A DNA stretch of 64,000 nucleotides, from assembly GCF_021134715.1 (NCBI RefSeq), contig NC_060023.1:1054001-1118000 (forward strand). The letters run 5' to 3'. The notes below the pieces were generated by a model. That model worked only from the letters and a program-made list of their open reading frames with translations. It was not told where the DNA came from and ran no database searches. This document shows positions 1 to 64,000 of the stretch, in pieces. Position 1 is the stretch's first letter. Every line of letters starts with the position of its first letter. The translations under genes and the position numbers were made by a program. The DNA is from Daphnia pulex. Lineage: Eukaryota; Arthropoda; Branchiopoda; Diplostraca; Daphniidae.

Positions 1-76
1 GAAACATTTTCAAAAACTGTAATAACGGAATTGCATATACTCATAACCTTTTAATGTTCCTTGCCAAGTAAACCAC

Positions 77-153
77 GTCTGCTGGGGTCTGAACCTACGA
101 CTCTACAAAGAAAAAAGGCAAGTTTGGCTCCTTAACTATTTGGCCAAACTAGT
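77..153 (-). pseudogene. tRNA-Leu(UAA) remnant
   Basis: A degenerate copy of the tRNA-Leu that is intact at 10826-10907. Recognisable on the minus strand are the acceptor/D-arm part (GGCCAAATAG, then GTTAAGGAGCC) and a damaged T-arm, with the anticodon region lost. It is not expected to fold into a working tRNA. The identification comes from alignment by eye to the intact copy. Confidence 0.6.
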
Positions 154-259
154 TTGATAGTTATCTAAATGTCTAATAGATTAGTACATTTCGTTATCAA
201 GTTCCGCTCAGTTTCAGTCACAAGACGCCATCGACATAGATGCTGCCAGTTGGTTGATT

Positions 260-1800
260 TTAAATTTCAGGAGATGACGTTGCGATCGTAAATAATAAGT
301 TACCATCATTCATGATCGAAATGATTTGCTCGACGAGGAAGGCCAAGAAGGAGATAAGCACCTTCAAATTTTTCAGGGAAATAGGCGTTTGCTTAGTTTC
401 CGGTTTCTTGTATCCTGTTTTCACGTTGGCCATACACTGACGTGGCATTGGGCGGACCCAAGATTTCCGGTGGTCATCAATCCAGTTTGAAGCAGGTCCA
501 AAAGCCTTGGCACAACAAATCAACAATATAATAGTTCAAAGTAGCACAAGTAACTATAGCCGAATAATTTTTATTCTACAGTTTTACCCTTTGTTCATCG
601 TTTGGCGTAGGGGCTGTGTTTTTTAAGTGAAAAATTAACGGAGGAACTCAGGAAACAATCACCTGCCAATTGCAAACCACATTTTCTCGTTTTTTTGAAA
701 TTATTCTTGATGGCCTCCAAATGGTAGGATATCCCCTGTAATTTTACAAAAATAATGGGGGTTATTGTTGAAAAAAAAAAAATTTAGTTCATTTTTCATT
801 TTCCTACACTGGCTGGCAAAAGCGTTTCTGGAACCTGGCGTAATTAAACTGAGTCCCTGTGATATCAAGTTGCATCGGGGATGAGGTGAAGAGAGAATTT
901 TGTTTTGCAGTTTCACAAACACCCCTGACGTCATGTTGGAATGCTTTTGGGTACAGCTATCCATATAAAATAGAATAATGTGCATCAATCTATACGACAA
1001 ATTGGAAATTCATTAATTTGAATCACCATCAACTTTCCATAACAATAACATCCATAGTTGAACGAAATCGAATAAGTAGGTGGACATTGGTACTTTCAGC
1101 GACGCCGTGCATGGAATTAATAAACAGGGGATTGACAGGTGCCACGACGTAGGTGAATAGGGTAGAAGTGTAAGCCTGGACGAAAATGAAAGCGGCCAGG
1201 GTCCAAACGCCAGCCACCAGTCGAAAGGGTAAATGTTTCGACGTACAGTAACCACCTGAATTTGAGTAGGAAATTGATGGCATCAACGTCCCCGATAACT
1301 TATTTAAATCAAACCTTGTGAGAGTACATGCCAAAGACGTACTGCTTTCCATCTCGCTTCTTTACTCTAGATGCATGTTGCATGGATGACTTTTTGGTTT
1401 GTTCGTGTCAATAGTGTGGTTTTTACTTTTTACGGTCGCATTCACTAGCAGAATCTTCTTTAGGTAGCAGACGATCTTTGTCTTTGAATACATTCAAGAT
1501 GGTGATTACGACATTCATGGAAATCAACATTCCCAACCAGACCTAGACAACAGGATATTTTTTTAATTAATTACACAATGAGCTGTGAGTCGTATAACTT
1601 TTTTATTACCCACTGGCCATTGGAAAGGTTTGACGATGGCGTTTATGTTGGCCGTGTCATCGTGAACGGCAAAAAGAAGGTCGTTGCAGTCGTACATCCA
1701 AGGCACAGCCAAATAAGCCAGTTTCACTCGGAGTTTCGGACTCGGAGCGGAACTTTTGCAGTGGAACTTTTCCAGTTTTCCTGCATTAGCATTACTTAGT
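260..1800 (-). pseudogene. IR-A: decayed ionotropic receptor gene
   Basis: Minus-strand remnant of a divergent ionotropic receptor, matching exons 4-9 of its neighbours. Recognisable parts are the end of S1 (PFQWP) near 1610-1640, the M1 exon at about 1310-1550, the pore/M3 exon (RLVAGVWTLAAFIFVQAYTS) at about 1030-1255, two S2 exons at about 790-925 and 590-715, and the last exon ending at 260. It is dead. The M1 exon has stops, and the donor after the M3 exon reads GA instead of GT. One base is lost near the end of the CGLQLAGDC exon and another in the last exon, and about 12 residues are missing from M4. The signal-peptide exon and exons 2-3 were not found. IR-B is the closest relative by eye. 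Confidence 0.85.
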
Positions 1801-3661
1801 CATGTTTTTAGGCTCAATATCAGTATTCAGTTCCACGATATGAAAAAGAAATACGAATGAATTTTGTATTAGGTTTAGCTCAATGTCATCTGCATAAATT
1901 TCAGCGACGAATTTTCGATAGAATCACTAGGATTTATTCGAGCTCGGCACATTCAGACACGATATGCATGGAATCGATTAGTGAATGATTGACATGCAGG
2001 TCCCTGCATGAAGTAACGTGAACAGATGCAATTTTTACTTTTATCTTGTCTGTGGGACGGGGCCTTTTATTTAGGGGGGAGGGGAGGTCGATTTCAGTGT
2101 CGTCTGCTTTTATTTGGTTATTTTTGTTAACAAGTTTAGATAGGGCCTAAAACAGACCAAGTTTTTTAAAGATTACGGAGAAAACGAATGATAGCTTTTT
2201 TTCGAAAACGTACGTGGCTGAACGAAAAACAAGCAGAACATAGAAAATTTTAGCAAAATGTGATCGTCTTGTATAGACTATCTGGTGTCGAGGCTTTCCA
2301 CGAGCTATCGATCCACTCCATGCTGTTTGGCAGGTATATCTCAAACGATCAAACTAAGAATTCAAATGGAATGATTATGAGATGAGCTCAAATAGAAGAG
2401 TAAAACCTCTTCCAAATTTGTAAAATTTTAGTTTCTGGCTACAGCATTTATCATGTTACCCCTTTTTTGTCGATGCATGGCAGTTTGTTTGCACCTTCTC
2501 CTTTTGTGCAGATTTGAGGCCTCAGTCAGCCATCGTAAGAAGATTTGCTTTTGCATGTCTGTTGCATCAGCAACAATCTCAGTATTTTCTTGTATTCCTG
2601 CAACCGGCTAGAGATTTGAATGATGCATGACTTGCACACATGAAGTCATTACGTGAAAACCTTAAATTCTCTTGTTCATTTAAAGTTAGGGTTTTCAAAG
2701 TTTCCTTCCTTGTTGTTTCTGCGAAATTTTTGTAATAACCATTTTAAAATTTTGATTTAGATAGGCCTAAACATCATTCCGTTCAATTGGAGAAACTACC
2801 ATGCCAGCCGTGTTACGGATCTCTTCTTCCCCTTTCTGTAAATGTCTTCGTGTACACCCATGTGAGTGTGGGTGTATTCACGAGGACCCCCTTTTGCCTA
2901 TCCTTCCTAGTGGATTCAACTTCCCTGCTGATGGGTGGAGCAACTGTGAATGCCTGGCCGTATTTCCCAGGTTTATAAGGTAGGACACAATTGATCTCTC
3001 TTCTTCCTTTTTGACTATTTGGTGGCGTGATTTCGTGACGTACTACGGAATACGATTATTCCTGAGCTAGGCTTGTTGACTGGAAATGTTTTCTCTTGCT
3101 GTTTTTGTTTCTCAGTAAGGGTTCATTATTGAAAAACTCATTTGTAGAACGATTGCAGATCAGGCCTGTTTTTGAATCTCACAAATTTGTCTGGGGTTAT
3201 AAACAATTCAATTCCAAATTATTTGAACTTTAAACAGCTATTCAAGTAAACGAGTACGAGTAAGAAATGGTAAGAAACTGAACTTCTTTGAATGAAACAA
3301 TAGAGCAACTAGCACTATAGCGAATCGTTTATTACATTACTACTCAAACCACTGAAACAAATTTTGTTACAAACCAAAAGTCCTGCTAAGTTAATATGAT
3401 TGAATTTAATCACAAACATTATATCGGTGATGCTGAGAAAGCTAGTTCATTTAAAATGTCAGGGAATATCTAGCAGGTGACGTTGTGTTTAACTATCGAA
3501 GTGATTTGCTCGACGAGTCTGGCGCCTTTACCATACTCGACCAACCTTGACATTTGAATTCAAAACACTCCTTTCTAAATGGGCGCTAGAAAAAGACGAG
3601 TATATGGGGCTGCATTACTTCTATCCAAACAATATGATGTTAAGCTAACACTAGCCAATGG
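1801..3661. other. Gene-poor block with duplicated non-coding sequence
   Basis: No convincing gene. The stretch 2040-2340 is similar to 10160-10540 (G-run, then AGTGTCGTCTGCTTTTA, then AACGTACGTGGCTG, then ATCGATCCACTC), so a segment upstream of IR-A and IR-B was duplicated. The two copies differ by indels that are not multiples of three, which argues against shared coding. An open stretch at 2787-2983 is flanked by possible splice sites (TTTAG before, AAG|GTAGGA after) but matches no family I recognise. Confidence 0.5.
3479..3544 (-). pseudogene. IR last-exon fragment joined to a tRNA-Leu fragment
   Basis: Positions 3479-3513 match the end of an IR last exon (antisense of the VEQI part, reading GATTTGCTCGACGAG on the plus strand). 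Immediately next to it, 3514-3544 matches the D-arm/acceptor half of tRNA-Leu (TCTGGCGCCTTTACCA, then CGACCAACC). The two pieces abut without a spacer, so this looks like a recombination junction between an IR copy and a tRNA gene. Confidence 0.55.
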
Positions 3662-3662
3662 T

Positions 3663-6600
3663 TTATTCGGGGTTTATTGGATTACTACTCAAACAAATTT
3701 CAGTCGCCAAGTCGATGATGTTGAGATCTTGTGAATTTGAATTGCTGTCAAGGGATATCTCAACTTGATCTCGGTCGTCGGGGCGAACCCTACCGGCTTC
3801 TCGGGGGACAATAGAAAGTGGTAGGGTTCGCCCCGACGACCGTAGGCACGGTAGCGCTCGTGGTGGCGAAGGGCTACAACACACTGTCCTACAACATACT
3901 GTCAATATAAACAAGGTAAACAGAGCAGTTCAGTGTCAATTCAGGTTTTATTGCAGGTTTAGTGCCGTTTCTCACAGTGTGTCAGGTAGAGATTTGATGA
4001 AAGATTCTCTGACCAGGCATCGAGCCAGAACCAAAGCCGATAAAAGAAAAAATGATGCTTTACAACAGGAACCTAAACATTCATGGAACTTCTTGGCAGT
4101 AATTTTGGCAGTAATTTTGGCAGAGGCAGAGTTACCCACTCTGATGAAGTTGTAGCAGTTTCTAATCAAGAAACTGCTAGTGAAATAACTCCCAGTCTAA
4201 TGGTAAGTTTATCAATATTTGTGTTCAAGTTTACGATTAAAAAATGTTCCATTGTTTACAGAAAGAAGTGGTGTAGGACAGGATATCATTCATTCAGTCG
4301 CACTGGAAAAGACATCATTGAAGCAAGCATTTCACAAGAAGAAAAAGGAACTAATCAAGAAAGCGAGTGGAAAACTTGCATGAAAGACAAGGAAGATGCT
4401 TGGGATTCCAAGAGAGATGCTGTCTTTCAAAACTACATTAGCTCCCGTTCCCACAGTGCAAGTAAATGTGGTGTATGTGAAAAAGTCACTAATCCTGTTT
4501 GTTGCTTTACTTGCAAGCAAGATTTCTGCAGCAAATGTGATATGATCACTCACCGCAAACTGTTGGTACTACACAATAGGGAGGTGTGTGAGAATGGCGA
4601 AAATTTAAAAATCTTGCGCCAAAACGAGTTCATATCTGAAGATGGGTACATCACTGTTGAAGGTAATAGCGGTTTCTTGAATTATATATGTAGATTAATA
4701 ATTATCTTGTATTATAGTGTCCCTTCCTGAATGCAAAAGCCCTCATTCGTGTACTGCGAAACCTGGTTCAAGAGACGTAACCGTAGTTACAGCCAATGGT
4801 AAATGAGGGCAACTTCACGGAGGACAACCGATTACCAGGATTACATCGACGAAGACACAAACAATTATCAAGACTAGACGCTGATGAAGAAAATGATGAC
4901 ATCAATTAATATCCATAGTTTAAAACGCGCACAGATATTGTTATGCAAATCTTGGTATCACATTTGAAATACAGCTATTGTTTGAAGGGAATAAAATTAT
5001 TATTACGAGCTTTTTTATTTGTTTCATCAACATTATTCGTCATCCTTATAGGCCTTTCCGAGTCTGCGTGAAAATAAAATTGTTTGCAGTTAGTTATCCA
5101 TGCGTATGTTCATAATAGACTTAATCTGACTTTAAATTTTTATTCAGCGTAAAAAGTTGAGTCAGAGGTGTAATTTTCATTTATATTGGTGGTCAGCCGC
5201 ATAGTAGCGTGCGTGAAACTAAAAAAAATCGTTCGCAGTTAATTACCCATGCGTGTGTTTATTTTAGGCTTATTTTGACCTGATATTCTGACTCAGCGTA
5301 AAAAGTTGAGTCAGAGGTGTAATTTTCATTCATATTGGTGGTCAGCCGCATAGTAGCGTGCGTGAAACTAAAAAAAGTCGTTCGCAGTTAATTACCCATG
5401 CGTGTGTTTATTTTAGGCTTATTTTGACCTGATATTCTGATTCAGCGTAAAAAGTTGAGTCGGAGGTGTAATTTTCATTCATATTGGTGGTCAGCCGCAT
5501 AGTAGCGTGCGTGAAACTAAAAAAATCGTTCACAGTTAATTACACATGCGTGTGTTTATTTTAGGCTTATTCTGACCTGATATTCCGATTCAGCGTAAAA
5601 AGTTGATTGTGAGTTGTAATTTTCATTTATATTGGTGGTAGCCTGCGGGAGTTATTGGTTTACGACACTTTTTTTTTAAGGAAAAAGGCGCAGTAAGTCG
5701 CTTACTGTAACAGGGCGGACTTTTTTCAGAAAAAAATTAGATCGCAAAAAACTAAATCCCTCAGTCTACTACCAAAATGAATGAAATTAACATCTCTTAC
5801 TCAACTTTTGACGCTGAATCGGAATATCAGGTCAGAATAAGCCTTAAATAAACACACGAATGTGTATTTAACTGCGAACGAATTTTTACTTTCACGCTAC
5901 TCGCTAGGAGGCTTAACCACGAAAATTAATGAAAATTACAACTCTAACTCAACTTTTTATGCCGAATCGGAATATCAGGTGAAAAGAAGCCTAAAATAAA
6001 CACACGCAGGTGTAATCAACTCGGTAATTAACTGCGAACGAATTTTTTCTTTCACGCACGCAACTATGCGGCTGCCCACTAAAATGAATGAAAATTACAA
6101 CTCTAATTCAAATTTTTACGCAGAATCGAAATATGAAGTCAGACTAAGTATAACATCAACACGCGAATGTATAATTAACTGCGAAAGAATTTTATTTTCA
6201 CGCAGACTCGGAAAGGCCTATAAGGATGACGAATAATGTTGATGAAACAAATAAAAAAGCTCGTAATAATAATTTTATTCCCTTCAAACAATAGCTGTAT
6301 TTCAAATGTGATACCAAGATTTGCATAACAATATCTGTGCGCGTTTTAAACTATGGATATTAATTGATGTCATCATTTTCTTCATCAGCGTCTAGTCTTG
6401 ATAATTGTTTGTGTCTTCGTCGATGTAATCCTGGTAATCGGTTGTCCTCCGTGAAGTTGCCCTCATTTACCATTGGCTGTAACTACGGTTACGTCTCTTG
6501 AACCAGGTTTCGCAGTACACGAATGAGGGCTTTTGCATTCAGGAAGGGACACTATAATACAAGATAATTATTAATCTACATATATAATTCAAGAAACCGC

Positions 6601-9551
6601 TATTACCTTCAACAGTGATGTACCCATCTTCAGATATGAACTCGTTTTGGCGCAAGATTTTTAAATTTTCGCCATTCTCACACACCTCCCTATTGTGTAG
6701 TACCAACAGTTTGCGGTGAGTGATCATATCACATTTGCTGCAGAAATCTTGCTTGCAAGTAAAGCAACAAACAGGATTAGTGACTTTTTCACATACACCA
6801 CATTTACTTGCACTGTGGGAACGGGAGCTAATGTAGTTTTGAAAGACAGCATCTCTCTTGGAATCCCAAGCATCTTCCTTGTCTTTCATGCAAGTTTTCC
6901 ACTCGCTTTCTTGATTAGTTCCTTTTTCTTCTTGTGAAATGCTTGCTTCAATGATGTCTTTTCCAGTGCGACTGAATGAATGATATCCTGTCCTACACCA
7001 CTTCTTTCTGTAAACAATGGAACATTTTTTAATCGTAAACTTGAACACAAATATTGATAAACTTACCATTAGACTGGGAGTTATTTCACTAGCAGTTTCT
7101 TGATTAGAAACTGCTACAACTTCATCAGAGTGGGTAACTCTGCCTCTGCCAAAATTACTGCCAAAATTACTGCCAAGAAGTTCCATGAATGTTTAGGTTC
7201 CTGTTGTAAAGCATCATTTTTTCTTTTATCGGCTTTGGTTCTGGCTCGATGCCTGGTCAGAGAATCTTTCATCAAATCTCTACCTGACACACTGTGAGAA
7301 ACGGCACTAAACCTGCAATAAAACCTGAATTGACACTGAACTGCTCTGTTTACCTTGTTTATATTGACAGTATGTTGTAGGACAGTGTGTTGTAGCCCTT
7401 CGCCACCACGAGCGCTACCGTGCCTACGGTCGTCGGGGCGAACCCTACCACTTTCTATTGTCCCCCGAGAAGCCGGTAGGGTTCGCCCCGACGACCGAGA
7501 TCAAGTTGGGATATCTCGGCGAGCTCGGCGACGTTGCCGACGTTTCGTTTAACTATCATCGAAATGATCTGCTCGACGAGGAAGGCCAAGAAAGAGATGC
7601 TTAATCCGACCGAAAGAACGAGAAAAGCACCCGTCAAATTTTTCAGCGAAATAGGCATGTGTTTCGTTTCCCGTTTCTTGTCTCCTTTTTTCACGTTGGC
7701 CTTACACTGGCGTGGCATTGGGCGGAACCAAGAGTCCCAATGGTCGATCATTCCAGTTTGAAGCAGGTCCAAAAGCCTTTTTTTTTTACGTTAACAATTA
7801 AATGGTAGCACATAATTAGCCAAATGAATAACTACTTTAATTGTATACCCTTTATTAATCGTTTCGGTGTAGGGGCTGTGTTTCTGAAGCGCAAAATTAA
7901 CGGGTAAACTCAGGAAACAGTCACCTGCCATCTGTAATCCACACTTGCCCGTCTTTTCAAAATTTCTCTTAATGGCATCCATTTGGAAGTTTCTCGACTA
8001 TAGTTTTTGCCCACAAAAAAATAATAATAATAATTATAAATAAATAAAACAGTTGAGCAACTATTACATTTTTCAAAATAGCTTTAAAGTTTAAATATTT
8101 GTCTTTTAACTTACATCGGCAAAGGTGTTTCTCGATCCCGGCGTTATTAGACTGAGGCACTGCGATATCAAATTACATCGGGAATTGGGAAACGAGTCGA
8201 TGTTGTTTCGTAATTTCAAAAACACGCCCGTCGCATTGGGATCCTTTTTTAGTAGAATCAGTAAAAAAAAACATTGAAATCAGTTACATTAACTTAATCG
8301 CAAATTCTCCAGCAACTTACCATAACAAAAATATTTAGCGTCGCACCGTACCGAAATAGTAGATTGACATCGGTACTTTCAGCGACGCCGTACATAGAAT
8401 CGACTAGAGGATAATTGACTGGTGCCACGACATAGGTGAACAGGGTAGAAGTGTAAGCCTGGACGAAGATGAAAGCGGCCAGGGTCCAAACGCCAGCCAC
8501 CAGTCGAAACGGCAAACGTTTCGACGTGCAGGAACCCCCTGAATTTGATTAGACAAGTGATGGCATCATATACTTTGATAACTTCTTGCATCACAAATCA
8601 AACCTTGTGAGAGTAACATGCCAAAGACGTAGAGGAACTGTTTTCCATCTCCCTTCTTTTTCTTTACACTAGATGGATGACTTTTTGGTTTTTTCTTGAT
8701 GCTATTACGATCGGATTTTTGAGCAGAATCGATTTTAGGCAGCAATCGATATTGCAACATATTCAAGATGGTGATGACGCCCATCATGGAAATCAACATT
8801 CCCAACCAGACCTAGACGAATAATTTCTAAATTAATTATAGTAAGGTGAGAATGGAATAGATTTGGTTCGCCTACCGGCCATTGGAATGGTTTGACGACG
8901 GCGTCGATGTTAACCGTGTCGTCCTGGACGGCAAATAGAAGGTCGTAGCAGTCGTACACCCAAGGTACAGTCAAATCTACAAGTTTCATACGCCCGAATG
9001 TCGGCGTCACAGCTGCCGTTAAAAAGTCGCATTTCTGCAAGCGTAGAATTGATTAGTTTAGTAATGTGCACAATTTAAATTCCAACGACTTCAGCACTCA
9101 ACATCTTCCAGCAAATAACTGATAAGTCCCCGTTGCTTTCCCTGCGGCTCTAATATGTTCTCGGTGACTCTGACAAACTCGTAACTGAAATTGCAGATGA
9201 ACAATTTTCTTTTTTTACAAATGTCGAAACATTACCGAATTAATCAATTAATTCAGTTACGTGAAATTCAATCGATCTTTCAAATAATCGATGATGACGC
9301 CACTCTTGACTGGCCCCGACAATCCTTTGGGGTTTCCCTCCCAGCGAGGCTTCATCATAAGAAATAGAGAAATAATAAATCAACAATCAGAGTTAAGTTT
9401 TTTAAAAATACCGTCTTATTACCCAGATAACACGAAGGTGTTGGCCATTTAGCGGATTATTCTTCGAAGACATCACGAAAAAACGGCCCCAAAGCGAATA
9501 GAAACAGCAAACAATAAAAATGATGGGCGAGAAATGATTTGACAAGTACAT
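3663..9551 (-). CDS. IR-B: divergent ionotropic receptor, last exon split by a transposon
   Basis: Ligand-gated cation channel of the arthropod ionotropic receptor family, probably chemosensory. Coding exons: 9551-9423 (signal peptide), 9349-9261, 9184-9103, 9034-8876, 8811-8604 (M1), 8538-8321 (pore loop and M3, RLVAGVWTLAAFIFVQAYTS), 8243-8115, 7997-7849, 7776 onward (M4). All junctions are GT-AG and phases agree. There is no amino-terminal domain; S1 starts at PRWEGNPKG. A 3,746-bp element lies in the last exon, between residues encoding EIS. With it, translation adds 17 element-encoded residues and stops at 7455, giving 494 aa. The native tail (LDSNSNSQDLN to NPINPE) is stranded at 3663-3751; without the element and one target copy the frame gives 506 aa. 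M4 is kept and only the cytoplasmic tail is lost, so some function may remain. Confidence 0.85.
3960..4906 (+). pseudogene. Internally deleted KDZ-type transposase gene, left arm
   Basis: Transposon-encoded and truncated. From about 3965 a frame reads a basic N-terminal part (MKDSLTRHRARTKADKRK), then an intron-like interval (donor after TPSL near 4203, acceptor near 4260). Next comes a segment with W-x-TCMKDKEDAWDSKRDAVF and the cysteine cluster KCGVCEKVTNPVCCFTCKQ to CSKCDMITH (about 4465-4551), then the short segment VTVVTANG (about 4775-4799). In KDZ proteins the position after such a segment is followed by a long catalytic region. Here the sequence jumps instead to a basic/acidic C-terminal piece ending EENDDIN (stop near 4908). 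The family call rests on the spacing of W and Cys/His residues, seen by eye. Confidence 0.55.
5085..6184. repeat. Core of about 149-bp tandem repeats in inverted halves
   Basis: On the left, units recur with spacing 149, 149 and 148 (marker GTGTAATTTTCAT at 5168, 5317 and 5466, with a variant at 5614). Each contains CGCAGTTAATTAC, ATGCGTGTGTTTATTTT, CAGCGTAAAAAGTTGA and GTCAGCCGCATAGTAGCGTG. From about 5735 to 6180 the same unit appears in the opposite orientation but is clearly more diverged. The fold centre is near 5634 and carries the unrelated GTAAGTCGCTTAC inverted repeat. Confidence 0.85.
6363..7309 (-). pseudogene. Internally deleted KDZ-type transposase gene, right arm
   Basis: Mirror copy of the left-arm gene, with the same cysteine cluster (about 6718-6804, minus strand) and the same truncation. 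I saw no differences from the left arm over the coding part. Such identity means the arms are young, are homogenised by gene conversion, or were generated by one fold-back event. Confidence 0.55.
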
Positions 9552-10825
9552 TTTTAGACTATTATTGGTGTTCGTCTAGACTTCCAACTGATTAGTTGCT
9601 AGTTGGCAGGGGAACTATTTAAATGCTAGCTCTTAATAGACGTGTTGTATACGTGTACGTAGTGGTAAGAGAACATAGCTCCATGACAACCAAAGAAATC
9701 AAATTTCGTGCTTTCACGACATGAGCACAATGAGTGCAATTCACGAACACGAGTGACAATTGAATTTCCAATCAAGTTGATGCGCATCAATGTGTCTCCG
9801 CGTGTCCCAGGTCTTAATTTTCTTTGAGCTATATCTGGTCAGACTAGCCGTTTTGTTAGAGATGAATTCACATTTCGATAGCATGTATCTGCGACTTGTA
9901 TAACGTCACAAACTGAAATTGCTTTCATTCCTTTGTGTTGATCCTTGTGGTACAGATTAGATGTATAGGAATTACATGGATAGCTGCGTCAACTGCCACG
10001 TTATCGGCAAAAAAGCATCATCCGCATTTGAGTGTTTCCAAATTTTGCGTCACAAAAGGAACAATAGATTGGACTGCTGTGTATTGCTTTCATTGAAATC
10101 AAAATTGAAATGATTGTGGCAGTTCTGGTCTAGAAGTAATTATCTACGGGTTTGGTGCTACAAATTTTTATTTTTATCTTGTTTATGGTGTAACTTAATG
10201 AGTATCAGCTGATGTCGAGCGCGGGTGATGAGAAAACCACTTTTATTCGTTTTTGGGCGGTTTGGATTTAGGGGGGGGGGATCTATTTTAGTGTCGTCTG
10301 CTTTTAGCCAATTTTGTTTACAAGTTTTGATAAAGAGACAAAGTTTAAGATTACCAAGAAAACGAACGATAATTTTAATTTGGAAACGTACGTGGCTGCA
10401 CAAAAATTATCAGAACAAATCAAATTAAAGCAAAATGTGATCATCGTGTTAACTTCTGGTTCGATTCTTCACGCTCTCGATCCACTCATGCTGTTCTATA
10501 ACATGTCCGGGGAGATTCGTCAGTCATTTCCGATGGGGTAAAACGCTCAGTCTACTCTTCTCATTGACTTGTCTACGTTAGCATATGTGTACGTTTCTCG
10601 GGTTATGTAATGCAACTCATCAGCTGCTCTAGTTCTCATCATGAATGTCTAAATTGTCTAGATCGTGTGTCGCTTTTTGTTTCGGTCGATGGGCTGGTGG
10701 TGATGTACATGCAGATTTCCTACATCCAAGTCATTCTAACGCATCAACTGGCATTTCGATGTGGATGTGTTACAAGTCAACAAATGTTATTATTCTTGTT
10801 TGAACTGAAGGTGAGATTACTTGAT
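9552..10825. other. IR-B upstream region with duplicated segment
   Basis: No gene recognised. Positions 10160-10540 resemble 2040-2340. An open frame at 10314-10541 (75 codons, containing NVIIVLTSGSILHALDPLML) is not preserved in the 2040-2340 copy, so I do not call it a gene. The IR-B promoter should lie just above 9551, but I see no clear TATA box, and the 13-bp motif found upstream of IR-C, -D and -E is absent. Confidence 0.4.
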
Positions 10826-10907
10826 ACCAGGTGTGGGGTTCGAACCCACGTCTCTATACAGAGACCAGATCTTAAGTCTGGCGCCTTAACCACTCGGCCA
10901 ACCTGGT
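10826..10907 (-). tRNA. tRNA-Leu(UAA)
   Basis: An 82-nt intact cloverleaf with no intron. The acceptor stem is ACCAGGT/ACCTGGT, the D arm contains the A box TGGCCGAGTGG, and the anticodon stem CCAGA/TCTGG closes the loop CTTAAGA with anticodon TAA. The long variable arm is typical of leucine tRNAs, and the T arm is GTGGGTTCGAACCCCAC. It is identical to the plus-strand copy at 19276-19357. Confidence 0.97.
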
Positions 10908-11104
10908 GGTGCTATCCGAATTAAGTTGCACTTGACAATCGTTAGATCGAATTCGTTTGCGCTTCTTTATTCAAAAGAATAGGGGGTACAAAGCGGTACA
11001 AAGGTAGAAAACATAAACACGTTGGACACAGCAGGGTTGAAACTAAACTGTTGATTAATTTAATTTTGGACATGATGTGCGCATTAGGAATTGTCGATGT
11101 TGTA

Positions 11105-13015
11105 TTACAATTGATGCGTCGACACTCGGCAGTGACGGCGGGCAAACTTTGTGATTTGCTCGCACAGGAAAACGAAAAAGGAACAGCTGAATCCAATCAG
11201 AAGGACCACAAAGGCGCCAGTCAAGTTCTTGAGGGACAGAGATGAGTGAACTGTGGCTGGTTTCTTACTGTACCCGCTATTGATGTTGGCACTGCACTGG
11301 AGTGGCATTTTGCGGAACCACAATTCCCAGTGATCAATTATTCCAGTTTGTTGCAGTTGCAACATCCTTTCAGACAGAAATTTAAAGAAAAATGCAAAAT
11401 TCAAAAGTAACTGCAATTATTCATTTCACCCCATATTAATGGTGTCGGTGTAGCGACTGTGTTTTTGTAGGGCCATGCCAACAGTCGTACTCATGAAACA
11501 TTCCTTGGCCAATTGTAGACCACATTTCCCGGTTTTTTCGTAATTATCTTTGATGGCATCCAATTGCCCACTTCTCGCCTGCATCTCAAATCAATTAGCA
11601 AGTTTTTAATGGTTGAAATTCTAATTGGGAAAATTATATACATCCGTAAAGACTTTTCTCGATCCCGGGGTCACCAAACTGATGCACTCGGACACCAAAT
11701 TGCAACGGGAATTGGGATTCGAGTTCAGGTTTTTCTTGATTTTTAAAAACACTCCCGTCGCATTGGGATCCTTTATTGGGCCAAATATAATTTCACTTGA
11801 TGTAATATGCCATTCATGATGTTTTAGAAATTCATGAATTGACTATATACCGAAACTAGAATATTCATTGTCGATCCTTTTCTAACGAGCAACTGGATAT
11901 CATTACTATCCAATATGTCGTTGATGGAATTGATAAGCGGGCGATTGACCGGCGCCACGACGTAGGTGAACAATATCGACGTGTAAGCCTGGACGAAGAT
12001 GAAAGCGGCCAGGGTCCAAACGCCAGCCACCAGTCGAAATGGTAGACGTTTTGACGTGCAAGGACCGCCTATAATTATTGGAAATTACATTTCTCAACTG
12101 AATTTAAATTTGTATTAAGGTGAAAACTGAACCTTGCGTAAGCAAGTTGCCGAAAACGTAAAGGTAATGTTTTCCAACTAATGTGCGACGATGGCTCATT
12201 TGCTGTGACGTAAGAGATTGATGTGAGTGGCGGTCCAGGTACCACTGGATTGAATTCAAGACGGCGATGACGCAAATCATAGAAATGGCAATGCCCAACC
12301 AAACCTAGAATATAATAATCATTTCCATTTCGATTGCAATCTAGCTTTTAAAATTAAAGGAATATTAATGCAATCTCCATGTATACCGGCCATTGGTAAG
12401 GTTTGATGACGGCTTTGAAATTAGCGGAATCGTCGTGAACGGCAACGAGGAAATTGTAGCATTCGTAAGCCCATGGCACCAAATCGACGACTTTGATTCG
12501 TTCGTGCGTTGGCGGTACGCCTACGACCAGCAAATCAGATTGCTGAGAAAAAAAAATTACGTTAGTAATTGGTCATTTTCCTCAAATCAAAGGTCAAATT
12601 CCAAATCAGATCAACTTAACGTTTTCGAACAAATAGCTGAAAAGTCCTCGTTCCTTCTTTAGTGGCTCCATTCGATTTTCGGTGACTCTGACCATCTCGT
12701 ATCTAAAAGAAAGAAAAAGATAAACGTCATCTTTTTATAATTTGATTCATTAACTGTCATCACGTGAAATTGAAGCGGGCTGCCAAATAATCGATGATGA
12801 CGCCTCCTTTCAACGGACCTGACAGTCCTTTTGGATTTCCTTCCCATCGAGGCTTCACATATTCTCATTAGAAAAATTAAGCAAAATTATCAGAAAGTTA
12901 ATCATTTTGTTTTTACCCAAACAACGCGGAGGTGTTGGCCATTGAGCGTATTGCACTTTGAGGACGACACAATTAGAATTAACACTAGAATGAAAACTCT
13001 GAAAGGAATTGGCAT
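11105..13015 (-). CDS. IR-C: intact divergent ionotropic receptor
   Basis: A complete receptor of 451 aa in nine exons: 13015-12917, 12852-12764, 12702-12621, 12542-12387, 12304-12133, 12068-11851, 11770-11642, 11578-11430 and 11366-11105. All introns are short and GT-AG with consistent phases. The start ATG precedes a clear signal peptide (VFILVLILIVSS). S1 carries PRWEGNPKGL and YEMVRVTENR; M1 is VWLGIAISMICVIAVL; the pore/M3 exon has YVFGNLLTQ and LVAGVWTLAAFIFVQAYTS; M4 is LTGAFVVLLIGFSCSFFVFL. The iGluR M3 signature SYTANLAAF is replaced by QAYTSILFTYVVAP, as in divergent IRs. It probably acts as a ligand-tuning subunit in chemosensory cells; the ligand is unknown. Confidence 0.92.
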
Positions 13016-13130
13016 TTTCGAAACGCGCTGGCACTCAAACTCAACTAAGACGAGAGTTTCGAGTGAGCTGTTACCTGGCAAATCATTTCTATGTATGTGT
13101 CTAAGTGGTTTCGATCGTCGAAAGTTTACA

Positions 13131-13143
13131 GTCGCGCAGAATC
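13131..13143 (-). promoter_or_regulatory. Shared IR upstream motif GATTCTGCGCGAC (IR-C)
   Basis: A 13-bp sequence about 116 bp upstream of the IR-C start codon. It recurs upstream of IR-D (17181-17193) and IR-E (19802-19814) at similar distances although most of the flanking IR-C sequence has diverged. A regulatory or promoter role is inferred. Confidence 0.4.
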
Positions 13144-13815
13144 GCCGTAACAGATTACCAGTTGACTTTGATTGTCAACTAAATTAGGCTATTCCTCATT
13201 TCGGGAAGAACAGTAATATTAATAGAGATATAAAACCAACAGTCGATGGGAAATCATCCGTTCAATATTAAAATAGCCGTCAATCAATGTTAGAAGAGTC
13301 TAGTCATGGCGACATCCTGCACGTCCATCGGCAGCTTGATCCCATCAGGATCGAGAATTATTTTCGGCTAGACTCCAAGTTGTTCAACTTCCAGCATAGC
13401 AACCGGTAGACTGTCAAATACAAACAACGGAATATTTAAGACGAACAGACTTTCGACCGTCCAACGTCAAACAAGAAATTAGATTCTGATGTTATTCATT
13501 TGAAAAATAACTTTTGCGTCCACGCAACGGCACGATTCAAGTGAATTACCGATCAATGCGCATATTATCCGATCAGAAACGATTCATCATCGCGCATATT
13601 AGGACTATATCGTATGTATTACGTTCAACAGAATTTCGTTTTAGGTCAGTGATTAATACTAAACCGATTCTAAAATCAACCGTATAAAAATCCGACTAAC
13701 TGATTAAAGAAGATAAATGTAGTGACATCTTCCAGAATCGTATAGTCCGCTGGATTATACTGGAACTTGTATTATAATTACTAAGATTGCTGCATAGTTG
13801 GGAAGTCGATCACAC
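13144..13815. other. Spacer between IR-C and IR-D
   Basis: No gene, RNA or repeat recognised. The sequence is AT-rich with short runs resembling the region upstream of IR-B (for example near 13370-13420), consistent with old duplication. Confidence 0.4.
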
Positions 13816-16800
13816 TTAATTGATAGTGGGTTCTTCCGCATTTGTGGGGGATTCCATGACGAGATTGACGACCTTTTTCGTTTTAAACATTTGACGTTGT
13901 GGTACGGAGAAGATGAGTTCGCAAAGAAAGGCCAAAAACGAAAGACTAAATCCAATCAATAGAACGACAAAAGCACCAGTCAAATTTTTAAATGAAATAG
14001 ATGTTTGCGCTTTCTTGTATCCGCTCTTTGTGTTGGCCGTCCCGTACGCGACAGATAGCTTAAAAGTACTTTTTTAAGCTTAGAAAAAACGCAAAAATTT
14101 CGTTTTGTACTAAAGATTTAGTAAGCTTAACTTTGCAACACACAGAACCATGAAATATATAAGCTAAACATAGCTGTTCCCGTGGTGAGCTAAGAATTGC
14201 TGTTTTTTCTGAAGCTTGATTCAGCTTACTCTCATCTATCCTAGAAAAAAAGGGGAAATAAAGAAATGGCGCGCGCGCACCTTTCTCTAAGCTTAACTAA
14301 GCTAACTTTTATATTGCTAAGCTTTTTCGTAAATTCTGGGTCACCTATCCAATTGCTGATGTGATGAGGGGTTGCTGCGTTCTTTGTTGACGGTCACCGT
14401 TGGTCCTGATGTGGCATTATTTGATATGTTAAAATTCTCAATAATGAATACTGCCAAAATTACACCAGATATATTTTTCTCTTCTCTTCTTTTTCTCTTT
14501 CCCTTAATCCTTTTAATGCATCGTTATCACTTATTACTTTTAACATTGTTCTTATTGAATATATATCTCGATGTAAATTTAGCCTTTAGTTGATATGGCG
14601 CAGGTAGTTGAAAAGCGCAGGGTATATCCGTAAGAAATAAGACTATCAAATAGTCAATTTATCGGTAAAAATAATAATTTACATTGTAGAATCTAGATTA
14701 AGAGTGCATATGATGTACATATTGATTGCAGCATATGCTGATTATTAATTAGGAGAAAAGTTAGCTGTTTTCGGCTGTTTTCAGGTTATATAATCGTTAC
14801 TTTTCTAATCATAGCATAGAATAAGCTTACATTAACTTAAGAATTATATAGCATAAAATCAAAAAGAAAATCTTAGCTGTTTTCAGCTGAATTTTTCCCT
14901 AGATGATAAAACGAAAGCTTGTCCAAGCTTTTATTTTCATTACTTTTATTATTTTAAGTAACTTTAAGGTGAATCCGGGTGAATCAAAACCAAGGAAGAA
15001 AAAGTAAAAGTAAGTTCAAGCTTACTAAAAAAAAGTATGACCTGAGTTTAAGTCTGCTTGGTAAAATATAAGTAATTTTCAGCTTAATAAAGCTTGAAAA
15101 CAAACATCATCGACGGAATAAAAAAAATCTAGCTACGTTGAGCAAAACAAACCTAACTCTTGGGCTACTATATGAAATATAAGCTAATGTAAGCTAACGT
15201 AAGCTTGGGAATCGGGGAAAAAAATAAAAAAGCACTTTTAAGCTATCTGTCGCGTACGGGGTACATGGGCTGGATGGATGGAATTTCAAGTCCCAGTAGT
15301 CCATCAATCCACTTTGTTGTAGCTCCATTATCCTGTAACGAAATAACCGCATAATATTTTTCAGAAAGATGTTCGATGGAAGAATTTGACGGATATAGTG
15401 AATATACCCTCTGTTGATGATGTCAGTGTAGCGACTGTTTTTCTGTAGGGCTATCGACACAAAGACAGTCAGAAAGGATTCGCTGGCTAATTGCATATCG
15501 CATTTTTTAGTTTGATCAAAGTGCCTTTTGATGACTTCCAGCTGGGGACTATGCGCCTTTTGAATTCATAACAATCTTTGATTAATTAAACGCATTATTT
15601 TTTAATGTTTGTTAACCTAGCGAATAAATCGTCGTGATTTCATAATTACATCGGCAAAGGTGTTTTTCGATCCGGGCTTGATCATATTGATGCACTCTGA
15701 TATGAAATTGCACTGGGAATTTGGGAACGAGTTCAGTTTTTTCCTCAATTTCAATAAGATTCCAGTCGCGTTGGGATCCTATTGCCACCAGACAATTTTT
15801 TAAATTAATGGAATTAATGTTAAGAAATAATCATATAGGGAACTTACCGATATAAACTGATTCAAAGTCGATCCTTTTCTTACAAAGAACTGAATATCGT
15901 TGTGTTCAACAATGTCGTAAACGGATTTGATCAGCGGCTGATTGATCGGGGTCACGATGTAAGTGAATAATATCGACGTGTACGCCTGGACAAAGATAAA
16001 AGCGGCCAAACACCAAACGCCAGCCACAAAACGATAAGATAAACGATTCGATCTGCAGTGCCCACCTGCAATGAAATACTTTCAACGTATTTCTCTTCTT
16101 ACAGTTAACGGAATAAAAATTGTGACCAAACCTTGTGACATCAAATTGCCGAAAACGTAGATGTAATGTTTTCCAGCTCGTCTTACGTAATAAAGCCAAC
16201 CCCTTTGAGTTATTTTCCCATTGTTGGGTACTTTAGAAGGGCTAATCTCACATAGGGAACGATAATCCAGATAAAATTCCAATAATTGTAAAATAATTAT
16301 GACGAAGATAATCGAAATGGCAAGTCCCAACCAAACCTGTACATCCGCAAATTGCGAAAGATCAAATGGGAGCTAAGATGACGTAATAATCAATTCTATT
16401 TACCGGCCATTGGAATGGTTTGATGACGGCGTTGATATTGGCCGTGTCACCTTGGACAGGTATGAGGAACCGATAAGGTTCAAAAGCCATTGGTGTCGTC
16501 ACATCTACAACTTTAAAACGTCCGTGTGTCAGCCCCACGCCGATAACCAACAAGTCACATTGCTGCGAAAACATAATAATTAATTAATTTCCAGTTTAAT
16601 CACAAACATTATTACTAATCCCAACATTATCCCACAAATAGTTGAAAAGTCCTCGTTCCTTTCCCTGTGGCTCCAGTCTGTTCTCTGTGACTCTCACCAT
16701 TTCGTACCTAGTAGAAAATTCATTTAGAAATACTTTGGGACCACAAATTAGGTGTGTTTATCACTTACGTGAAATTAAATCGTTCTGCAAAGGTCTCGAT

Positions 16801-17053
16801 GATAACGCCACCTTTGACTGGGCCTGTAAGTCCCGGAGGATTCCCCTTCCAGCGAGGCTAAAATAAAGAAAAATATTATTTGATAGAAATTCGAATTCAA
16901 ACAATTATTTTGCGGTGATAAATAATTTTTAAATACCCAAATGACCCGGAGATGTTGGCCATCAAGTGTGTTGGAATGCCATGACGACACCAGCGGGAGA
17001 TTCTGAATTTGGTAGCAAAATATCAAAATGAAGAGCGTGAAAAGACGGAACAT
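13816..17053 (-). CDS. IR-D: divergent ionotropic receptor interrupted by a transposon
   Basis: Nine-exon receptor on the minus strand: 17053-16937, 16857-16769, 16707-16626, 16562-16404, 16336-16132, 16065-15848, 15778-15650, 15556-15408 and a last exon from 15332. A signal peptide (FTLFILIFCYQIQNLPLV), S1, M1 (LGLAISIIFVIIILQLL), pore/M3 (RFVAGVWCLAAFIFVQAYTS) and S2 are intact. The last exon is split at 15261 by a 1,220-bp element. Read through it, translation stops at 15194 before M4, giving about 428 aa. Beyond the element (14038-13816) the exon resumes with TANTKSGYKK, M4 (LTGAFVVLLIGFSLSFLAFL) and a tail ending EEPTIN, with no other damage. Without the element and one GT the frame gives 480 aa. 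Loss of M4 should abolish channel function in this allele. Confidence 0.88.
14041..15260. mobile_element. Non-autonomous TIR transposon rich in AAGCTTA motifs
   Basis: A 1,220-bp insertion with terminal inverted repeats of about 36 bp (14041-14076 and 15225-15260, starting CCCGTACGCGACAGATAGC) and one or two mismatches. It is flanked by GT on both sides, so the target duplication is 2 bp or hidden in the GTAC target. There is no coding sequence. The interior contains many copies of AAGCTTA, TAAGCTAA and TTAGCTG on both strands, denser toward the ends, resembling the subterminal repeats that some transposases bind. The superfamily is not assigned. Confidence 0.85.
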
Positions 17054-17180
17054 TCTGCTGAACGGTGGTTATGCAAGACGATGACTTTCAAACTAATTGT
17101 TTTGTGTATACTGCAGGTAGTCTCATGTAGTTGAGCAGTTGAGAGTGCATATGTTGAAACCATGGGAAATCTCTGAAACC

Positions 17181-17193
17181 GTCGCGCAGAATC
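17181..17193 (-). promoter_or_regulatory. Shared IR upstream motif GATTCTGCGCGAC (IR-D)
   Basis: Lies about 128 bp upstream of the IR-D start. Around it IR-D and IR-E share further sequence (TTCAGAGATTT and TTGCAGAGATTT follow the motif). Confidence 0.4.
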
Positions 17194-19275
17194 TATCTCT
17201 AAACAAAAAGCTAGTTCATCTCGTCAACGGGCCCCCCAATCACATCTTGAATATTAAATGGGTTCTAAACTTTGGAATTTATTATGTATTGGAGTCTGTA
17301 CTGCTCATCAAAGAACGAAGGTACCGATAGTTCCATAAACCCTCGTAGGTTAAGTAGATTAGTATTTTAGTAGTCGCTGTAGTTTTAGTTTGTTTGTGGG
17401 TTCGAACCCCACATCTGGTATGATGGTGATTCATTTTATCATTTCGAATTACAATTGCTATTCGTGTATAACACGATCGATTGCATCCGCAGATCCGCTT
17501 GGCAACAACAGCACTCCGGCAGAGTTGGATCCACGATTCATATTTCTGCCACTAGATGTCGAACTCCAGATTCCGCTGCCGAGCAAGAAGATGCTTCGTT
17601 ACAGATTTAGCGGTTGACCGGATGTTTGTCTTCAAAACATGCTGCAAAACCAAAAGTTCGTGACTTCGTGTCAATTTTTCCATTTGATCTTGTTTGTCAA
17701 GCAGATAACTTAAAATATTTATTGTTTATTCTCTAAATTGAAGCAGTTTTGTTGTGGAGTTTCTAGTAATTGTTTTTATCACTGAGCAGTGAGCGAGTGA
17801 TGTGGGAAGGAAGCAGATTGCGAATGAGTGTATAATAACTAATAAGACGTGGGCATCAGGAACAGAAGATTATGGGGACAAATCTTAAGCTCCTAGTTGA
17901 TAATCTCGGCTTCAAAATCTATTGCACCATTTAAACAAAGGAAAGCAATGTTGATGGTGTAGTCTTATAAGTTCTCATGGGGTCTCGTCTCATCTGAAAC
18001 AAATTACAGGTCAATGTTGCCTGGGATTTTAATAAATCACACTTTTATACAGTTGCACAAAATACAATGCTGATAATGATGGCCATCCGAACATCATTTT
18101 TGGTCAGTTACGTGTCAAGTTCTTCTCTGGCTGTCCAATTTAAAGGTGATATATAATTTAGATTTTGATGAAGTTATCCTATTGTATTGTAATGCTGTTG
18201 TCATTTCCTAAAAACAAAATTTGAATCACGCCACTGAACTCGTTTGTTCCCAGCCTCAATCGCCGTCAATTCTCATGGGTTCCTCCGCCATCATAATCTA
18301 ATACTGTTCTTACACTATTCTAGTAAGGTGAAGTATTACGATGTAGCATTGAACATATTAGAATTATAATTGTCAAGTAATTTTATCCAGTAGTGTTGTA
18401 AATAGCAGCGCAATGTTATGGATTTTCGGGAAATCTGCTTCTTCCGCTGCTTGTTTTTCTACATTTCTTGTTGGCAAAATTATTCTACCTCAAAGAAAAT
18501 AAACTTATCAACTTGTTGTTTGCAGGATGGAAATGCAGATCTTTGACTTTACTTTGAGGAAATATTTTAAGGTATGCAAATTCACATTTATTTCTGATAG
18601 AACTTAAGAATTCTCTCGTTTATAGTGCATGCATTGATTCAAGAAAATGGTTCATTCCACTTGAGAAGTCCAAGTTAAAGCCACTATTACTTATCTACCT
18701 ACCTTAGCACCTTGATTAGGAACGGTAATCTCTACTGGGTTACATTTACTGTTTGTTTAATCGCAGCCAACACCCGGAGCCCAGTATCTCTTTATACCGA
18801 AACAATTTCGCGCCAACCTCAACTGGTAAATTCATATTTATTTTTTGATGGGGGCTCATTATCCCTCCCAGAAGGGAATCGGAGGCGTTCATCTTTGAAA
18901 TGTTAATGGAAGCCAATGCCAAGTCACTGCCTCCAAATGGTAGACGTTGGAACCATTTTCTTTTTTTGTCGCTTCACCAGATACTACTATATTTAAAAAC
19001 ATCTCCTTTCGCTTCTTCACATCGGGTAATTGCTCTTTTAGCTAACAACATTTATTGCTAATATGCTATATTCCTTTTTTTTTAAGTCGGGATTTTCAGA
19101 CATCACAGGGATTGTTACCTTTGTGCCTGTTTCGCAGTTGCGTTGGTTCGTTACCACAACTTATCGATAAGGTTAACTTCTATCGGATTTGGTTAGCGAT
19201 AGAAAGCATAATTTTATTTTTTTTTATTTTACGCAAATGAATGGACGTAAACAATCAAATCAGCGCTACATTAAC
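17194..19275. other. Gene-poor interval between IR-D and IR-E
   Basis: No gene recognised. Positions 17640-18010 are similar to 22440-22810 (markers ATATTTATTGTTTATT, AGACGTGG, CATCAGGAA, GTCTTATAAGT and GGTCTC in the same order), indicating a duplicated block. Open frames at 17390-17617 and 18712-18906 have no family resemblance. Confidence 0.4.
17396..17419 (+). pseudogene. tRNA-Leu 3' end fragment
   Basis: The T arm and acceptor end of the local tRNA-Leu (GTGGGTTCGAACCCCACA then TCTGGT), with one substitution. The 5' two thirds are absent, so it is a fragment and not a gene. Confidence 0.75.
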
Positions 19276-19357
19276 ACCAGGTTGGCCGAGTGGTTAAGGC
19301 GCCAGACTTAAGATCTGGTCTCTGTATAGAGACGTGGGTTCGAACCCCACACCTGGT
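19276..19357 (+). tRNA. tRNA-Leu(UAA)
   Basis: An 82-nt copy identical to the reverse complement of 10826-10907, with anticodon TAA in the loop CTTAAGA and intact A box and B box (GGTTCGAAC). Both copies lie upstream of, and on the same strand as, an IR gene (IR-E here, IR-B for the other). Confidence 0.97.
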
Positions 19358-19801
19358 ATTGGTGATAGGTTATTTGTTTGCTGAGATCACGTCTATACGT
19401 CCCGCCAGTCGTACAAGCTTTTCTCTATCGATCCCCCTAGATAGCGGCCATGATTTCTTCTTAGCAACAATAGAATCCCAATTGTTGTTATGCCCGAAAT
19501 ACTTCATTAACTGTTTTGAAGTCTGAACTTGGCAATGCCCACCATTACGAAGTCTTCATGTCTGAGAAAACAGCATAGTATATTGGCAGAGCTCTGATAA
19601 TATAAGTTTGTTGATGTTGCCTCGGTCCCTACGAGACTTTTACCGGGAAATCAACGACTGCGGACTTTGATTGAGCAGGACCTTCCTTATACATAATCAA
19701 TTCGCAAGTTTAGAGCACACTAGTTCTATGTGAACTTTGTCAATGTGGAGCCAATTAACCGATAGGTTCTGCTGGGTATTTGAATTGGGATACAGGGAAT
19801 A

Positions 19802-19814
19802 GATTCTGCGCGAC
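19802..19814 (+). promoter_or_regulatory. Shared IR upstream motif GATTCTGCGCGAC (IR-E)
   Basis: Lies about 130 bp upstream of the IR-E start, in the same orientation relative to the gene as in IR-C and IR-D. Confidence 0.4.
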
Positions 19815-19943
19815 GTTTGCAGAGATTTTGAATTGTTTCAAAATACACTCGCGATTGGTAGCCAGGGATATAATTGCTGTGAAAATAGAAAGAAACTGCA
19901 TCACTTCGTTTTAGGCAGCTAATGACCACCGTCCAGTCTCAGA

Positions 19944-21872
19944 ATGTCTTTCTTTTTCACGCTCCTCATTTTTATTATTTGCTTCCAAATTCAGAATGAT
20001 CCGCTGGTGTCGTCGTCGCATTTGAATACACTCAATGGCCAACATCTCCAGGTCATTTGGGTAGGCTATGGTTGATAGTTTTACACATTCACTATTGTAA
20101 TCAAAATTTACTTTACACAATTTAGCCTCGCTGGAAGGGAAACCCCAAAGGACTTACGGGTCCGATCACCGGTGGCATATTTCTCGATACCTTGGCAGAT
20201 CGTTTGAATTTCACGTAAATGTTTGACAGCTTTGTTGTCCCAAAATGATTTCCATTTAAATTTTCTTGTAGGTACGAGATGGTGAGAGTCACAGAGAACA
20301 GGTTAGAACCACAGGGAAAAGAACGAGGACTTTTTAACTATTTGTGGAATCAAGTTGAGTGTGATCTTCATTTCACTATATGTTAATGTTGCTGAATTAA
20401 TTCTCTGTTTTTTGTAGCAAAGTGACTTGCTAGTCGTAGGAGTGACTCTGTCACTTGCGCGTTCTGAAGTTGTAGATTTGTCGGTGCCTTGGATTTTCGA
20501 AACTTATGCTTTTCTCATCCCAGTTCAAGATGACACGGCAAACATCAACGGAGTCGTCAAACCATTTCAATGGCCGGTATTATTTTATTCAGTGTTATTT
20601 AAATATTTACTTAGTGTGGTAGTGGACGACTGCACTAGTAATAATAATGATTGTTGAATAGGTTTGGTTGGGCTTAATCGTTTCGGTTGTTTGCGTCACT
20701 GCCGCTTTGATTTTAGTGGATAGACCTTTTAAAAAAACCAGGAGCGCAAACTTGATCAGGGACCGTGAACACACTGCTAAGAGGAAAAGCGGTCGAGCTG
20801 GAAAACAATATCTTTATGTATTTGGAAATTTGATGTCACAAAGTTAGACAGATTAACTTTTTTTTTTAAATGAATTTAAGAGAGATAAATTGACATTGAC
20901 TTTGCAATAGGTGGTCCCTGTACGTCGAAACGTCTGTCATTTCGACTGGTCGCTGGCGTTTGGACCCTGGCCGCTTTCATTTTCGTCCAGGCATACAATT
21001 CGATATTATTCACCTACGTAGTGTCACCAGTTAATCAGCCCCTGATCAATTCGGTCTATGACATTATTGAGCGTAACGATGTCCAGCTGCTTACTCGAAA
21101 AGGCTCCTCTATGAATATTCTTGTTTCGGTAAGTTTATGAACAATTTTAGTGAACAACGTTTGCGTCGGCGTAAAAGTCCTCATTGTGGCAATAGAATCC
21201 TAACGCGACGCCAATCTATATTAAACTGAAGAAAAAACTGGACACATTCCCCAATTCCAGATGCAATTTGGTATCAGAGTGCATCAATTTGATCACACCC
21301 GGATCAAGAAACACCTTTGTCGATGTATGTATACTTGTATAGTTATGATACATTTTTAAAAACACAAATATATTCTATCATGCAATACAAAATATCTAGG
21401 GGAGATCTGCACATCTGGAAACTATTAAAAAAAAATTTGAAGAAACCAAAAGATGCGACCTCCAATTGGCAAAGGAACCTTTCTTGGGTGGATATGCGTC
21501 ATTTGCACTGCAGAAAAACAGCCGCTACACCGACACTATTAACAAGGGGTAACTTTAAGCTTTCAATCACTACTGACTACTACTGACTGCGGACTAATAA
21601 TGCTAAATTGTTTCTCAATCGTTTTGTCATGTGCAAGAGTGTTGGAGCTTCTACAAACGGGAATAATCGATAAATGGGACAGGTCATTCCACCCAATGCC
21701 TCGTCAATGTATGGCCAACGGCATCAACAGCGGAAAAAAGAGACAAGAAACCAAAAATTTGTCCATTTCACTAAAAAATTTGACTGGAGCCTTTGTCGTT
21801 TATTTTGTAGGATTTAGTTTATCTTGTCTCACTTTTCTTTTTGAGCTTATCATTTCTACAGCTCAACGCTAA
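19944..21872 (+). CDS. IR-E: intact divergent ionotropic receptor
   Basis: A complete 452-aa receptor on the plus strand, opposite to its four paralogues. Exons: 19944-20060, 20126-20214, 20272-20353, 20418-20576, 20662-20842, 20911-21128, 21196-21324, 21400-21548 and 21638-21872. All junctions are GT-AG, with phases matching IR-B, -C and -D. The start ATG leads a signal peptide (FFFTLLIFIICFQIQ). S1 has PRWKGNPKGLTGP and RYEMVRVTENRLEPQGK, then M1 VWLGLIVSVVCVTAAL, pore/M3 LVAGVWTLAAFIFVQAYNS, S2 with NPNATP and PNSRCNLVSECINLITPGS, and M4 near the C terminus. Exon 5 ends CAAA|GTTAG, so the codon at the next junction encodes Ser instead of Gly. It probably tunes a chemosensory channel; the ligand is unknown. 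Confidence 0.92.
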
Positions 21873-24800
21873 AAGTTTTAGCAATAACAGCTAAAGAACC
21901 TTACACGATCTCATGGTATTATCGATTGAGCCTGTCGATGAAGTCGACCTCTCTGTCAGCGATAATTAACTTATTTCTTATTGATTGACTGATTGATGCG
22001 CATTTATAGACTATAAATATTAAACTAGTTTGCTACATGGTTTAGTTTTTAGTATAGCTATTGGCTGTTGAGTATTTGCGCAAATAAAAAATGCCAGTCT
22101 ACTCAATTCTAATGTTTTATTGTTAAATTAAAAATAAAAAAAATTTTGTCGTCTACAAAATTTAATAATCTGCAGCAGAGTTACTAAACTGTTCATAGGT
22201 TGACTGCATCGTTCAACTCAGAGATGGAAGACGAAGACATGGATGTTGGAATGGAATCAATCGTCAATGGAACCGACTCCGAACCATAACCGGCCGAAAT
22301 GGTAGGGTAGGGTCCGAAACGACGGGATACCGTCCATGCCCATGTCCGAACTGATTCCATGCTGAATTGCTGATTCCATTGCCTAGCAAGAAGAGGTTTT
22401 TATCGGAATGTCAAATGTCAATGTTTGTCAGTTCGTCTGCAGGACATGAAATGCAAAATGCAAAAGCATGTTCAAAGATTTCAGTTGATGTTGAATCAAA
22501 TGTCCAAGAGATAATATTATAAAATATTCATTGTTTATTTTCAATTTTGGAGCAGTGTTGTCACTTCGTAGTCTGTGGAGCTTCTATCACGCCAAGTGAA
22601 GCAGTTTTATGGAACTGCGGATTGGTGTGTACCTAAGACGTGGCATTCTGTCATCAGGAAAGGAAGAAATAGAGAAAGAAACTTTTCCCCTAGGTAATTA
22701 TGAGAAATTAAGTCATTAAGCACTAAAAATGAAGAAAATCAAGGGAGATTAATTTGAGGTCTTATAAGTCCCCAATAGGTCTCACCTCTCATCGTCTCAT
22801 CCCACATCTACTCTTCTCACTAGAACTCCAAAATAATTGGCATTTTGGTGGTTGCATTGTGGTAGTAAACTAAAGAAGCAACATGTTTCTGATTTTTGTA
22901 TACTTGTTTCTTTTCATTTTAACATGATGTTCAGCAGTTTTAATTTCTTGAATCTTAGCCTGCAGAGGAGCACACTTGCTCTGTGTCACACATCCCATTA
23001 TACCGCAGAGTTATACCAGGTTACCAGCCTCCTCCAAATAAAGGATTTACCATTAAAATCTGGTAAGAATAACCAATTATTTATGGCTCATGAAAGGTGA
23101 CTTTAAGTATCAATATCCTAGATGATAAAGTACTTCTTGAAAACTATTTGTTGTGCACGGAATAGTCAGGAAGCTTAACTAATCATGCTAACAGAAGGGT
23201 TTAGAGTAGTCAGTGGCTATTCCAGTTTCTGGTTTATCTAAGCAGGACCTACAACTTGTTTCAAAAATCGATACTCCAAGTAACTGTGCAGTGTGCATAT
23301 CCCCTGGAACTGCTAAATCATAAATATAGAAACTCCTGGATAATAATAAAACATTGAGGATAAAGTAGAACAAATGTTATCAATATAAATTTTTGGTTAT
23401 CGAGGTTAACGTAAGAATAGCTTTTCTATCCCAAACCTGCCCAAACTTGTTAACTACTGAGTACTCTTCACGTCAAACCCCTTTTCGAGGTTTTTGTTTA
23501 AGTTTAAGTTTCAGTACATAACAATGCGCATCATATTCAGATTGGGAACGAAAAAAATTTTCAGCCAAACAACAACATCAATATGTAGTTATCTGAAATT
23601 TAACGCTTAAACCATACATGCACGTCACACTAATTTAAAATAGATTTTACCACTCTTATTCTTTCTTTCTCGTAAGATTGAAGCAGCTACGAGGGTCAGC
23701 CGCTAAACCACACCGCCATTGAACTGGGATGGACGGTGAGAGCTTCTTTCAAAGGTAAGGCAAATTCTATTTTTAGTTTCTCCCAAGGTTTCTCCTCACC
23801 TGCGTCCGTTGCAACTTGCAAGTAGAAGTAGAATACTCTTTGATGGAAAGTCCCATTTGTTCGTAAAACATAGGCACTTACACTACACAAAAACATACTG
23901 CGAAACTTAGTCGATTCGATATTTTGACACAAACAATCGTCGGGATAGGTCGCTAACTTAGTGTGCCTTATCCTAATTGTGTCATTTATGGAGGAAGAAA
24001 TTGAGTAAATGGGCAAAATGGTCTTTGACTTATTTTTGGCTCTACCTTCATGTAGCGTGAACTTGCGTGGCTGTTGAGGGCCTAGGGGCCATAGGGCGGC
24101 ATAGATAGACATAGTCCTAGTCAACCATTCCACTAATACTCGAAGTTTCTTTTCCGTTAATTAATACTACATCATCTGTAATTAGATTTTTTCTAAATGG
24201 AGGTTTCCGATAATTGATTGATGAGGCTCTTTCGCTTATGATTTAAACGGCATCAAATTTACGCGCATGTGTTTTCCTCGTCACTTGAATATGTTGAAAC
24301 TTTGGAGTCCTAACATTAAATATTTTACATTATTTAGGTTTTACGGACAAGGTCGGCTGCCCGGATGGTCTTGCCTTATGACGAAGCGGAAAAATGAGAC
24401 AAGCGAACCATCACTGAACCGAGATTTCCACGAGAGGCAGAAATCGTAAGTTGTTTAGTTGGTCATTACCGTTTAGAAATTTTTTTGTTGCATTATTTTT
24501 AACTTTGTCTTAGAAAATTAATAAAGAAAAAAATCTAGTGCCTACGTTGGTGCGATGTACTAGGTAGAAGACTTACGTACGATAGGGTCGTTCTTTAGTC
24601 GGGAGCAGAGAACGGCGTTAGCCATAGGGGAGAGTAGAATTTGCATGATTGGGTGGTGGGTTAGGCGAGGGCAGAGTATGGTGAAACGGGGTCTTTTTGC
24701 GGGAGGGGAGTGGCGGATTAGCTATTGTTAGCAAGAGTAGCTTTCGGTAAAGAGCGCCTGAGAGTTGATAGAGAATTGAGTCGTTGAATTTGCTTTGTAG

Positions 24801-26127
24801 GTTCCCTTTTTATTTTAAAAACATGTTGGCAATAGTGAAATTACGCAAAAGTGAAGTGAGCGAGGGAAAGTGTTTTCGTTATTCAATGAAATTTCTTAAG
24901 TGTGCGATGCATTCATTCCAGGTAGCTTTTCGGCAATATACGCAGTCGAGATATCAATGAGGAAACTTATACAAACTCGATTAGAATTTAAATTTAATCC
25001 ATATTCAATCGAAATCTATATCATAATCCTTAAAATTTTTAAATTAAACGTTACATAATTTATCATGCAGTAAACAGTGTAGAACGAAATCAAATCCCAA
25101 CAAATTAGTCTATATTGAACTGAAGGTGCATTAAACTGAAATATGGCAATAAAGTGAACATATTTATTCGTGAAAATAGTACGCTATTCAATACTGATGC
25201 TTGAATTAAGATTTAACTTTTAAACGATAGTAACCACTAGCGATGAAAATCAATTGAAAAGCTATTCTCAAGTAAGATGACCTACTTGGTCATATACTTT
25301 CTAATAAAAGTGAAGTTGCTGGAGTGGTTTCGATTTATTCGAATGGGAGGGATAGTATCGCTTCGGGCATCGTTTCAACAGGTTGATGAGATATGGAGTT
25401 GAACGACTTGCGACACTGACCGGGATTTGAAGAACAAGTCGAGCTATTGGCTTCTGCTGTTGGCAACAAGCTGAAAATTTATGCAAGGAAATATTCCCTT
25501 TGCATATGCACCTTGAATCTTGGACGCGCCAAATTTGTAACTTTTATGCTGCTTGTTCGAATAATGAGACTACTCGGTTAAGGTCAGATGTAATCAAATT
25601 GTTGCATCGCTAAAAAGATTAATTTGTAATGTTATTTCATTGCAGATCCATCATCTAGCATTTCGCAAAAACGTGTACACATGTGCACCAATCGTGCAAT
25701 TTAAAAAATTTAGTCGAGACTAATCTTTGCGAAAGACTAGAATTTAAGAATGAAAGAGAAGGTTTTGAAGAAATAAGAGAGCATGACCGCTTTATTTTTT
25801 CAAATGAAAAGTTAAGTAACTTTCCATGTAATTGTACAACATACACTGTCTATTCCTTATTCAGATATTTACACAATTTATAGGGAATGCAAATCAATCT
25901 AAGGCCAACGCAATCAAATCAGATATTGATGGCCAATATTGGCAAGCGATTGATTGGGAACCAATGCAATAATGCATACATTTTTTGTTTTTCATACAAT
26001 CTAATATTACAATTTTAGTCAGTGTATACACATCTGGTTTAGTGATTTTACCTTCACCTTCTTTTTATTTATAGCCGGCAAACGTCCACACCCACAAATT
26101 CCATTAGGCATCACTCTCTTGTGATCG
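21873..26127. other. Long gene-poor interval
   Basis: No gene with recognisable similarity. Positions 22440-22810 repeat 17640-18010. The longest open frame, 23696-24133 on the minus strand (145 codons), shows no domain, signal peptide or repeat, and I treat it as unproven. Positions 24590-24800 are unusually G-rich for the area but contain no repeat structure I could resolve. Confidence 0.4.
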
Positions 26128-26163
26128 TATAAAATCGCGGACGAATCGAATTGAAAGTATCAG
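26128..26163 (+). promoter_or_regulatory. TATA box and initiator of the cuticle protein gene
   Basis: TATAAAA at 26128-26134 is followed about 32 bp later by ATCAGTT around 26159-26165, the arthropod initiator consensus (TCAGT). The predicted transcript starts at the A near 26162, about 40 bp before the start codon. Confidence 0.75.
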
Positions 26164-26202
26164 TTATCTAGCTGTTTCAAGCAAGTCAACTACTGCTCCA
26201 AC

Positions 26203-27371
26203 ATGAAGGTAAAATTCGAAAACGCAAGTGTAAATCCTCACGAATAACAACTTGAAGAAATTGTCTTTCTATACAACGAAGCATTTCGGTTCGCTTGTGG
26301 AGACTTAAAACATGAATACGGTATTCCATTTCTGTTACTTAAAATAATTTCTTTATTTTTAAATTGCAGTTCCTCGTCCTCGTTGCCCTTTTCGCCTTTG
26401 CTGCTGCCGATTCTTACAAGGCTGCTGAATACAAAGCCCCAATGTATGAGACTCCCAAGTACGAGGCACCTAAGTACGAATCTCCTAAATACGAGACTCC
26501 CAAGTACGAGACTCCTAAATATGAAGCTCCTAAATACGAAGCCCCTAAGTACGAGACTCCCAAGTACGAGGCTCCCAAGTACGAGGCTCCTAAATACGTA
26601 GCCCCTAAGTACGAAGCCCCTAAGTACGAGACTCCCAAGTACGAGGCTCCCAAGTACGAGGCTCCTAAATACGAGACTCCCAAGTACGAGACTCCTAAAT
26701 ACGTAGCCCCTAAGTACGAAGCCCCTAAGTACGAAGCCCCTAAGTACGAGACTCCCAAGTACGAGACTCCCAAATACGAGGCTCCCAAGTACGAGGCACC
26801 TAAATACGTAGCCCCAAAGTACGAAGCTCCTAAATACGAGACCCCCAAGTACGAGGCTCCTAAATACGAAGAAGTCACATACGTAAGTTGAAGTTCAATT
26901 AATTAACTAAACATAATTAAAATTATGTAAGTAATGAAAATAATTCACTTTGTCGTTGAATTGCTACATTTTTAGGCCGCTCAACCCTACAGCTTCGGAT
27001 ACGAGGTCCAGGATAAAGAATCTTACACTGAATTCGAGCACAACGAAAAATCTGACTACAACGTTGTCACCGGATCTTACCGTGTGGTTCTCCCCGACAG
27101 CCGCGTCCAGATCGTCACCTACAAGGCTGACGCCAACGGATACACCGCTGACGTGAAATACGAAGGCGAAGCCAAATATCCCGAGTACGTCGAGTCGCAA
27201 TACAAAGCTGCTGCTTCCTACGCTGCCCCTGGCTACAAGGCTCCTGAATACAAAAAACCGGCCTACACTGCTCCAGCCTACCAAGCTCCAGCCTACACTG
27301 CTCCAACCTACGCTGCTCCAGCCTACACTGCTCCAGCCTACCAAGCTCCTGCTGCCTACCCTAAATATTAA
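26203..27371 (+). CDS. Cuticle protein with KYEAP repeats and chitin-binding domain
   Basis: Secreted structural protein of the exoskeleton, 304 aa in three exons: 26203-26208 (only Met-Lys, typical of arthropod cuticle genes), 26370-26882 and 26976-27371. The signal peptide is KFLVLVALFAFAAA. Residues from about 31 to 165 are 27 pentapeptides KY[EV][ATS]P (26457-26861). Exon 3 encodes a Rebers-Riddiford chitin-binding domain (YSFGYEVQDKESYTEFEHNE, then GSYRVVLPDSRVQIVTYKAD, GYTADVKYEGEAKYPEY), closest to RR-2 style. A second low-complexity tail follows (YTAPAYQAP units). The Tyr-rich repeats suggest cross-linking in sclerotised cuticle. AATAAA at 27411 fits the poly(A) signal. Confidence 0.95.
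26457..26861 (+). repeat. 15-bp coding repeats with a 105-bp higher order
   Basis: Twenty-seven in-frame copies of a 15-bp unit encoding KYEAP, KYETP, KYESP or KYVAP. The three KYVAP variants are units 10, 17 and 24, exactly seven units (105 bp) apart, which points to expansion in blocks of seven. Confidence 0.9.
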
Positions 27372-28460
27372 TTCCCATAAATTGCAATCTTCATTGTGAG
27401 ATTATTATTTAATAAATCAAATCTTCTAACGATTTTATAGCATTCAAATGTCTTCGTGTAATCTTCATAGAAAAACCCTGAACCAGACCAGTTAACAAAC
27501 ATGATTGAAGTTTCTCAGTTATGTTATATAGTTAACTAAGTTAACTGTTCCACTGTTTAAATTGGGTCATCTCTTCTGACAACATTCTCCGTTTTTTGAC
27601 CGAACCGTTCCGACCTTCAATACAAATCTTGCTTAACTGAAAGAACCCCAAAAAATATTGTCAACGAAACGAATAGAAAGCATATTGTCTTTCGATGACG
27701 ATTGGGTTAAATTTACTGAAATTGGTTGAAGACTTGGATGTTCTTTAATTGTTAATGGACGATCCTACTCATTTTTTTCTAAACTCTAAACTGTCACTGT
27801 CAGAGTGTCAGGTAACATTACGAATAATCAGTTAACCGAAAGAAGGTCTCAAATCTGCTACCAGGTGCCTCTGAGCCATGATAAATTGATAACAATAATG
27901 GCTGCCGTTGTCAATGATTGGCTGATTGCTGATTCGCTGATTGTGATCTAACATTAAAGACTTTTTTGTTAGACATTTTCTGGAATTTGTGAAATTAAGA
28001 AAGTGTGACTGATCCTGAAAACATGTTTTTCTGTCACATAATTACAGTGTTTGATTTTCTTTGTTTCCTTTCAAGAAGCAGCTGATTACCAGTGAGACAT
28101 GTCTCAACTTGGCTTGGACGTCTACTTCCTCAAGAGATTACTATTGGCTTGGTGGTGATGACCATACACAGAGAAGAACTTTGTGAGTATTTAAATTTTT
28201 CAGTTCTCTGTTCATTCAATATTGTTTGTTATTTCACTTGAGTGTCGATCAAGCTATATAGATGAGCTCCACCTAGAGTGGAGTTTTGTTTGCAACTTAG
28301 TTGTAAACATTTCTTTTTTCTTACAGTAAATGGCTTACAATAGGCTCAGGTAAATTTATCAGCTGCCAGAAACATCAATTTCTGGTCCTTTGCTCATCTT
28401 TGAACAAATCTATTAAGTCGTTCAGTTACTGATTTATTTTTTTTTTGTATTATCTGACAG

Positions 28461-28703
28461 AAACTGTTCCAGCGATAAAGCTTACTTGTTAGATTTTTCT
28501 CTACTTCTTATTTCTAAATTTGCTAATAGTTCTGTAAATATTCATTGGACGTTAAAAAGAACCACACAATCGGGATCCTCGTGAAATTTGGGGTCGATTT
28601 CGTGCCTCTCAGTAAGTCAGTAGAAAATATCGAAAAATTTTGGTTTTCGTTTAAAACACATGAAATCGACCCAAAATTTCATAGAAATTTGGTTCTTTCG
28701 AAT
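28461..28703. mobile_element. Half of a TIR element (CAAAGCTCACTTG family), left arm
   Basis: One end (AACTGTT, then AAAGCTTACTTGTTAG at about 28475) matches the end of the complete element at 32021-32435. The inner part shares the motif GTGAAATTTGGGGTCGATTT and an internal inverted repeat, but the opposite terminus is missing. The mirror copy is at about 38493-38735. Confidence 0.6.
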
Positions 28704-28715
28704 TCGAATATTTCG

Positions 28716-28845
28716 TGTAGAGGTTGGGTTAGAACCGTGCATTGGTATAGAGGTTGGGTGAGAAGTGAGAACTAAACTGTGAAGGGGTGTAGAGGTTGGG
28801 TGAGAACCGTGCAATGTAGTGTAGAGGATGGGTGAGAACGACACG
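28716..28845. repeat. Minisatellite GTAGAGGTTGGGTGAGAAC, left arm
   Basis: About four imperfect copies of a unit containing TAGAGGTTGGGTGAGAA and CCGTGCA, just upstream of the TYY gene promoter. The mirror copy is at about 38351-38480. Confidence 0.7.
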
Positions 28846-28912
28846 TGTCGAATCATTATCAAGCAGGTAGAATAGCCACAAGGCTTAAGAGGTGAGGGTG
28901 AGAAAAAAATCG

Positions 28913-28947
28913 TATAAAAAGAGAGAGAAAATTCTATCGAGATCAGT
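28913..28947 (+). promoter_or_regulatory. TATA box and initiator of the left TYY gene
   Basis: TATAAAAA at 28913, then ATCAGTC around 28942-28948, the same spacing (about 32 bp) as in the cuticle gene at 26128. Decayed copies of the downstream leader recur near 29575-29665 and 29870-29965. Confidence 0.7.
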
Positions 28948-29121
28948 CGAGTGAGCATCTCCGACACGGCAACAACTGCAGCGCATTATTGGTCCCCAAC
29001 TGCTTTCTTCATGGTATTACCAGTTCGCAATCATGGGTAAATATACTTTTTTTTTCATGGAGTTTGGTGTGAATGCCATCTTTCGTGTTAATGTTAACAT
29101 GCTAGTTATTACTGAATTTTA

Positions 29122-29541
29122 ATGTTTCAATTTATTTACTGTCTTGTTATCTTTGGCGTCGTGCTGTTGTTGGGTTTTGTACGGTTGAAGGCTGGGTCGA
29201 CTGCTGTTGTACTGATGTCTCCTGGGTATGGTGGATACCAAACCGCATCGCTGCCTCTTTACTACGCAACAACCGGTTACTTCACAACCAAGGCTCCAGG
29301 ATTTCACGCCGCAGCTTATGATGCTTACGAGCTACATCACCAAAAAGAGCCTGCCGACTACACCGAAGTTTCCAAGTACTACACCACCAAGTCACCGGAG
29401 TGCTACACGGCTGCGTATGCTGCCCTTGCCTACTGCACCGAGGTTCCAATTTATTACAACAACGAAGCGCGCAGGTTCTACACTGCAACATACGCTGCCC
29501 CGAACCACTACACCGACGCCAAGAAGTATTACTCTGCGTAA
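29122..29541 (+). CDS. TYY-rich secreted cuticle-like protein, left copy
   Basis: An open frame of 139 aa starting with a hydrophobic signal (FIYCLVIFGVVLLLGFV), followed by imperfect repeats of the form YYTTKxPExYTAAYxAxxYxTExxxYY, rich in Tyr, Thr and Ala. This composition resembles extracellular crustacean cuticle or mucin-like proteins. It has no chitin-binding domain. A leader exon ending ATGG|GTAAAT at 29033-29036 probably belonged to the ancestral gene. The matching acceptor is kept in the decayed paralogue (TCTAG) but reads TCTTG here, so translation probably starts at the ATG at 29122. An identical gene lies in the other arm. Confidence 0.7.
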   Translation: MFQFIYCLVIFGVVLLLGFVRLKAGSTAVVLMSPGYGGYQTASLPLYYATTGYFTTKAPGFHAAAYDAYELHHQKEPADYTEVSKYYTTKSPECYTAAYAALAYCTEVPIYYNNEARRFYTATYAAPNHYTDAKKYYSA

Positions 29542-29559
29542 AAGGAGTCGTCTAGAAAC

Positions 29560-29680
29560 ATGAAGTCGTATGAAACGAGTGAGGATCTTCGACACGGCAT
29601 CAACTGCAGTGCACATCTGTCACCAAATGCATTCCTCATCGTAAAACCAATTCGAAATTATCGGTAAATATTGTGTTTTT
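29560..29680 (+). pseudogene. Truncated leader-exon copy of the TYY family, left arm
   Basis: Matches the leader exon of the TYY gene (CACGGCATCAACTGCAGTG, then CAATTCGAAATTATC|GGTAAATA). The ATG is replaced by ATC, and no coding exon follows before the next copy. Mirror at about 37516-37636. Confidence 0.65.
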
Positions 29681-29779
29681 ACATTTGGGCATTGAATCGA
29701 TTCCACTTTTTTTTTAATTTGTTAATTTAGTCATAATTGAAAAGTACACCAATGACACGTGTTGCATTTTTACCAAGCA

Positions 29780-30915
29780 GGTACAATTGCCGCAAGGCTT
29801 AAGCTGAAAGGTGGAATAGAAGTCCAACGAAAAATTGTATAAACCGAGGAAAGGCGATAGGAGTCAGTCGAGTGAACATCTCCAACACGGTAACAACTGC
29901 ATCGTACTATTTGTCGCTAGCTGCCTTGTTCATCTCATCGTATAACCAGCTCGTAATCCTGATAAATATTCTGTTTTTTTACACGAGTTTTGTATAAATC
30001 CTTTTTTTTTCTAATTGTATGCCATTTCTTATTTATTGTATTAATGTTTACATTCATTGATTGTCTAGTTAATTATGGCGTGCTGCTGTTGGGTGTTGTA
30101 TCGTTGATGGCTGTGTCGACGACTCGTGTACCGATGTCTCCTTAGTATGGCGGGTGCCAAACCGCAACGCCGCCGTCTTACTACACAACATACGCCACGA
30201 CCAGTTACTTCACCACCAAGGCACCAGAATATTACACCACAACTTATGATGCCCCGATCTGCACCACCAAAGTACCAGAGTACTACACTACTTCGTTAGC
30301 TGTCCCGTCCTACTACACCGAGCTTCCCAAGTACTACTCTGTTCCCAGTTACTACACCGAGGCTCCAGCCTATTACTCCACTAAAGCTGGCGAATACTAC
30401 ACCGAAGTATCCAAGTTCTACTCTGCCCCGAGCTCCACCATCACATCTTAGGAGACAAAGTGTTACTACCCAGCGGCTGCTCCTTCGTACCACATTGACC
30501 TGAAAGACTAAACTGATGCGATAGCTAACTACACCAAAACCTACGCTACACCTAGATACTGCACCACAGAAGTCGAATATTACACAACAACCAATGCTGC
30601 CCCAGTCTACTACACCGACGAACTTCAGTATTACTCTTCTCTAAGCTACTACCGAACAGAAACTTCCGCTTACTACACCACCTAGGTCCCGGAGTTTTAC
30701 ACTTCAGCTTACGCATCTCCCAGTTACTATGCCGAGGCTCCCAAGTACGTATCCAAGGCACCCGAGTATTACCACTGCTAACGCTGTTCCGACCTACTAC
30801 ACCGAAGTTCTGAAGTTTTACTCTACCCTGAGTTATTACACCACTGAGGCACCTGAATCTGAACACCACAACCTACGTTCCTCCAACTCACTACAGGGAC
30901 GCTCCTAAAAACTAG
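29780..30915 (+). pseudogene. Decayed TYY-rich paralogue, left arm
   Basis: A second TYY-family gene with its promoter region (GTATAAACCG near 29837, CAGTCGAGTGAACATC near 29862), leader exon and coding exon (acceptor TCTAG before 30070). The exon encodes many YYTT..APEYYTT..YAAPSYYTE units and would have been roughly twice as long as the 139-aa gene. The start codon reads CTG, and several in-frame stops and a frameshift near the end leave no long frame. The mirror copy at 36281-37416 has the same lesions, so decay preceded the inversion or the arms are kept identical. Confidence 0.75.
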
Positions 30916-31527
30916 AGTCGAATTTTCAATTGTAATAATTATGTTCAGATTTGTCGGTTACATCTTAAAAGTATTAGTCACTGGGAATTGTTGATCTTTA
31001 ATGAGAAAATAAATTTTTAATTCTGGGTAATCATTTAGTACGACATCTCTTGCCACCTGACAGCCTTTGACATTGCGACGTTTTCTGAATTTTGTTGGAT
31101 CTTTACTATTTCGCATGTTGGAGTGGAGAAGACTATTGCCCTAGTCAATCTGCCTTCGGACGTATTCTGGTGTTGGAACGAACTTTATTTACAGGGCAAA
31201 TTACGAAAGAGACGTGCTGTGGTGTTTACTAAAATTGTTTGATGTAACAGCTCTATTTTTAACTTAAGTTGGCGTAACAGAAGGGTTGCAAATTTGGTTT
31301 CTCAGAAGTTTATTGAAAATCTGGGGATGATCAGTTACCACTTGCCTATATCTTATGTAAAACTTCAAAGTTGTAAAAAATATACAAGTCAAATGCTAAA
31401 CATTATTTTATTATAAATGATCTCACAGCAAAAAGATCTTTCAAAGGAATTGCTTTTTTGTCCCACCTCCACCCACAATTCCACCACATTTTACAATCAC
31501 ATACATAAATACATACACTTAAGTTAA

Positions 31528-31764
31528 CCCGTTGGCTGCCACGCCATACAACCCGTAGGTTGATCTCTACTACTCTACGCGCCACGTCTGAAGGATCCGT
31601 GACCAAAGTGGGACTTGCCATTGCTGACAAGTCCGGGCTGACACGGTGACAGGAGAATCCATCACCGCATCGACAAGGGGGAACTTGGTGCATTGCCAAA
31701 CAGGCGCCTTTCGGCGCGGCCCATGCTAAGGAGCGGGGAGAACAAAGGCGTGGCAGACAACGGG
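31528..31764. mobile_element. piggyBac-like MITE, left arm
   Basis: A 237-bp element between two TTAA sites (31524-31527 and 31765-31768), with inverted termini CCCGTTGGCTGCCACGCC and GGCGTGGCAGACAACGGG. TTAA target duplication and CCC/GGG ends are the hallmark of the piggyBac superfamily. There is no transposase. Mirror at 35432-35668. Confidence 0.85.
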
Positions 31765-32020
31765 TTAACTAACACAAACACAAACATATTACCAACAACA
31801 AATGATGATCCGCGCTGACACTTTGGAGATACCGGCGACGATATGGTGTCCATCTTCTCGAAATTTCCTCTGCATTACCTTAATAAAGAGACAACAGTTC
31901 TTATTTACTGACATGCCAATGAAAGTTACATAATACAGACAGAAACAATAATCAGGTTTTTTAGCTCAAAGATTTTAAATATGCAATTTTTTAAAGTTTA
32001 AATCAAGCTTGCAATGTTGA

Positions 32021-32435
32021 GAACTGTTAACAGAACAAAGCTCACTTGCTAGTCTTTTTTAAAAAATTCCGGAAGTATACCGGAAGTAACCACAGCGCCT
32101 CAACCATTGAGCTGTCGTCAAAATAAACCACATATTCGTGATCCCCATGAAATTTGGGGTCGATTAGGTGGGATTTAAACGAAATCCAAAATTTGGCCAA
32201 AATCGAGAATTTTCCTGAACTATAGTTCAGGAAAATTTTCGAAACCGGAAGTACGAATACGTAAAAAACAAAACATGAACTTTACTACAAATTTTACGAG
32301 GATCACGAATATGTGGTTCTTTCGTACGTCAGATCAATATTTACTAAACTACAGACAGAAATGAGTAAACCGGAAGTAGAAAAAAAAAAAAAATATCGAA
32401 AACCTAACAAGTGAGCTTTGTTGGGGGAATAGTTA
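32021..32435. mobile_element. TIR element (CAAAGCTCACTTG family), left arm
   Basis: Ends CAAAGCTCACTTGCTAG (32036) and CTAACAAGTGAGCTTTG (to 32420) are inverted repeats, and similarity continues outward (AACTGTT and AATAGTT). Inside, a CCACATATTCGTGAT inverted pair and a perfect 26-bp palindrome centred at about 32221 give a multi-hairpin structure. No coding sequence. Mirror at 34761-35175. Confidence 0.7.
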
Positions 32436-33568
32436 TCGTTAGTTATCACTAAATACTTCAACAAAATAACTGCCAATAAATGTTTAAAAAGATGTGCAAA
32501 GTAATGAAACTGACTGTTTTGACAGCTGCACATTTTCAAAAAGCCATCTAGCGTTAGAAATAACAAACGTCCAAGTAAAACTTTGTTTGCGCGCAAAAAG
32601 GGCCTGATTTGGGAATTATTACACAGACACAGAGTTTAACGCAACTAGACTATTGGTAGATAACCTAAGAAAATAAGTCAATTGTCCGGTACCTGGCCAT
32701 AATCCCGAGGTAAGTAACTGCAGGTGTGTAACAGCAAAGGGTAGCGACCACGGAAGTGTTCCAACTCGTCGGTGAAGTAAGACAAGTTGTAGCAGCAAAA
32801 GCAGTGAAGCTAGATGAGTGTACGTCGGGAAGATGAGGATGGAGAAGATTGTTGTTGGAAGTCTCTCTTCCGTCATGGACAAAGGTCAGCATTGGCTTAA
32901 GGATCTATTACGTGCTCTGTAAAAAAAAAATGTATTGCATTAATGAAAATATAACAGTTAATAAAGCATTTCAATCTTTACCTTAAGTAACAAGCTCACT
33001 GAAAGTTTCATGATAAAAAACCGTAAAAATGGAAATCACAGCAACCAACAGCCTTACTCCTGAGGTTTAGGTAACTTTCCTGATGTTAAAGAAAGTGTAA
33101 TTATGAAGTATTGCAGTAGCGTGGTGATAGGTTATATTGATGCTTACCTTTATCATATGGGTGAATGGTGATGAATTTAGTAAGGCATTTGACGTGGTGT
33201 GGTTGGTAGCAGTAATGGGGAAATACCTCGTCTCCGCACATTTGTATTCCACGATATTTGAGCTTCACATATGAGTTTTAGGCTTTTGACAACATGATGG
33301 GTCTATTGGATGGAAAGTGACTGAGCGCTAAGTCAACTTTTGGGAATGACTGACAGTGACAGTATGCATCTAAATTTGAAGAAATAAGTTGGTACAGTAT
33401 AAAAATAAGGAAATCAGGTCAAGATAAACCTACACAAGTTACGAAGTTCAATTTGATATAAGAAATCACAGGAATATAATCACAGGAAGTATTAATCAGC
33501 TACAATTTGTTTCGCCCTTTTCGCCTCATTTAACATTGTAAAAACAACAACTAGCGACATCTGGTAAT
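32436..33568. other. Inner part of left palindrome arm
   Basis: Open frames of 87 codons (32619-32882) and 61 codons (33067-33252) on the minus strand, next to plausible splice sites, suggest a transcribed but possibly non-coding unit. No domain or homologue is recognised. The same frames lie on the plus strand of the other arm (34313-34576 and 33943-34128). Confidence 0.35.
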
Positions 33569-33627
33569 GAGTTTTGAATCCTAAGTTGGTTGCACAGTCG
33601 CAGCTCAAATTATCAGATATTACCAGA
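33569..33627. other. Unpaired spacer at the palindrome centre
   Basis: About 59 bp without an inverted partner. Within about 100 bp of it the arms differ most: 9-10 extra bases on the right near 33638-33647 and several substitutions at 33510-33535 versus 33660-33690. That pattern is expected if gene conversion fades near a real symmetric centre. Confidence 0.75.
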
Positions 33628-34760
33628 TGTCGCTAGTGTTGCCCTTGTTGTTTTTACAACGTAAAACGAGGCGAAAAGTGTGAAACAAATTGTAGCTGAT
33701 TAATACTTCCTGTGATTATATTCCTGTGATTTCTTATATCAAATTGAACTTCGTAACTTGTGTAGGTTTATCTTGACCTGATTTCCTTATTTTTATACTG
33801 TACCAACTTATTTCTTCAAATTTAGATGCATACTGTCACTGTCAGTCATTCCCAAAAGTTGACTTAGCGCTCAGTCACTTTCCATCCAATAGACCCATCA
33901 TGTTGTCAAAAGCCTAAAACTCATATGTGAAGCTCAAATATCGTGGAATACAAATGTGCGGAGACGAGGTATTTCCCCATTACTGCTACCAACCACACCA
34001 CGTCAAATGCCTTACTAAATTCATCACCATTCACCCATATGATAAAGGTAAGCATCAATATAACCTATCACCACGCTACTGCAATACTTCATAATTACAC
34101 TTTCTTTAACATCAGGAAAGTTACCTAAACCTCAGGAGTAAGGCTGTTGGTTGCTGTGATTTCCATTTTTACGGTTTTTTATCATGAAACTTTCAGTGAG
34201 CTTGTTACTTAAGGTAAAGATTGAAATGCTTTATTAACTGTTATATTTTCATTAATGCAATACATTTTTTTTTTACAGAGCACGTAATAGATCCTTAAGC
34301 CAATGCTGACCTTTGTCCATGACGGAAGAGAGACTTCCAACAACAATCTTCTCCATCCTCATCTTCCCGACGTACACTCATCTAGCTTCACTGCTTTTGC
34401 TGCTACAACTTGTCTTACTTCACCGACGAGTTGGAACACTTCCGTGGTCGCTACCCTTTGCTGTTACACACCTGCAGTTACTTACCTCGGGATTATGGCC
34501 AGGTACCGGACAATTGACTTATTTTCTTAGGTTATCTACCAATAGTCTAGTTGCGTTAAACTCTGTGTCTGTGTAATAATTCCCAAATCAGGCCCTTTTT
34601 GCGCGCAAACAAAGTTTTACTTGGACGTTTGTTATTTCTAACGCTAGATGGCTTTTTGAAAATGTGCAGCTGTCAAAACAGTCAGTTTCATTACTTTGCA
34701 CATCTTTTTAAACATTTATTGGCAGTTATTTTGTTGAAGTATTTAGTGATAACTAACGAT

Positions 34761-35175
34761 AACTATTCCCCCAACAAAGCTCACTTGTTAGGTTTTCGAT
34801 ATTTTTTTTTTTTTTTCTACTTCCGGTTTACTCATTTCTGTCTGTAGTTTAGTAAATATTGATCTGACGTACGAAAGAACCACATATTCGTGATCCTCGT
34901 AAAATTTGTAGTAAAGTTCATGTTTTGTTTTTTACGTATTCGTACTTCCGGTTTCGAAAATTTTCCTGAAGTATAGTTCAGGAAAATTCTCGATTTTGGC
35001 CAAATTTTGGATTTCGTTTAAATCCCACCTAATCGACCCCAAATTTCATGGGGATCACGAATATGTGGTTTATTTTGACGACAGCTCAATGGTTGAGGCG
35101 CTTAGGTTACTTCCGGTATACTTCCGGAATTTTTTAAAAAAGACTAGCAAGTGAGCTTTGTTCTGTTAACAGTTC
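34761..35175. mobile_element. TIR element (CAAAGCTCACTTG family), right arm
   Basis: Mirror of 32021-32435. It differs by two bases near 35101 and one in the central palindrome near 34970, so the two copies are not perfectly homogenised. Confidence 0.7.
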
Positions 35176-35431
35176 TCAACATTGCAAGCTTGATTTAAAC
35201 TTTAAAAAATTGCATATTTAAAATCTTTGAGCTAAAAAACCTGATTATTGTTTCTGTCTGTATTATGTAACTTTCATTGGCATGTCAGTAAATAAGAACT
35301 GTTGTCTCTTTATTAAGGTAATGCAGAGGAAATTTCGAGAAGATGGACACCATATCGTCGCCGGTATCTCCAAAGTGTCAGCGCGGATCATCATTTGTTG
35401 TTGGTAATATGTTTGTGTTTGTGTTAGTTAA

Positions 35432-35668
35432 CCCGTTGTCTGCCACGCCTTTGTTCTCCCCGCTCCTTAGCATGGGCCGCGCCGAAAGGCGCCTGTTTGG
35501 CAATGCACCAAGTTCCCCCTTGTCGATGCGGTGATGGATTCTCCTGTCACCGTGTCAGCCCGGACTTGTCAGCAATGGCAAGTCCCACTTTGGTCACGGA
35601 TCCTTCAGACGTGGCGCGTAGAGTAGTAGAGATCAACCTACGGGTTGTATGGCGTGGCAGCCAACGGG
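35432..35668. mobile_element. piggyBac-like MITE, right arm
   Basis: Mirror of 31528-31764, again bounded by TTAA on both sides. It lies at the mirrored position, so it inserted before the arms formed or was copied between them. Confidence 0.85.
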
Positions 35669-36280
35669 TTAACTTAAGTGTATGTATTTATGTATGTGAT
35701 TGTAAAATGTGGTGGAATTGTGGGTGGAGGTGGGACAAAAAAGCAATTCCTTTGAAAGATCTTTTTGCTGTGAGATCATTTATAATAAAATAATGTTTAG
35801 CATTTGACTTGTATATTTTTTACAACTTTGAAGTTTTACATAAGATATAGGCAAGTGGTAACTGATCATCCCCAGATTTTCAATAAACTTCTGAGAAACC
35901 AAATTTGCAACCCTTCTGTTACGCCAACTTAAGTTAAAAATAGAGCTGTTACATCAAACAATTTTAGTAAACACCACAGCACGTCTCTTTCGTAATTTGC
36001 CCTGTAAATAAAGTTCGTTCCAACACCAGAATACGTCCGAAGGCAGATTGACTAGGGCAATAGTCTTCTCCACTCCAACATGCGAAATAGTAAAGATCCA
36101 ACAAAATTCAGAAAACGTCGCAATGTCAAAGGCTGTCAGGTGGCAAGAGATGTCGTACTAAATGATTACCCAGAATTAAAAATTTATTTTCTCATTAAAG
36201 ATCAACAATTCCCAGTGACTAATACTTTTAAGATGTAACCGACAAATCTGAACATAATTATTACAATTGAAAATTCGACT

Positions 36281-37416
36281 CTAGTTTTTAGGAGCGTCCC
36301 TGTAGTGAGTTGGAGGAACGTAGGTTGTGGTGTTCAGATTCAGGTGCCTCAGTGGTGTAATAACTCAGGGTAGAGTAAAACTTCAGAACTTCGGTGTAGT
36401 AGGTCGGAACAGCGTTAGCAGTGGTAATACTCGGGTGCCTTGGATACGTACTTGGGAGCCTCGGCATAGTAACTGGGAGATGCGTAAGCTGAAGTGTAAA
36501 ACTCCGGGACCTAGGTGGTGTAGTAAGCGGAAGTTTCTGTTCGGTAGTAGCTTAGAGAAGAGTAATACTGAAGTTCGTCGGTGTAGTAGACTGGGGCAGC
36601 ATTGGTTGTTGTGTAATATTCGACTTCTGTGGTGCAGTATCTAGGTGTAGCGTAGGTTTTGGTGTAGTTAGCTATCGCATCAGTTTAGTCTTTCAGGTCA
36701 ATGTGGTACGAAGGAGCAGCCGCTGGGTAGTAACACTTTGTCTCCTAAGATGTGATGGTGGAGCTCGGGGCAGAGTAGAACTTGGATACTTCGGTGTAGT
36801 ATTCGCCAGCTTTAGTGGAGTAATAGGCTGGAGCCTCGGTGTAGTAACTGGGAACAGAGTAGTACTTGGGAAGCTCGGTGTAGTAGGACGGGACAGCTAA
36901 CGAAGTAGTGTAGTACTCTGGTACTTTGGTGGTGCAGATCGGGGCATCATAAGTTGTGGTGTAATATTCTGGTGCCTTGGTGGTGAAGTAACTGGTCGTG
37001 GCGTATGTTGTGTAGTAAGACGGCGGCGTTGCGGTTTGGCACCCGCCATACTAAGGAGACATCGGTACACGAGTCGTCGACACAGCCATCAACGATACAA
37101 CACCCAACAGCAGCACGCCATAATTAACTAGACAATCAATGAATGTAAACATTAATACAATAAATAAGAAATGGCATACAATTAGAAAAAAAAAGGATTT
37201 ATACAAAACTCGTGTAAAAAAACAGAATATTTATCAGGATTACGAGCTGGTTATACGATGAGATGAACAAGGCAGCTAGCGACAAATAGTACGATGCAGT
37301 TGTTACCGTGTTGGAGATGTTCACTCGACTGACTCCTATCGCCTTTCCTCGGTTTATACAATTTTTCGTTGGACTTCTATTCCACCTTTCAGCTTAAGCC
37401 TTGCGGCAATTGTACC
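36281..37416 (-). pseudogene. Decayed TYY-rich paralogue, right arm
   Basis: Minus-strand mirror of 29780-30915 with the same lost start codon and stops. It has no independent open frame of useful length. Confidence 0.75.
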
Positions 37417-37654
37417 TGCTTGGTAAAAATGCAACACGTGTCATTGGTGTACTTTTCAATTATGACTAAATTAACAAATTAAAAAAAAAGTGGAATCGAT
37501 TCAATGCCCAAATGTAAAAACACAATATTTACCGATAATTTCGAATTGGTTTTACGATGAGGAATGCATTTGGTGACAGATGTGCACTGCAGTTGATGCC
37601 GTGTCGAAGATCCTCACTCGTTTCATACGACTTCATGTTTCTAGACGACTCCTT

Positions 37655-38074
37655 TTACGCAGAGTAATACTTCTTGGCGTCGGTGTAGTGGTTCGGGGCA
37701 GCGTATGTTGCAGTGTAGAACCTGCGCGCTTCGTTGTTGTAATAAATTGGAACCTCGGTGCAGTAGGCAAGGGCAGCATACGCAGCCGTGTAGCACTCCG
37801 GTGACTTGGTGGTGTAGTACTTGGAAACTTCGGTGTAGTCGGCAGGCTCTTTTTGGTGATGTAGCTCGTAAGCATCATAAGCTGCGGCGTGAAATCCTGG
37901 AGCCTTGGTTGTGAAGTAACCGGTTGTTGCGTAGTAAAGAGGCAGCGATGCGGTTTGGTATCCACCATACCCAGGAGACATCAGTACAACAGCAGTCGAC
38001 CCAGCCTTCAACCGTACAAAACCCAACAACAGCACGACGCCAAAGATAACAAGACAGTAAATAAATTGAAACAT
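37655..38074 (-). CDS. TYY-rich secreted cuticle-like protein, right copy
   Basis: Encodes the same 139-aa product as 29122-29541, with signal segment FIYCLVIFGVVLLLGFV followed by Tyr/Thr-rich repeats ending DAKKYYSA. The promoter is mirrored (TATAAAAA complement ending near 38283). The two genes point toward each other from opposite ends of the palindrome, so both arms could supply transcript for the same protein. Confidence 0.7.
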   Translation of the reverse strand: MFQFIYCLVIFGVVLLLGFVRLKAGSTAVVLMSPGYGGYQTASLPLYYATTGYFTTKAPGFHAAAYDAYELHHQKEPADYTEVSKYYTTKSPECYTAAYAALAYCTEVPIYYNNEARRFYTATYAAPNHYTDAKKYYSA

Positions 38075-39585
38075 TAAAATTCAGTAATAACTAGCATGTT
38101 AACATTAACACGAAAGATGGCATTCACACCAAACTCCATGAAAAAAAAAGTATATTTACCCATGATTGCGAACTGGTAATACCATGAAGAAAGCAGTTGG
38201 GGACCAATAATGCGCTGCAGTTGTTGCCGTGTCGGAGATGCTCACTCGACTGATCTCGATAGAATTTTCTCTCTCTTTTTATACGATTTTTTTCTCACCC
38301 TCACCTCTTAAGCCTTGTGGCTATTCTACCTGCTTGATAATGATTCGACACGTGTCGTTCTCACCCATCCTCTACACTACATTGCACGGTTCTCACCCAA
38401 CCTCTACACCCCTTCACAGTTTAGTTCTCACTTCTCACCCAACCTCTATACCAATGCACGGTTCTAACCCAACCTCTACACGAAATATTCGAATTCGAAA
38501 GAACCAAATTTCTATGAAATTTTGGGTCGATTTCATGTGTTTTAAACGAAAACCAAAATTTTTCGATATTTTCTACCGACTTACTGAGAGGCACGAAATC
38601 GACCCCAAATTTCACGAGGATCCCGATTGTGTGGTTCTTTTTAACGTCCAATGAATATTTACAGAACTATTAGCAAATTTAGAAATAAGAAGTAGAGAAA
38701 AATCTAACAAGTAAGCTTTATCGCTGGAACAGTTTCTGTCAGATAATACAAAAAAAAAATAAATCAGTAACTGAACGACTTAATAGATTTGTTCAAAGAT
38801 GAGCAAAGGACCAGAAATTGATGTTTCTGGCAGCTGATAAATTTACCTGAGCCTATTGTAAGCCATTTACTGTAAGAAAAAAGAAATGTTTACAACTAAG
38901 TTGCAAACAAAACTCCACTCTAGGTGGAGCTCATCTATATAGCTTGATCGACACTCAAGTGAAATAACAAACAATATTGAATGAACAGAGAACTGAAAAA
39001 TTTAAATACTCACAAAGTTCTTCTCTGTGTATGGTCATCACCACCAAGCCAATAGTAATCTCTTGAGGAAGTAGACGTCCAAGCCAAGTTGAGACATGTC
39101 TCACTGGTAATCAGCTGCTTCTTGAAAGGAAACAAAGAAAATCAAACACAGTAATTATGTGACAGAAAAACATGTTTTCAGGATCAGTCACACTTTCTTA
39201 ATTTCACAAATTCCAGAAAATGTCTAACAAAAAAGTCTTTAATGTTAGATCACAATCAGCGAATCAGCAATCAGCCAATCATTGACAACGGCAGCCATTA
39301 TTGTTATCAATTTATCATGGCTCAGAGGCACCTGGTAGCAGATTTGAGACCTTCTTTCGGTTAACTGATTATTCGTAATGTTACCTGACACTCTGACAGT
39401 GACAGTTTAGAGTTTAGAAAAAAATGAGTAGGATTGTCCATTAACAATTAAAGAACATCCAAGTCTTCAACCAATTTCAGTAAATTTAACCCAATCGTCA
39501 TCGAAAGACAATATGCTTTCTATTCGTTTCGTTGACAATATTTTTTGGGGTTCTTTCAGTTAAGCAAGATTTGTATTGAAGGTCG

Positions 39586-40685
39586 AAATAGTTTATGAAT
39601 AATTTTTTGACAAGAAGCTGCAAAATGATACTTCAACACACTTTATGATTATCTTAAATTCCAGTGATCCACTTAGTTCACCTGCAATGGCTGCTAATCC
39701 TGACAAAAATCCAGAAAACAATGTAAAAAAGAACATCAACAATTTATCATTTCAGGAGACCACAAACCACAACAGGTATGGTTTAAGTCAAGCCAAGTAA
39801 TTTAGTGGTTAATACCATGTGTATGTAGTTAACACTCATTTAACTTTATTAACAATAGGCTAATAGGCTTTAACTATAGCATCAAACTACCTTATTAAAA
39901 TCCATAGTTTGAAGTTGCTTTGGGCACTAATGCGGACGCTGGAAGCAGTCGATTCTTTGGCAAAATACCAAACAAATTGATGTAAACGGAGTTTTTTCGT
40001 CTGCTTGTTTGTACTATATTCACTTTTTTATGGAAACACTGAAGCGATCCAGGTGTAAACATACAACTTTTCCACCATGACTGTGACTACATTTAACTAT
40101 TACAAAGGAGTCTTATATTTACAAATCTAAAGAGATGGGGCAGAAAATCAGTTGAGCTGACTATCTAATAAATACATCTAATGAGCACTTCCTTAATTTA
40201 TCTGTACATATTTTTGTTCATATAATTTAAAAGAAAACAACCCACTCAAGCTTTTAGCACGGAGAACAAAGAGGGACTTGGTAAGAAGAAAGAAAGGACA
40301 CATTCGCTCATTAAAAAAATGTAGCCTACTTTAATTGACTGTCAAAAATATTTTAAACTAAAGTGGAAATCCCTCTCGATATTAACTGAAGTAGACTACA
40401 AGTAAAGTTCTGCCAAAGCCCGGTGCCCGGATACTGACAGACGACGATCTATGAGCTCGTTGAGGCGACACTAGGTCGACTTAATACTCGCCATTCTGTT
40501 GCAATTTTCAAAAATCATTAATTCCGCATTCATTCGCGAAATAATTGTATTTTAAGTTATATTAAATTTTATTGGTCTAACTAAAAAGAAACGTACTGAT
40601 TGATACGGATGCGTCAGTCAGAAGGGAAATTCGGGAAACAATTTAGAATTGTTCTTGTTGACTCGACGACCAGATCAGCTTTCGA
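39586..40685. other. Interval between palindrome and carrier gene
   Basis: Positions 40195-40380 are a second copy of 42130-42330, the leader/promoter region of the carrier gene (shared CATATTTTTGTTCA, AAACAACCCACT, CACATTCGCTCAT), in direct orientation. A short frame at 39687-39776 (MAANPDKNPENNVKKN, ending before GTATGG, preceded by a possible acceptor) could be an orphan exon on the plus strand, but nothing downstream supports it. Confidence 0.45.
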
Positions 40686-42010
40686 TTAGTACAACTTTTT
40701 CAGCTGTTCGTACGTAATAAAGAAAATCACGTTCCACGGGCCCATACGCAACCAAGTTGGAATAAAACCACGATAGAGAGCCATGATACCTTCGTGTCGG
40801 ACGGTCTAAATATAACAATAACAAACGATTTCATATACCGTCATTTAAAAAAACAAGTCACTCAGGTTACCTGTACAAAACAATCTAAAGTTCCACGATA
40901 GAGTCGAGATTTGTGAAGAGAAAAATCACTGCTCATGCCGAACCCGAATCGTACTCCAGATTTAAGGCGTCGTTGATTCATCAGCCGAACCTGTTTATCA
41001 AAAGATGTGTATTTTAATTAAAAAATCGTCTCATCAGTTGTCAGTATGCTTACACGAACGACGTCAATTGGAGTTGAGGCGACTGCACCACCCAAACTTG
41101 ATATAAAGCTTGACCTAATAAATTCAGATGTTATAAGAATATGAGATAACTACAAAGTATTTTGACGCGCAAATTTGCAGAAACTTACACAAAGTGATTT
41201 GAGACTGTATCGCCCATTACATTACCCTGTATTAACCGATGCTTACAGATATCGTAAATGGGCAATTCCACAGCCGTTATCACGGCTGCTCTCTGTGCGG
41301 TTGGACCAACTCCCTTTAAATAAATTAAAATATTTTAGGAATCGTGAATTTCAGAACAAATAATTACAAAATGACGTATTGCATACCCGCCACAAACCAG
41401 ATATTCCTTCTTGTCTGTATACATCTCCAAAGCACTCAAACATTGACTTTTGCTGCAGGGAGGTTGAGCATGCTTGCATCCTTACTTTCAATACATCCGT
41501 TGGATTGGCTATGGCACTTGAAACCACACCAGCAATAACACCACAAAATATGTTTGTCATCATGTCTTCAACTTCAGGATGATCAATCCACTTTTTGAGG
41601 GTATAGTAAATCCCAAACTTGATAGTTCCATATGTGGATTGTCTTAAAAGTGCTGGCCAAATGCTGAAAAAGAAAAAGTAAAAATTATAAATACAGCTGA
41701 AATGAAACAGAACAAATGAATTTGTGACATACCCTGAATACAAAGCCCTGACACCTTCTTCCCTGGTGATTCTTGACAATGCGTGAAACATGCCATTGTA
41801 GCGAACAACTGTAAATCTTCCATCCAACTTCTGGCCTTGAATCTGAAGCCTTGTTTTGGTAGTATCAATTGGGAATGTACCTGAAAACAGTAGAATACAA
41901 TTATATTTATGTAAACACAAGAAAAAATATGAATCAATTATACCAAATTCAGCTGTACAAGATGAGAAACCTCCATAGATAAATGGTCTCCAGTCATGAC
42001 TATCACCCAT
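40686..42010 (-). CDS. Mitochondrial inner-membrane carrier, UCP5/BMCP type (SLC25A14/30)
   Basis: 305 aa in seven exons: 42010-41944, 41880-41733, 41663-41387, 41313-41189, 41114-41054, 40990-40871 and 40805-40686, all GT-AG with consistent phases. Three tandem carrier repeats carry the signatures [24 protein letters not shown] and PIDVVRVRLMNQ, each followed by an EG-type motif ([32 protein letters not shown]). The start [14 protein letters not shown] and the end [18 protein letters not shown] match the brain mitochondrial carrier/UCP5/KMCP1 group within SLC25. It is predicted to transport anions or mediate mild proton leak across the inner membrane; the substrate cannot be read from sequence. 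Confidence 0.95.
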
Positions 42011-42930
42011 GTGAATTTTTTTAAGGCTGTAGCTACAACAAACTATACGAACACTGGTGCAATTCAAAACTTGTGATACAGGAAAACGGTTGAGCTGAAT
42101 ATCATAAACACTAATCAAGACTTGACTGGTTTCATAATTTATCCATGCATATTTTTGTTCACATGTGATTGAAAACTGGAAACAACCCACTTACACTTTA
42201 GCCAGGGGAACAAAGAAAGAACTTTGTGGAAAGAAAGAAAACACACATTCGCTCATAAAAAACGTATACTTTTAATGACTGGCAAATGAAATACTATGAT
42301 GTATTCAAACTAACGTGTTGTGGTTCGAATGGGGATCGGAACACTGCAACAATTCTGCTATTTTGTATCTACTGCACGAGGAAATCTACTTCACACTACA
42401 TGCGCGTGTGAATCCAATTACTCTTGAGAGAGCCAATGCCTAGGGAATTTATAAATAGGTTCAGTGATTCGACGGCATCCCTATCGTTTAAACACAGGCT
42501 GAAAGACAAGGGCCTCTTGTAATTTCATTTATAGTACCGAGTACCGACAATTCTGAAACTGCCCTTTCGGACTCGGTCATGACATTGGATCACGTGATCA
42601 AATCATGTCGTCTGAATCAAAATGCCAACGCTGTCATATTTTGGCTAAATTCCAAATGGTCGCTTTTCCTCTTTTTCTTTTACCTTTTTGATTTTTCTTA
42701 CCGTTTCCCGTTTCTTTCTTGGTTTTTTTTCTTGCATATTTATAAACATGAAACGACCGGTTCCGTTTGGCATCATATCAATTTTCAAACAACTGTGCTA
42801 AAGATAAATAAATAAAAATGAAATAAAATAAAATCTTAAATATTAGATGTCAAAACATTTCAGAAGGAATGTTAAAATTTATTAACACACACACACACAC
42901 ACACAAGACTAAATGAGTTGATTGAATAGT
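42011..42930. other. Carrier upstream region and 3' flank of the EMC5 gene
   Basis: Holds the leader and promoter region of the carrier (duplicated downstream at 40195-40380). An (AC)10 microsatellite occupies 42885-42904. No other gene is seen. Confidence 0.5.
42885..42904. repeat. (AC)10 microsatellite
   Basis: A simple dinucleotide repeat of about 20 bp, uninterrupted, about 30 bp beyond the EMC5 stop codon. Confidence 0.95.
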
Positions 42931-43471
42931 TTAATTGGCTTCTAATGCCCCTTTTCCAGTGCTAGAACGTGAAAGCACAATAGGATTGAAAATATGTCCC
43001 CTGTGATTAAAAGTGTAGAAGGATGGCCGATTATTCAGATTTTTCCAAGTCCTGTAATAGAAAAACATATAATCATAACAATTTTCAAAGATTGGCTATA
43101 ATTGGCATACTTTTTCTGTAGGTCTATATTGGATCGGATCTCCTTAAATTCACCAGCTATCGTAGTTACTCCAAAAACAGTGAGTAATAAGCTAAATATT
43201 GTTTGAAGAACAATCTGTGAAACAATACAATTAACTGTAAAAATCTTCAGCAATGCAAGCTTTTATATGTAACTCACATCTGCGGGGAGCGACGTAAACT
43301 CTTGCTCAGTTAGCCGGAGGTATGATCGATCTGTCAAAGGAATAATATATTTTTCTGCGGTTCCCTCCAATGTTATCTATATACAAACTTACGTTGAGCT
43401 GCCGAATAAGCAGCGTGAAAAAGCAATACCATTCCCAAAATAAAGATATATTTATTCATTGAGCTTGACAT
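42931..43471 (-). CDS. EMC5: EMC5 / membrane magnesium transporter 1 homologue
   Basis: 118 aa in four exons: 43471-43393, 43330-43278, 43214-43111 and 43051-42931. The protein begins MSSSMNKYIFILGMVLLFHA, with two membrane segments (about residues 6-23 and 46-66). It carries the family hallmarks SAAQHRSYLRLTE, LPADIVLQTI, IAGEFKEI, and RPSFYTFNHRGHIF. It is a subunit of the ER membrane protein complex, which inserts tail-anchored and multipass proteins; the family has also been named MMGT1. Length and motif order match animal homologues (about 130 aa), and nothing is missing. Confidence 0.95.
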
Positions 43472-43917
43472 TTCTCGGTCGATTTAGGGGATTCAATCAA
43501 ATTACCAATTATCACCATTATACGAATCGTCTGCTACACTCTCAAACCCTTGAACAGCGCAGAGCTGCACGACTCTCTTGCAGCTCTAGAGAACTTCGAA
43601 AATTTGAAAATAACAAATTTGCAAAGTAAAATAGATTAAAGTAACAGTTTTTTATTTCAATTAAATATAATTTCACATTTAAAAATATTTTCAAACATTT
43701 TATTAAAAATATGTAAATAAGTGATACCTACAACTCTGTTGCAAAAAATAGCCTACAGGCTAATACCGTTTCAGGAGCAAACTAAAAAAGAAAAAACGAG
43801 TTATGAAGATGACTTTGTGAGCGATACACACGTTATAGGGTCGACAAATCGTTGCCACACAAGTGTCTCCAAAGCAAGCACATTTTTTATAAGTAGTCTT
43901 TTCTTCATCTTTTAGAA

Positions 43918-45159
43918 ATGGAGGTGCTACAAGACGCAAATTACGAGTCGATGTCTCTTGGTAAAATGTCCATCGTTTAATCCACGTGTACTTGTTTTTG
44001 TTACTAACCTTGGGTATCCATTTCTTATAGATGATGTCATCAGGGATATGAGAGCTAAGAAAACCCTGGTAAGCATAAATTCATGAAACCATTGAAGCAG
44101 TGGAGTGTTAACTTTCAATGACCATTCTAGGAAGAAGGACATGTTGAAGATAACTCACCCTTCCTGAGACGGCAGACCAATTTTCAATTTAACAGAAGAC
44201 CATTAAGAACAGCAATCCAACCAAAGAATTACAACAGGAGTAATTATTTAAATCATATGGCCAAAAAGCGGCTTGTTCAGGCACGCAAAACTCTGGATCT
44301 CAGACAAAGACTCATTACTATCAGAGCCAATAAAGCAGGGCTGGATTTAAGATGGAAAATTGTTGCAAACATGATTTTCAAATTAAGACAGCAAGCTAAG
44401 TTATCTCAGTCTGGGCCAAGATTTCATCAATTTCCTCAATTGGAAAACTCATGTGGCCCCAGAGCTAGTCCATTTGGTAAATGAATAACAAATTTGCAAT
44501 TCTTCAGTTGTTTACTTTTCTAATGACATTGCTTCTTATTTCAGGACAGTGTAATGGGATGGTTTCTCAACCTAAAGTGAGCAGATCTACACTGTCTCAA
44601 ATTGAAAAGCTTGTTGGCAAACTTCCCTCTTGGATGAAGCCTAATACTGCTGCAGTGATTCAAAGAGGACCTACATTACCTCACAGCTACCATAAAGCTT
44701 CACCATCTGGTGTTTTCCCAATGTCCCCAGTTCCCAGGGTTTTCTCTCCACCAAAGTTTAGCCATGAACTATCTATGCAACCAAACTGTTTTGCAGCTCC
44801 TCACGCGCCTTCATGCTGTCAAGCATCACACAATGTGCCAAATCACTATCAATGTGATATTCCACGCGGAATGCCCCCGCTTGCCTGCGAGATTCCTCCC
44901 CCTGCTAACGGAATGCCTCCGCTGGCTTACGAGCCCTCACCAAGGACCAGATTACCCGCTCCAGGAATGGTTGCTCGCCTTGGTAATACTATTTAGTATG
45001 ATTATTAGAATTTGTAATAATTATAAATTGTGCGTGATTGCAGGCGTAATCAAAGCTACTCCGCAATCGGAAGAAGAGGATATCCAAATCAGTGTGGTAG
45101 ACAGTGGTGAAGACATTCCACGCACGAAGAAAACTCTCAACGAACGTTTCACGCAGTGA
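43918..45159 (+). CDS. UAP56-binding-motif protein, UIF/FYTTD1-like mRNA export factor
   Basis: 326 aa in five exons: 43918-43960, 44031-44068, 44131-44476, 44545-44982 and 45044-45159, phases consistent. The N terminus MSLDDVIRDMRAKK matches the UAP56-binding motif of export adaptors (ALYREF, UIF, CHTOP partners; consensus MSLDDIIK). A basic middle part (RRQTNFQFNRRPLRT; MAKKRLVQARKTLDLRQRL) fits RNA binding. A Pro-rich stretch (GMPPLACEIPPPANGMPPLA) follows, and the acidic tail ends KTLNERFTQ, similar to the short LNERF element of export cofactors. The assignment to UIF/FYTTD1 is by motif, not full-length similarity. AATAAA lies at 45432. It is probably nuclear and acts in mRNA export with the DEAD-box helicase UAP56. 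Confidence 0.75.
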
Positions 45160-45485
45160 AAGGTATACGAGTGATGATTTGCTAAATTTTCTCATTTCAA
45201 TCTTTGACGAGGGTGTCCTATTTCGTTTCATATTGAATACTACCCAGAATTTCTCGCATTCATTTCTACGTTTTTTTCCTCAAGTATTCGATTTGCGTAG
45301 ACATTTTTGTTGGACCATTATCACATTTCTTACTTTTCCTTGCAATATTGCCCCCCACTATGTGAAAGAATTGAATCAAGAAAACTTATATGTTGGGGCT
45401 GTTGAAATGTAAGAAATTACCTTGTATCACGAATAAACTGGATTGTTTTTTAAATGTAATTTCTATATATTTAAGAATTACGATT
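45160..45485. other. 3' region between convergent genes
   Basis: The 3' untranslated region of the export factor, with AATAAA at 45432-45437, close to the stop codon of the convergent oxygenase (stop at 45486-45488). Transcript ends may overlap. No other feature seen. Confidence 0.5.
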
Positions 45486-47332
45486 CTAGTATTTATACGT
45501 CTGGGAGTATCGAAGATTTAAATGGGCCAAAGCTGAAATTGGAGAATGATTTTTGGATCCATTTAAAGGAGAGACCATTACATCATTATCCGGATGTACG
45601 AAAAAGGCTAACGACTGTCGCGGTTGTCGACGACGAATCTCTTCTTCGGGAACTCGTACGCGATGGATCTAAGAATGATTTAATTAAATTATTTTTTGAC
45701 TAAAGTTGTATTAGTTTAATTACCGTTGCAGGATAACGATTAGCCGTCCAAAATTGCATCAGGTCTCCTACGTTTACCAAAACGGTCCCGGGGATTGGCG
45801 TAGCGGCTATCCATTCACCTCCAGACAATACCTGAGATAGAAAATTAGATTTTGCATTTAGAAGGGAATTTGAGGAGATCGAATTACTTCCAATCCACCA
45901 ATATCGTCTTGAAAGAGTAAAGTAAAGGTCCCATAATCTGAGTGTTGGCCGCACCTTTCCACACCAGCTTTTATTGCACCGTCAGCTAGGGATGGATAGA
46001 AAAGTGTGCGGAATGTGGTGGCATTCTTGTCACTACCTTGACACATCATAGTATGACATCGAGTAAAATATTCTTCGTCCAAACCTTAAACATTCGATTA
46101 AAACAAGTTATTATCACTCCAAATTATAACAACATTTGTGGAGATACCTAAAGCTTCAGCGAGGCATCGGAGCAAGCGATGAGATAATTTGCACAATTTC
46201 GGCACCAGTTCACTGACAGTCTTTCGGAATTCCGGTTGATGTTTGTCCGGAAAGAAACTGTCGAGTGAAGTGATATCGTAGGCTTCCCGGACTTCATGCA
46301 AGTTTTTGCTTTCTAATCTGCAAATTTTGAAATGAGATTATTAGTTTCAGTCTAGATATAAACGAACGAAAGCAACATTTAAAGATGGAACACCCACACA
46401 AAAAAGCTCTACGGACCACCAATTGCGTTTGCGCGACAAACAAAACATCAGCGATGAAAACAAATTGTTTCACTTGTCTCACATCTCAGGGCCGGACCCA
46501 AGGTAACCGTTGGCTCTCTGATTCATATCCAAGTATTTATTGCAGAGCATGTGTTCACATTTTACGGACTTTGGTGCTTGGAAAAAACGGCCCGCAACTT
46601 GAAAATATTGTTCTATCTAATCATGCATGAAATAGAGTACCATAATTGCTCAATTGTCTTATCAGTAATCTAACATTTCTTTTAATTTTAGAAAAGTACT
46701 CCACCCAAACGGAGCCGGCCATATAATTGAAAAACAATCAAACTAATTGTAAAAAGTAAAAGGAGAATATTAATTTTGAAATGTTTACATTTCCTGGTCA
46801 ACTCCAGAGTAACCATCATATTGCGTTGAATTACGACGGTAAATGTCCTTGCAGCTATCCGGCAGTTCGAAAAATGTTTGCGATGCTCTCAATACAGCAT
46901 CTACCTAAAGAAGATTAAGGAATAACAGTTCCACACCTAGGACATAATCAAAATCCCTTTTGGCACAGATATTAATCTTTACATCACTACATCTGCGACT
47001 ACGTCTACCGGCTCAGTTTGGGTTAGCTTTTTTATTGAATGTTATTAGTTGGTGGTAATTCCAGTTAGTGATGGGAATAAAACATCTAAACTTACAGTGG
47101 GATTGTCGATTCCGTGATTTTTCAAGTAAACAAATCCAATATTAACAAATGCTTCATCCAGCTCTTTCGATACACGATCAATCGTTGATTGCTTAGGTTC
47201 CTCGGTATTACCAAGTCCTGATACATGCAACAAGAAGTTAAAATTACATTTTACACAACAGAATTAGTTAAATTGCGAAACACAAGCATTACCTATGTCG
47301 GCCAAGTCGATTATTGGAATACTTCGCTTCAT
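45486..47332 (-). CDS. 2-oxoglutarate/Fe(II) oxygenase, copy 1
   Basis: 311 aa in seven exons: 47332-47293, 47217-47096, 46904-46789, 46317-46148, 46084-45888, 45831-45724 and 45668-45486. Member of the isopenicillin-N-synthase-like 2OG oxygenase family. The DIOX_N part starts RSIPIIDLADIG and has NIGFVYLKNHGI. The iron ligands are His and Asp of CGQHSDYG and His of IHRV; 2OG is bound by Arg and Ser of PRQSLAFFVHPDND. LLFQDDIGGLEV and the metal-side NVGDLMQFWT are conserved. It should be a soluble cytosolic hydroxylase or oxidase; the substrate is unknown. This is the most diverged of the four copies, and its first intron cluster is the longest. Confidence 0.93.
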
Positions 47333-48237
47333 TCTGTACAGCAGTGTAGCAATCACTCGTCGTCGAAGTCTTCTGAACTATTTTAAAACCCAGCTCTCTT
47401 TCAAGGCAGGAAACTACTGGCGTCTGGAAGATTATATTCCTCTGAAAATAACTACAAACTTAAAGGACAGAAAAAACCAAGAAATCGTCGGCCTAGGGCG
47501 ATCTTTCCCAAAAAGTTTTCCCTTTTTCGTTAGATTAAAATCTCGTACAAAAATGGTCACAAGAGGGTGAAAAGCTCAAGGCTGTTTGGCTAGCTCTTCT
47601 ATCACTGTTTAGATACTTAACCCAGGTGAACCACAGGTAAGCAACAGAGTAAAAAACCATTGGTTAATGCTGGTCACGTCGCCCTTTCTCTCCTATCACT
47701 TTATCTTAGTTTAAAAAAAACGTTGGACTGATACGATATCCTCTTTTTATGCTATCTTGCAATGGACTGCATTGAGAAAATGGGCGTTCTTCTCGTAAAT
47801 AAGAGTGGGAAAAGGCAATCCCAAGAGATGCGACCAAGCGATAGAAATTTCCGCCCCAAAATTTTCCGGATGACGCCATCTGGAAGGTGGGAAATTAAAC
47901 GTATTAAATTACAGAAAAGGGATAAAATCATTGCTGAATAACAAAACACTTTTACATATTAGCTGATTCATCAATGGAAACAAACAGATAACATGTCGAT
48001 GAAAGTGTGAGATGGGTTTCCTGGAGGATTCAAAGAGAATAATGGTAGTACTCTGCAAAACCTCAAATCTACCTCAACACTGTTCATTAAGCATTAACCA
48101 ATCATTAGCTTTAAATGATTTCCTTAAAAGCTAATTTGCTACATTAATTACAATGACATGATCTTGTTTTCTGGTGTATTAAGACAATTTTTACAATAAA
48201 CTAACACCTTGGTGATTTTCAAGCTAAAATCACCTGA
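47333..48237. other. Interval between oxygenase copy 1 and COX6A
   Basis: Contains the oxygenase promoter region and the COX6A 3' flank. No further gene, RNA or repeat recognised. Confidence 0.45.
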
Positions 48238-48898
48238 TTAGTGGTGGTCATCAGTGTGTTCATAACCGCCTGGTAGAGCATTGACATGGGGGTTGTGGAA
48301 CAACGATTTCTGTCCTTCTCCCCAGGGAAATCTCTGTAAAGAAATATAACTCAATTAGAAAAGTAATAACAAACAAAGTTAAGCTAAACTTGCCTTGTTG
48401 CGGATCCTCATGTACTCATAGGCAACAAAAGGAGGAGCACTATGGGCTTCAACATCGTCCAAACCCAAGTACACATTCAACATGCACAGAGCAACACCGG
48501 GGAGAGCTACCAAGAAAGTGAGGTTTCTCCACATCTTCCAGCCATCTAATACATGAAAAAAACAAATTAGTTTTCCACAAAATCTTAGTTTCCTAACAGT
48601 GTAACGGAAAATTATAACCAACAAAATCCACATTTTTACTTTAATCAAAACAAAAACACAGTTTATCTTTAACGCTTAGAACGAAAGTATTTGCGATAGC
48701 AAAACCATTTTAACCACAGAAAACTGGTGTACGTGACCACAACACGAAACAAATTTCTGATGTTTAACTTGGTGTGTTTGGATATAAAATTATCATCTGA
48801 ACTAATTTACCATGATGTCCAGAAACAGCAGCTTGGCCATTAGCTACTCGGGTAGTAGCAATTCCACGAGAAATAACTTTTCCCAAAACGGTAGCCAT
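48238..48898 (-). CDS. COX6A: Cytochrome c oxidase subunit 6A, mitochondrial
   Basis: 111 aa in three exons: 48898-48811, 48545-48394 and 48333-48238. A mitochondrial presequence ([19 protein letters not shown]) precedes the conserved core [20 protein letters not shown] with its single membrane helix, then [20 protein letters not shown] and [16 protein letters not shown], as in animal COX6A. The subunit sits on the inter-membrane face of complex IV. The second intron begins with GC instead of GT (AACAAG|GCAAGT), a minor but functional donor type. The gene lies between two oxygenase copies but is unrelated to them. Confidence 0.97.
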
Positions 48899-49483
48899 TT
48901 TGCTCTGTGAATTCAGTACGTCTGTTACAGAATGAAACCCTATTCCCTACCCTCAATAGTGGCTTCTAAACAATGCAAGTCAATTCACAATCTCATGAAA
49001 ACTATTTGCGCAATTTGTTAATGGTTTTTTAAATGTTACTTTTATAATCCAAAATTAGGTATAAATTCACGAATATTTATTCATACATGACTGCAATCCA
49101 AATATTAAAATTTAGTTTTCTATTTTTCTGATCTGTGTGGTACATACACAGTGGCGCGGTTTTTTTAAACAATATGAAAAATGTGATCTCTACATATTAA
49201 CGTCAAATGATACCATTTATTGCCAAAAGGCTGCGCAATATGTGTAATAATGTGTATTGTTAACCTAAAAAGAGAACATTTTTGGGATCATCAATTCCTT
49301 GCTGACCTTGCATAACATTTCGACAACGAAAATGGCATGCTAATTCAATTGAGCCGCTGATTTACCAAACCGAAATGTCTACCAATAAACTTTTCAAACT
49401 GAGATGAATACTTGAGGGGTTCTCGAATTAAATGTTTATGATGCTGGAAGCTGCACCTCTGGGGAACAGTTCAAAATTTCAAA
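48899..49483. other. COX6A upstream region
   Basis: The promoter region of COX6A and 3' flank of oxygenase copy 2. No TATA box, repeat or RNA gene is evident. Confidence 0.45.
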
Positions 49484-50804
49484 TTATTTGTAAGTTGCCG
49501 AAATACGAGATTTCAAGTAGGCTAATGCTTCGACAGGGTGATGTTTGTTCGATCCATCAAGAGGAGATATCATCACGCCGTTGTCAGCGTGCACGAAAAA
49601 TGCGATCGATTGACGAGGAGAACGACGGCGAATCTCTTCTTCCGGAACTAGAACACGGTGAACCTATGAAAAATAACAATCGATGTATTCTTCAACTACA
49701 CATGTTCTTGAAACTATTTAAAGGTTGTACAGTAGCGACGTAACGATCAGACGTCCAGAACTGCATGAGATCTCCCAAATTAATCAGAATTGTTCCTCGA
49801 ATAGGGGTGGCAGGTATCCATTCACCTCTGGAAAGAACCTTTTCAACAAATATTGATTAGTAAAACTCGCATTTTCAGAATGGACAAATTATTCAATACT
49901 TCTAATCCGCCCATATCATCCTGGAGAAGAAGAGTGATGGACCCATAATCAGAATGCGCTCCGCATCTCACAACACCTGGTTGAATGTCTGTGTCTGCCA
50001 ATATCGGATAATAAAGTGAGCGGAAAATCGTCCTATTCTTGTCTGCTCCGTGAAACATGTACTGATGGCGACTACTAAAGAAATCTTCTTCTAATCCTAA
50101 ATTCAGTTCTTATTCTTTTTTTTAGTTTTAAATGGGAAAATTTGAATTGTTCGTTTTACCCAGGGCAAGAGCCATGCATTTCAACAATCGTATGGTCAAT
50201 TCTCTTAACTCTGGAGCCAATTCTTTGATAGTTTTGCGGAATTCAGGGGCGTGTTCATCCGGATAAACTCCATCAGGCGAAGCGATATCGTACGCTTCTC
50301 GTATTTCATGAAGGCTGCTGACATCCAAACTAAAAACAAACGCGATAAATCTAAATGAAATAGTTAAGTTAAAAACAAAAATCAACTTGATTTACATTTC
50401 TTGATCTTTGCCCGTATATCCGTCCGATTCGTTATCGGGTTGTCCGCATCTATATCCATCTTTAATAGCATCCGGTAGTTGGAAAAACGATCGGGATGCA
50501 CGAAATACATTGTCAACCTATTTTTCCAAATTTTTAGACTTCAATTCAATTGGTGTAAAGTTCGCAGTGAAATGTTTTACCTTTTGCTGTTCGATGCCGT
50601 GATTCTTCAAGTAAACAAACCCAACTGTAGAGAAAGCTGAGTGGAGTTCTTTGGCTACACGGTCGACTGTGCTTTCCCACGGTTTTCCCAAATAATGGAG
50701 CCCTACGTCAGTCCACTAGTTAAAGTTAAATTTCCAAACATTAACTTTATTTACCATTGAATACCTAATTCATCCAGATCAACGATGGGTATTTCGTTAA
50801 ACAT
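49484..50804 (-). CDS. 2-oxoglutarate/Fe(II) oxygenase, copy 2
   Basis: 312 aa in seven exons: 50804-50765, 50702-50581, 50517-50396, 50329-50160, 50096-49900, 49838-49731 and 49663-49484, with phases identical to copy 1. N-terminal NEIPIVDLDELG and TVGFVYLKNHGI; iron ligands in CGAHSDYG and VHRV; 2OG-binding RQS in SPRQSIAFFVHADNG; also LLLQDDMGGLEV and NLGDLMQFWTSDRYVAT. Copies 2 and 3 are closest to each other (both HEIREAYD/HEIRESYD, SPDGxYPDEHAPEFR). The enzyme is predicted to be complete and active. Confidence 0.93.
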
Positions 50805-51279
50805 TCTGATTGTGTACGTTGAAATATGTCACAGTTTACACTATATCAAATCTTTCGAAGAGACAAACTGCGCACTTATTTGGTTGAACGTTGTCAGACA
50901 ACTTCTGCGATCGTCCTTCGCATACTTAAGTCCCATTTGAACTTGAAAATGTTTGGGACAGCGTTCTTCTCTAAGATATGATCAGTATCGCCTTTTTCTT
51001 CTCAAATATTAGCCTAGAGCAATGTTCTTCTGGGCTTATCAAGTCATCAGTCCTTATGGGTTTGACCCTCTCCCCCATTCAGTCGTATAGAGGAGCTTTC
51101 CATGTTCGTTTTAAGAAGTTGACAGAATAATGGCCATATCAAGTTAAACGCTTAAATGTTTCATTCAAATTCAAATTTTATTTCGATCCCCGAGAATCGA
51201 TCAAATTTTATTCATCAAATGCGTTAGAAAAGAAATATTAAAAGGCGGTAGAAATGCCATTTGAATTTGATTGCAGGTA
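50805..51279. other. Promoter region of oxygenase copy 2
   Basis: Positions 51006-51125 are similar to 57690-57800 (shared GTCAAT/GCAATGTTCTT, ATGGGTTTGA, TACAGAGGAGCTTTCCA, AAGAAGTT). Because a copy of this non-coding block survives far from any gene start, it marks a lost or moved oxygenase copy. Confidence 0.5.
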
Positions 51280-52629
51280 TCATTTATAACTGGAGGCAAT
51301 GAGTCGGGACTTGACATACGTGAGGGCATCCACTGGTTCATGCTTACCGGATCCATCCAGCGGAGCAATCATCACATCGTTATCCGGATGGACAAAGAAA
51401 GCAATGGATTGACGGGGAGTTCGACGACGGATCTCTTCCTCTGGAACAACCACTCGATGAACCTTGTTAACATTTGAAAATGAACGTGAATGATGACGTC
51501 ATAATTATATGGCATAACCGATATTTACCGTAGCAACGTAACGATCAGATGTCCAAAATTGCATCATATCCCCCAAGTTGATCATGATCGTCCCTGGAAT
51601 AGGTTTAGCAGGGAACCATTTCCCCTGGGAAAGAATCTGCCAAGTTGAAATTTAAAAAAATTATTCAATTCAGCAATTAAAAGAAGTTTAAAAATGTGTT
51701 ACTTCCAATCCACCCATGTCATCTTGTAGAAGTAGAGTAATCGTTCCATAATCAGAATGTAAACCACATCTGACTACTCCGGCCAGGGTTTCGGTGTCGG
51801 CCAATGATGGATAAAAAAGAGTACGGAAGATGGTTCGGTTTTTCTCGGCGGCTTTAAACATGAAGTTGTGTCGTTCCCCAAAAAATTCCTTATCGAGTCC
51901 TGTTAACACCAATGATGAAAATGATAACATAATCAGATTAAATATTGTTTGAATTATGCACTTACCTAGTGCCAGCGCCATGCATTTAAGCAAGCGGAAT
52001 GTTAGTTCGCACATAGAAGGGGCTAAATCGTTAATTGCCTGCCGGAATTCCGGTGCGTGTTCGTCGGGATAGAGTCCGTCGGGTGAGGCAACATCGTACG
52101 ATTCTCGAATTTCATGTCGAGCACTCGTATCCAAACTATTTAAAATGTAAATGATACGATATACTATTACTGACTTGAAAATTCAATGAATAACCGACAT
52201 TTCTCCATCCTTTCCGGTGTAACCGTCACAGTTCTCAACGCCACATCGATAATTTTCTTTAATGGATTCCGGCAGGTGGAAGAACGATTTAGAACGTTCG
52301 AATAAGTTATCTACCTGTAAATAAAGAAACAAACAGTTATCACATTTTTAAAAAGAGGGTTAATCAATAATTGTGAGCCTACCAATTGCTGATTGACGCC
52401 GTGATTTTTCAGGTAAACAAATCCAACAGTAGAGAAAGCGGAGTCGAGTTCCCTGGAAACACGATCCATTGTGATTTGATCTACATCCTCGACATCGGCA
52501 GTTTGTAATCCTGTGGAGTGAAAAAAACAATCAGCTTCAAGTAAAAATAAGTGTCGTTCAGTCAAACAGTTACACACCCAACTTATCCAAATCGATGATA
52601 GGAATCACGACGTCCGTGTTTTGCTCCAT
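51280..52629 (-). CDS. 2-oxoglutarate/Fe(II) oxygenase, copy 3
   Basis: 317 aa in seven exons: 52629-52578, 52510-52383, 52314-52199, 52135-51966, 51899-51703, 51636-51529 and 51462-51280. The donor after GKDGEM is AT|GTCGGT, a weak GT site, kept in the same phase as the other copies. Iron ligands are in CGLHSDYG and VHRV, the 2OG ligand pair in PRQSIAFFVHPDND. The N terminus (MEQNTDVVIPIIDLDKLG) is four residues longer than in copy 1. A soluble oxidoreductase; the substrate is unknown. Local amplification suggests a role in metabolism of environmental or dietary compounds, which is inference. Confidence 0.93.
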
Positions 52630-53289
52630 GGTGCTGAAAATCAACTGCGGTTTTCTTGTTCGTCTTTTCTAGCTATAAAGTTAAATCAGCCAGACTCTCC
52701 TCCCAAGCCTGTGGAATCTTGCGCACAGCTGATGGTCAGTCCAGTCACGTGACTCTCTTATCAACGAGTTTCATCTGTTGCCCAAGGATAAATAATTTCC
52801 TTTTTGCTCTTTTAGCACAGTTGACCTTACAGTGAGATGGATGGTGTGTCACAAGGACGTTTTCTTCAAAACCCCTTAGTGGTGGGGTAGTAGATATACA
52901 GATAGCGCACACCCAGAATAATAATTTTCAAGCCATGTTCTTTTTTCAGGAAAAACAAGGAGATAAAACCATTTACTGAATACGATTTCTCTAAGTGACA
53001 TCACAAGTTACTTTGGAACGTGTAACTAAAACACTATACCTCCTCGGCAAGACCCCTGAGAAACATATATCACGTAGACCATTTCGTCACCAAAAGAAAA
53101 AGGCTATTTTAAGTTGAACGATCTCATTAAGTACATTTTACATGACAAAATTTGTTTAGTTTCTTAAAATAAGACACTCGGACATTCTTTAAAAAAAAAA
53201 TATGTTTAAGACTTTTTGGCTCTAGAAAAATAAAGTTTTATAAGAAGTGAAAATAAGATATATTGTTTTAGTATGTTAGCCCAGCTAGA
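52630..53289. other. Upstream region of oxygenase copy 3
   Basis: No gene recognised. A short TTTATAG at about 52672-52678 (minus strand) could be a TATA-like element about 45 bp before the start codon. The remainder is AT-rich sequence without recognisable repeats. Confidence 0.35.
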
Positions 53290-54560
53290 ATAGAAAACCA
53301 AACCTAGTTATCCGGACAAACCTAGAAGGCGATTGATTGGCGAGTTGGTTTTTGATGTGTCTCTTCTAAAAACACGACCCTTTTTAAATTTTAAATATTT
53401 CTCTCAAAAGTTTGGATATTTAATTACTGTTACACTTTAACGATCCGGTCCATAATAGCATCAGATACAAAGATGTACTTGGATTGCCTAACTGATCGTC
53501 GGAATCTGTATCTATTTGCTTTACGAAAGCATCTAACATTGAAAACACTAAATGATTGTGATAATCTTAAAGAATAACTGATCCCCCAAAATACTTCTAC
53601 TTACTTTAATCTGCCAACAATGTCTTGTCAATATGCAGGGAGCTGAGTGCTTTTGTCCCGTATTAATGCGAATGATGAGCATCTTGCAAAGCCTGGCTGG
53701 ATATCCGGGTTGGAATAGATTTAGATCCGAGTTAGTTTAACGTGAAACACGATGAGGCAGTGACCATAAAATGACGATTGGAGAAATTATTCTTTTTCAA
53801 ACCTTACTGCATAAATAATCAGCAATTAATCATTAGACTCTGACGCCTCATATACCATATATGTAACATATTAGATATTACACTATACCTGGACTCACAA
53901 ATTCGAAGTATGGTAATAACGTTTTAACCGGTTTTAAATTCCTTTTGAATGATTCCAGTCTTAACGTAGATTGATTTCGAGAAGTCGTAATTATCCAGAC
54001 GTAACCACAAGTCTTGTTGTGGTTTATTCCTGATTCGTTTGGTGGTAGGAAAATATGTGTTGGGATGCTTTCCAAACATTACCAGTAATCTATCCTAATA
54101 AACCTTTCAGAGAAGAATAAAGTTATTATCAAATTGAATTAGTGATAGGTTTAAATATATCTTTTTTTTTACTTTAGTTTGGTTTTCTCATTATTTGATT
54201 AACGAGATGGTGATTGATAGTTGAACGGTCCTTTTTAACAATCACATGGGAGACAACACTATAATAATGTTTTCTCATAGAAATACATGTCCTGCAATAG
54301 AAACTCACTTATTAACCTCAAAACTGTAAGATTTTATTAAAAAATATACAATGATTGCACTGTAACTAATTGAACCTGAAGTTGAAATTGTAACTGAAAA
54401 ATTGGTGATAACTAATATAACTACCATATTTCTCAATGTAATAATAACTTAACAAAAAGTTTAAAATAACGTATTTCAACACATGCAAGCACATATTTTG
54501 TGGCAAACAGACAATGGATAGTAAACACATTAGGATATGTCTGACTGAAACATCTTCTCA
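53290..54560 (-). pseudogene. Decayed 2OG oxygenase, related to copy 4
   Basis: Remnants in the correct order and orientation: last exon at about 53305-53395 (AAGGCGATTGATTGGCGAGT), exon 6 at about 53435-53525, exon 5 at about 53600-53790 (GCCTGGCTGGATATCCG) and exon 3 at about 54000-54075. Similarity continues into the leader, where 54290-54330 matches 59405-59450 and 54500-54530 matches 59575-59605. Multiple indels and missing exon parts preclude any product. The match to introns and flanks of copy 4 shows it arose by DNA duplication, not retrotransposition. Confidence 0.8.
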
Positions 54561-54714
54561 GCCTCAAGATATGGTTTTCAGCATTGTTTAACTCAAAATT
54601 AAAACATCAATTATACCGTCTATTCAAGAGAAACTTACCTTTTAAGACAATTAAAAAAACTTAACTTTGAGCTTAAGTGAAGTGAAACTTATTCACTTTC
54701 TGGAAGACATCATT

Positions 54715-55079
54715 TTTTTTTTTTTTTTTAATAGTAGGTGTTGCTATGGACGCAGCCGCGCGGTGGCGCGGGGGTCGCTAGCATTGGACTGGCGTCCATT
54801 ATCACCACCAGGGTTGATACAGGGCTTTTGTTGTGTTTGGCTTTTGATGAGTGTAACGATTTTGGCGAGCTGATTGTGATTTTTGGACTGTTTTCGTGAG
54901 GTAAGATGAGATTAAGTATGATTGACTGAGATTCGGGCAGTGGGATTGATTTGCGATTGTTTACAGGTGAAGATCATGTAATGTGATGGATTTTTGTTGA
55001 GAAGATGAAATGGACCAGCATGTTTCTTATTTCCATCTGTGTGTGTTTGCTCAGGGATGAGTTAAAGCCGAGTAGGTTG
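54715..55079. mobile_element. Retroposon (SINE or short LINE-mobilised element)
   Basis: A 365-bp insertion flanked by the 14-bp direct repeat TGGAAGACATCATT (54701-54714 and 55080-55093). A T tract of about 15 bases follows the left repeat, i.e. a poly(A) tail on the minus strand, so the element probably reads right to left. On the plus strand, GGTGGCGCGGGGGTCGCTAG and GGGTTGATACAGG near the T tract recall tRNA A and B boxes, which would suit the opposite orientation; I could not reconcile the two. No coding sequence. Confidence 0.7.
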
Positions 55080-55334
55080 TGGAAGACATCATTGTTCGAC
55101 TATTATTCACCACAGAGGCACAGACAGTCAGTCACACCAGACACGTGAAAAAAACACCAAAAACGTAAACAAACAAAAAGCTCAGCCGACGAAAGTAGCC
55201 TCTAGCCCTCTACCGACAATGATTGAAACTTCTGTGATTATACATCTTGTATTTCTTTCACTCATTTTCATTATTTTTGAGCTTTATCTTTATGGCCTGT
55301 CTACTATCAGGTTTTAGATAATCAAAAACTACAA

Positions 55335-57362
55335 TTAATTCAATCGCGGCCTTTTACATAATGGAAGATTTTCCGTTACTTCGGCTAGCAGCTCCACGGA
55401 TTTCTGCAACTCTTCAATATTATGAGTATTATCAGGGCAGCTAGTAAATTTTGCTAATCCGTGATTCGCCACCACTTCGTTCCAGTTTTCTTGGATGTAT
55501 TGTATACATTTCTTTCTCAGATCTGCAACCGAGTATTTGTCTGCAGTTTTCAGGCACATAAATGCATTGGTAGGCTTCAGCTGCAGAAGAAATCCTTTTT
55601 GGAGTACGTTCTAAAAAATTAATAAAATTGAGTAAAATTGAAAACTTTTAAAATCGTGTTATATCTCATGCCTACCTGTAACGCGTGAAGTTTAAATTTG
55701 TGAGTTATTTTAAGCCAATCTTCTGCATGCTTGTCTAACTGCAGATCGGGAAGGACTTTACATGAGATGTAGCGCAGTACACCTGCAAATGCATCTGCAT
55801 TGATATCCTCTATGTGGATGGTATTCGTTCCAGGTGACTCCGAAAAAATCAATTGTTCGAAGACATCGCTTGCTTCGCAAAGTATCAACTTGCTTGCATT
55901 GAAAATTTGGCCACCAGTTGAGATTTTTAAATCGTTGAATTTAGGATTATTAAATAACTTTTCAAAAGAGTTCGGTTTCAAAGGGAAGGGGTTTTTTGGA
56001 GAAGGTAGAGTTTCCATATTCTGAAAATGGTAAGCCCAATTCAGCTCACATCCAATAGTTAAAACATTATCCGGGATGTATAAAAATGGATGGCTCAAAA
56101 GTTTTTCCTTCATAATGAAAAGAACGCCCATCCCATTTCCGTGTTTCGATGTTGAATCAAGAGTCTTTAGCTCCGGTCCGGAACTGTACGAGATACTGCA
56201 TGTAGTAAAGAAAAAACATAACCGTTAATCTGGCTGACCACGAGACAACATACCGAATACATCCATTAAATATTATCACTACAATTGGCTGTAGAAGCAT
56301 ATACACTCTTTTTTACCGAATATTAATAAAAGAGAATCGTACGTTGTCTAAAAATTTCGACTGATACTGAACCACCAACTTACTTGTCGTCGGAAACGTA
56401 AAGGAAAAACCTTGCAGTTGTTTTGATGTTTTTCTCTTCTAAAGTTACGGGGTCACGGCCAATATACGACAACAGAAACACTTCAATGTTGCTATTTGGA
56501 TCTTCTTTTATACGCAATTTTATTGCTCAGAAAAACCCACTAAACAAACTGGCCTTGGGGAGAAACGATTATTCTCACGTGGACAGGAAATCTGTGGGAA
56601 AATGGCGACATGAATCCATTTCCTGAAACTACTGCCGCTCCTGATGCTAATTCCGCTACTGCACTTTCCGCCATTTAGCTCATGGCTAACTGATAATGAT
56701 GCGGCCGTCTAGCTATGAGATATTACGCGAGACTAGCATGTCTATTACTTTTTGGTTAGAATAACATCTATATCAGAAGAAAACCTCGAAAATACTCACA
56801 CCTTAGATTTTACTGGCTTTTATCAAAAAAATTTTCGCAAACAGCATTATATAAATGATTAAGAAGAAAATTATTTTCTCCCAACTATTTTAATGTTGGT
56901 GGACGTGGACGACAACTTTTTAAATTTTCTTAGCAATAGGCACAGAAACTTCCAAACCAAACACGCAAAAAGCAGAAAAATTCGTAGCCTAAACACAATT
57001 CACGAAAAACAAGTTACAAGATCACCAACTTACTTGTCGGTAGCTGTCGTCACTACGTACATTGTAAAGTTGACAGCTATTTTCAGATTTCTTTTCTGAA
57101 AAGTTCTGGAATAATCACAATACGACTGCAGGAGCAAACCGACGTCGCTCTTTGGATCATCTTTCAAATACAATCTAAAAGACCAGAATATCCCGTCTAA
57201 ATAGAAATCGGGTGAACTGAGAGATAATTCGGGCTTCAGAAAAGGCATTTGCAAGTTAAGATTGGTAAATTTATGCGAAAAAGACGCTGTTGTGAATTTA
57301 TTATTTGACTGGCCTGCTGCTACTACCACTGACCCCTTCTCTTCTTTCATGACTTGATTCAT
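55335..57362 (-). CDS. MATH-BTB protein (SPOP/TDPOZ-like ubiquitin-ligase adaptor)
   Basis: 374 aa if exon 57362-57034 is joined to 56195-55676 and 55610-55335; phases agree (AA|T, then phase 0). Exon 1 encodes the first half of a MATH domain (FTNLNLQMPFLKPELSLSSP, FYLDGIFWSFRLYLKDDP). Exon 2 completes it (ISYSSGPELK, IPDNVLTIGCELNW) and contains the BTB domain (FNDLKISTGGQIFNASKLIL, VFEQLIF, FAGVLRYISC). Exon 3 carries the C-terminal helices (ADKYSVADLRKKCIQYIQEN). Such proteins recruit substrates via MATH and cullin-3 via BTB. A second, damaged copy of exon 1 lies inside intron 1. No transcript evidence, so the joining is an inference from phase and domain completeness. Confidence 0.8.
56395..56640 (-). 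pseudogene. Dead duplicate of the MATH first exon
   Basis: Matches exon 1 of the MATH-BTB gene (SLFSGFF then stop, AIKLRIKEDPNSNIEVFL against YLDGIFWSFRLYLKDDPKSD). The residue aligned to Trp is a TGA stop, and more stops lie upstream. It keeps an intact donor (GACGACAA|GTAAG), so it could still be spliced into exon 2 but could not supply a full MATH domain. Confidence 0.7.
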
Positions 57363-58191
57363 GACCGAGCTGAGTATTACTAATGAAATATCAAGCGAAA
57401 CTAACCTTTTTCACTCCAAGTTCCAACGAATACGTATTTTGGAATATAGCAAAAGAAAACGTCCGTAAACGTTGACGAACTTAGACCCCAGGCGAACAAC
57501 AATTATGCTATATCATTTTGAGACGTAGCACTTTCTCTTACATAATTTACGAACTTGTTTTAAATCTTTTTAATCAAAGTAAGCAAGCCAATTTCCATTT
57601 AAGCAACATTTCACGACAGTGCAAAATTTTGGTTTAATATTATTGGTAAAATACTAAAACTTACTTTAAATAATTCTCCCTCTTTTTCTCAAACAAATTA
57701 GTCTGGAGTCAATATTTTTTGGCGCTTGTCAAATTATGGGTTTTGACACACTTTCACCCATTGATTCGTACAGAGGAGCTTTCCACATCTATTTCAAGAA
57801 GTTTTCCGGGCAAATCAAGAAAAATTTACGTGAATAGCATTGTAGACATAACGATGTCTACAGGTGCGAGTGGAGAATCGAATCTCCGGTAGATAGAAAA
57901 CGATTTAGAAAGCTGAAAGGAACCATCTACCAATCTCGACCAATCTTTAAATAACAAACATCAAATTCTAAATAAAGTTTCATAAAAATGAGCGCATACT
58001 AATCACTGAACATCCCTGTGATTTTTAGAGTAACAAAATCTGATCCTACAGTGGGAAAAGCGGAAAAGAGTTCTCACCATCCTCGGTAAAAAGATATACC
58101 CAGACGTCCATAAATCTTGTTAGAAATGATTTTTTTTTTTTTTTTGCTGTAGAAAACTAAAATTTTAAGAGAAAGATAAAGTAAAAATCTG
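57363..58191. other. Interval with oxygenase relics
   Basis: Positions 57690-57800 match the upstream block at 51006-51125. Positions 58005-58075 resemble oxygenase exon 2 (CTGTGATTTTTAGAGTAACAA, then CTACAGTGGGAAAAGCGG) with loss of frame. Together they mark another eroded copy. A T tract of about 19 lies at 58127-58145. Confidence 0.5.
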
Positions 58192-59525
58192 TTAATATTT
58201 GTAGGTGGCGGAGAGACGTGACTTGAGATAATCCAGGGCTCCAATTGCAGGTTGGTCGCTGGAACCATTTAATTGAGAAACCATGACGTCATTATCCGGA
58301 TGAACAAAGAAGGCGATCGATTGGCGAGTCGATTTTCGGCGTAATTCTTCTTCTGGCACTAACACTCGGTGAACCTTTTGTAAAAACAATACCTATTTAT
58401 TATTTTTATCAATTTTCCAAAATTATGTTTAATCACCGTTGCAGTGTAACGATCCGATGTCCAGAATTGCATCAGATCTCCAAGATTTACAAGGATTGAC
58501 CCCGGGATCGGAGTAGCAGGTATCCATTTGCTTCCGGAAAGTACCTTTAATTGATAAACGCCAAATAATGAATACGTTAAATAACGAATACAGATGTGCC
58601 GAAATAACCTCTAATCCGCCAACACTGTCTTGTAGGAGGAGTGTGATGGTCCCGTAATCAGAATGAGCTCCGCATCTTACAATGCCTGGCTGGATATCCG
58701 ATTCGGAAAGCGATGGATAATACAAAGTCCGAAAAGTTGTGGCATTCTTATCTTGATCTTGAAACATGAAGCGATGGCGATCGACGAAATAATTCTCTGT
58801 CAATCCTTATTAACCAGAAATCAATTATTAACTGCATCAATTGTTTTGACCAAATATTTTACCTAGTGCCAGAGCCATACATGCAAGTAAACGTCTGGTT
58901 AGTTCACTCAGTTTCAAGGCGAGATCAGTGACGGATGACCGGAATTCAGGATTTGTGTCTTCTGATGGAAACACACTCTTCGAACTGGTAAGGTTGTAAG
59001 CCTCTTTGATTTCATGATGAATATCAGTCCCCAATCTATCAAAACATTATAATTAAACTCTTGCAAAAACGAGGTTATAACGTTTTTACATTTCTTGATT
59101 AATTCCGACGTAACCGTCATTGTTTTTCGAATAATCCCGACATGTTTGCTTCTTGATGTCGTCTGGTAGTAGGAAAAAGTGTTTGGAGGCTTTCAAAACT
59201 TTGTCAATCTAAAAATAAATCAGCATTGCAGGAAAAAAGAACTTAATGTCAAATTTGTACAGTAACGAGTTTAAAGAACTATGTTTACTATAGTTTGGTC
59301 GATTCCATGATTTGTTAAATAAACGAAACCGACAGTGGAAAAGGCTTCATCCAGTTGTTTCACGATCAGGTGGGCGTTGCTGATGTCGTTTTCTCGCACT
59401 AGAAATAAAAGCCCGGCAACAGAAACTCAATCATTAGTCTCAAAATAGTTTTAACATTTTGCACAAACACTTTAATTACACACTATACCTAATGCAGTTA
59501 AATCTACGATCGGAATGCTTGCCAT
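58192..59525 (-). CDS. 2-oxoglutarate/Fe(II) oxygenase, copy 4
   Basis: 308 aa in seven exons: 59525-59489, 59398-59289, 59208-59090, 59035-58863, 58805-58609, 58544-58437 and 58374-58192, in the same phases as copies 1-3. MASIPIVDLTALG starts the DIOX_N part; STVGFVYLTNHGI replaces the usual YLKNHG. Iron ligands are in CGAHSDYG and VHRV; 2OG is bound by STRQSIAFFVHPDND. The usual LLLQDDMGG reads LLLQDSVGG here, changing an acidic residue outside the metal site. It is predicted to be active and is separated from copies 1-3 by the MATH-BTB gene, the pseudogene at 53290-54560 and the retroposon. Confidence 0.93.
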
Positions 59526-60513
59526 CTCGATTATTCAGTGGTGTTCCACAATCTGATAGCATCTTGAACATTTTGTGGGAGGAACAGACATCGAATGGTA
59601 AACACGAGTTTGTGTTTTTGACAACTACACGCCATCTACTGACCATTTTTTAAACAAATTTTCAAAAATATCAAAAAAAGTAAAACAAAGTAAAAAAAAG
59701 TATAAAGTAAGACAATAGTAAAGGATGGCACTTCTAGTTTTTCAACATAGGACATGTTTGTTTAGCAGTTTGCTTTTTGGATGGCAAGGACGGATGAGTT
59801 TAGTGTGAGTAAGTAAGGACGGAGACTGTAAAAATACGTTTCATAACAGGTTTTTTTTTTTTTTTTTTAAATATCAAACATTAAATTCAGCGCCCAGCTT
59901 TTCACTTGTCACTCAAAATTCAGGAATCAGTAATCCTATTTTCCAGGATAACTATTACGTTCTTTTAACAAAAAATCCTAAGCATTCGGAAGGAGAAAAT
60001 GATTGAACTTTGTTCGTTTTATTACTATGTCGATTGTTGCGAGGGGGCAGAGATTACACTGTCTGACATTCAAGTAACAATTTCACTACCCAGGACTTAC
60101 AAATTGTTCTCTCGTTATCTGAAAAACAGGAAGTAGGTATTGGGCGATTCTCACAAAGAAAAATAATGAAGATCTATAATATGGACATAGTCATACTCTC
60201 ATAGATTGATAGATAACTGGTGTGACGTATCTCAACTCGCAATAGAAGTACGAGTACTACTTTGAAAACTAGGTAAATAGTTGATCTGACTGATCAGTGA
60301 TTCGTAACTCCACCTACTTTTCCAAAGCGCGTGATTACAATTAGTGTATCAGTTTCAGATCTTTCTTCAAAAATGTTCGGTACGAGCCAACTAGATCCAG
60401 TGATCTGCAGTGTACCCAACGGGAACAAATTTCGAAAATTGATTCAGAAACGTCGCTAGAGTTTCATTCAAATTTTCCATATCCAATCATCGACGAAATA
60501 AGTTGACAGGAAA
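59526..60513. other. Divergent promoter interval
   Basis: Lies between the minus-strand oxygenase copy 4 and the plus-strand tetraspanin. Contains a T tract of about 18 near 59851-59868. No gene, tRNA or transposon recognised. Confidence 0.4.
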
Positions 60514-61986
60514 ATGGTCAAAAGAAGTTACCTGGCAAACACTTTGCATACCTTCAACGGTATCTCGATGGTAAGTCAAAATCACGCTCATCTCAATAGA
60601 TCTACAGTGTTTTGAATTAACATTTCACTTGAAAAAAATTGATATTCATTTAGATTTTATCCGTAGTCGTCATGGGCCTATGCTTGTGGCTCCGCTATGA
60701 ATGGGACTTCAAGCACTACGTGTACGAACTGGAAGCCCAAAAGGTTTTGTGGACCGGCCCATACATTCTTATTGCTTCGTCTACTTTGGCAATGGCAACG
60801 CTCGTCATCGGCATCTGGGCAACTGTCGTCGAGGACTGCCAACTCTTTTTACTGGTAAGTTTATATCAAACACTAGTACACTACACGTCTAGATAAAAAT
60901 GGAAGTCAATTTCCTATTTCTGGGATGTTCTATACTATGTTAAAAGATTTAAATTTAACCATAATTAAATCAAGTAAATAGTACTACTTTGTATACGGAT
61001 ATGTTTTGTAATTGCTGCGGTATGTGTGAGTTAATCCGCCGGAAAAAAAAAAAAAAGTTGAAACGCGGTAAAAAGAATACTTTATCTCCCAAGTCTGTCA
61101 TTGGTTTATCGGAGAAGATAAAATAGTTTAACGCTGTCACCAGGGGACCCAATGCCCCAACGTCTAATACAGATGAATTAAGCTGCCAAAAGCAATAGTT
61201 AGGTAAGCACAATAGTTTGAGAATGAGAGACACTCGATAACACTCAAATTAACAAATAAAGACCGCAAATAACACCGGCTCAACCCGCTATAAATTACAA
61301 AACATCCGGAGCAGATAGAAAAATGCTGATGACGTTCTTCACCGCGTTGTTTTTTTCTTTCGCAACAGTTCGTGATGGGCAGCGTTTTGTCGGTCATTCT
61401 GGGAATAGCCGGACTTGCCTACACTCTCGATCATGGAATCTACAAGTCTGACTTGACTCCGTGGTTGGAAGAACGCTTCTTTGTCCTCTTTCATGAGATG
61501 GATCACAACGAAAAATCGGCACGCATCCTGCGAATCATTCAAGAAGATGTAAATCAGCTAATTTGCCTAAAAATTCGATGAAAGACTTGAAATTTACGTT
61601 ATGAAAATGCAAAATGGTGACAGATTGAATGTTGCGGTCCTTCCGACTGGAAAGACTATGCGGCGTTTAACAAAGTCTTGCCAGACGAATGCCGCAATCC
61701 TTCGACTGGAAATATTGCGGGCGGCGGCTGCTCGGAAGAATTCGCTCGCTGGATGGAACCCAAAACTGGTTGGCTATCTGGCATCGCATTGCTGCTTGTC
61801 GTCATCCAGGTTTGTATCTACTTCAACTTTATTTTTGTCTCTATTTACCACGAATTAATGTAAATAATCGTGTTAATAACTCTGAATTAATAGCTAGGAG
61901 GCATATCGACCAGCTTGTGGCTAAGGAAAGTAATTTTGCGAGAGAAATTCAAGGACAATAAACCGTATCGTCCAGTCCGGACATAA
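60514..61986 (+). CDS. Tetraspanin
   Basis: 238 aa in five exons: 60514-60570, 60654-60854, 61369-61548, 61624-61809 and 61894-61986. Four membrane segments: about residues 20-36 (ILSVVVMGLCLWLRY), 60-82 (YILIASSTLAMATLVIGIWA), 84-105 (FLLFVMGSVLSVILGIAGL) and 191-212 (GWLSGIALLLVVIQLGG). The large loop carries the diagnostic CCG (residues 149-151, ECCGPSDW) plus paired cysteines (DECRNP, GGGCSEEF). The short basic tail ends KDNKPYRPVRT. Tetraspanins organise membrane-protein microdomains at the cell surface. Splice sites at the CCG loop are typical of the family. The specific partner is unknown. Confidence 0.93.
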
Positions 61987-63028
61987 AGAGAAGCTTTTAA
62001 AATTTTCCAGTTTAAATTTCTGACATTTCTAATACACGTAATCAAAAGTACAGAAACCCAGATAAAGCCGGTTATAGTATTAAAGTCTTTAACTTTTTTT
62101 TCAAAATCCATGGTCGTATTAAGTGACTTGCGATATTTCCTAATACATCGCAGACACTTGTAGTTACCCAATTTATTACTGCGACCTTTCATACAGATTG
62201 CTGGGTTTATATTTTATACTCACGAAAATAATCCGTACTAATAACGAATAACCTTTCCATTCTGCATATGAATAACGGTCGTTGATCAACGATTAACCAC
62301 AGCGACAAAAGGAAAACTAATTCTTAGACGGATCAAGCTGCCTAAATAAATCTTTCATACAAGAATATCCAGTAAGCGCCTCACACATTTTTAATAATGC
62401 GCAATCTTATCTGACGCACTGGATCCTAGTCACGCGTGCTTGCGTAGTGAATGATTGCCCGATGACTCACGAAATAACTGACCAAAGACCCAATTTTCAC
62501 CATCATCTAACTTACAACTACAATCAATTTGATTTGTTTCGTAATTTTAATTTCTATTCGGCTGAAAATTGTCCATCGATACCAACACAATAATTAAATT
62601 GAAAGGAAAAGTGAATCTAAGCGAATCTCTTACATTCTTTACTAGAGAGAAATATCCCTACGGGACAACATCTGTTTCTACGCTTGAGTTTGTCACACTT
62701 GAGTAACAATTCAAACAAAGCGATAGGCTATAAAAAAAATGTAATTGAACAGCAGCAGGTGCTAAACAGACGGACGAGCAGATTCAACTGAAGCCTTTCG
62801 CGTTAATATATATTATTGAACGCACTTTGGGGAGAAACGGGACTTGTTTTATTTCCCAGTACCAGGAAACCCGAGGCTTAACGGTACGTAAAATAAGCAG
62901 ATGGTCCATTGGCAAACGCACCCTGTTCACGTCACTTTTCGCAGTCGATCAGTTATTGTCTACGATGTCACCAGTATGAAGGTAGAGTTTGAGCAGTGTA
63001 CACTGTATGCATTCTTTTTCAGTCAACC
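61987..63028. other. Upstream region of the fucosyltransferase
   Basis: CTATAAAAAAA near 62728 could be a TATA box. A TTTCAG acceptor immediately precedes the coding start (63017-63022), so a non-coding leader exon probably lies upstream, ending for example at 62978 (ATGAAG|GTAGAG) or earlier. Nothing else is recognised. Confidence 0.4.
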
Positions 63029-64000
63029 ATGTTTTCACTCTTCCCTAACAAAATCACTAAAGTTAGAGTTCTGGCTGTCTTTCTGGTTGTAGGTTCCCTG
63101 GTGTTCATTCATACCGAGTACAATGTTTCATTATTGATAAAGTCGGCTCAAAAAGCTGTCAAAGTTATCCGAAATGAAACGATAACAATTTTAGTGTGGA
63201 ATGGATCTAGCCGAAAGGAAGTGCGGAATTTCGGCTGGGGTAAGGACGCCTTTATCAATAAGAATTGCACTTACACTCGATGCGAAATGACCGATAATCG
63301 GTCGGAACGGCCTCTCGAGCAGTTTGACGCCATTGTCTTTGTACTTAATGACGAATTCACTTCACCGGATCAACTGATGATGCCGGATTTTCAAAACAAA
63401 CGCAACGCGAGTCAGCACCTCGTCATGTTCACTCAAGAGTCTCCCCCAGCGCTGAAATCATATTACAACATGACTCGATTAGCTCATTTTTTCAATTGGA
63501 GTATGACTTACAGAATGGACTCTGATATCCGATTACTCTACGGTCGGATTATCCCGAAAGAACACGCTCCTCGCACACCGGAAGAAATAAATGATTTAAG
63601 AAAAAAAGCTCGTGTTAGTCTGCCGCCAGATTCAAAACGTAACAAGACCAAATCAGTTGCCTGGATGGTTTCCCATTGCAATACCCACGGCCAAAGAGAA
63701 ACGTACGTTAAAGAGCTGAGCAAATACATCGACGTCGATATTTACGGCGGATGTGGTAATCTGTCGTGTGCGCTTGACGTATTGCATCACTCGGACCCTC
63801 AGTGTTACGACATGCTCGAGTCAACCTACAAATTCTACATCTCATTCGAAAATGCCATTTGTACAGACTACGTCACTGAAAAGTTTTTCAAAATTATGGG
63901 CCACCACATCGTTCCGGTTGTCTATGGAGGAGCTGACTACACCCAACACGCACCGCCCCATTCGTACATCGACGCCCGCAAGTTCAAACCCAAAGAATTG
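63029..64000 (+). CDS. Alpha-1,3-fucosyltransferase (GT10), partial at window end
   Basis: An open frame of 324 codons from ATG to the window edge. A type II Golgi topology is indicated by a short N terminus and one membrane anchor (VRVLAVFLVVGSLVFIH, about residues 12-28), then a stem. The N-terminal GT10 domain follows (ILVWNGSSRKEVRNFGWG, AIVFVLNDEF, LVMFTQESPP, FNWSMTYRMDSDI). Next is the donor-binding domain, with VAWMVSHCNTHGQRETYVKE, IDVDIYGGCG, and the signature FYISFENAICTDYVTEKFF then VPVVYGGADY. It transfers fucose from GDP-fucose onto N-glycans or related acceptors, as in arthropod FucT-A/C enzymes. The C terminus (roughly 50-70 residues by family length) lies beyond the window. 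Confidence 0.93.
   Translation, partial: MFSLFPNKITKVRVLAVFLVVGSLVFIHTEYNVSLLIKSAQKAVKVIRNETITILVWNGSSRKEVRNFGWGKDAFINKNCTYTRCEMTDNRSERPLEQFDAIVFVLNDEFTSPDQLMMPDFQNKRNASQHLVMFTQESPPALKSYYNMTRLAHFFNWSMTYRMDSDIRLLYGRIIPKEHAPRTPEEINDLRKKARVSLPPDSKRNKTKSVAWMVSHCNTHGQRETYVKELSKYIDVDIYGGCGNLSCALDVLHHSDPQCYDMLESTYKFYISFENAICTDYVTEKFFKIMGHHIVPVVYGGADYTQHAPPHSYIDARKFKPKEL

Follow-up and report, generated by a model that had tools for sequence, protein, structure and literature searches.

The 64-kb window analysed here, a stretch of 64,000 nucleotides from Daphnia pulex, contains a large palindrome, P1, whose arms are nearly identical and whose center is an imperfect hairpin. At a probability of roughly 60%, we read P1 as a recent interstitial inverted duplication made by fold-back or template-switch copying that was seeded by an older imperfect inverted repeat, and we read a second palindrome in the window, P2, likewise. 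Both palindromes, the low divergence of their arms, the abrupt steps in that divergence, and the cores enclosed by the steps are directly visible in the sequence, and arm-to-arm gene conversion is not needed to account for either of them.

Two palindromes with a step in arm divergence

P1 occupies 27611-39585 around an axis at about 33598 and is real in the given sequence, with self-BLAST pairing 27611-39588 with 39585-27608 on the opposite strand at 99.45% over 11,996 columns. Self-BLAST and alignment agree with the earlier note on the coordinates, the axis at 33598, the arm length (5,958 bp with the stem included), and the sharp outer junctions. The spacer that it described is also present but is slightly shorter than the roughly 59 bp claimed, at about 50 bp (33569-33618). 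Across the whole window, 15 inverted groups hold an exact 20-mer, and the only ones longer than 100 bp are those of P1 (4,783 and 1,134 bp) and P2 (1,321 and 198 bp), so P1 is not a chance pairing.

The outer arms of P1 are 5.90 kb long and differ by substitution at 6 of 5,903 sites in their alignment, plus 1 indel in an A-run. Outside the core, the differences fall at 27761, 28046, 28619, 32092-32093, and 32225, with a single A at 32380; 3 of these 6 events lie within the outermost 1.01 kb, and there are none between 28619 and 32092. The arms are identical letter by letter both over the first 150 bp at the outer edge (27611-27760) and over the 1,119 bp directly outside the step (32395-33513). 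An explanation of the two-base difference at 32092-32093 as a copy of a neighboring repeat was dropped because the letters do not fit.

Within the core, the two halves of the stem, 33514-33568 and 33619-33681, differ by an 8-bp indel and by substitution at 5 of 55 aligned sites, and the predicted DNA fold of 33490-33706 is a long imperfect hairpin (Table 1). A scan of viral contigs returned one match to 18 core bases, which we took as chance. The core matches that viral record in two short stretches (E = 7e-4 and 0.002), each anchored in those 18 bases; the P1 arm has no match to the record, and no hairpin is apparent by eye in the 231 bases around the viral match.

P2, at 3754-7515, is absent from the earlier note and has the same build as P1, from which it lies 20 kb away. 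Just outside its step, the arms are identical letter by letter for 1,321 bp (3761-5081), while its left and right cores, about 280 bp apart, differ at 64 of 406 aligned sites by substitution.

Table 1. Positions of P1, P2, and associated features in the window.
Feature	Position	Strand	Details
P2 left outer arm	3754-5081	+	1 substitution in 1,328 aligned sites vs 6188-7515
P2 left core	5082-5491	+	part of 149-bp minisatellite array 5072-5643 (TRF)
P2 right core	5770-6187	-	inverted, diverged minisatellite units; array 5864-6180
P2 right outer arm	6188-7515	-	aligned with left arm
Cuticle protein gene, left neighbor outside P1	26343-27371	+	PF00379 in 26976-27371
P1 left outer arm	27611-33513	+	nearly identical to reverse complement of 33682-39585
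139-aa open reading frame	29122-29541	+	hydrophobic start; tyrosine-rich YYTT/YTE repeats; no Pfam match
Stop-ridden paralogue of 139-aa ORF, left arm	30068-30920	+	in-frame stops; mirror 36276-37128
MITE-like element	31522-31770	.	24-bp terminal inverted repeats, 96%; TTAA within both ends; mirror 35426-35674
MITE-like element	32106-32338	.	51-bp inverted repeats, 80%; related piece at about 28550-28700
P1 left half-stem	33514-33568	+	proposed older quasi-palindrome; 5 substitutions in 55 sites
P1 loop	33569-33618	.	not alignable between arms; from alignment and DNA fold of 33490-33706
P1 right half-stem	33619-33681	-	from alignment with left half
P1 right outer arm	33682-39585	-	mirror of left arm
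139-aa ORF, mirror copy, right arm	37655-38074	-	same translation, no difference
Mitochondrial carrier stretch, right neighbor outside P1	41351-42190	-	PF00153

Substitutions per site fall from 0.0909 in the core of P1 to 0.0010 in its arms in a sharp step at 33513/33514, and a similarly sharp step takes P2 from 0.158 to 0.0008. A step describes both palindromes better than a decay with distance, with log-likelihoods of -64.1 against -68.0 in P1 and -185.1 against -209.2 in P2, and a KS test on the 6 events beyond the P1 core detects no deviation from uniform spacing (p = 0.44, with little power at n = 6). Divergence had previously been described as concentrated toward the center and taken as a sign of arm-to-arm gene conversion. 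The excess at the center of P1 is there, but it is not a gradient, since the step fits better in both palindromes, and with that and the KS result the divergence does not support conversion. If an imperfect inverted repeat was already in place, on the other hand, the step is explained at once. In P2, the step comes about 10 bp within the outer boundary of a direct minisatellite array whose start, at 5072, was defined independently of the palindrome; if priming started where inverted homology ended, then a step near the array edge is what we would expect.

Arm contents, flanks, and outer junctions

The arms had been thought to carry a cuticle-like gene cluster, a description that Pfam does not bear out. 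Of the 13 stop-to-stop ORFs in the left arm that are 80 aa or longer, none reaches a Pfam cut-off and 12 have no match at E<=0.1, the sole match being to DUF3984 (E = 0.048, below its cut-off); the PF00379 gene lies outside the arms. Just upstream of its PF00379 stretch, a repeat-rich segment at 26343-26879 may be another exon of this cuticle gene. Within the arms, the 139-aa ORF is predicted from its hydrophobic start to be secreted, and because the mirror copy is on the minus strand, both copies face the axis. Its stop-ridden paralogue, with which it shares blocks that are 80% and 82% alike, is a probable pseudogene. The MITE-like element at 31522-31770 is one that we take to resemble piggyBac-type MITEs. 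In P2, an unassigned cysteine-rich ORF sits in the arm, and the two left-arm ORFs tested against Pfam gave nothing above the cut-off. The right flank of P2 belongs to a diverged gene family within the window, in which no copy spans the P2 site to show it empty.

The two sides of P1 have different flanks, and its outer junctions pass sharply into unrelated DNA. By eye, these junctions show no clear microhomology, any such match being too short to tell the original arm from the copy. We consider it very improbable that the palindromes are mobile elements with giant terminal inverted repeats, or that a staggered-break inversion left its duplicated edges as arms. The MITE-like elements and the cysteine-rich ORF of P2 would suit a mobile element, but the outer junctions of P1 and P2 carry no exact direct duplication of 1-20 bp, the 13 P1 and two P2 left-arm ORFs tested include no transposase match, and no second copy of the P1 arm occurs elsewhere in the window at E<=1e-3. 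From a staggered-break inversion, one would not expect the center to coincide with an imperfect inverted repeat. The earlier view of P1 as a segmental inverted duplication, and not a transposon end, is thus upheld by the unlike flanks, the missing direct duplication, and the single pair of arms in the window.

Proposed seeded copying, with gene conversion and assembly artefact as rivals

In the route that we propose for P1, a single arm would at first have stood beside an imperfect inverted repeat that was already old, its halves each about 55-63 bp long and separated by a 50-bp loop. Where a break occurred or a fork stalled next to this repeat, a 3' end would fold back or switch strand and pair with the other half, DNA synthesis would copy the adjoining 5.9 kb in inverted orientation, and the new end would reach the sequence on the opposite side, either by being joined to it or by switching back. 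Since one arm would be newly copied while the seed halves are older, the arms would be identical and the seed halves would keep their differences. P2 would have followed the same route with diverged inverted minisatellite units as its seed. A non-duplicated spacer between two inverted copies is present in P1. What we infer is the succession of steps, the mechanism (fold-back or template switch), the later rejoining, the identity of the original arm, the recency of the duplication, and the greater age of the P1 and P2 cores.

Several points count against this reading. Simple fold-back leads to terminal or dicentric products, so the interstitial P1, with both flanks kept, is not a simple fold-back product and needs an extra rejoining step, and by eye the outer junctions offer no clear microhomology for it. 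Seed mismatches, which P1 keeps, were corrected in the yeast sae2 clones analysed, lower identity near the spacer also occurs in a Caenorhabditis palindrome shared between species, and two palindromes in one window are a small sample.

It is also conceivable, if unlikely, that P1 is old and that arm-to-arm gene conversion has preserved the near-identity of its arms, as in the Y-chromosome palindromes, which in humans are far longer than P1, and that its center lies beyond the reach of conversion or was altered by central deletions and error-prone repair at the tip. The Caenorhabditis F44E5.4/F44E5.5 locus offers a precedent (PMC1803023), and the lesions of the pseudogene, like the MITE-like element at 31522-31770, are common to both P1 arms, since these do not differ between 28619 and 32092. 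Conversion is harder to reconcile with a step in place of a gradient in 2 of 2 palindromes, and with the very outer edge of P1, where 150 bp are identical and there is no extra divergence, though half of the events lie in the outermost 1.01 kb. In D. magna, allelic conversion is 6.13e-7 per heterozygous site per generation and substitutions occur at 8.96e-9 per bp per generation (PMC7820357). By our own arithmetic, these rates give a two-copy equilibrium divergence of about 3%, and a divergence of 0.1% needs roughly 30 times more conversion, an estimate limited by the fact that conversion inside a palindrome may outpace allelic conversion. With no conversion assumed, 6 differences in 5,903 sites would place the duplication about 57,000 generations ago at the D. 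magna substitution rate, or about 15,000-142,000 generations ago over the genotype rates in the same table.

An assembly or library artefact, in which a fold-back read was joined into the contig, is distinctly unlikely. Fold-back reads are reported at up to 0.61% of ONT gDNA or cDNA reads (PMC12870357), and at 1-4% in a study cited there, and they can appear repeatedly at a single site and confuse assemblies. Amplification can produce palindromic chimeras (PMC6218980), some of the palindromes identified in assemblies are false positives (PMC7953838), and a pair of palindromes within 64 kb seems a lot, an impression formed with no baseline rate. A fold-back read, however, mirrors itself around its tip and closes with a second copy of its left flank. 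The arms of P1 and P2 meet different flanks, so an artefact would need a second, independent false join for each palindrome. In our judgement, the P1 differences outside the core are also unlike polishing residue, since substitutions (6 sites) outnumber indels (1, in a homopolymer).

Known inverted duplications and the origin of large palindromes

Human inverted duplications have a single-copy spacer in 21 of 21 sequenced junctions, and in 3 of the 21, inverted repeats 82%, 90%, and 95% alike stand at the spacer edges (PMC3907307). In yeast, fold-back priming at short inverted repeats has been described (PMC10622511, PMC7467729). P1 resembles these duplications in its inverted copies, single-copy spacer, inverted homology at the spacer edge, and diverged repeats as its proposed seed (PMC3907307, PMC10622511, PMC7467729). 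The human and yeast products differ in being far larger and in lying beside terminal deletions or being linked to dicentric chromosomes, whereas P1 is interstitial, only kilobases long, and keeps its seed mismatches; in the yeast sae2 clones analysed, seed mismatches were all corrected, with two exceptional double-mutant clones named (PMC10622511). A replication template-switch route is also reported in yeast, and two-step ODIRA, like the route proposed here, switches at a short interrupted inverted repeat (PMC10766183). Its preferred spacing is printed as 40-80 kb but from context must be in bp; the 50-bp loop of P1 comes close to this, while the spacing of P2 is longer. ODIRA gives inverted triplications with two seeds, whereas P1 and P2 are two copies with one seed each (PMC10766183).

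The Caenorhabditis F44E5.4/F44E5.5 palindrome, with 2.2-kb arms, a 126-bp spacer, and a structure found in three species, has genes that are 100% identical and inner arms that are 95.7% identical (PMC1803023). It is like P1 in its 99.7% arm identity, short spacer, mirror paralogous genes, and lower identity near the spacer, but the Caenorhabditis examples were chosen as shared between species, which argues for maintenance, and P1 and P2 are known from one genome. Human Y-chromosome palindromes likewise reach about 99.9% arm identity outside the core, but the work on conversion there genotyped variants across many Y chromosomes (PMC3723533), whereas P1 and P2 come from a single sequence. In the Daphnia literature on palindromes and inverted repeats, no such locus appears in the titles or abstract openings among the matches listed, and D. 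pulex was one of three species excluded from a palindrome screen for lack of annotation (PMC7953838).

P1 was probably made by fold-back copying at an older imperfect hairpin, a useful, if not radically new, example of how large palindromes originate. Because conversion or decay tends to remove the first state of a long interstitial palindrome, that state can seldom be observed; here, in two cases, the abrupt change from identical arms to an imperfect core is a readable sign of the seed. Isolates without the duplication are predicted to keep the imperfect hairpin next to one arm, and if they do, inverted gene duplication in such genomes would be predictable from the quasi-palindromes that they already contain. 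A wider proposal, which we hold only tentatively and with some doubt, is that the two palindromes show gene-scale palindromes at their birth: diverged inverted repeats, a hairpin for P1 and inverted minisatellite units for P2, would time and again seed interstitial inverted duplications of 1-6 kb in which both flanks survive. Ordinary quasi-palindromes would then serve this lineage as germline sources of duplicated genes, often enough that two very young examples lie close together.

Divergence along the two palindromes

Self-comparison and arm-to-arm alignment recovered the palindrome at 27611-39585 (P1) as the earlier note had described it, with sharp outer junctions beyond which the sequence of the two sides is unrelated, and P1 is a real structure in the given sequence. 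Between its outer arms (27611-33513 versus 33682-39585), 6 of 5,903 aligned sites are substituted, in five events (27761, 28046, 28619, the two-base 32092-32093, and 32225), and the sole indel, at 32380, changes the length of an A run by one base. From outer junction to centre, substitutions per kilobase are 2, 1, 0, 0, 3, and 0, the innermost bin being 903 bp, and the spread of the six events outside the core, indel counted, does not contradict uniformity (KS p = 0.44, with low power at n = 6). The only two-base difference lies just outside a MITE-like stretch (32106-32338), which itself contains a further difference. The outer junctions are not bracketed by any exact direct duplication (lengths of 1-20 bp), and a search of the window at E<=1e-3 gave no further copy of the arm.

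The centre is different. The inner stem (33514-33568 versus 33619-33681) carries 5 substitutions in 55 aligned sites plus an 8-bp indel and encloses a loop, about 50 bp long and not alignable between arms; the change is abrupt, since 32395-33513 matches its mirror with zero differences. A two-rate step described the mismatches better than exponential decay with distance (log-likelihood −64.1 versus −68.0). For the core by itself (33514-33681), the folding energy is −48.9 kcal/mol (DNA parameters, without shuffle comparison). Folding of the 33490-33706 strand far exceeds that of shuffled sequence (z = −17, 0/200 shuffles), although the interval includes some copied arm, so that this value applies to the palindrome as it now stands rather than to its proposed ancestor.

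A second palindrome (P2, 3754-7515) has arms differing at 1 of 1,328 sites (3754-5081 versus 6188-7515), an abrupt drop in identity at its core (64 substitutions in 406 sites, 5082-5491 versus ~5770-6187), and a middle that is not alignable; here the step model is ahead by 24 log units. The left core lies in an array built of 149-bp units and the right core in 159-bp units, which makes the P2 core a set of diverged repeat units in inverted orientation; its step falls about 10 bp inside the left array's outer edge. An exact 20-mer occurs in 15 inverted groups across the window, and spans of more than 100 bp are confined to the groups of P1 and P2. Near each of its outer ends, P2 has a short-looped, perfect 23-bp inverted repeat (3772-3842, mirror 7427-7497).

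Arm contents and neighbouring sequence

Features in and around the palindromes
Feature	Position	Description
P2 left-core array	5072-5643	149-bp units, 3.9 copies, 92% matches
P2 right-core units	5864-6180	about two units of 159 bp, 79% matches
Insect cuticle domain gene	left of P1, outside	PF00379, E = 4.9e-14
Open reading frame, 139 aa	29122-29541, left arm	hydrophobic start, tyrosine-rich repeats
Stop-ridden paralogue of 139-aa frame	30068-30920, left arm
Mirror of paralogue	36276-37128, right arm	no difference from left copy
Mirror of 139-aa frame	37655-38074, right arm	no difference from left copy
Mitochondrial carrier	right of P1, outside	PF00153

The P1 arms had been said to carry genes, pseudogenes, and transposons; they hold an open frame, a stop-ridden paralogue, and MITE-like elements. 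The 13 left-arm frames of at least 80 aa gave a single Pfam match at E<=0.1, below cut-off, and the other twelve gave none; the insect cuticle domain falls in a gene outside P1, to its left. The two 139-aa copies are convergent, so read-through could, judging from their orientation, yield double-stranded RNA.

Elsewhere in the window, a diverged gene family (312-1748, 7555-9013, 11152-12500, 15289-16457, and the inverted 20476-21856; DNA ~59-71% identical to that of the first member) possibly encodes ionotropic receptors, one frame matching a ligand-gated ion channel family below cut-off. Inverted 85-bp copies, 100% identical and 8.4 kb apart (10824-10908 and 19275-19359; related stretch at 83-153), perhaps represent a short mobile element. 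Frames at 51688-52182 and 58429-58806, matching the 2OG-Fe(II) oxygenase family just under and just over cut-off, respectively, are perhaps related genes.

Origin of the inverted arms

Most likely, with a probability of roughly 0.6, P1 is a young duplication seeded by an inverted repeat. The simplest account for both palindromes is that each locus already had an imperfect inverted repeat and that an inverted copy of the adjoining DNA was then made, either when a broken end folded back and primed synthesis or when a fork switched template. Paired with each other, the seed halves would retain their own differences, while all DNA copied beyond them would be identical; an interstitial product with both flanks would further need a rejoining step.

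The earlier note took central divergence as a sign of arm-to-arm gene conversion. Maintained old palindromes are known: at C. elegans F44E5.4/F44E5.5, the genes are reported as 100% identical, the inner arms as 95.7% identical around a 126-bp spacer, and the structure as common to C. elegans and two other species (PMC1803023), so central divergence alone is compatible with conversion. Three of the six P1 events outside the core also fall within the outermost 1.01 kb, a placement compatible with chance. However, the step at the P1 core, a like step in P2, and the lack of any difference over the outermost 150 bp of P1 favour recent copying and leave an old, converted palindrome doubtful. By our calculation, and provided that the window comes from Daphnia, allelic conversion and mutation rates given for D. 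magna (PMC7820357) would hold arms at only ~3% divergence, and the 0.1% seen would call for conversion ~30 times as frequent, or for an age of ~57,000 generations.

Fold-back reads are a recognised problem (PMC12870357) and false positives occur in assembly-based palindrome lists (PMC7953838), but a lone fold-back read would return into its own left flank, whereas the P1 arms enter different flanks and differ mostly by substitutions, which makes an assembly or library artefact improbable. Other explanations, taken together, are very improbable.

Seeded duplication has described parallels. In human inverted duplications, as in the build proposed here, inverted homology borders a single-copy spacer, and 3 of 21 sequenced junctions lay in repeats 82%, 90%, and 95% alike (PMC3907307). 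Work in yeast describes inverted repeats near breaks serving fold-back priming (PMC10622511, PMC7467729), interactions within single-stranded DNA between inverted repeats that are diverged and lie far apart (PMC10164571), and a replication-based route that acts at short, interrupted inverted repeats (PMC10766183). Counting against seeding, mismatches in the seed were all corrected in the yeast sae2 clones analysed (PMC10622511), whereas the proposed seeds of P1 and P2 retain theirs. P2, which shares the build of P1 and lies in the same window, makes P1 more useful as an example.
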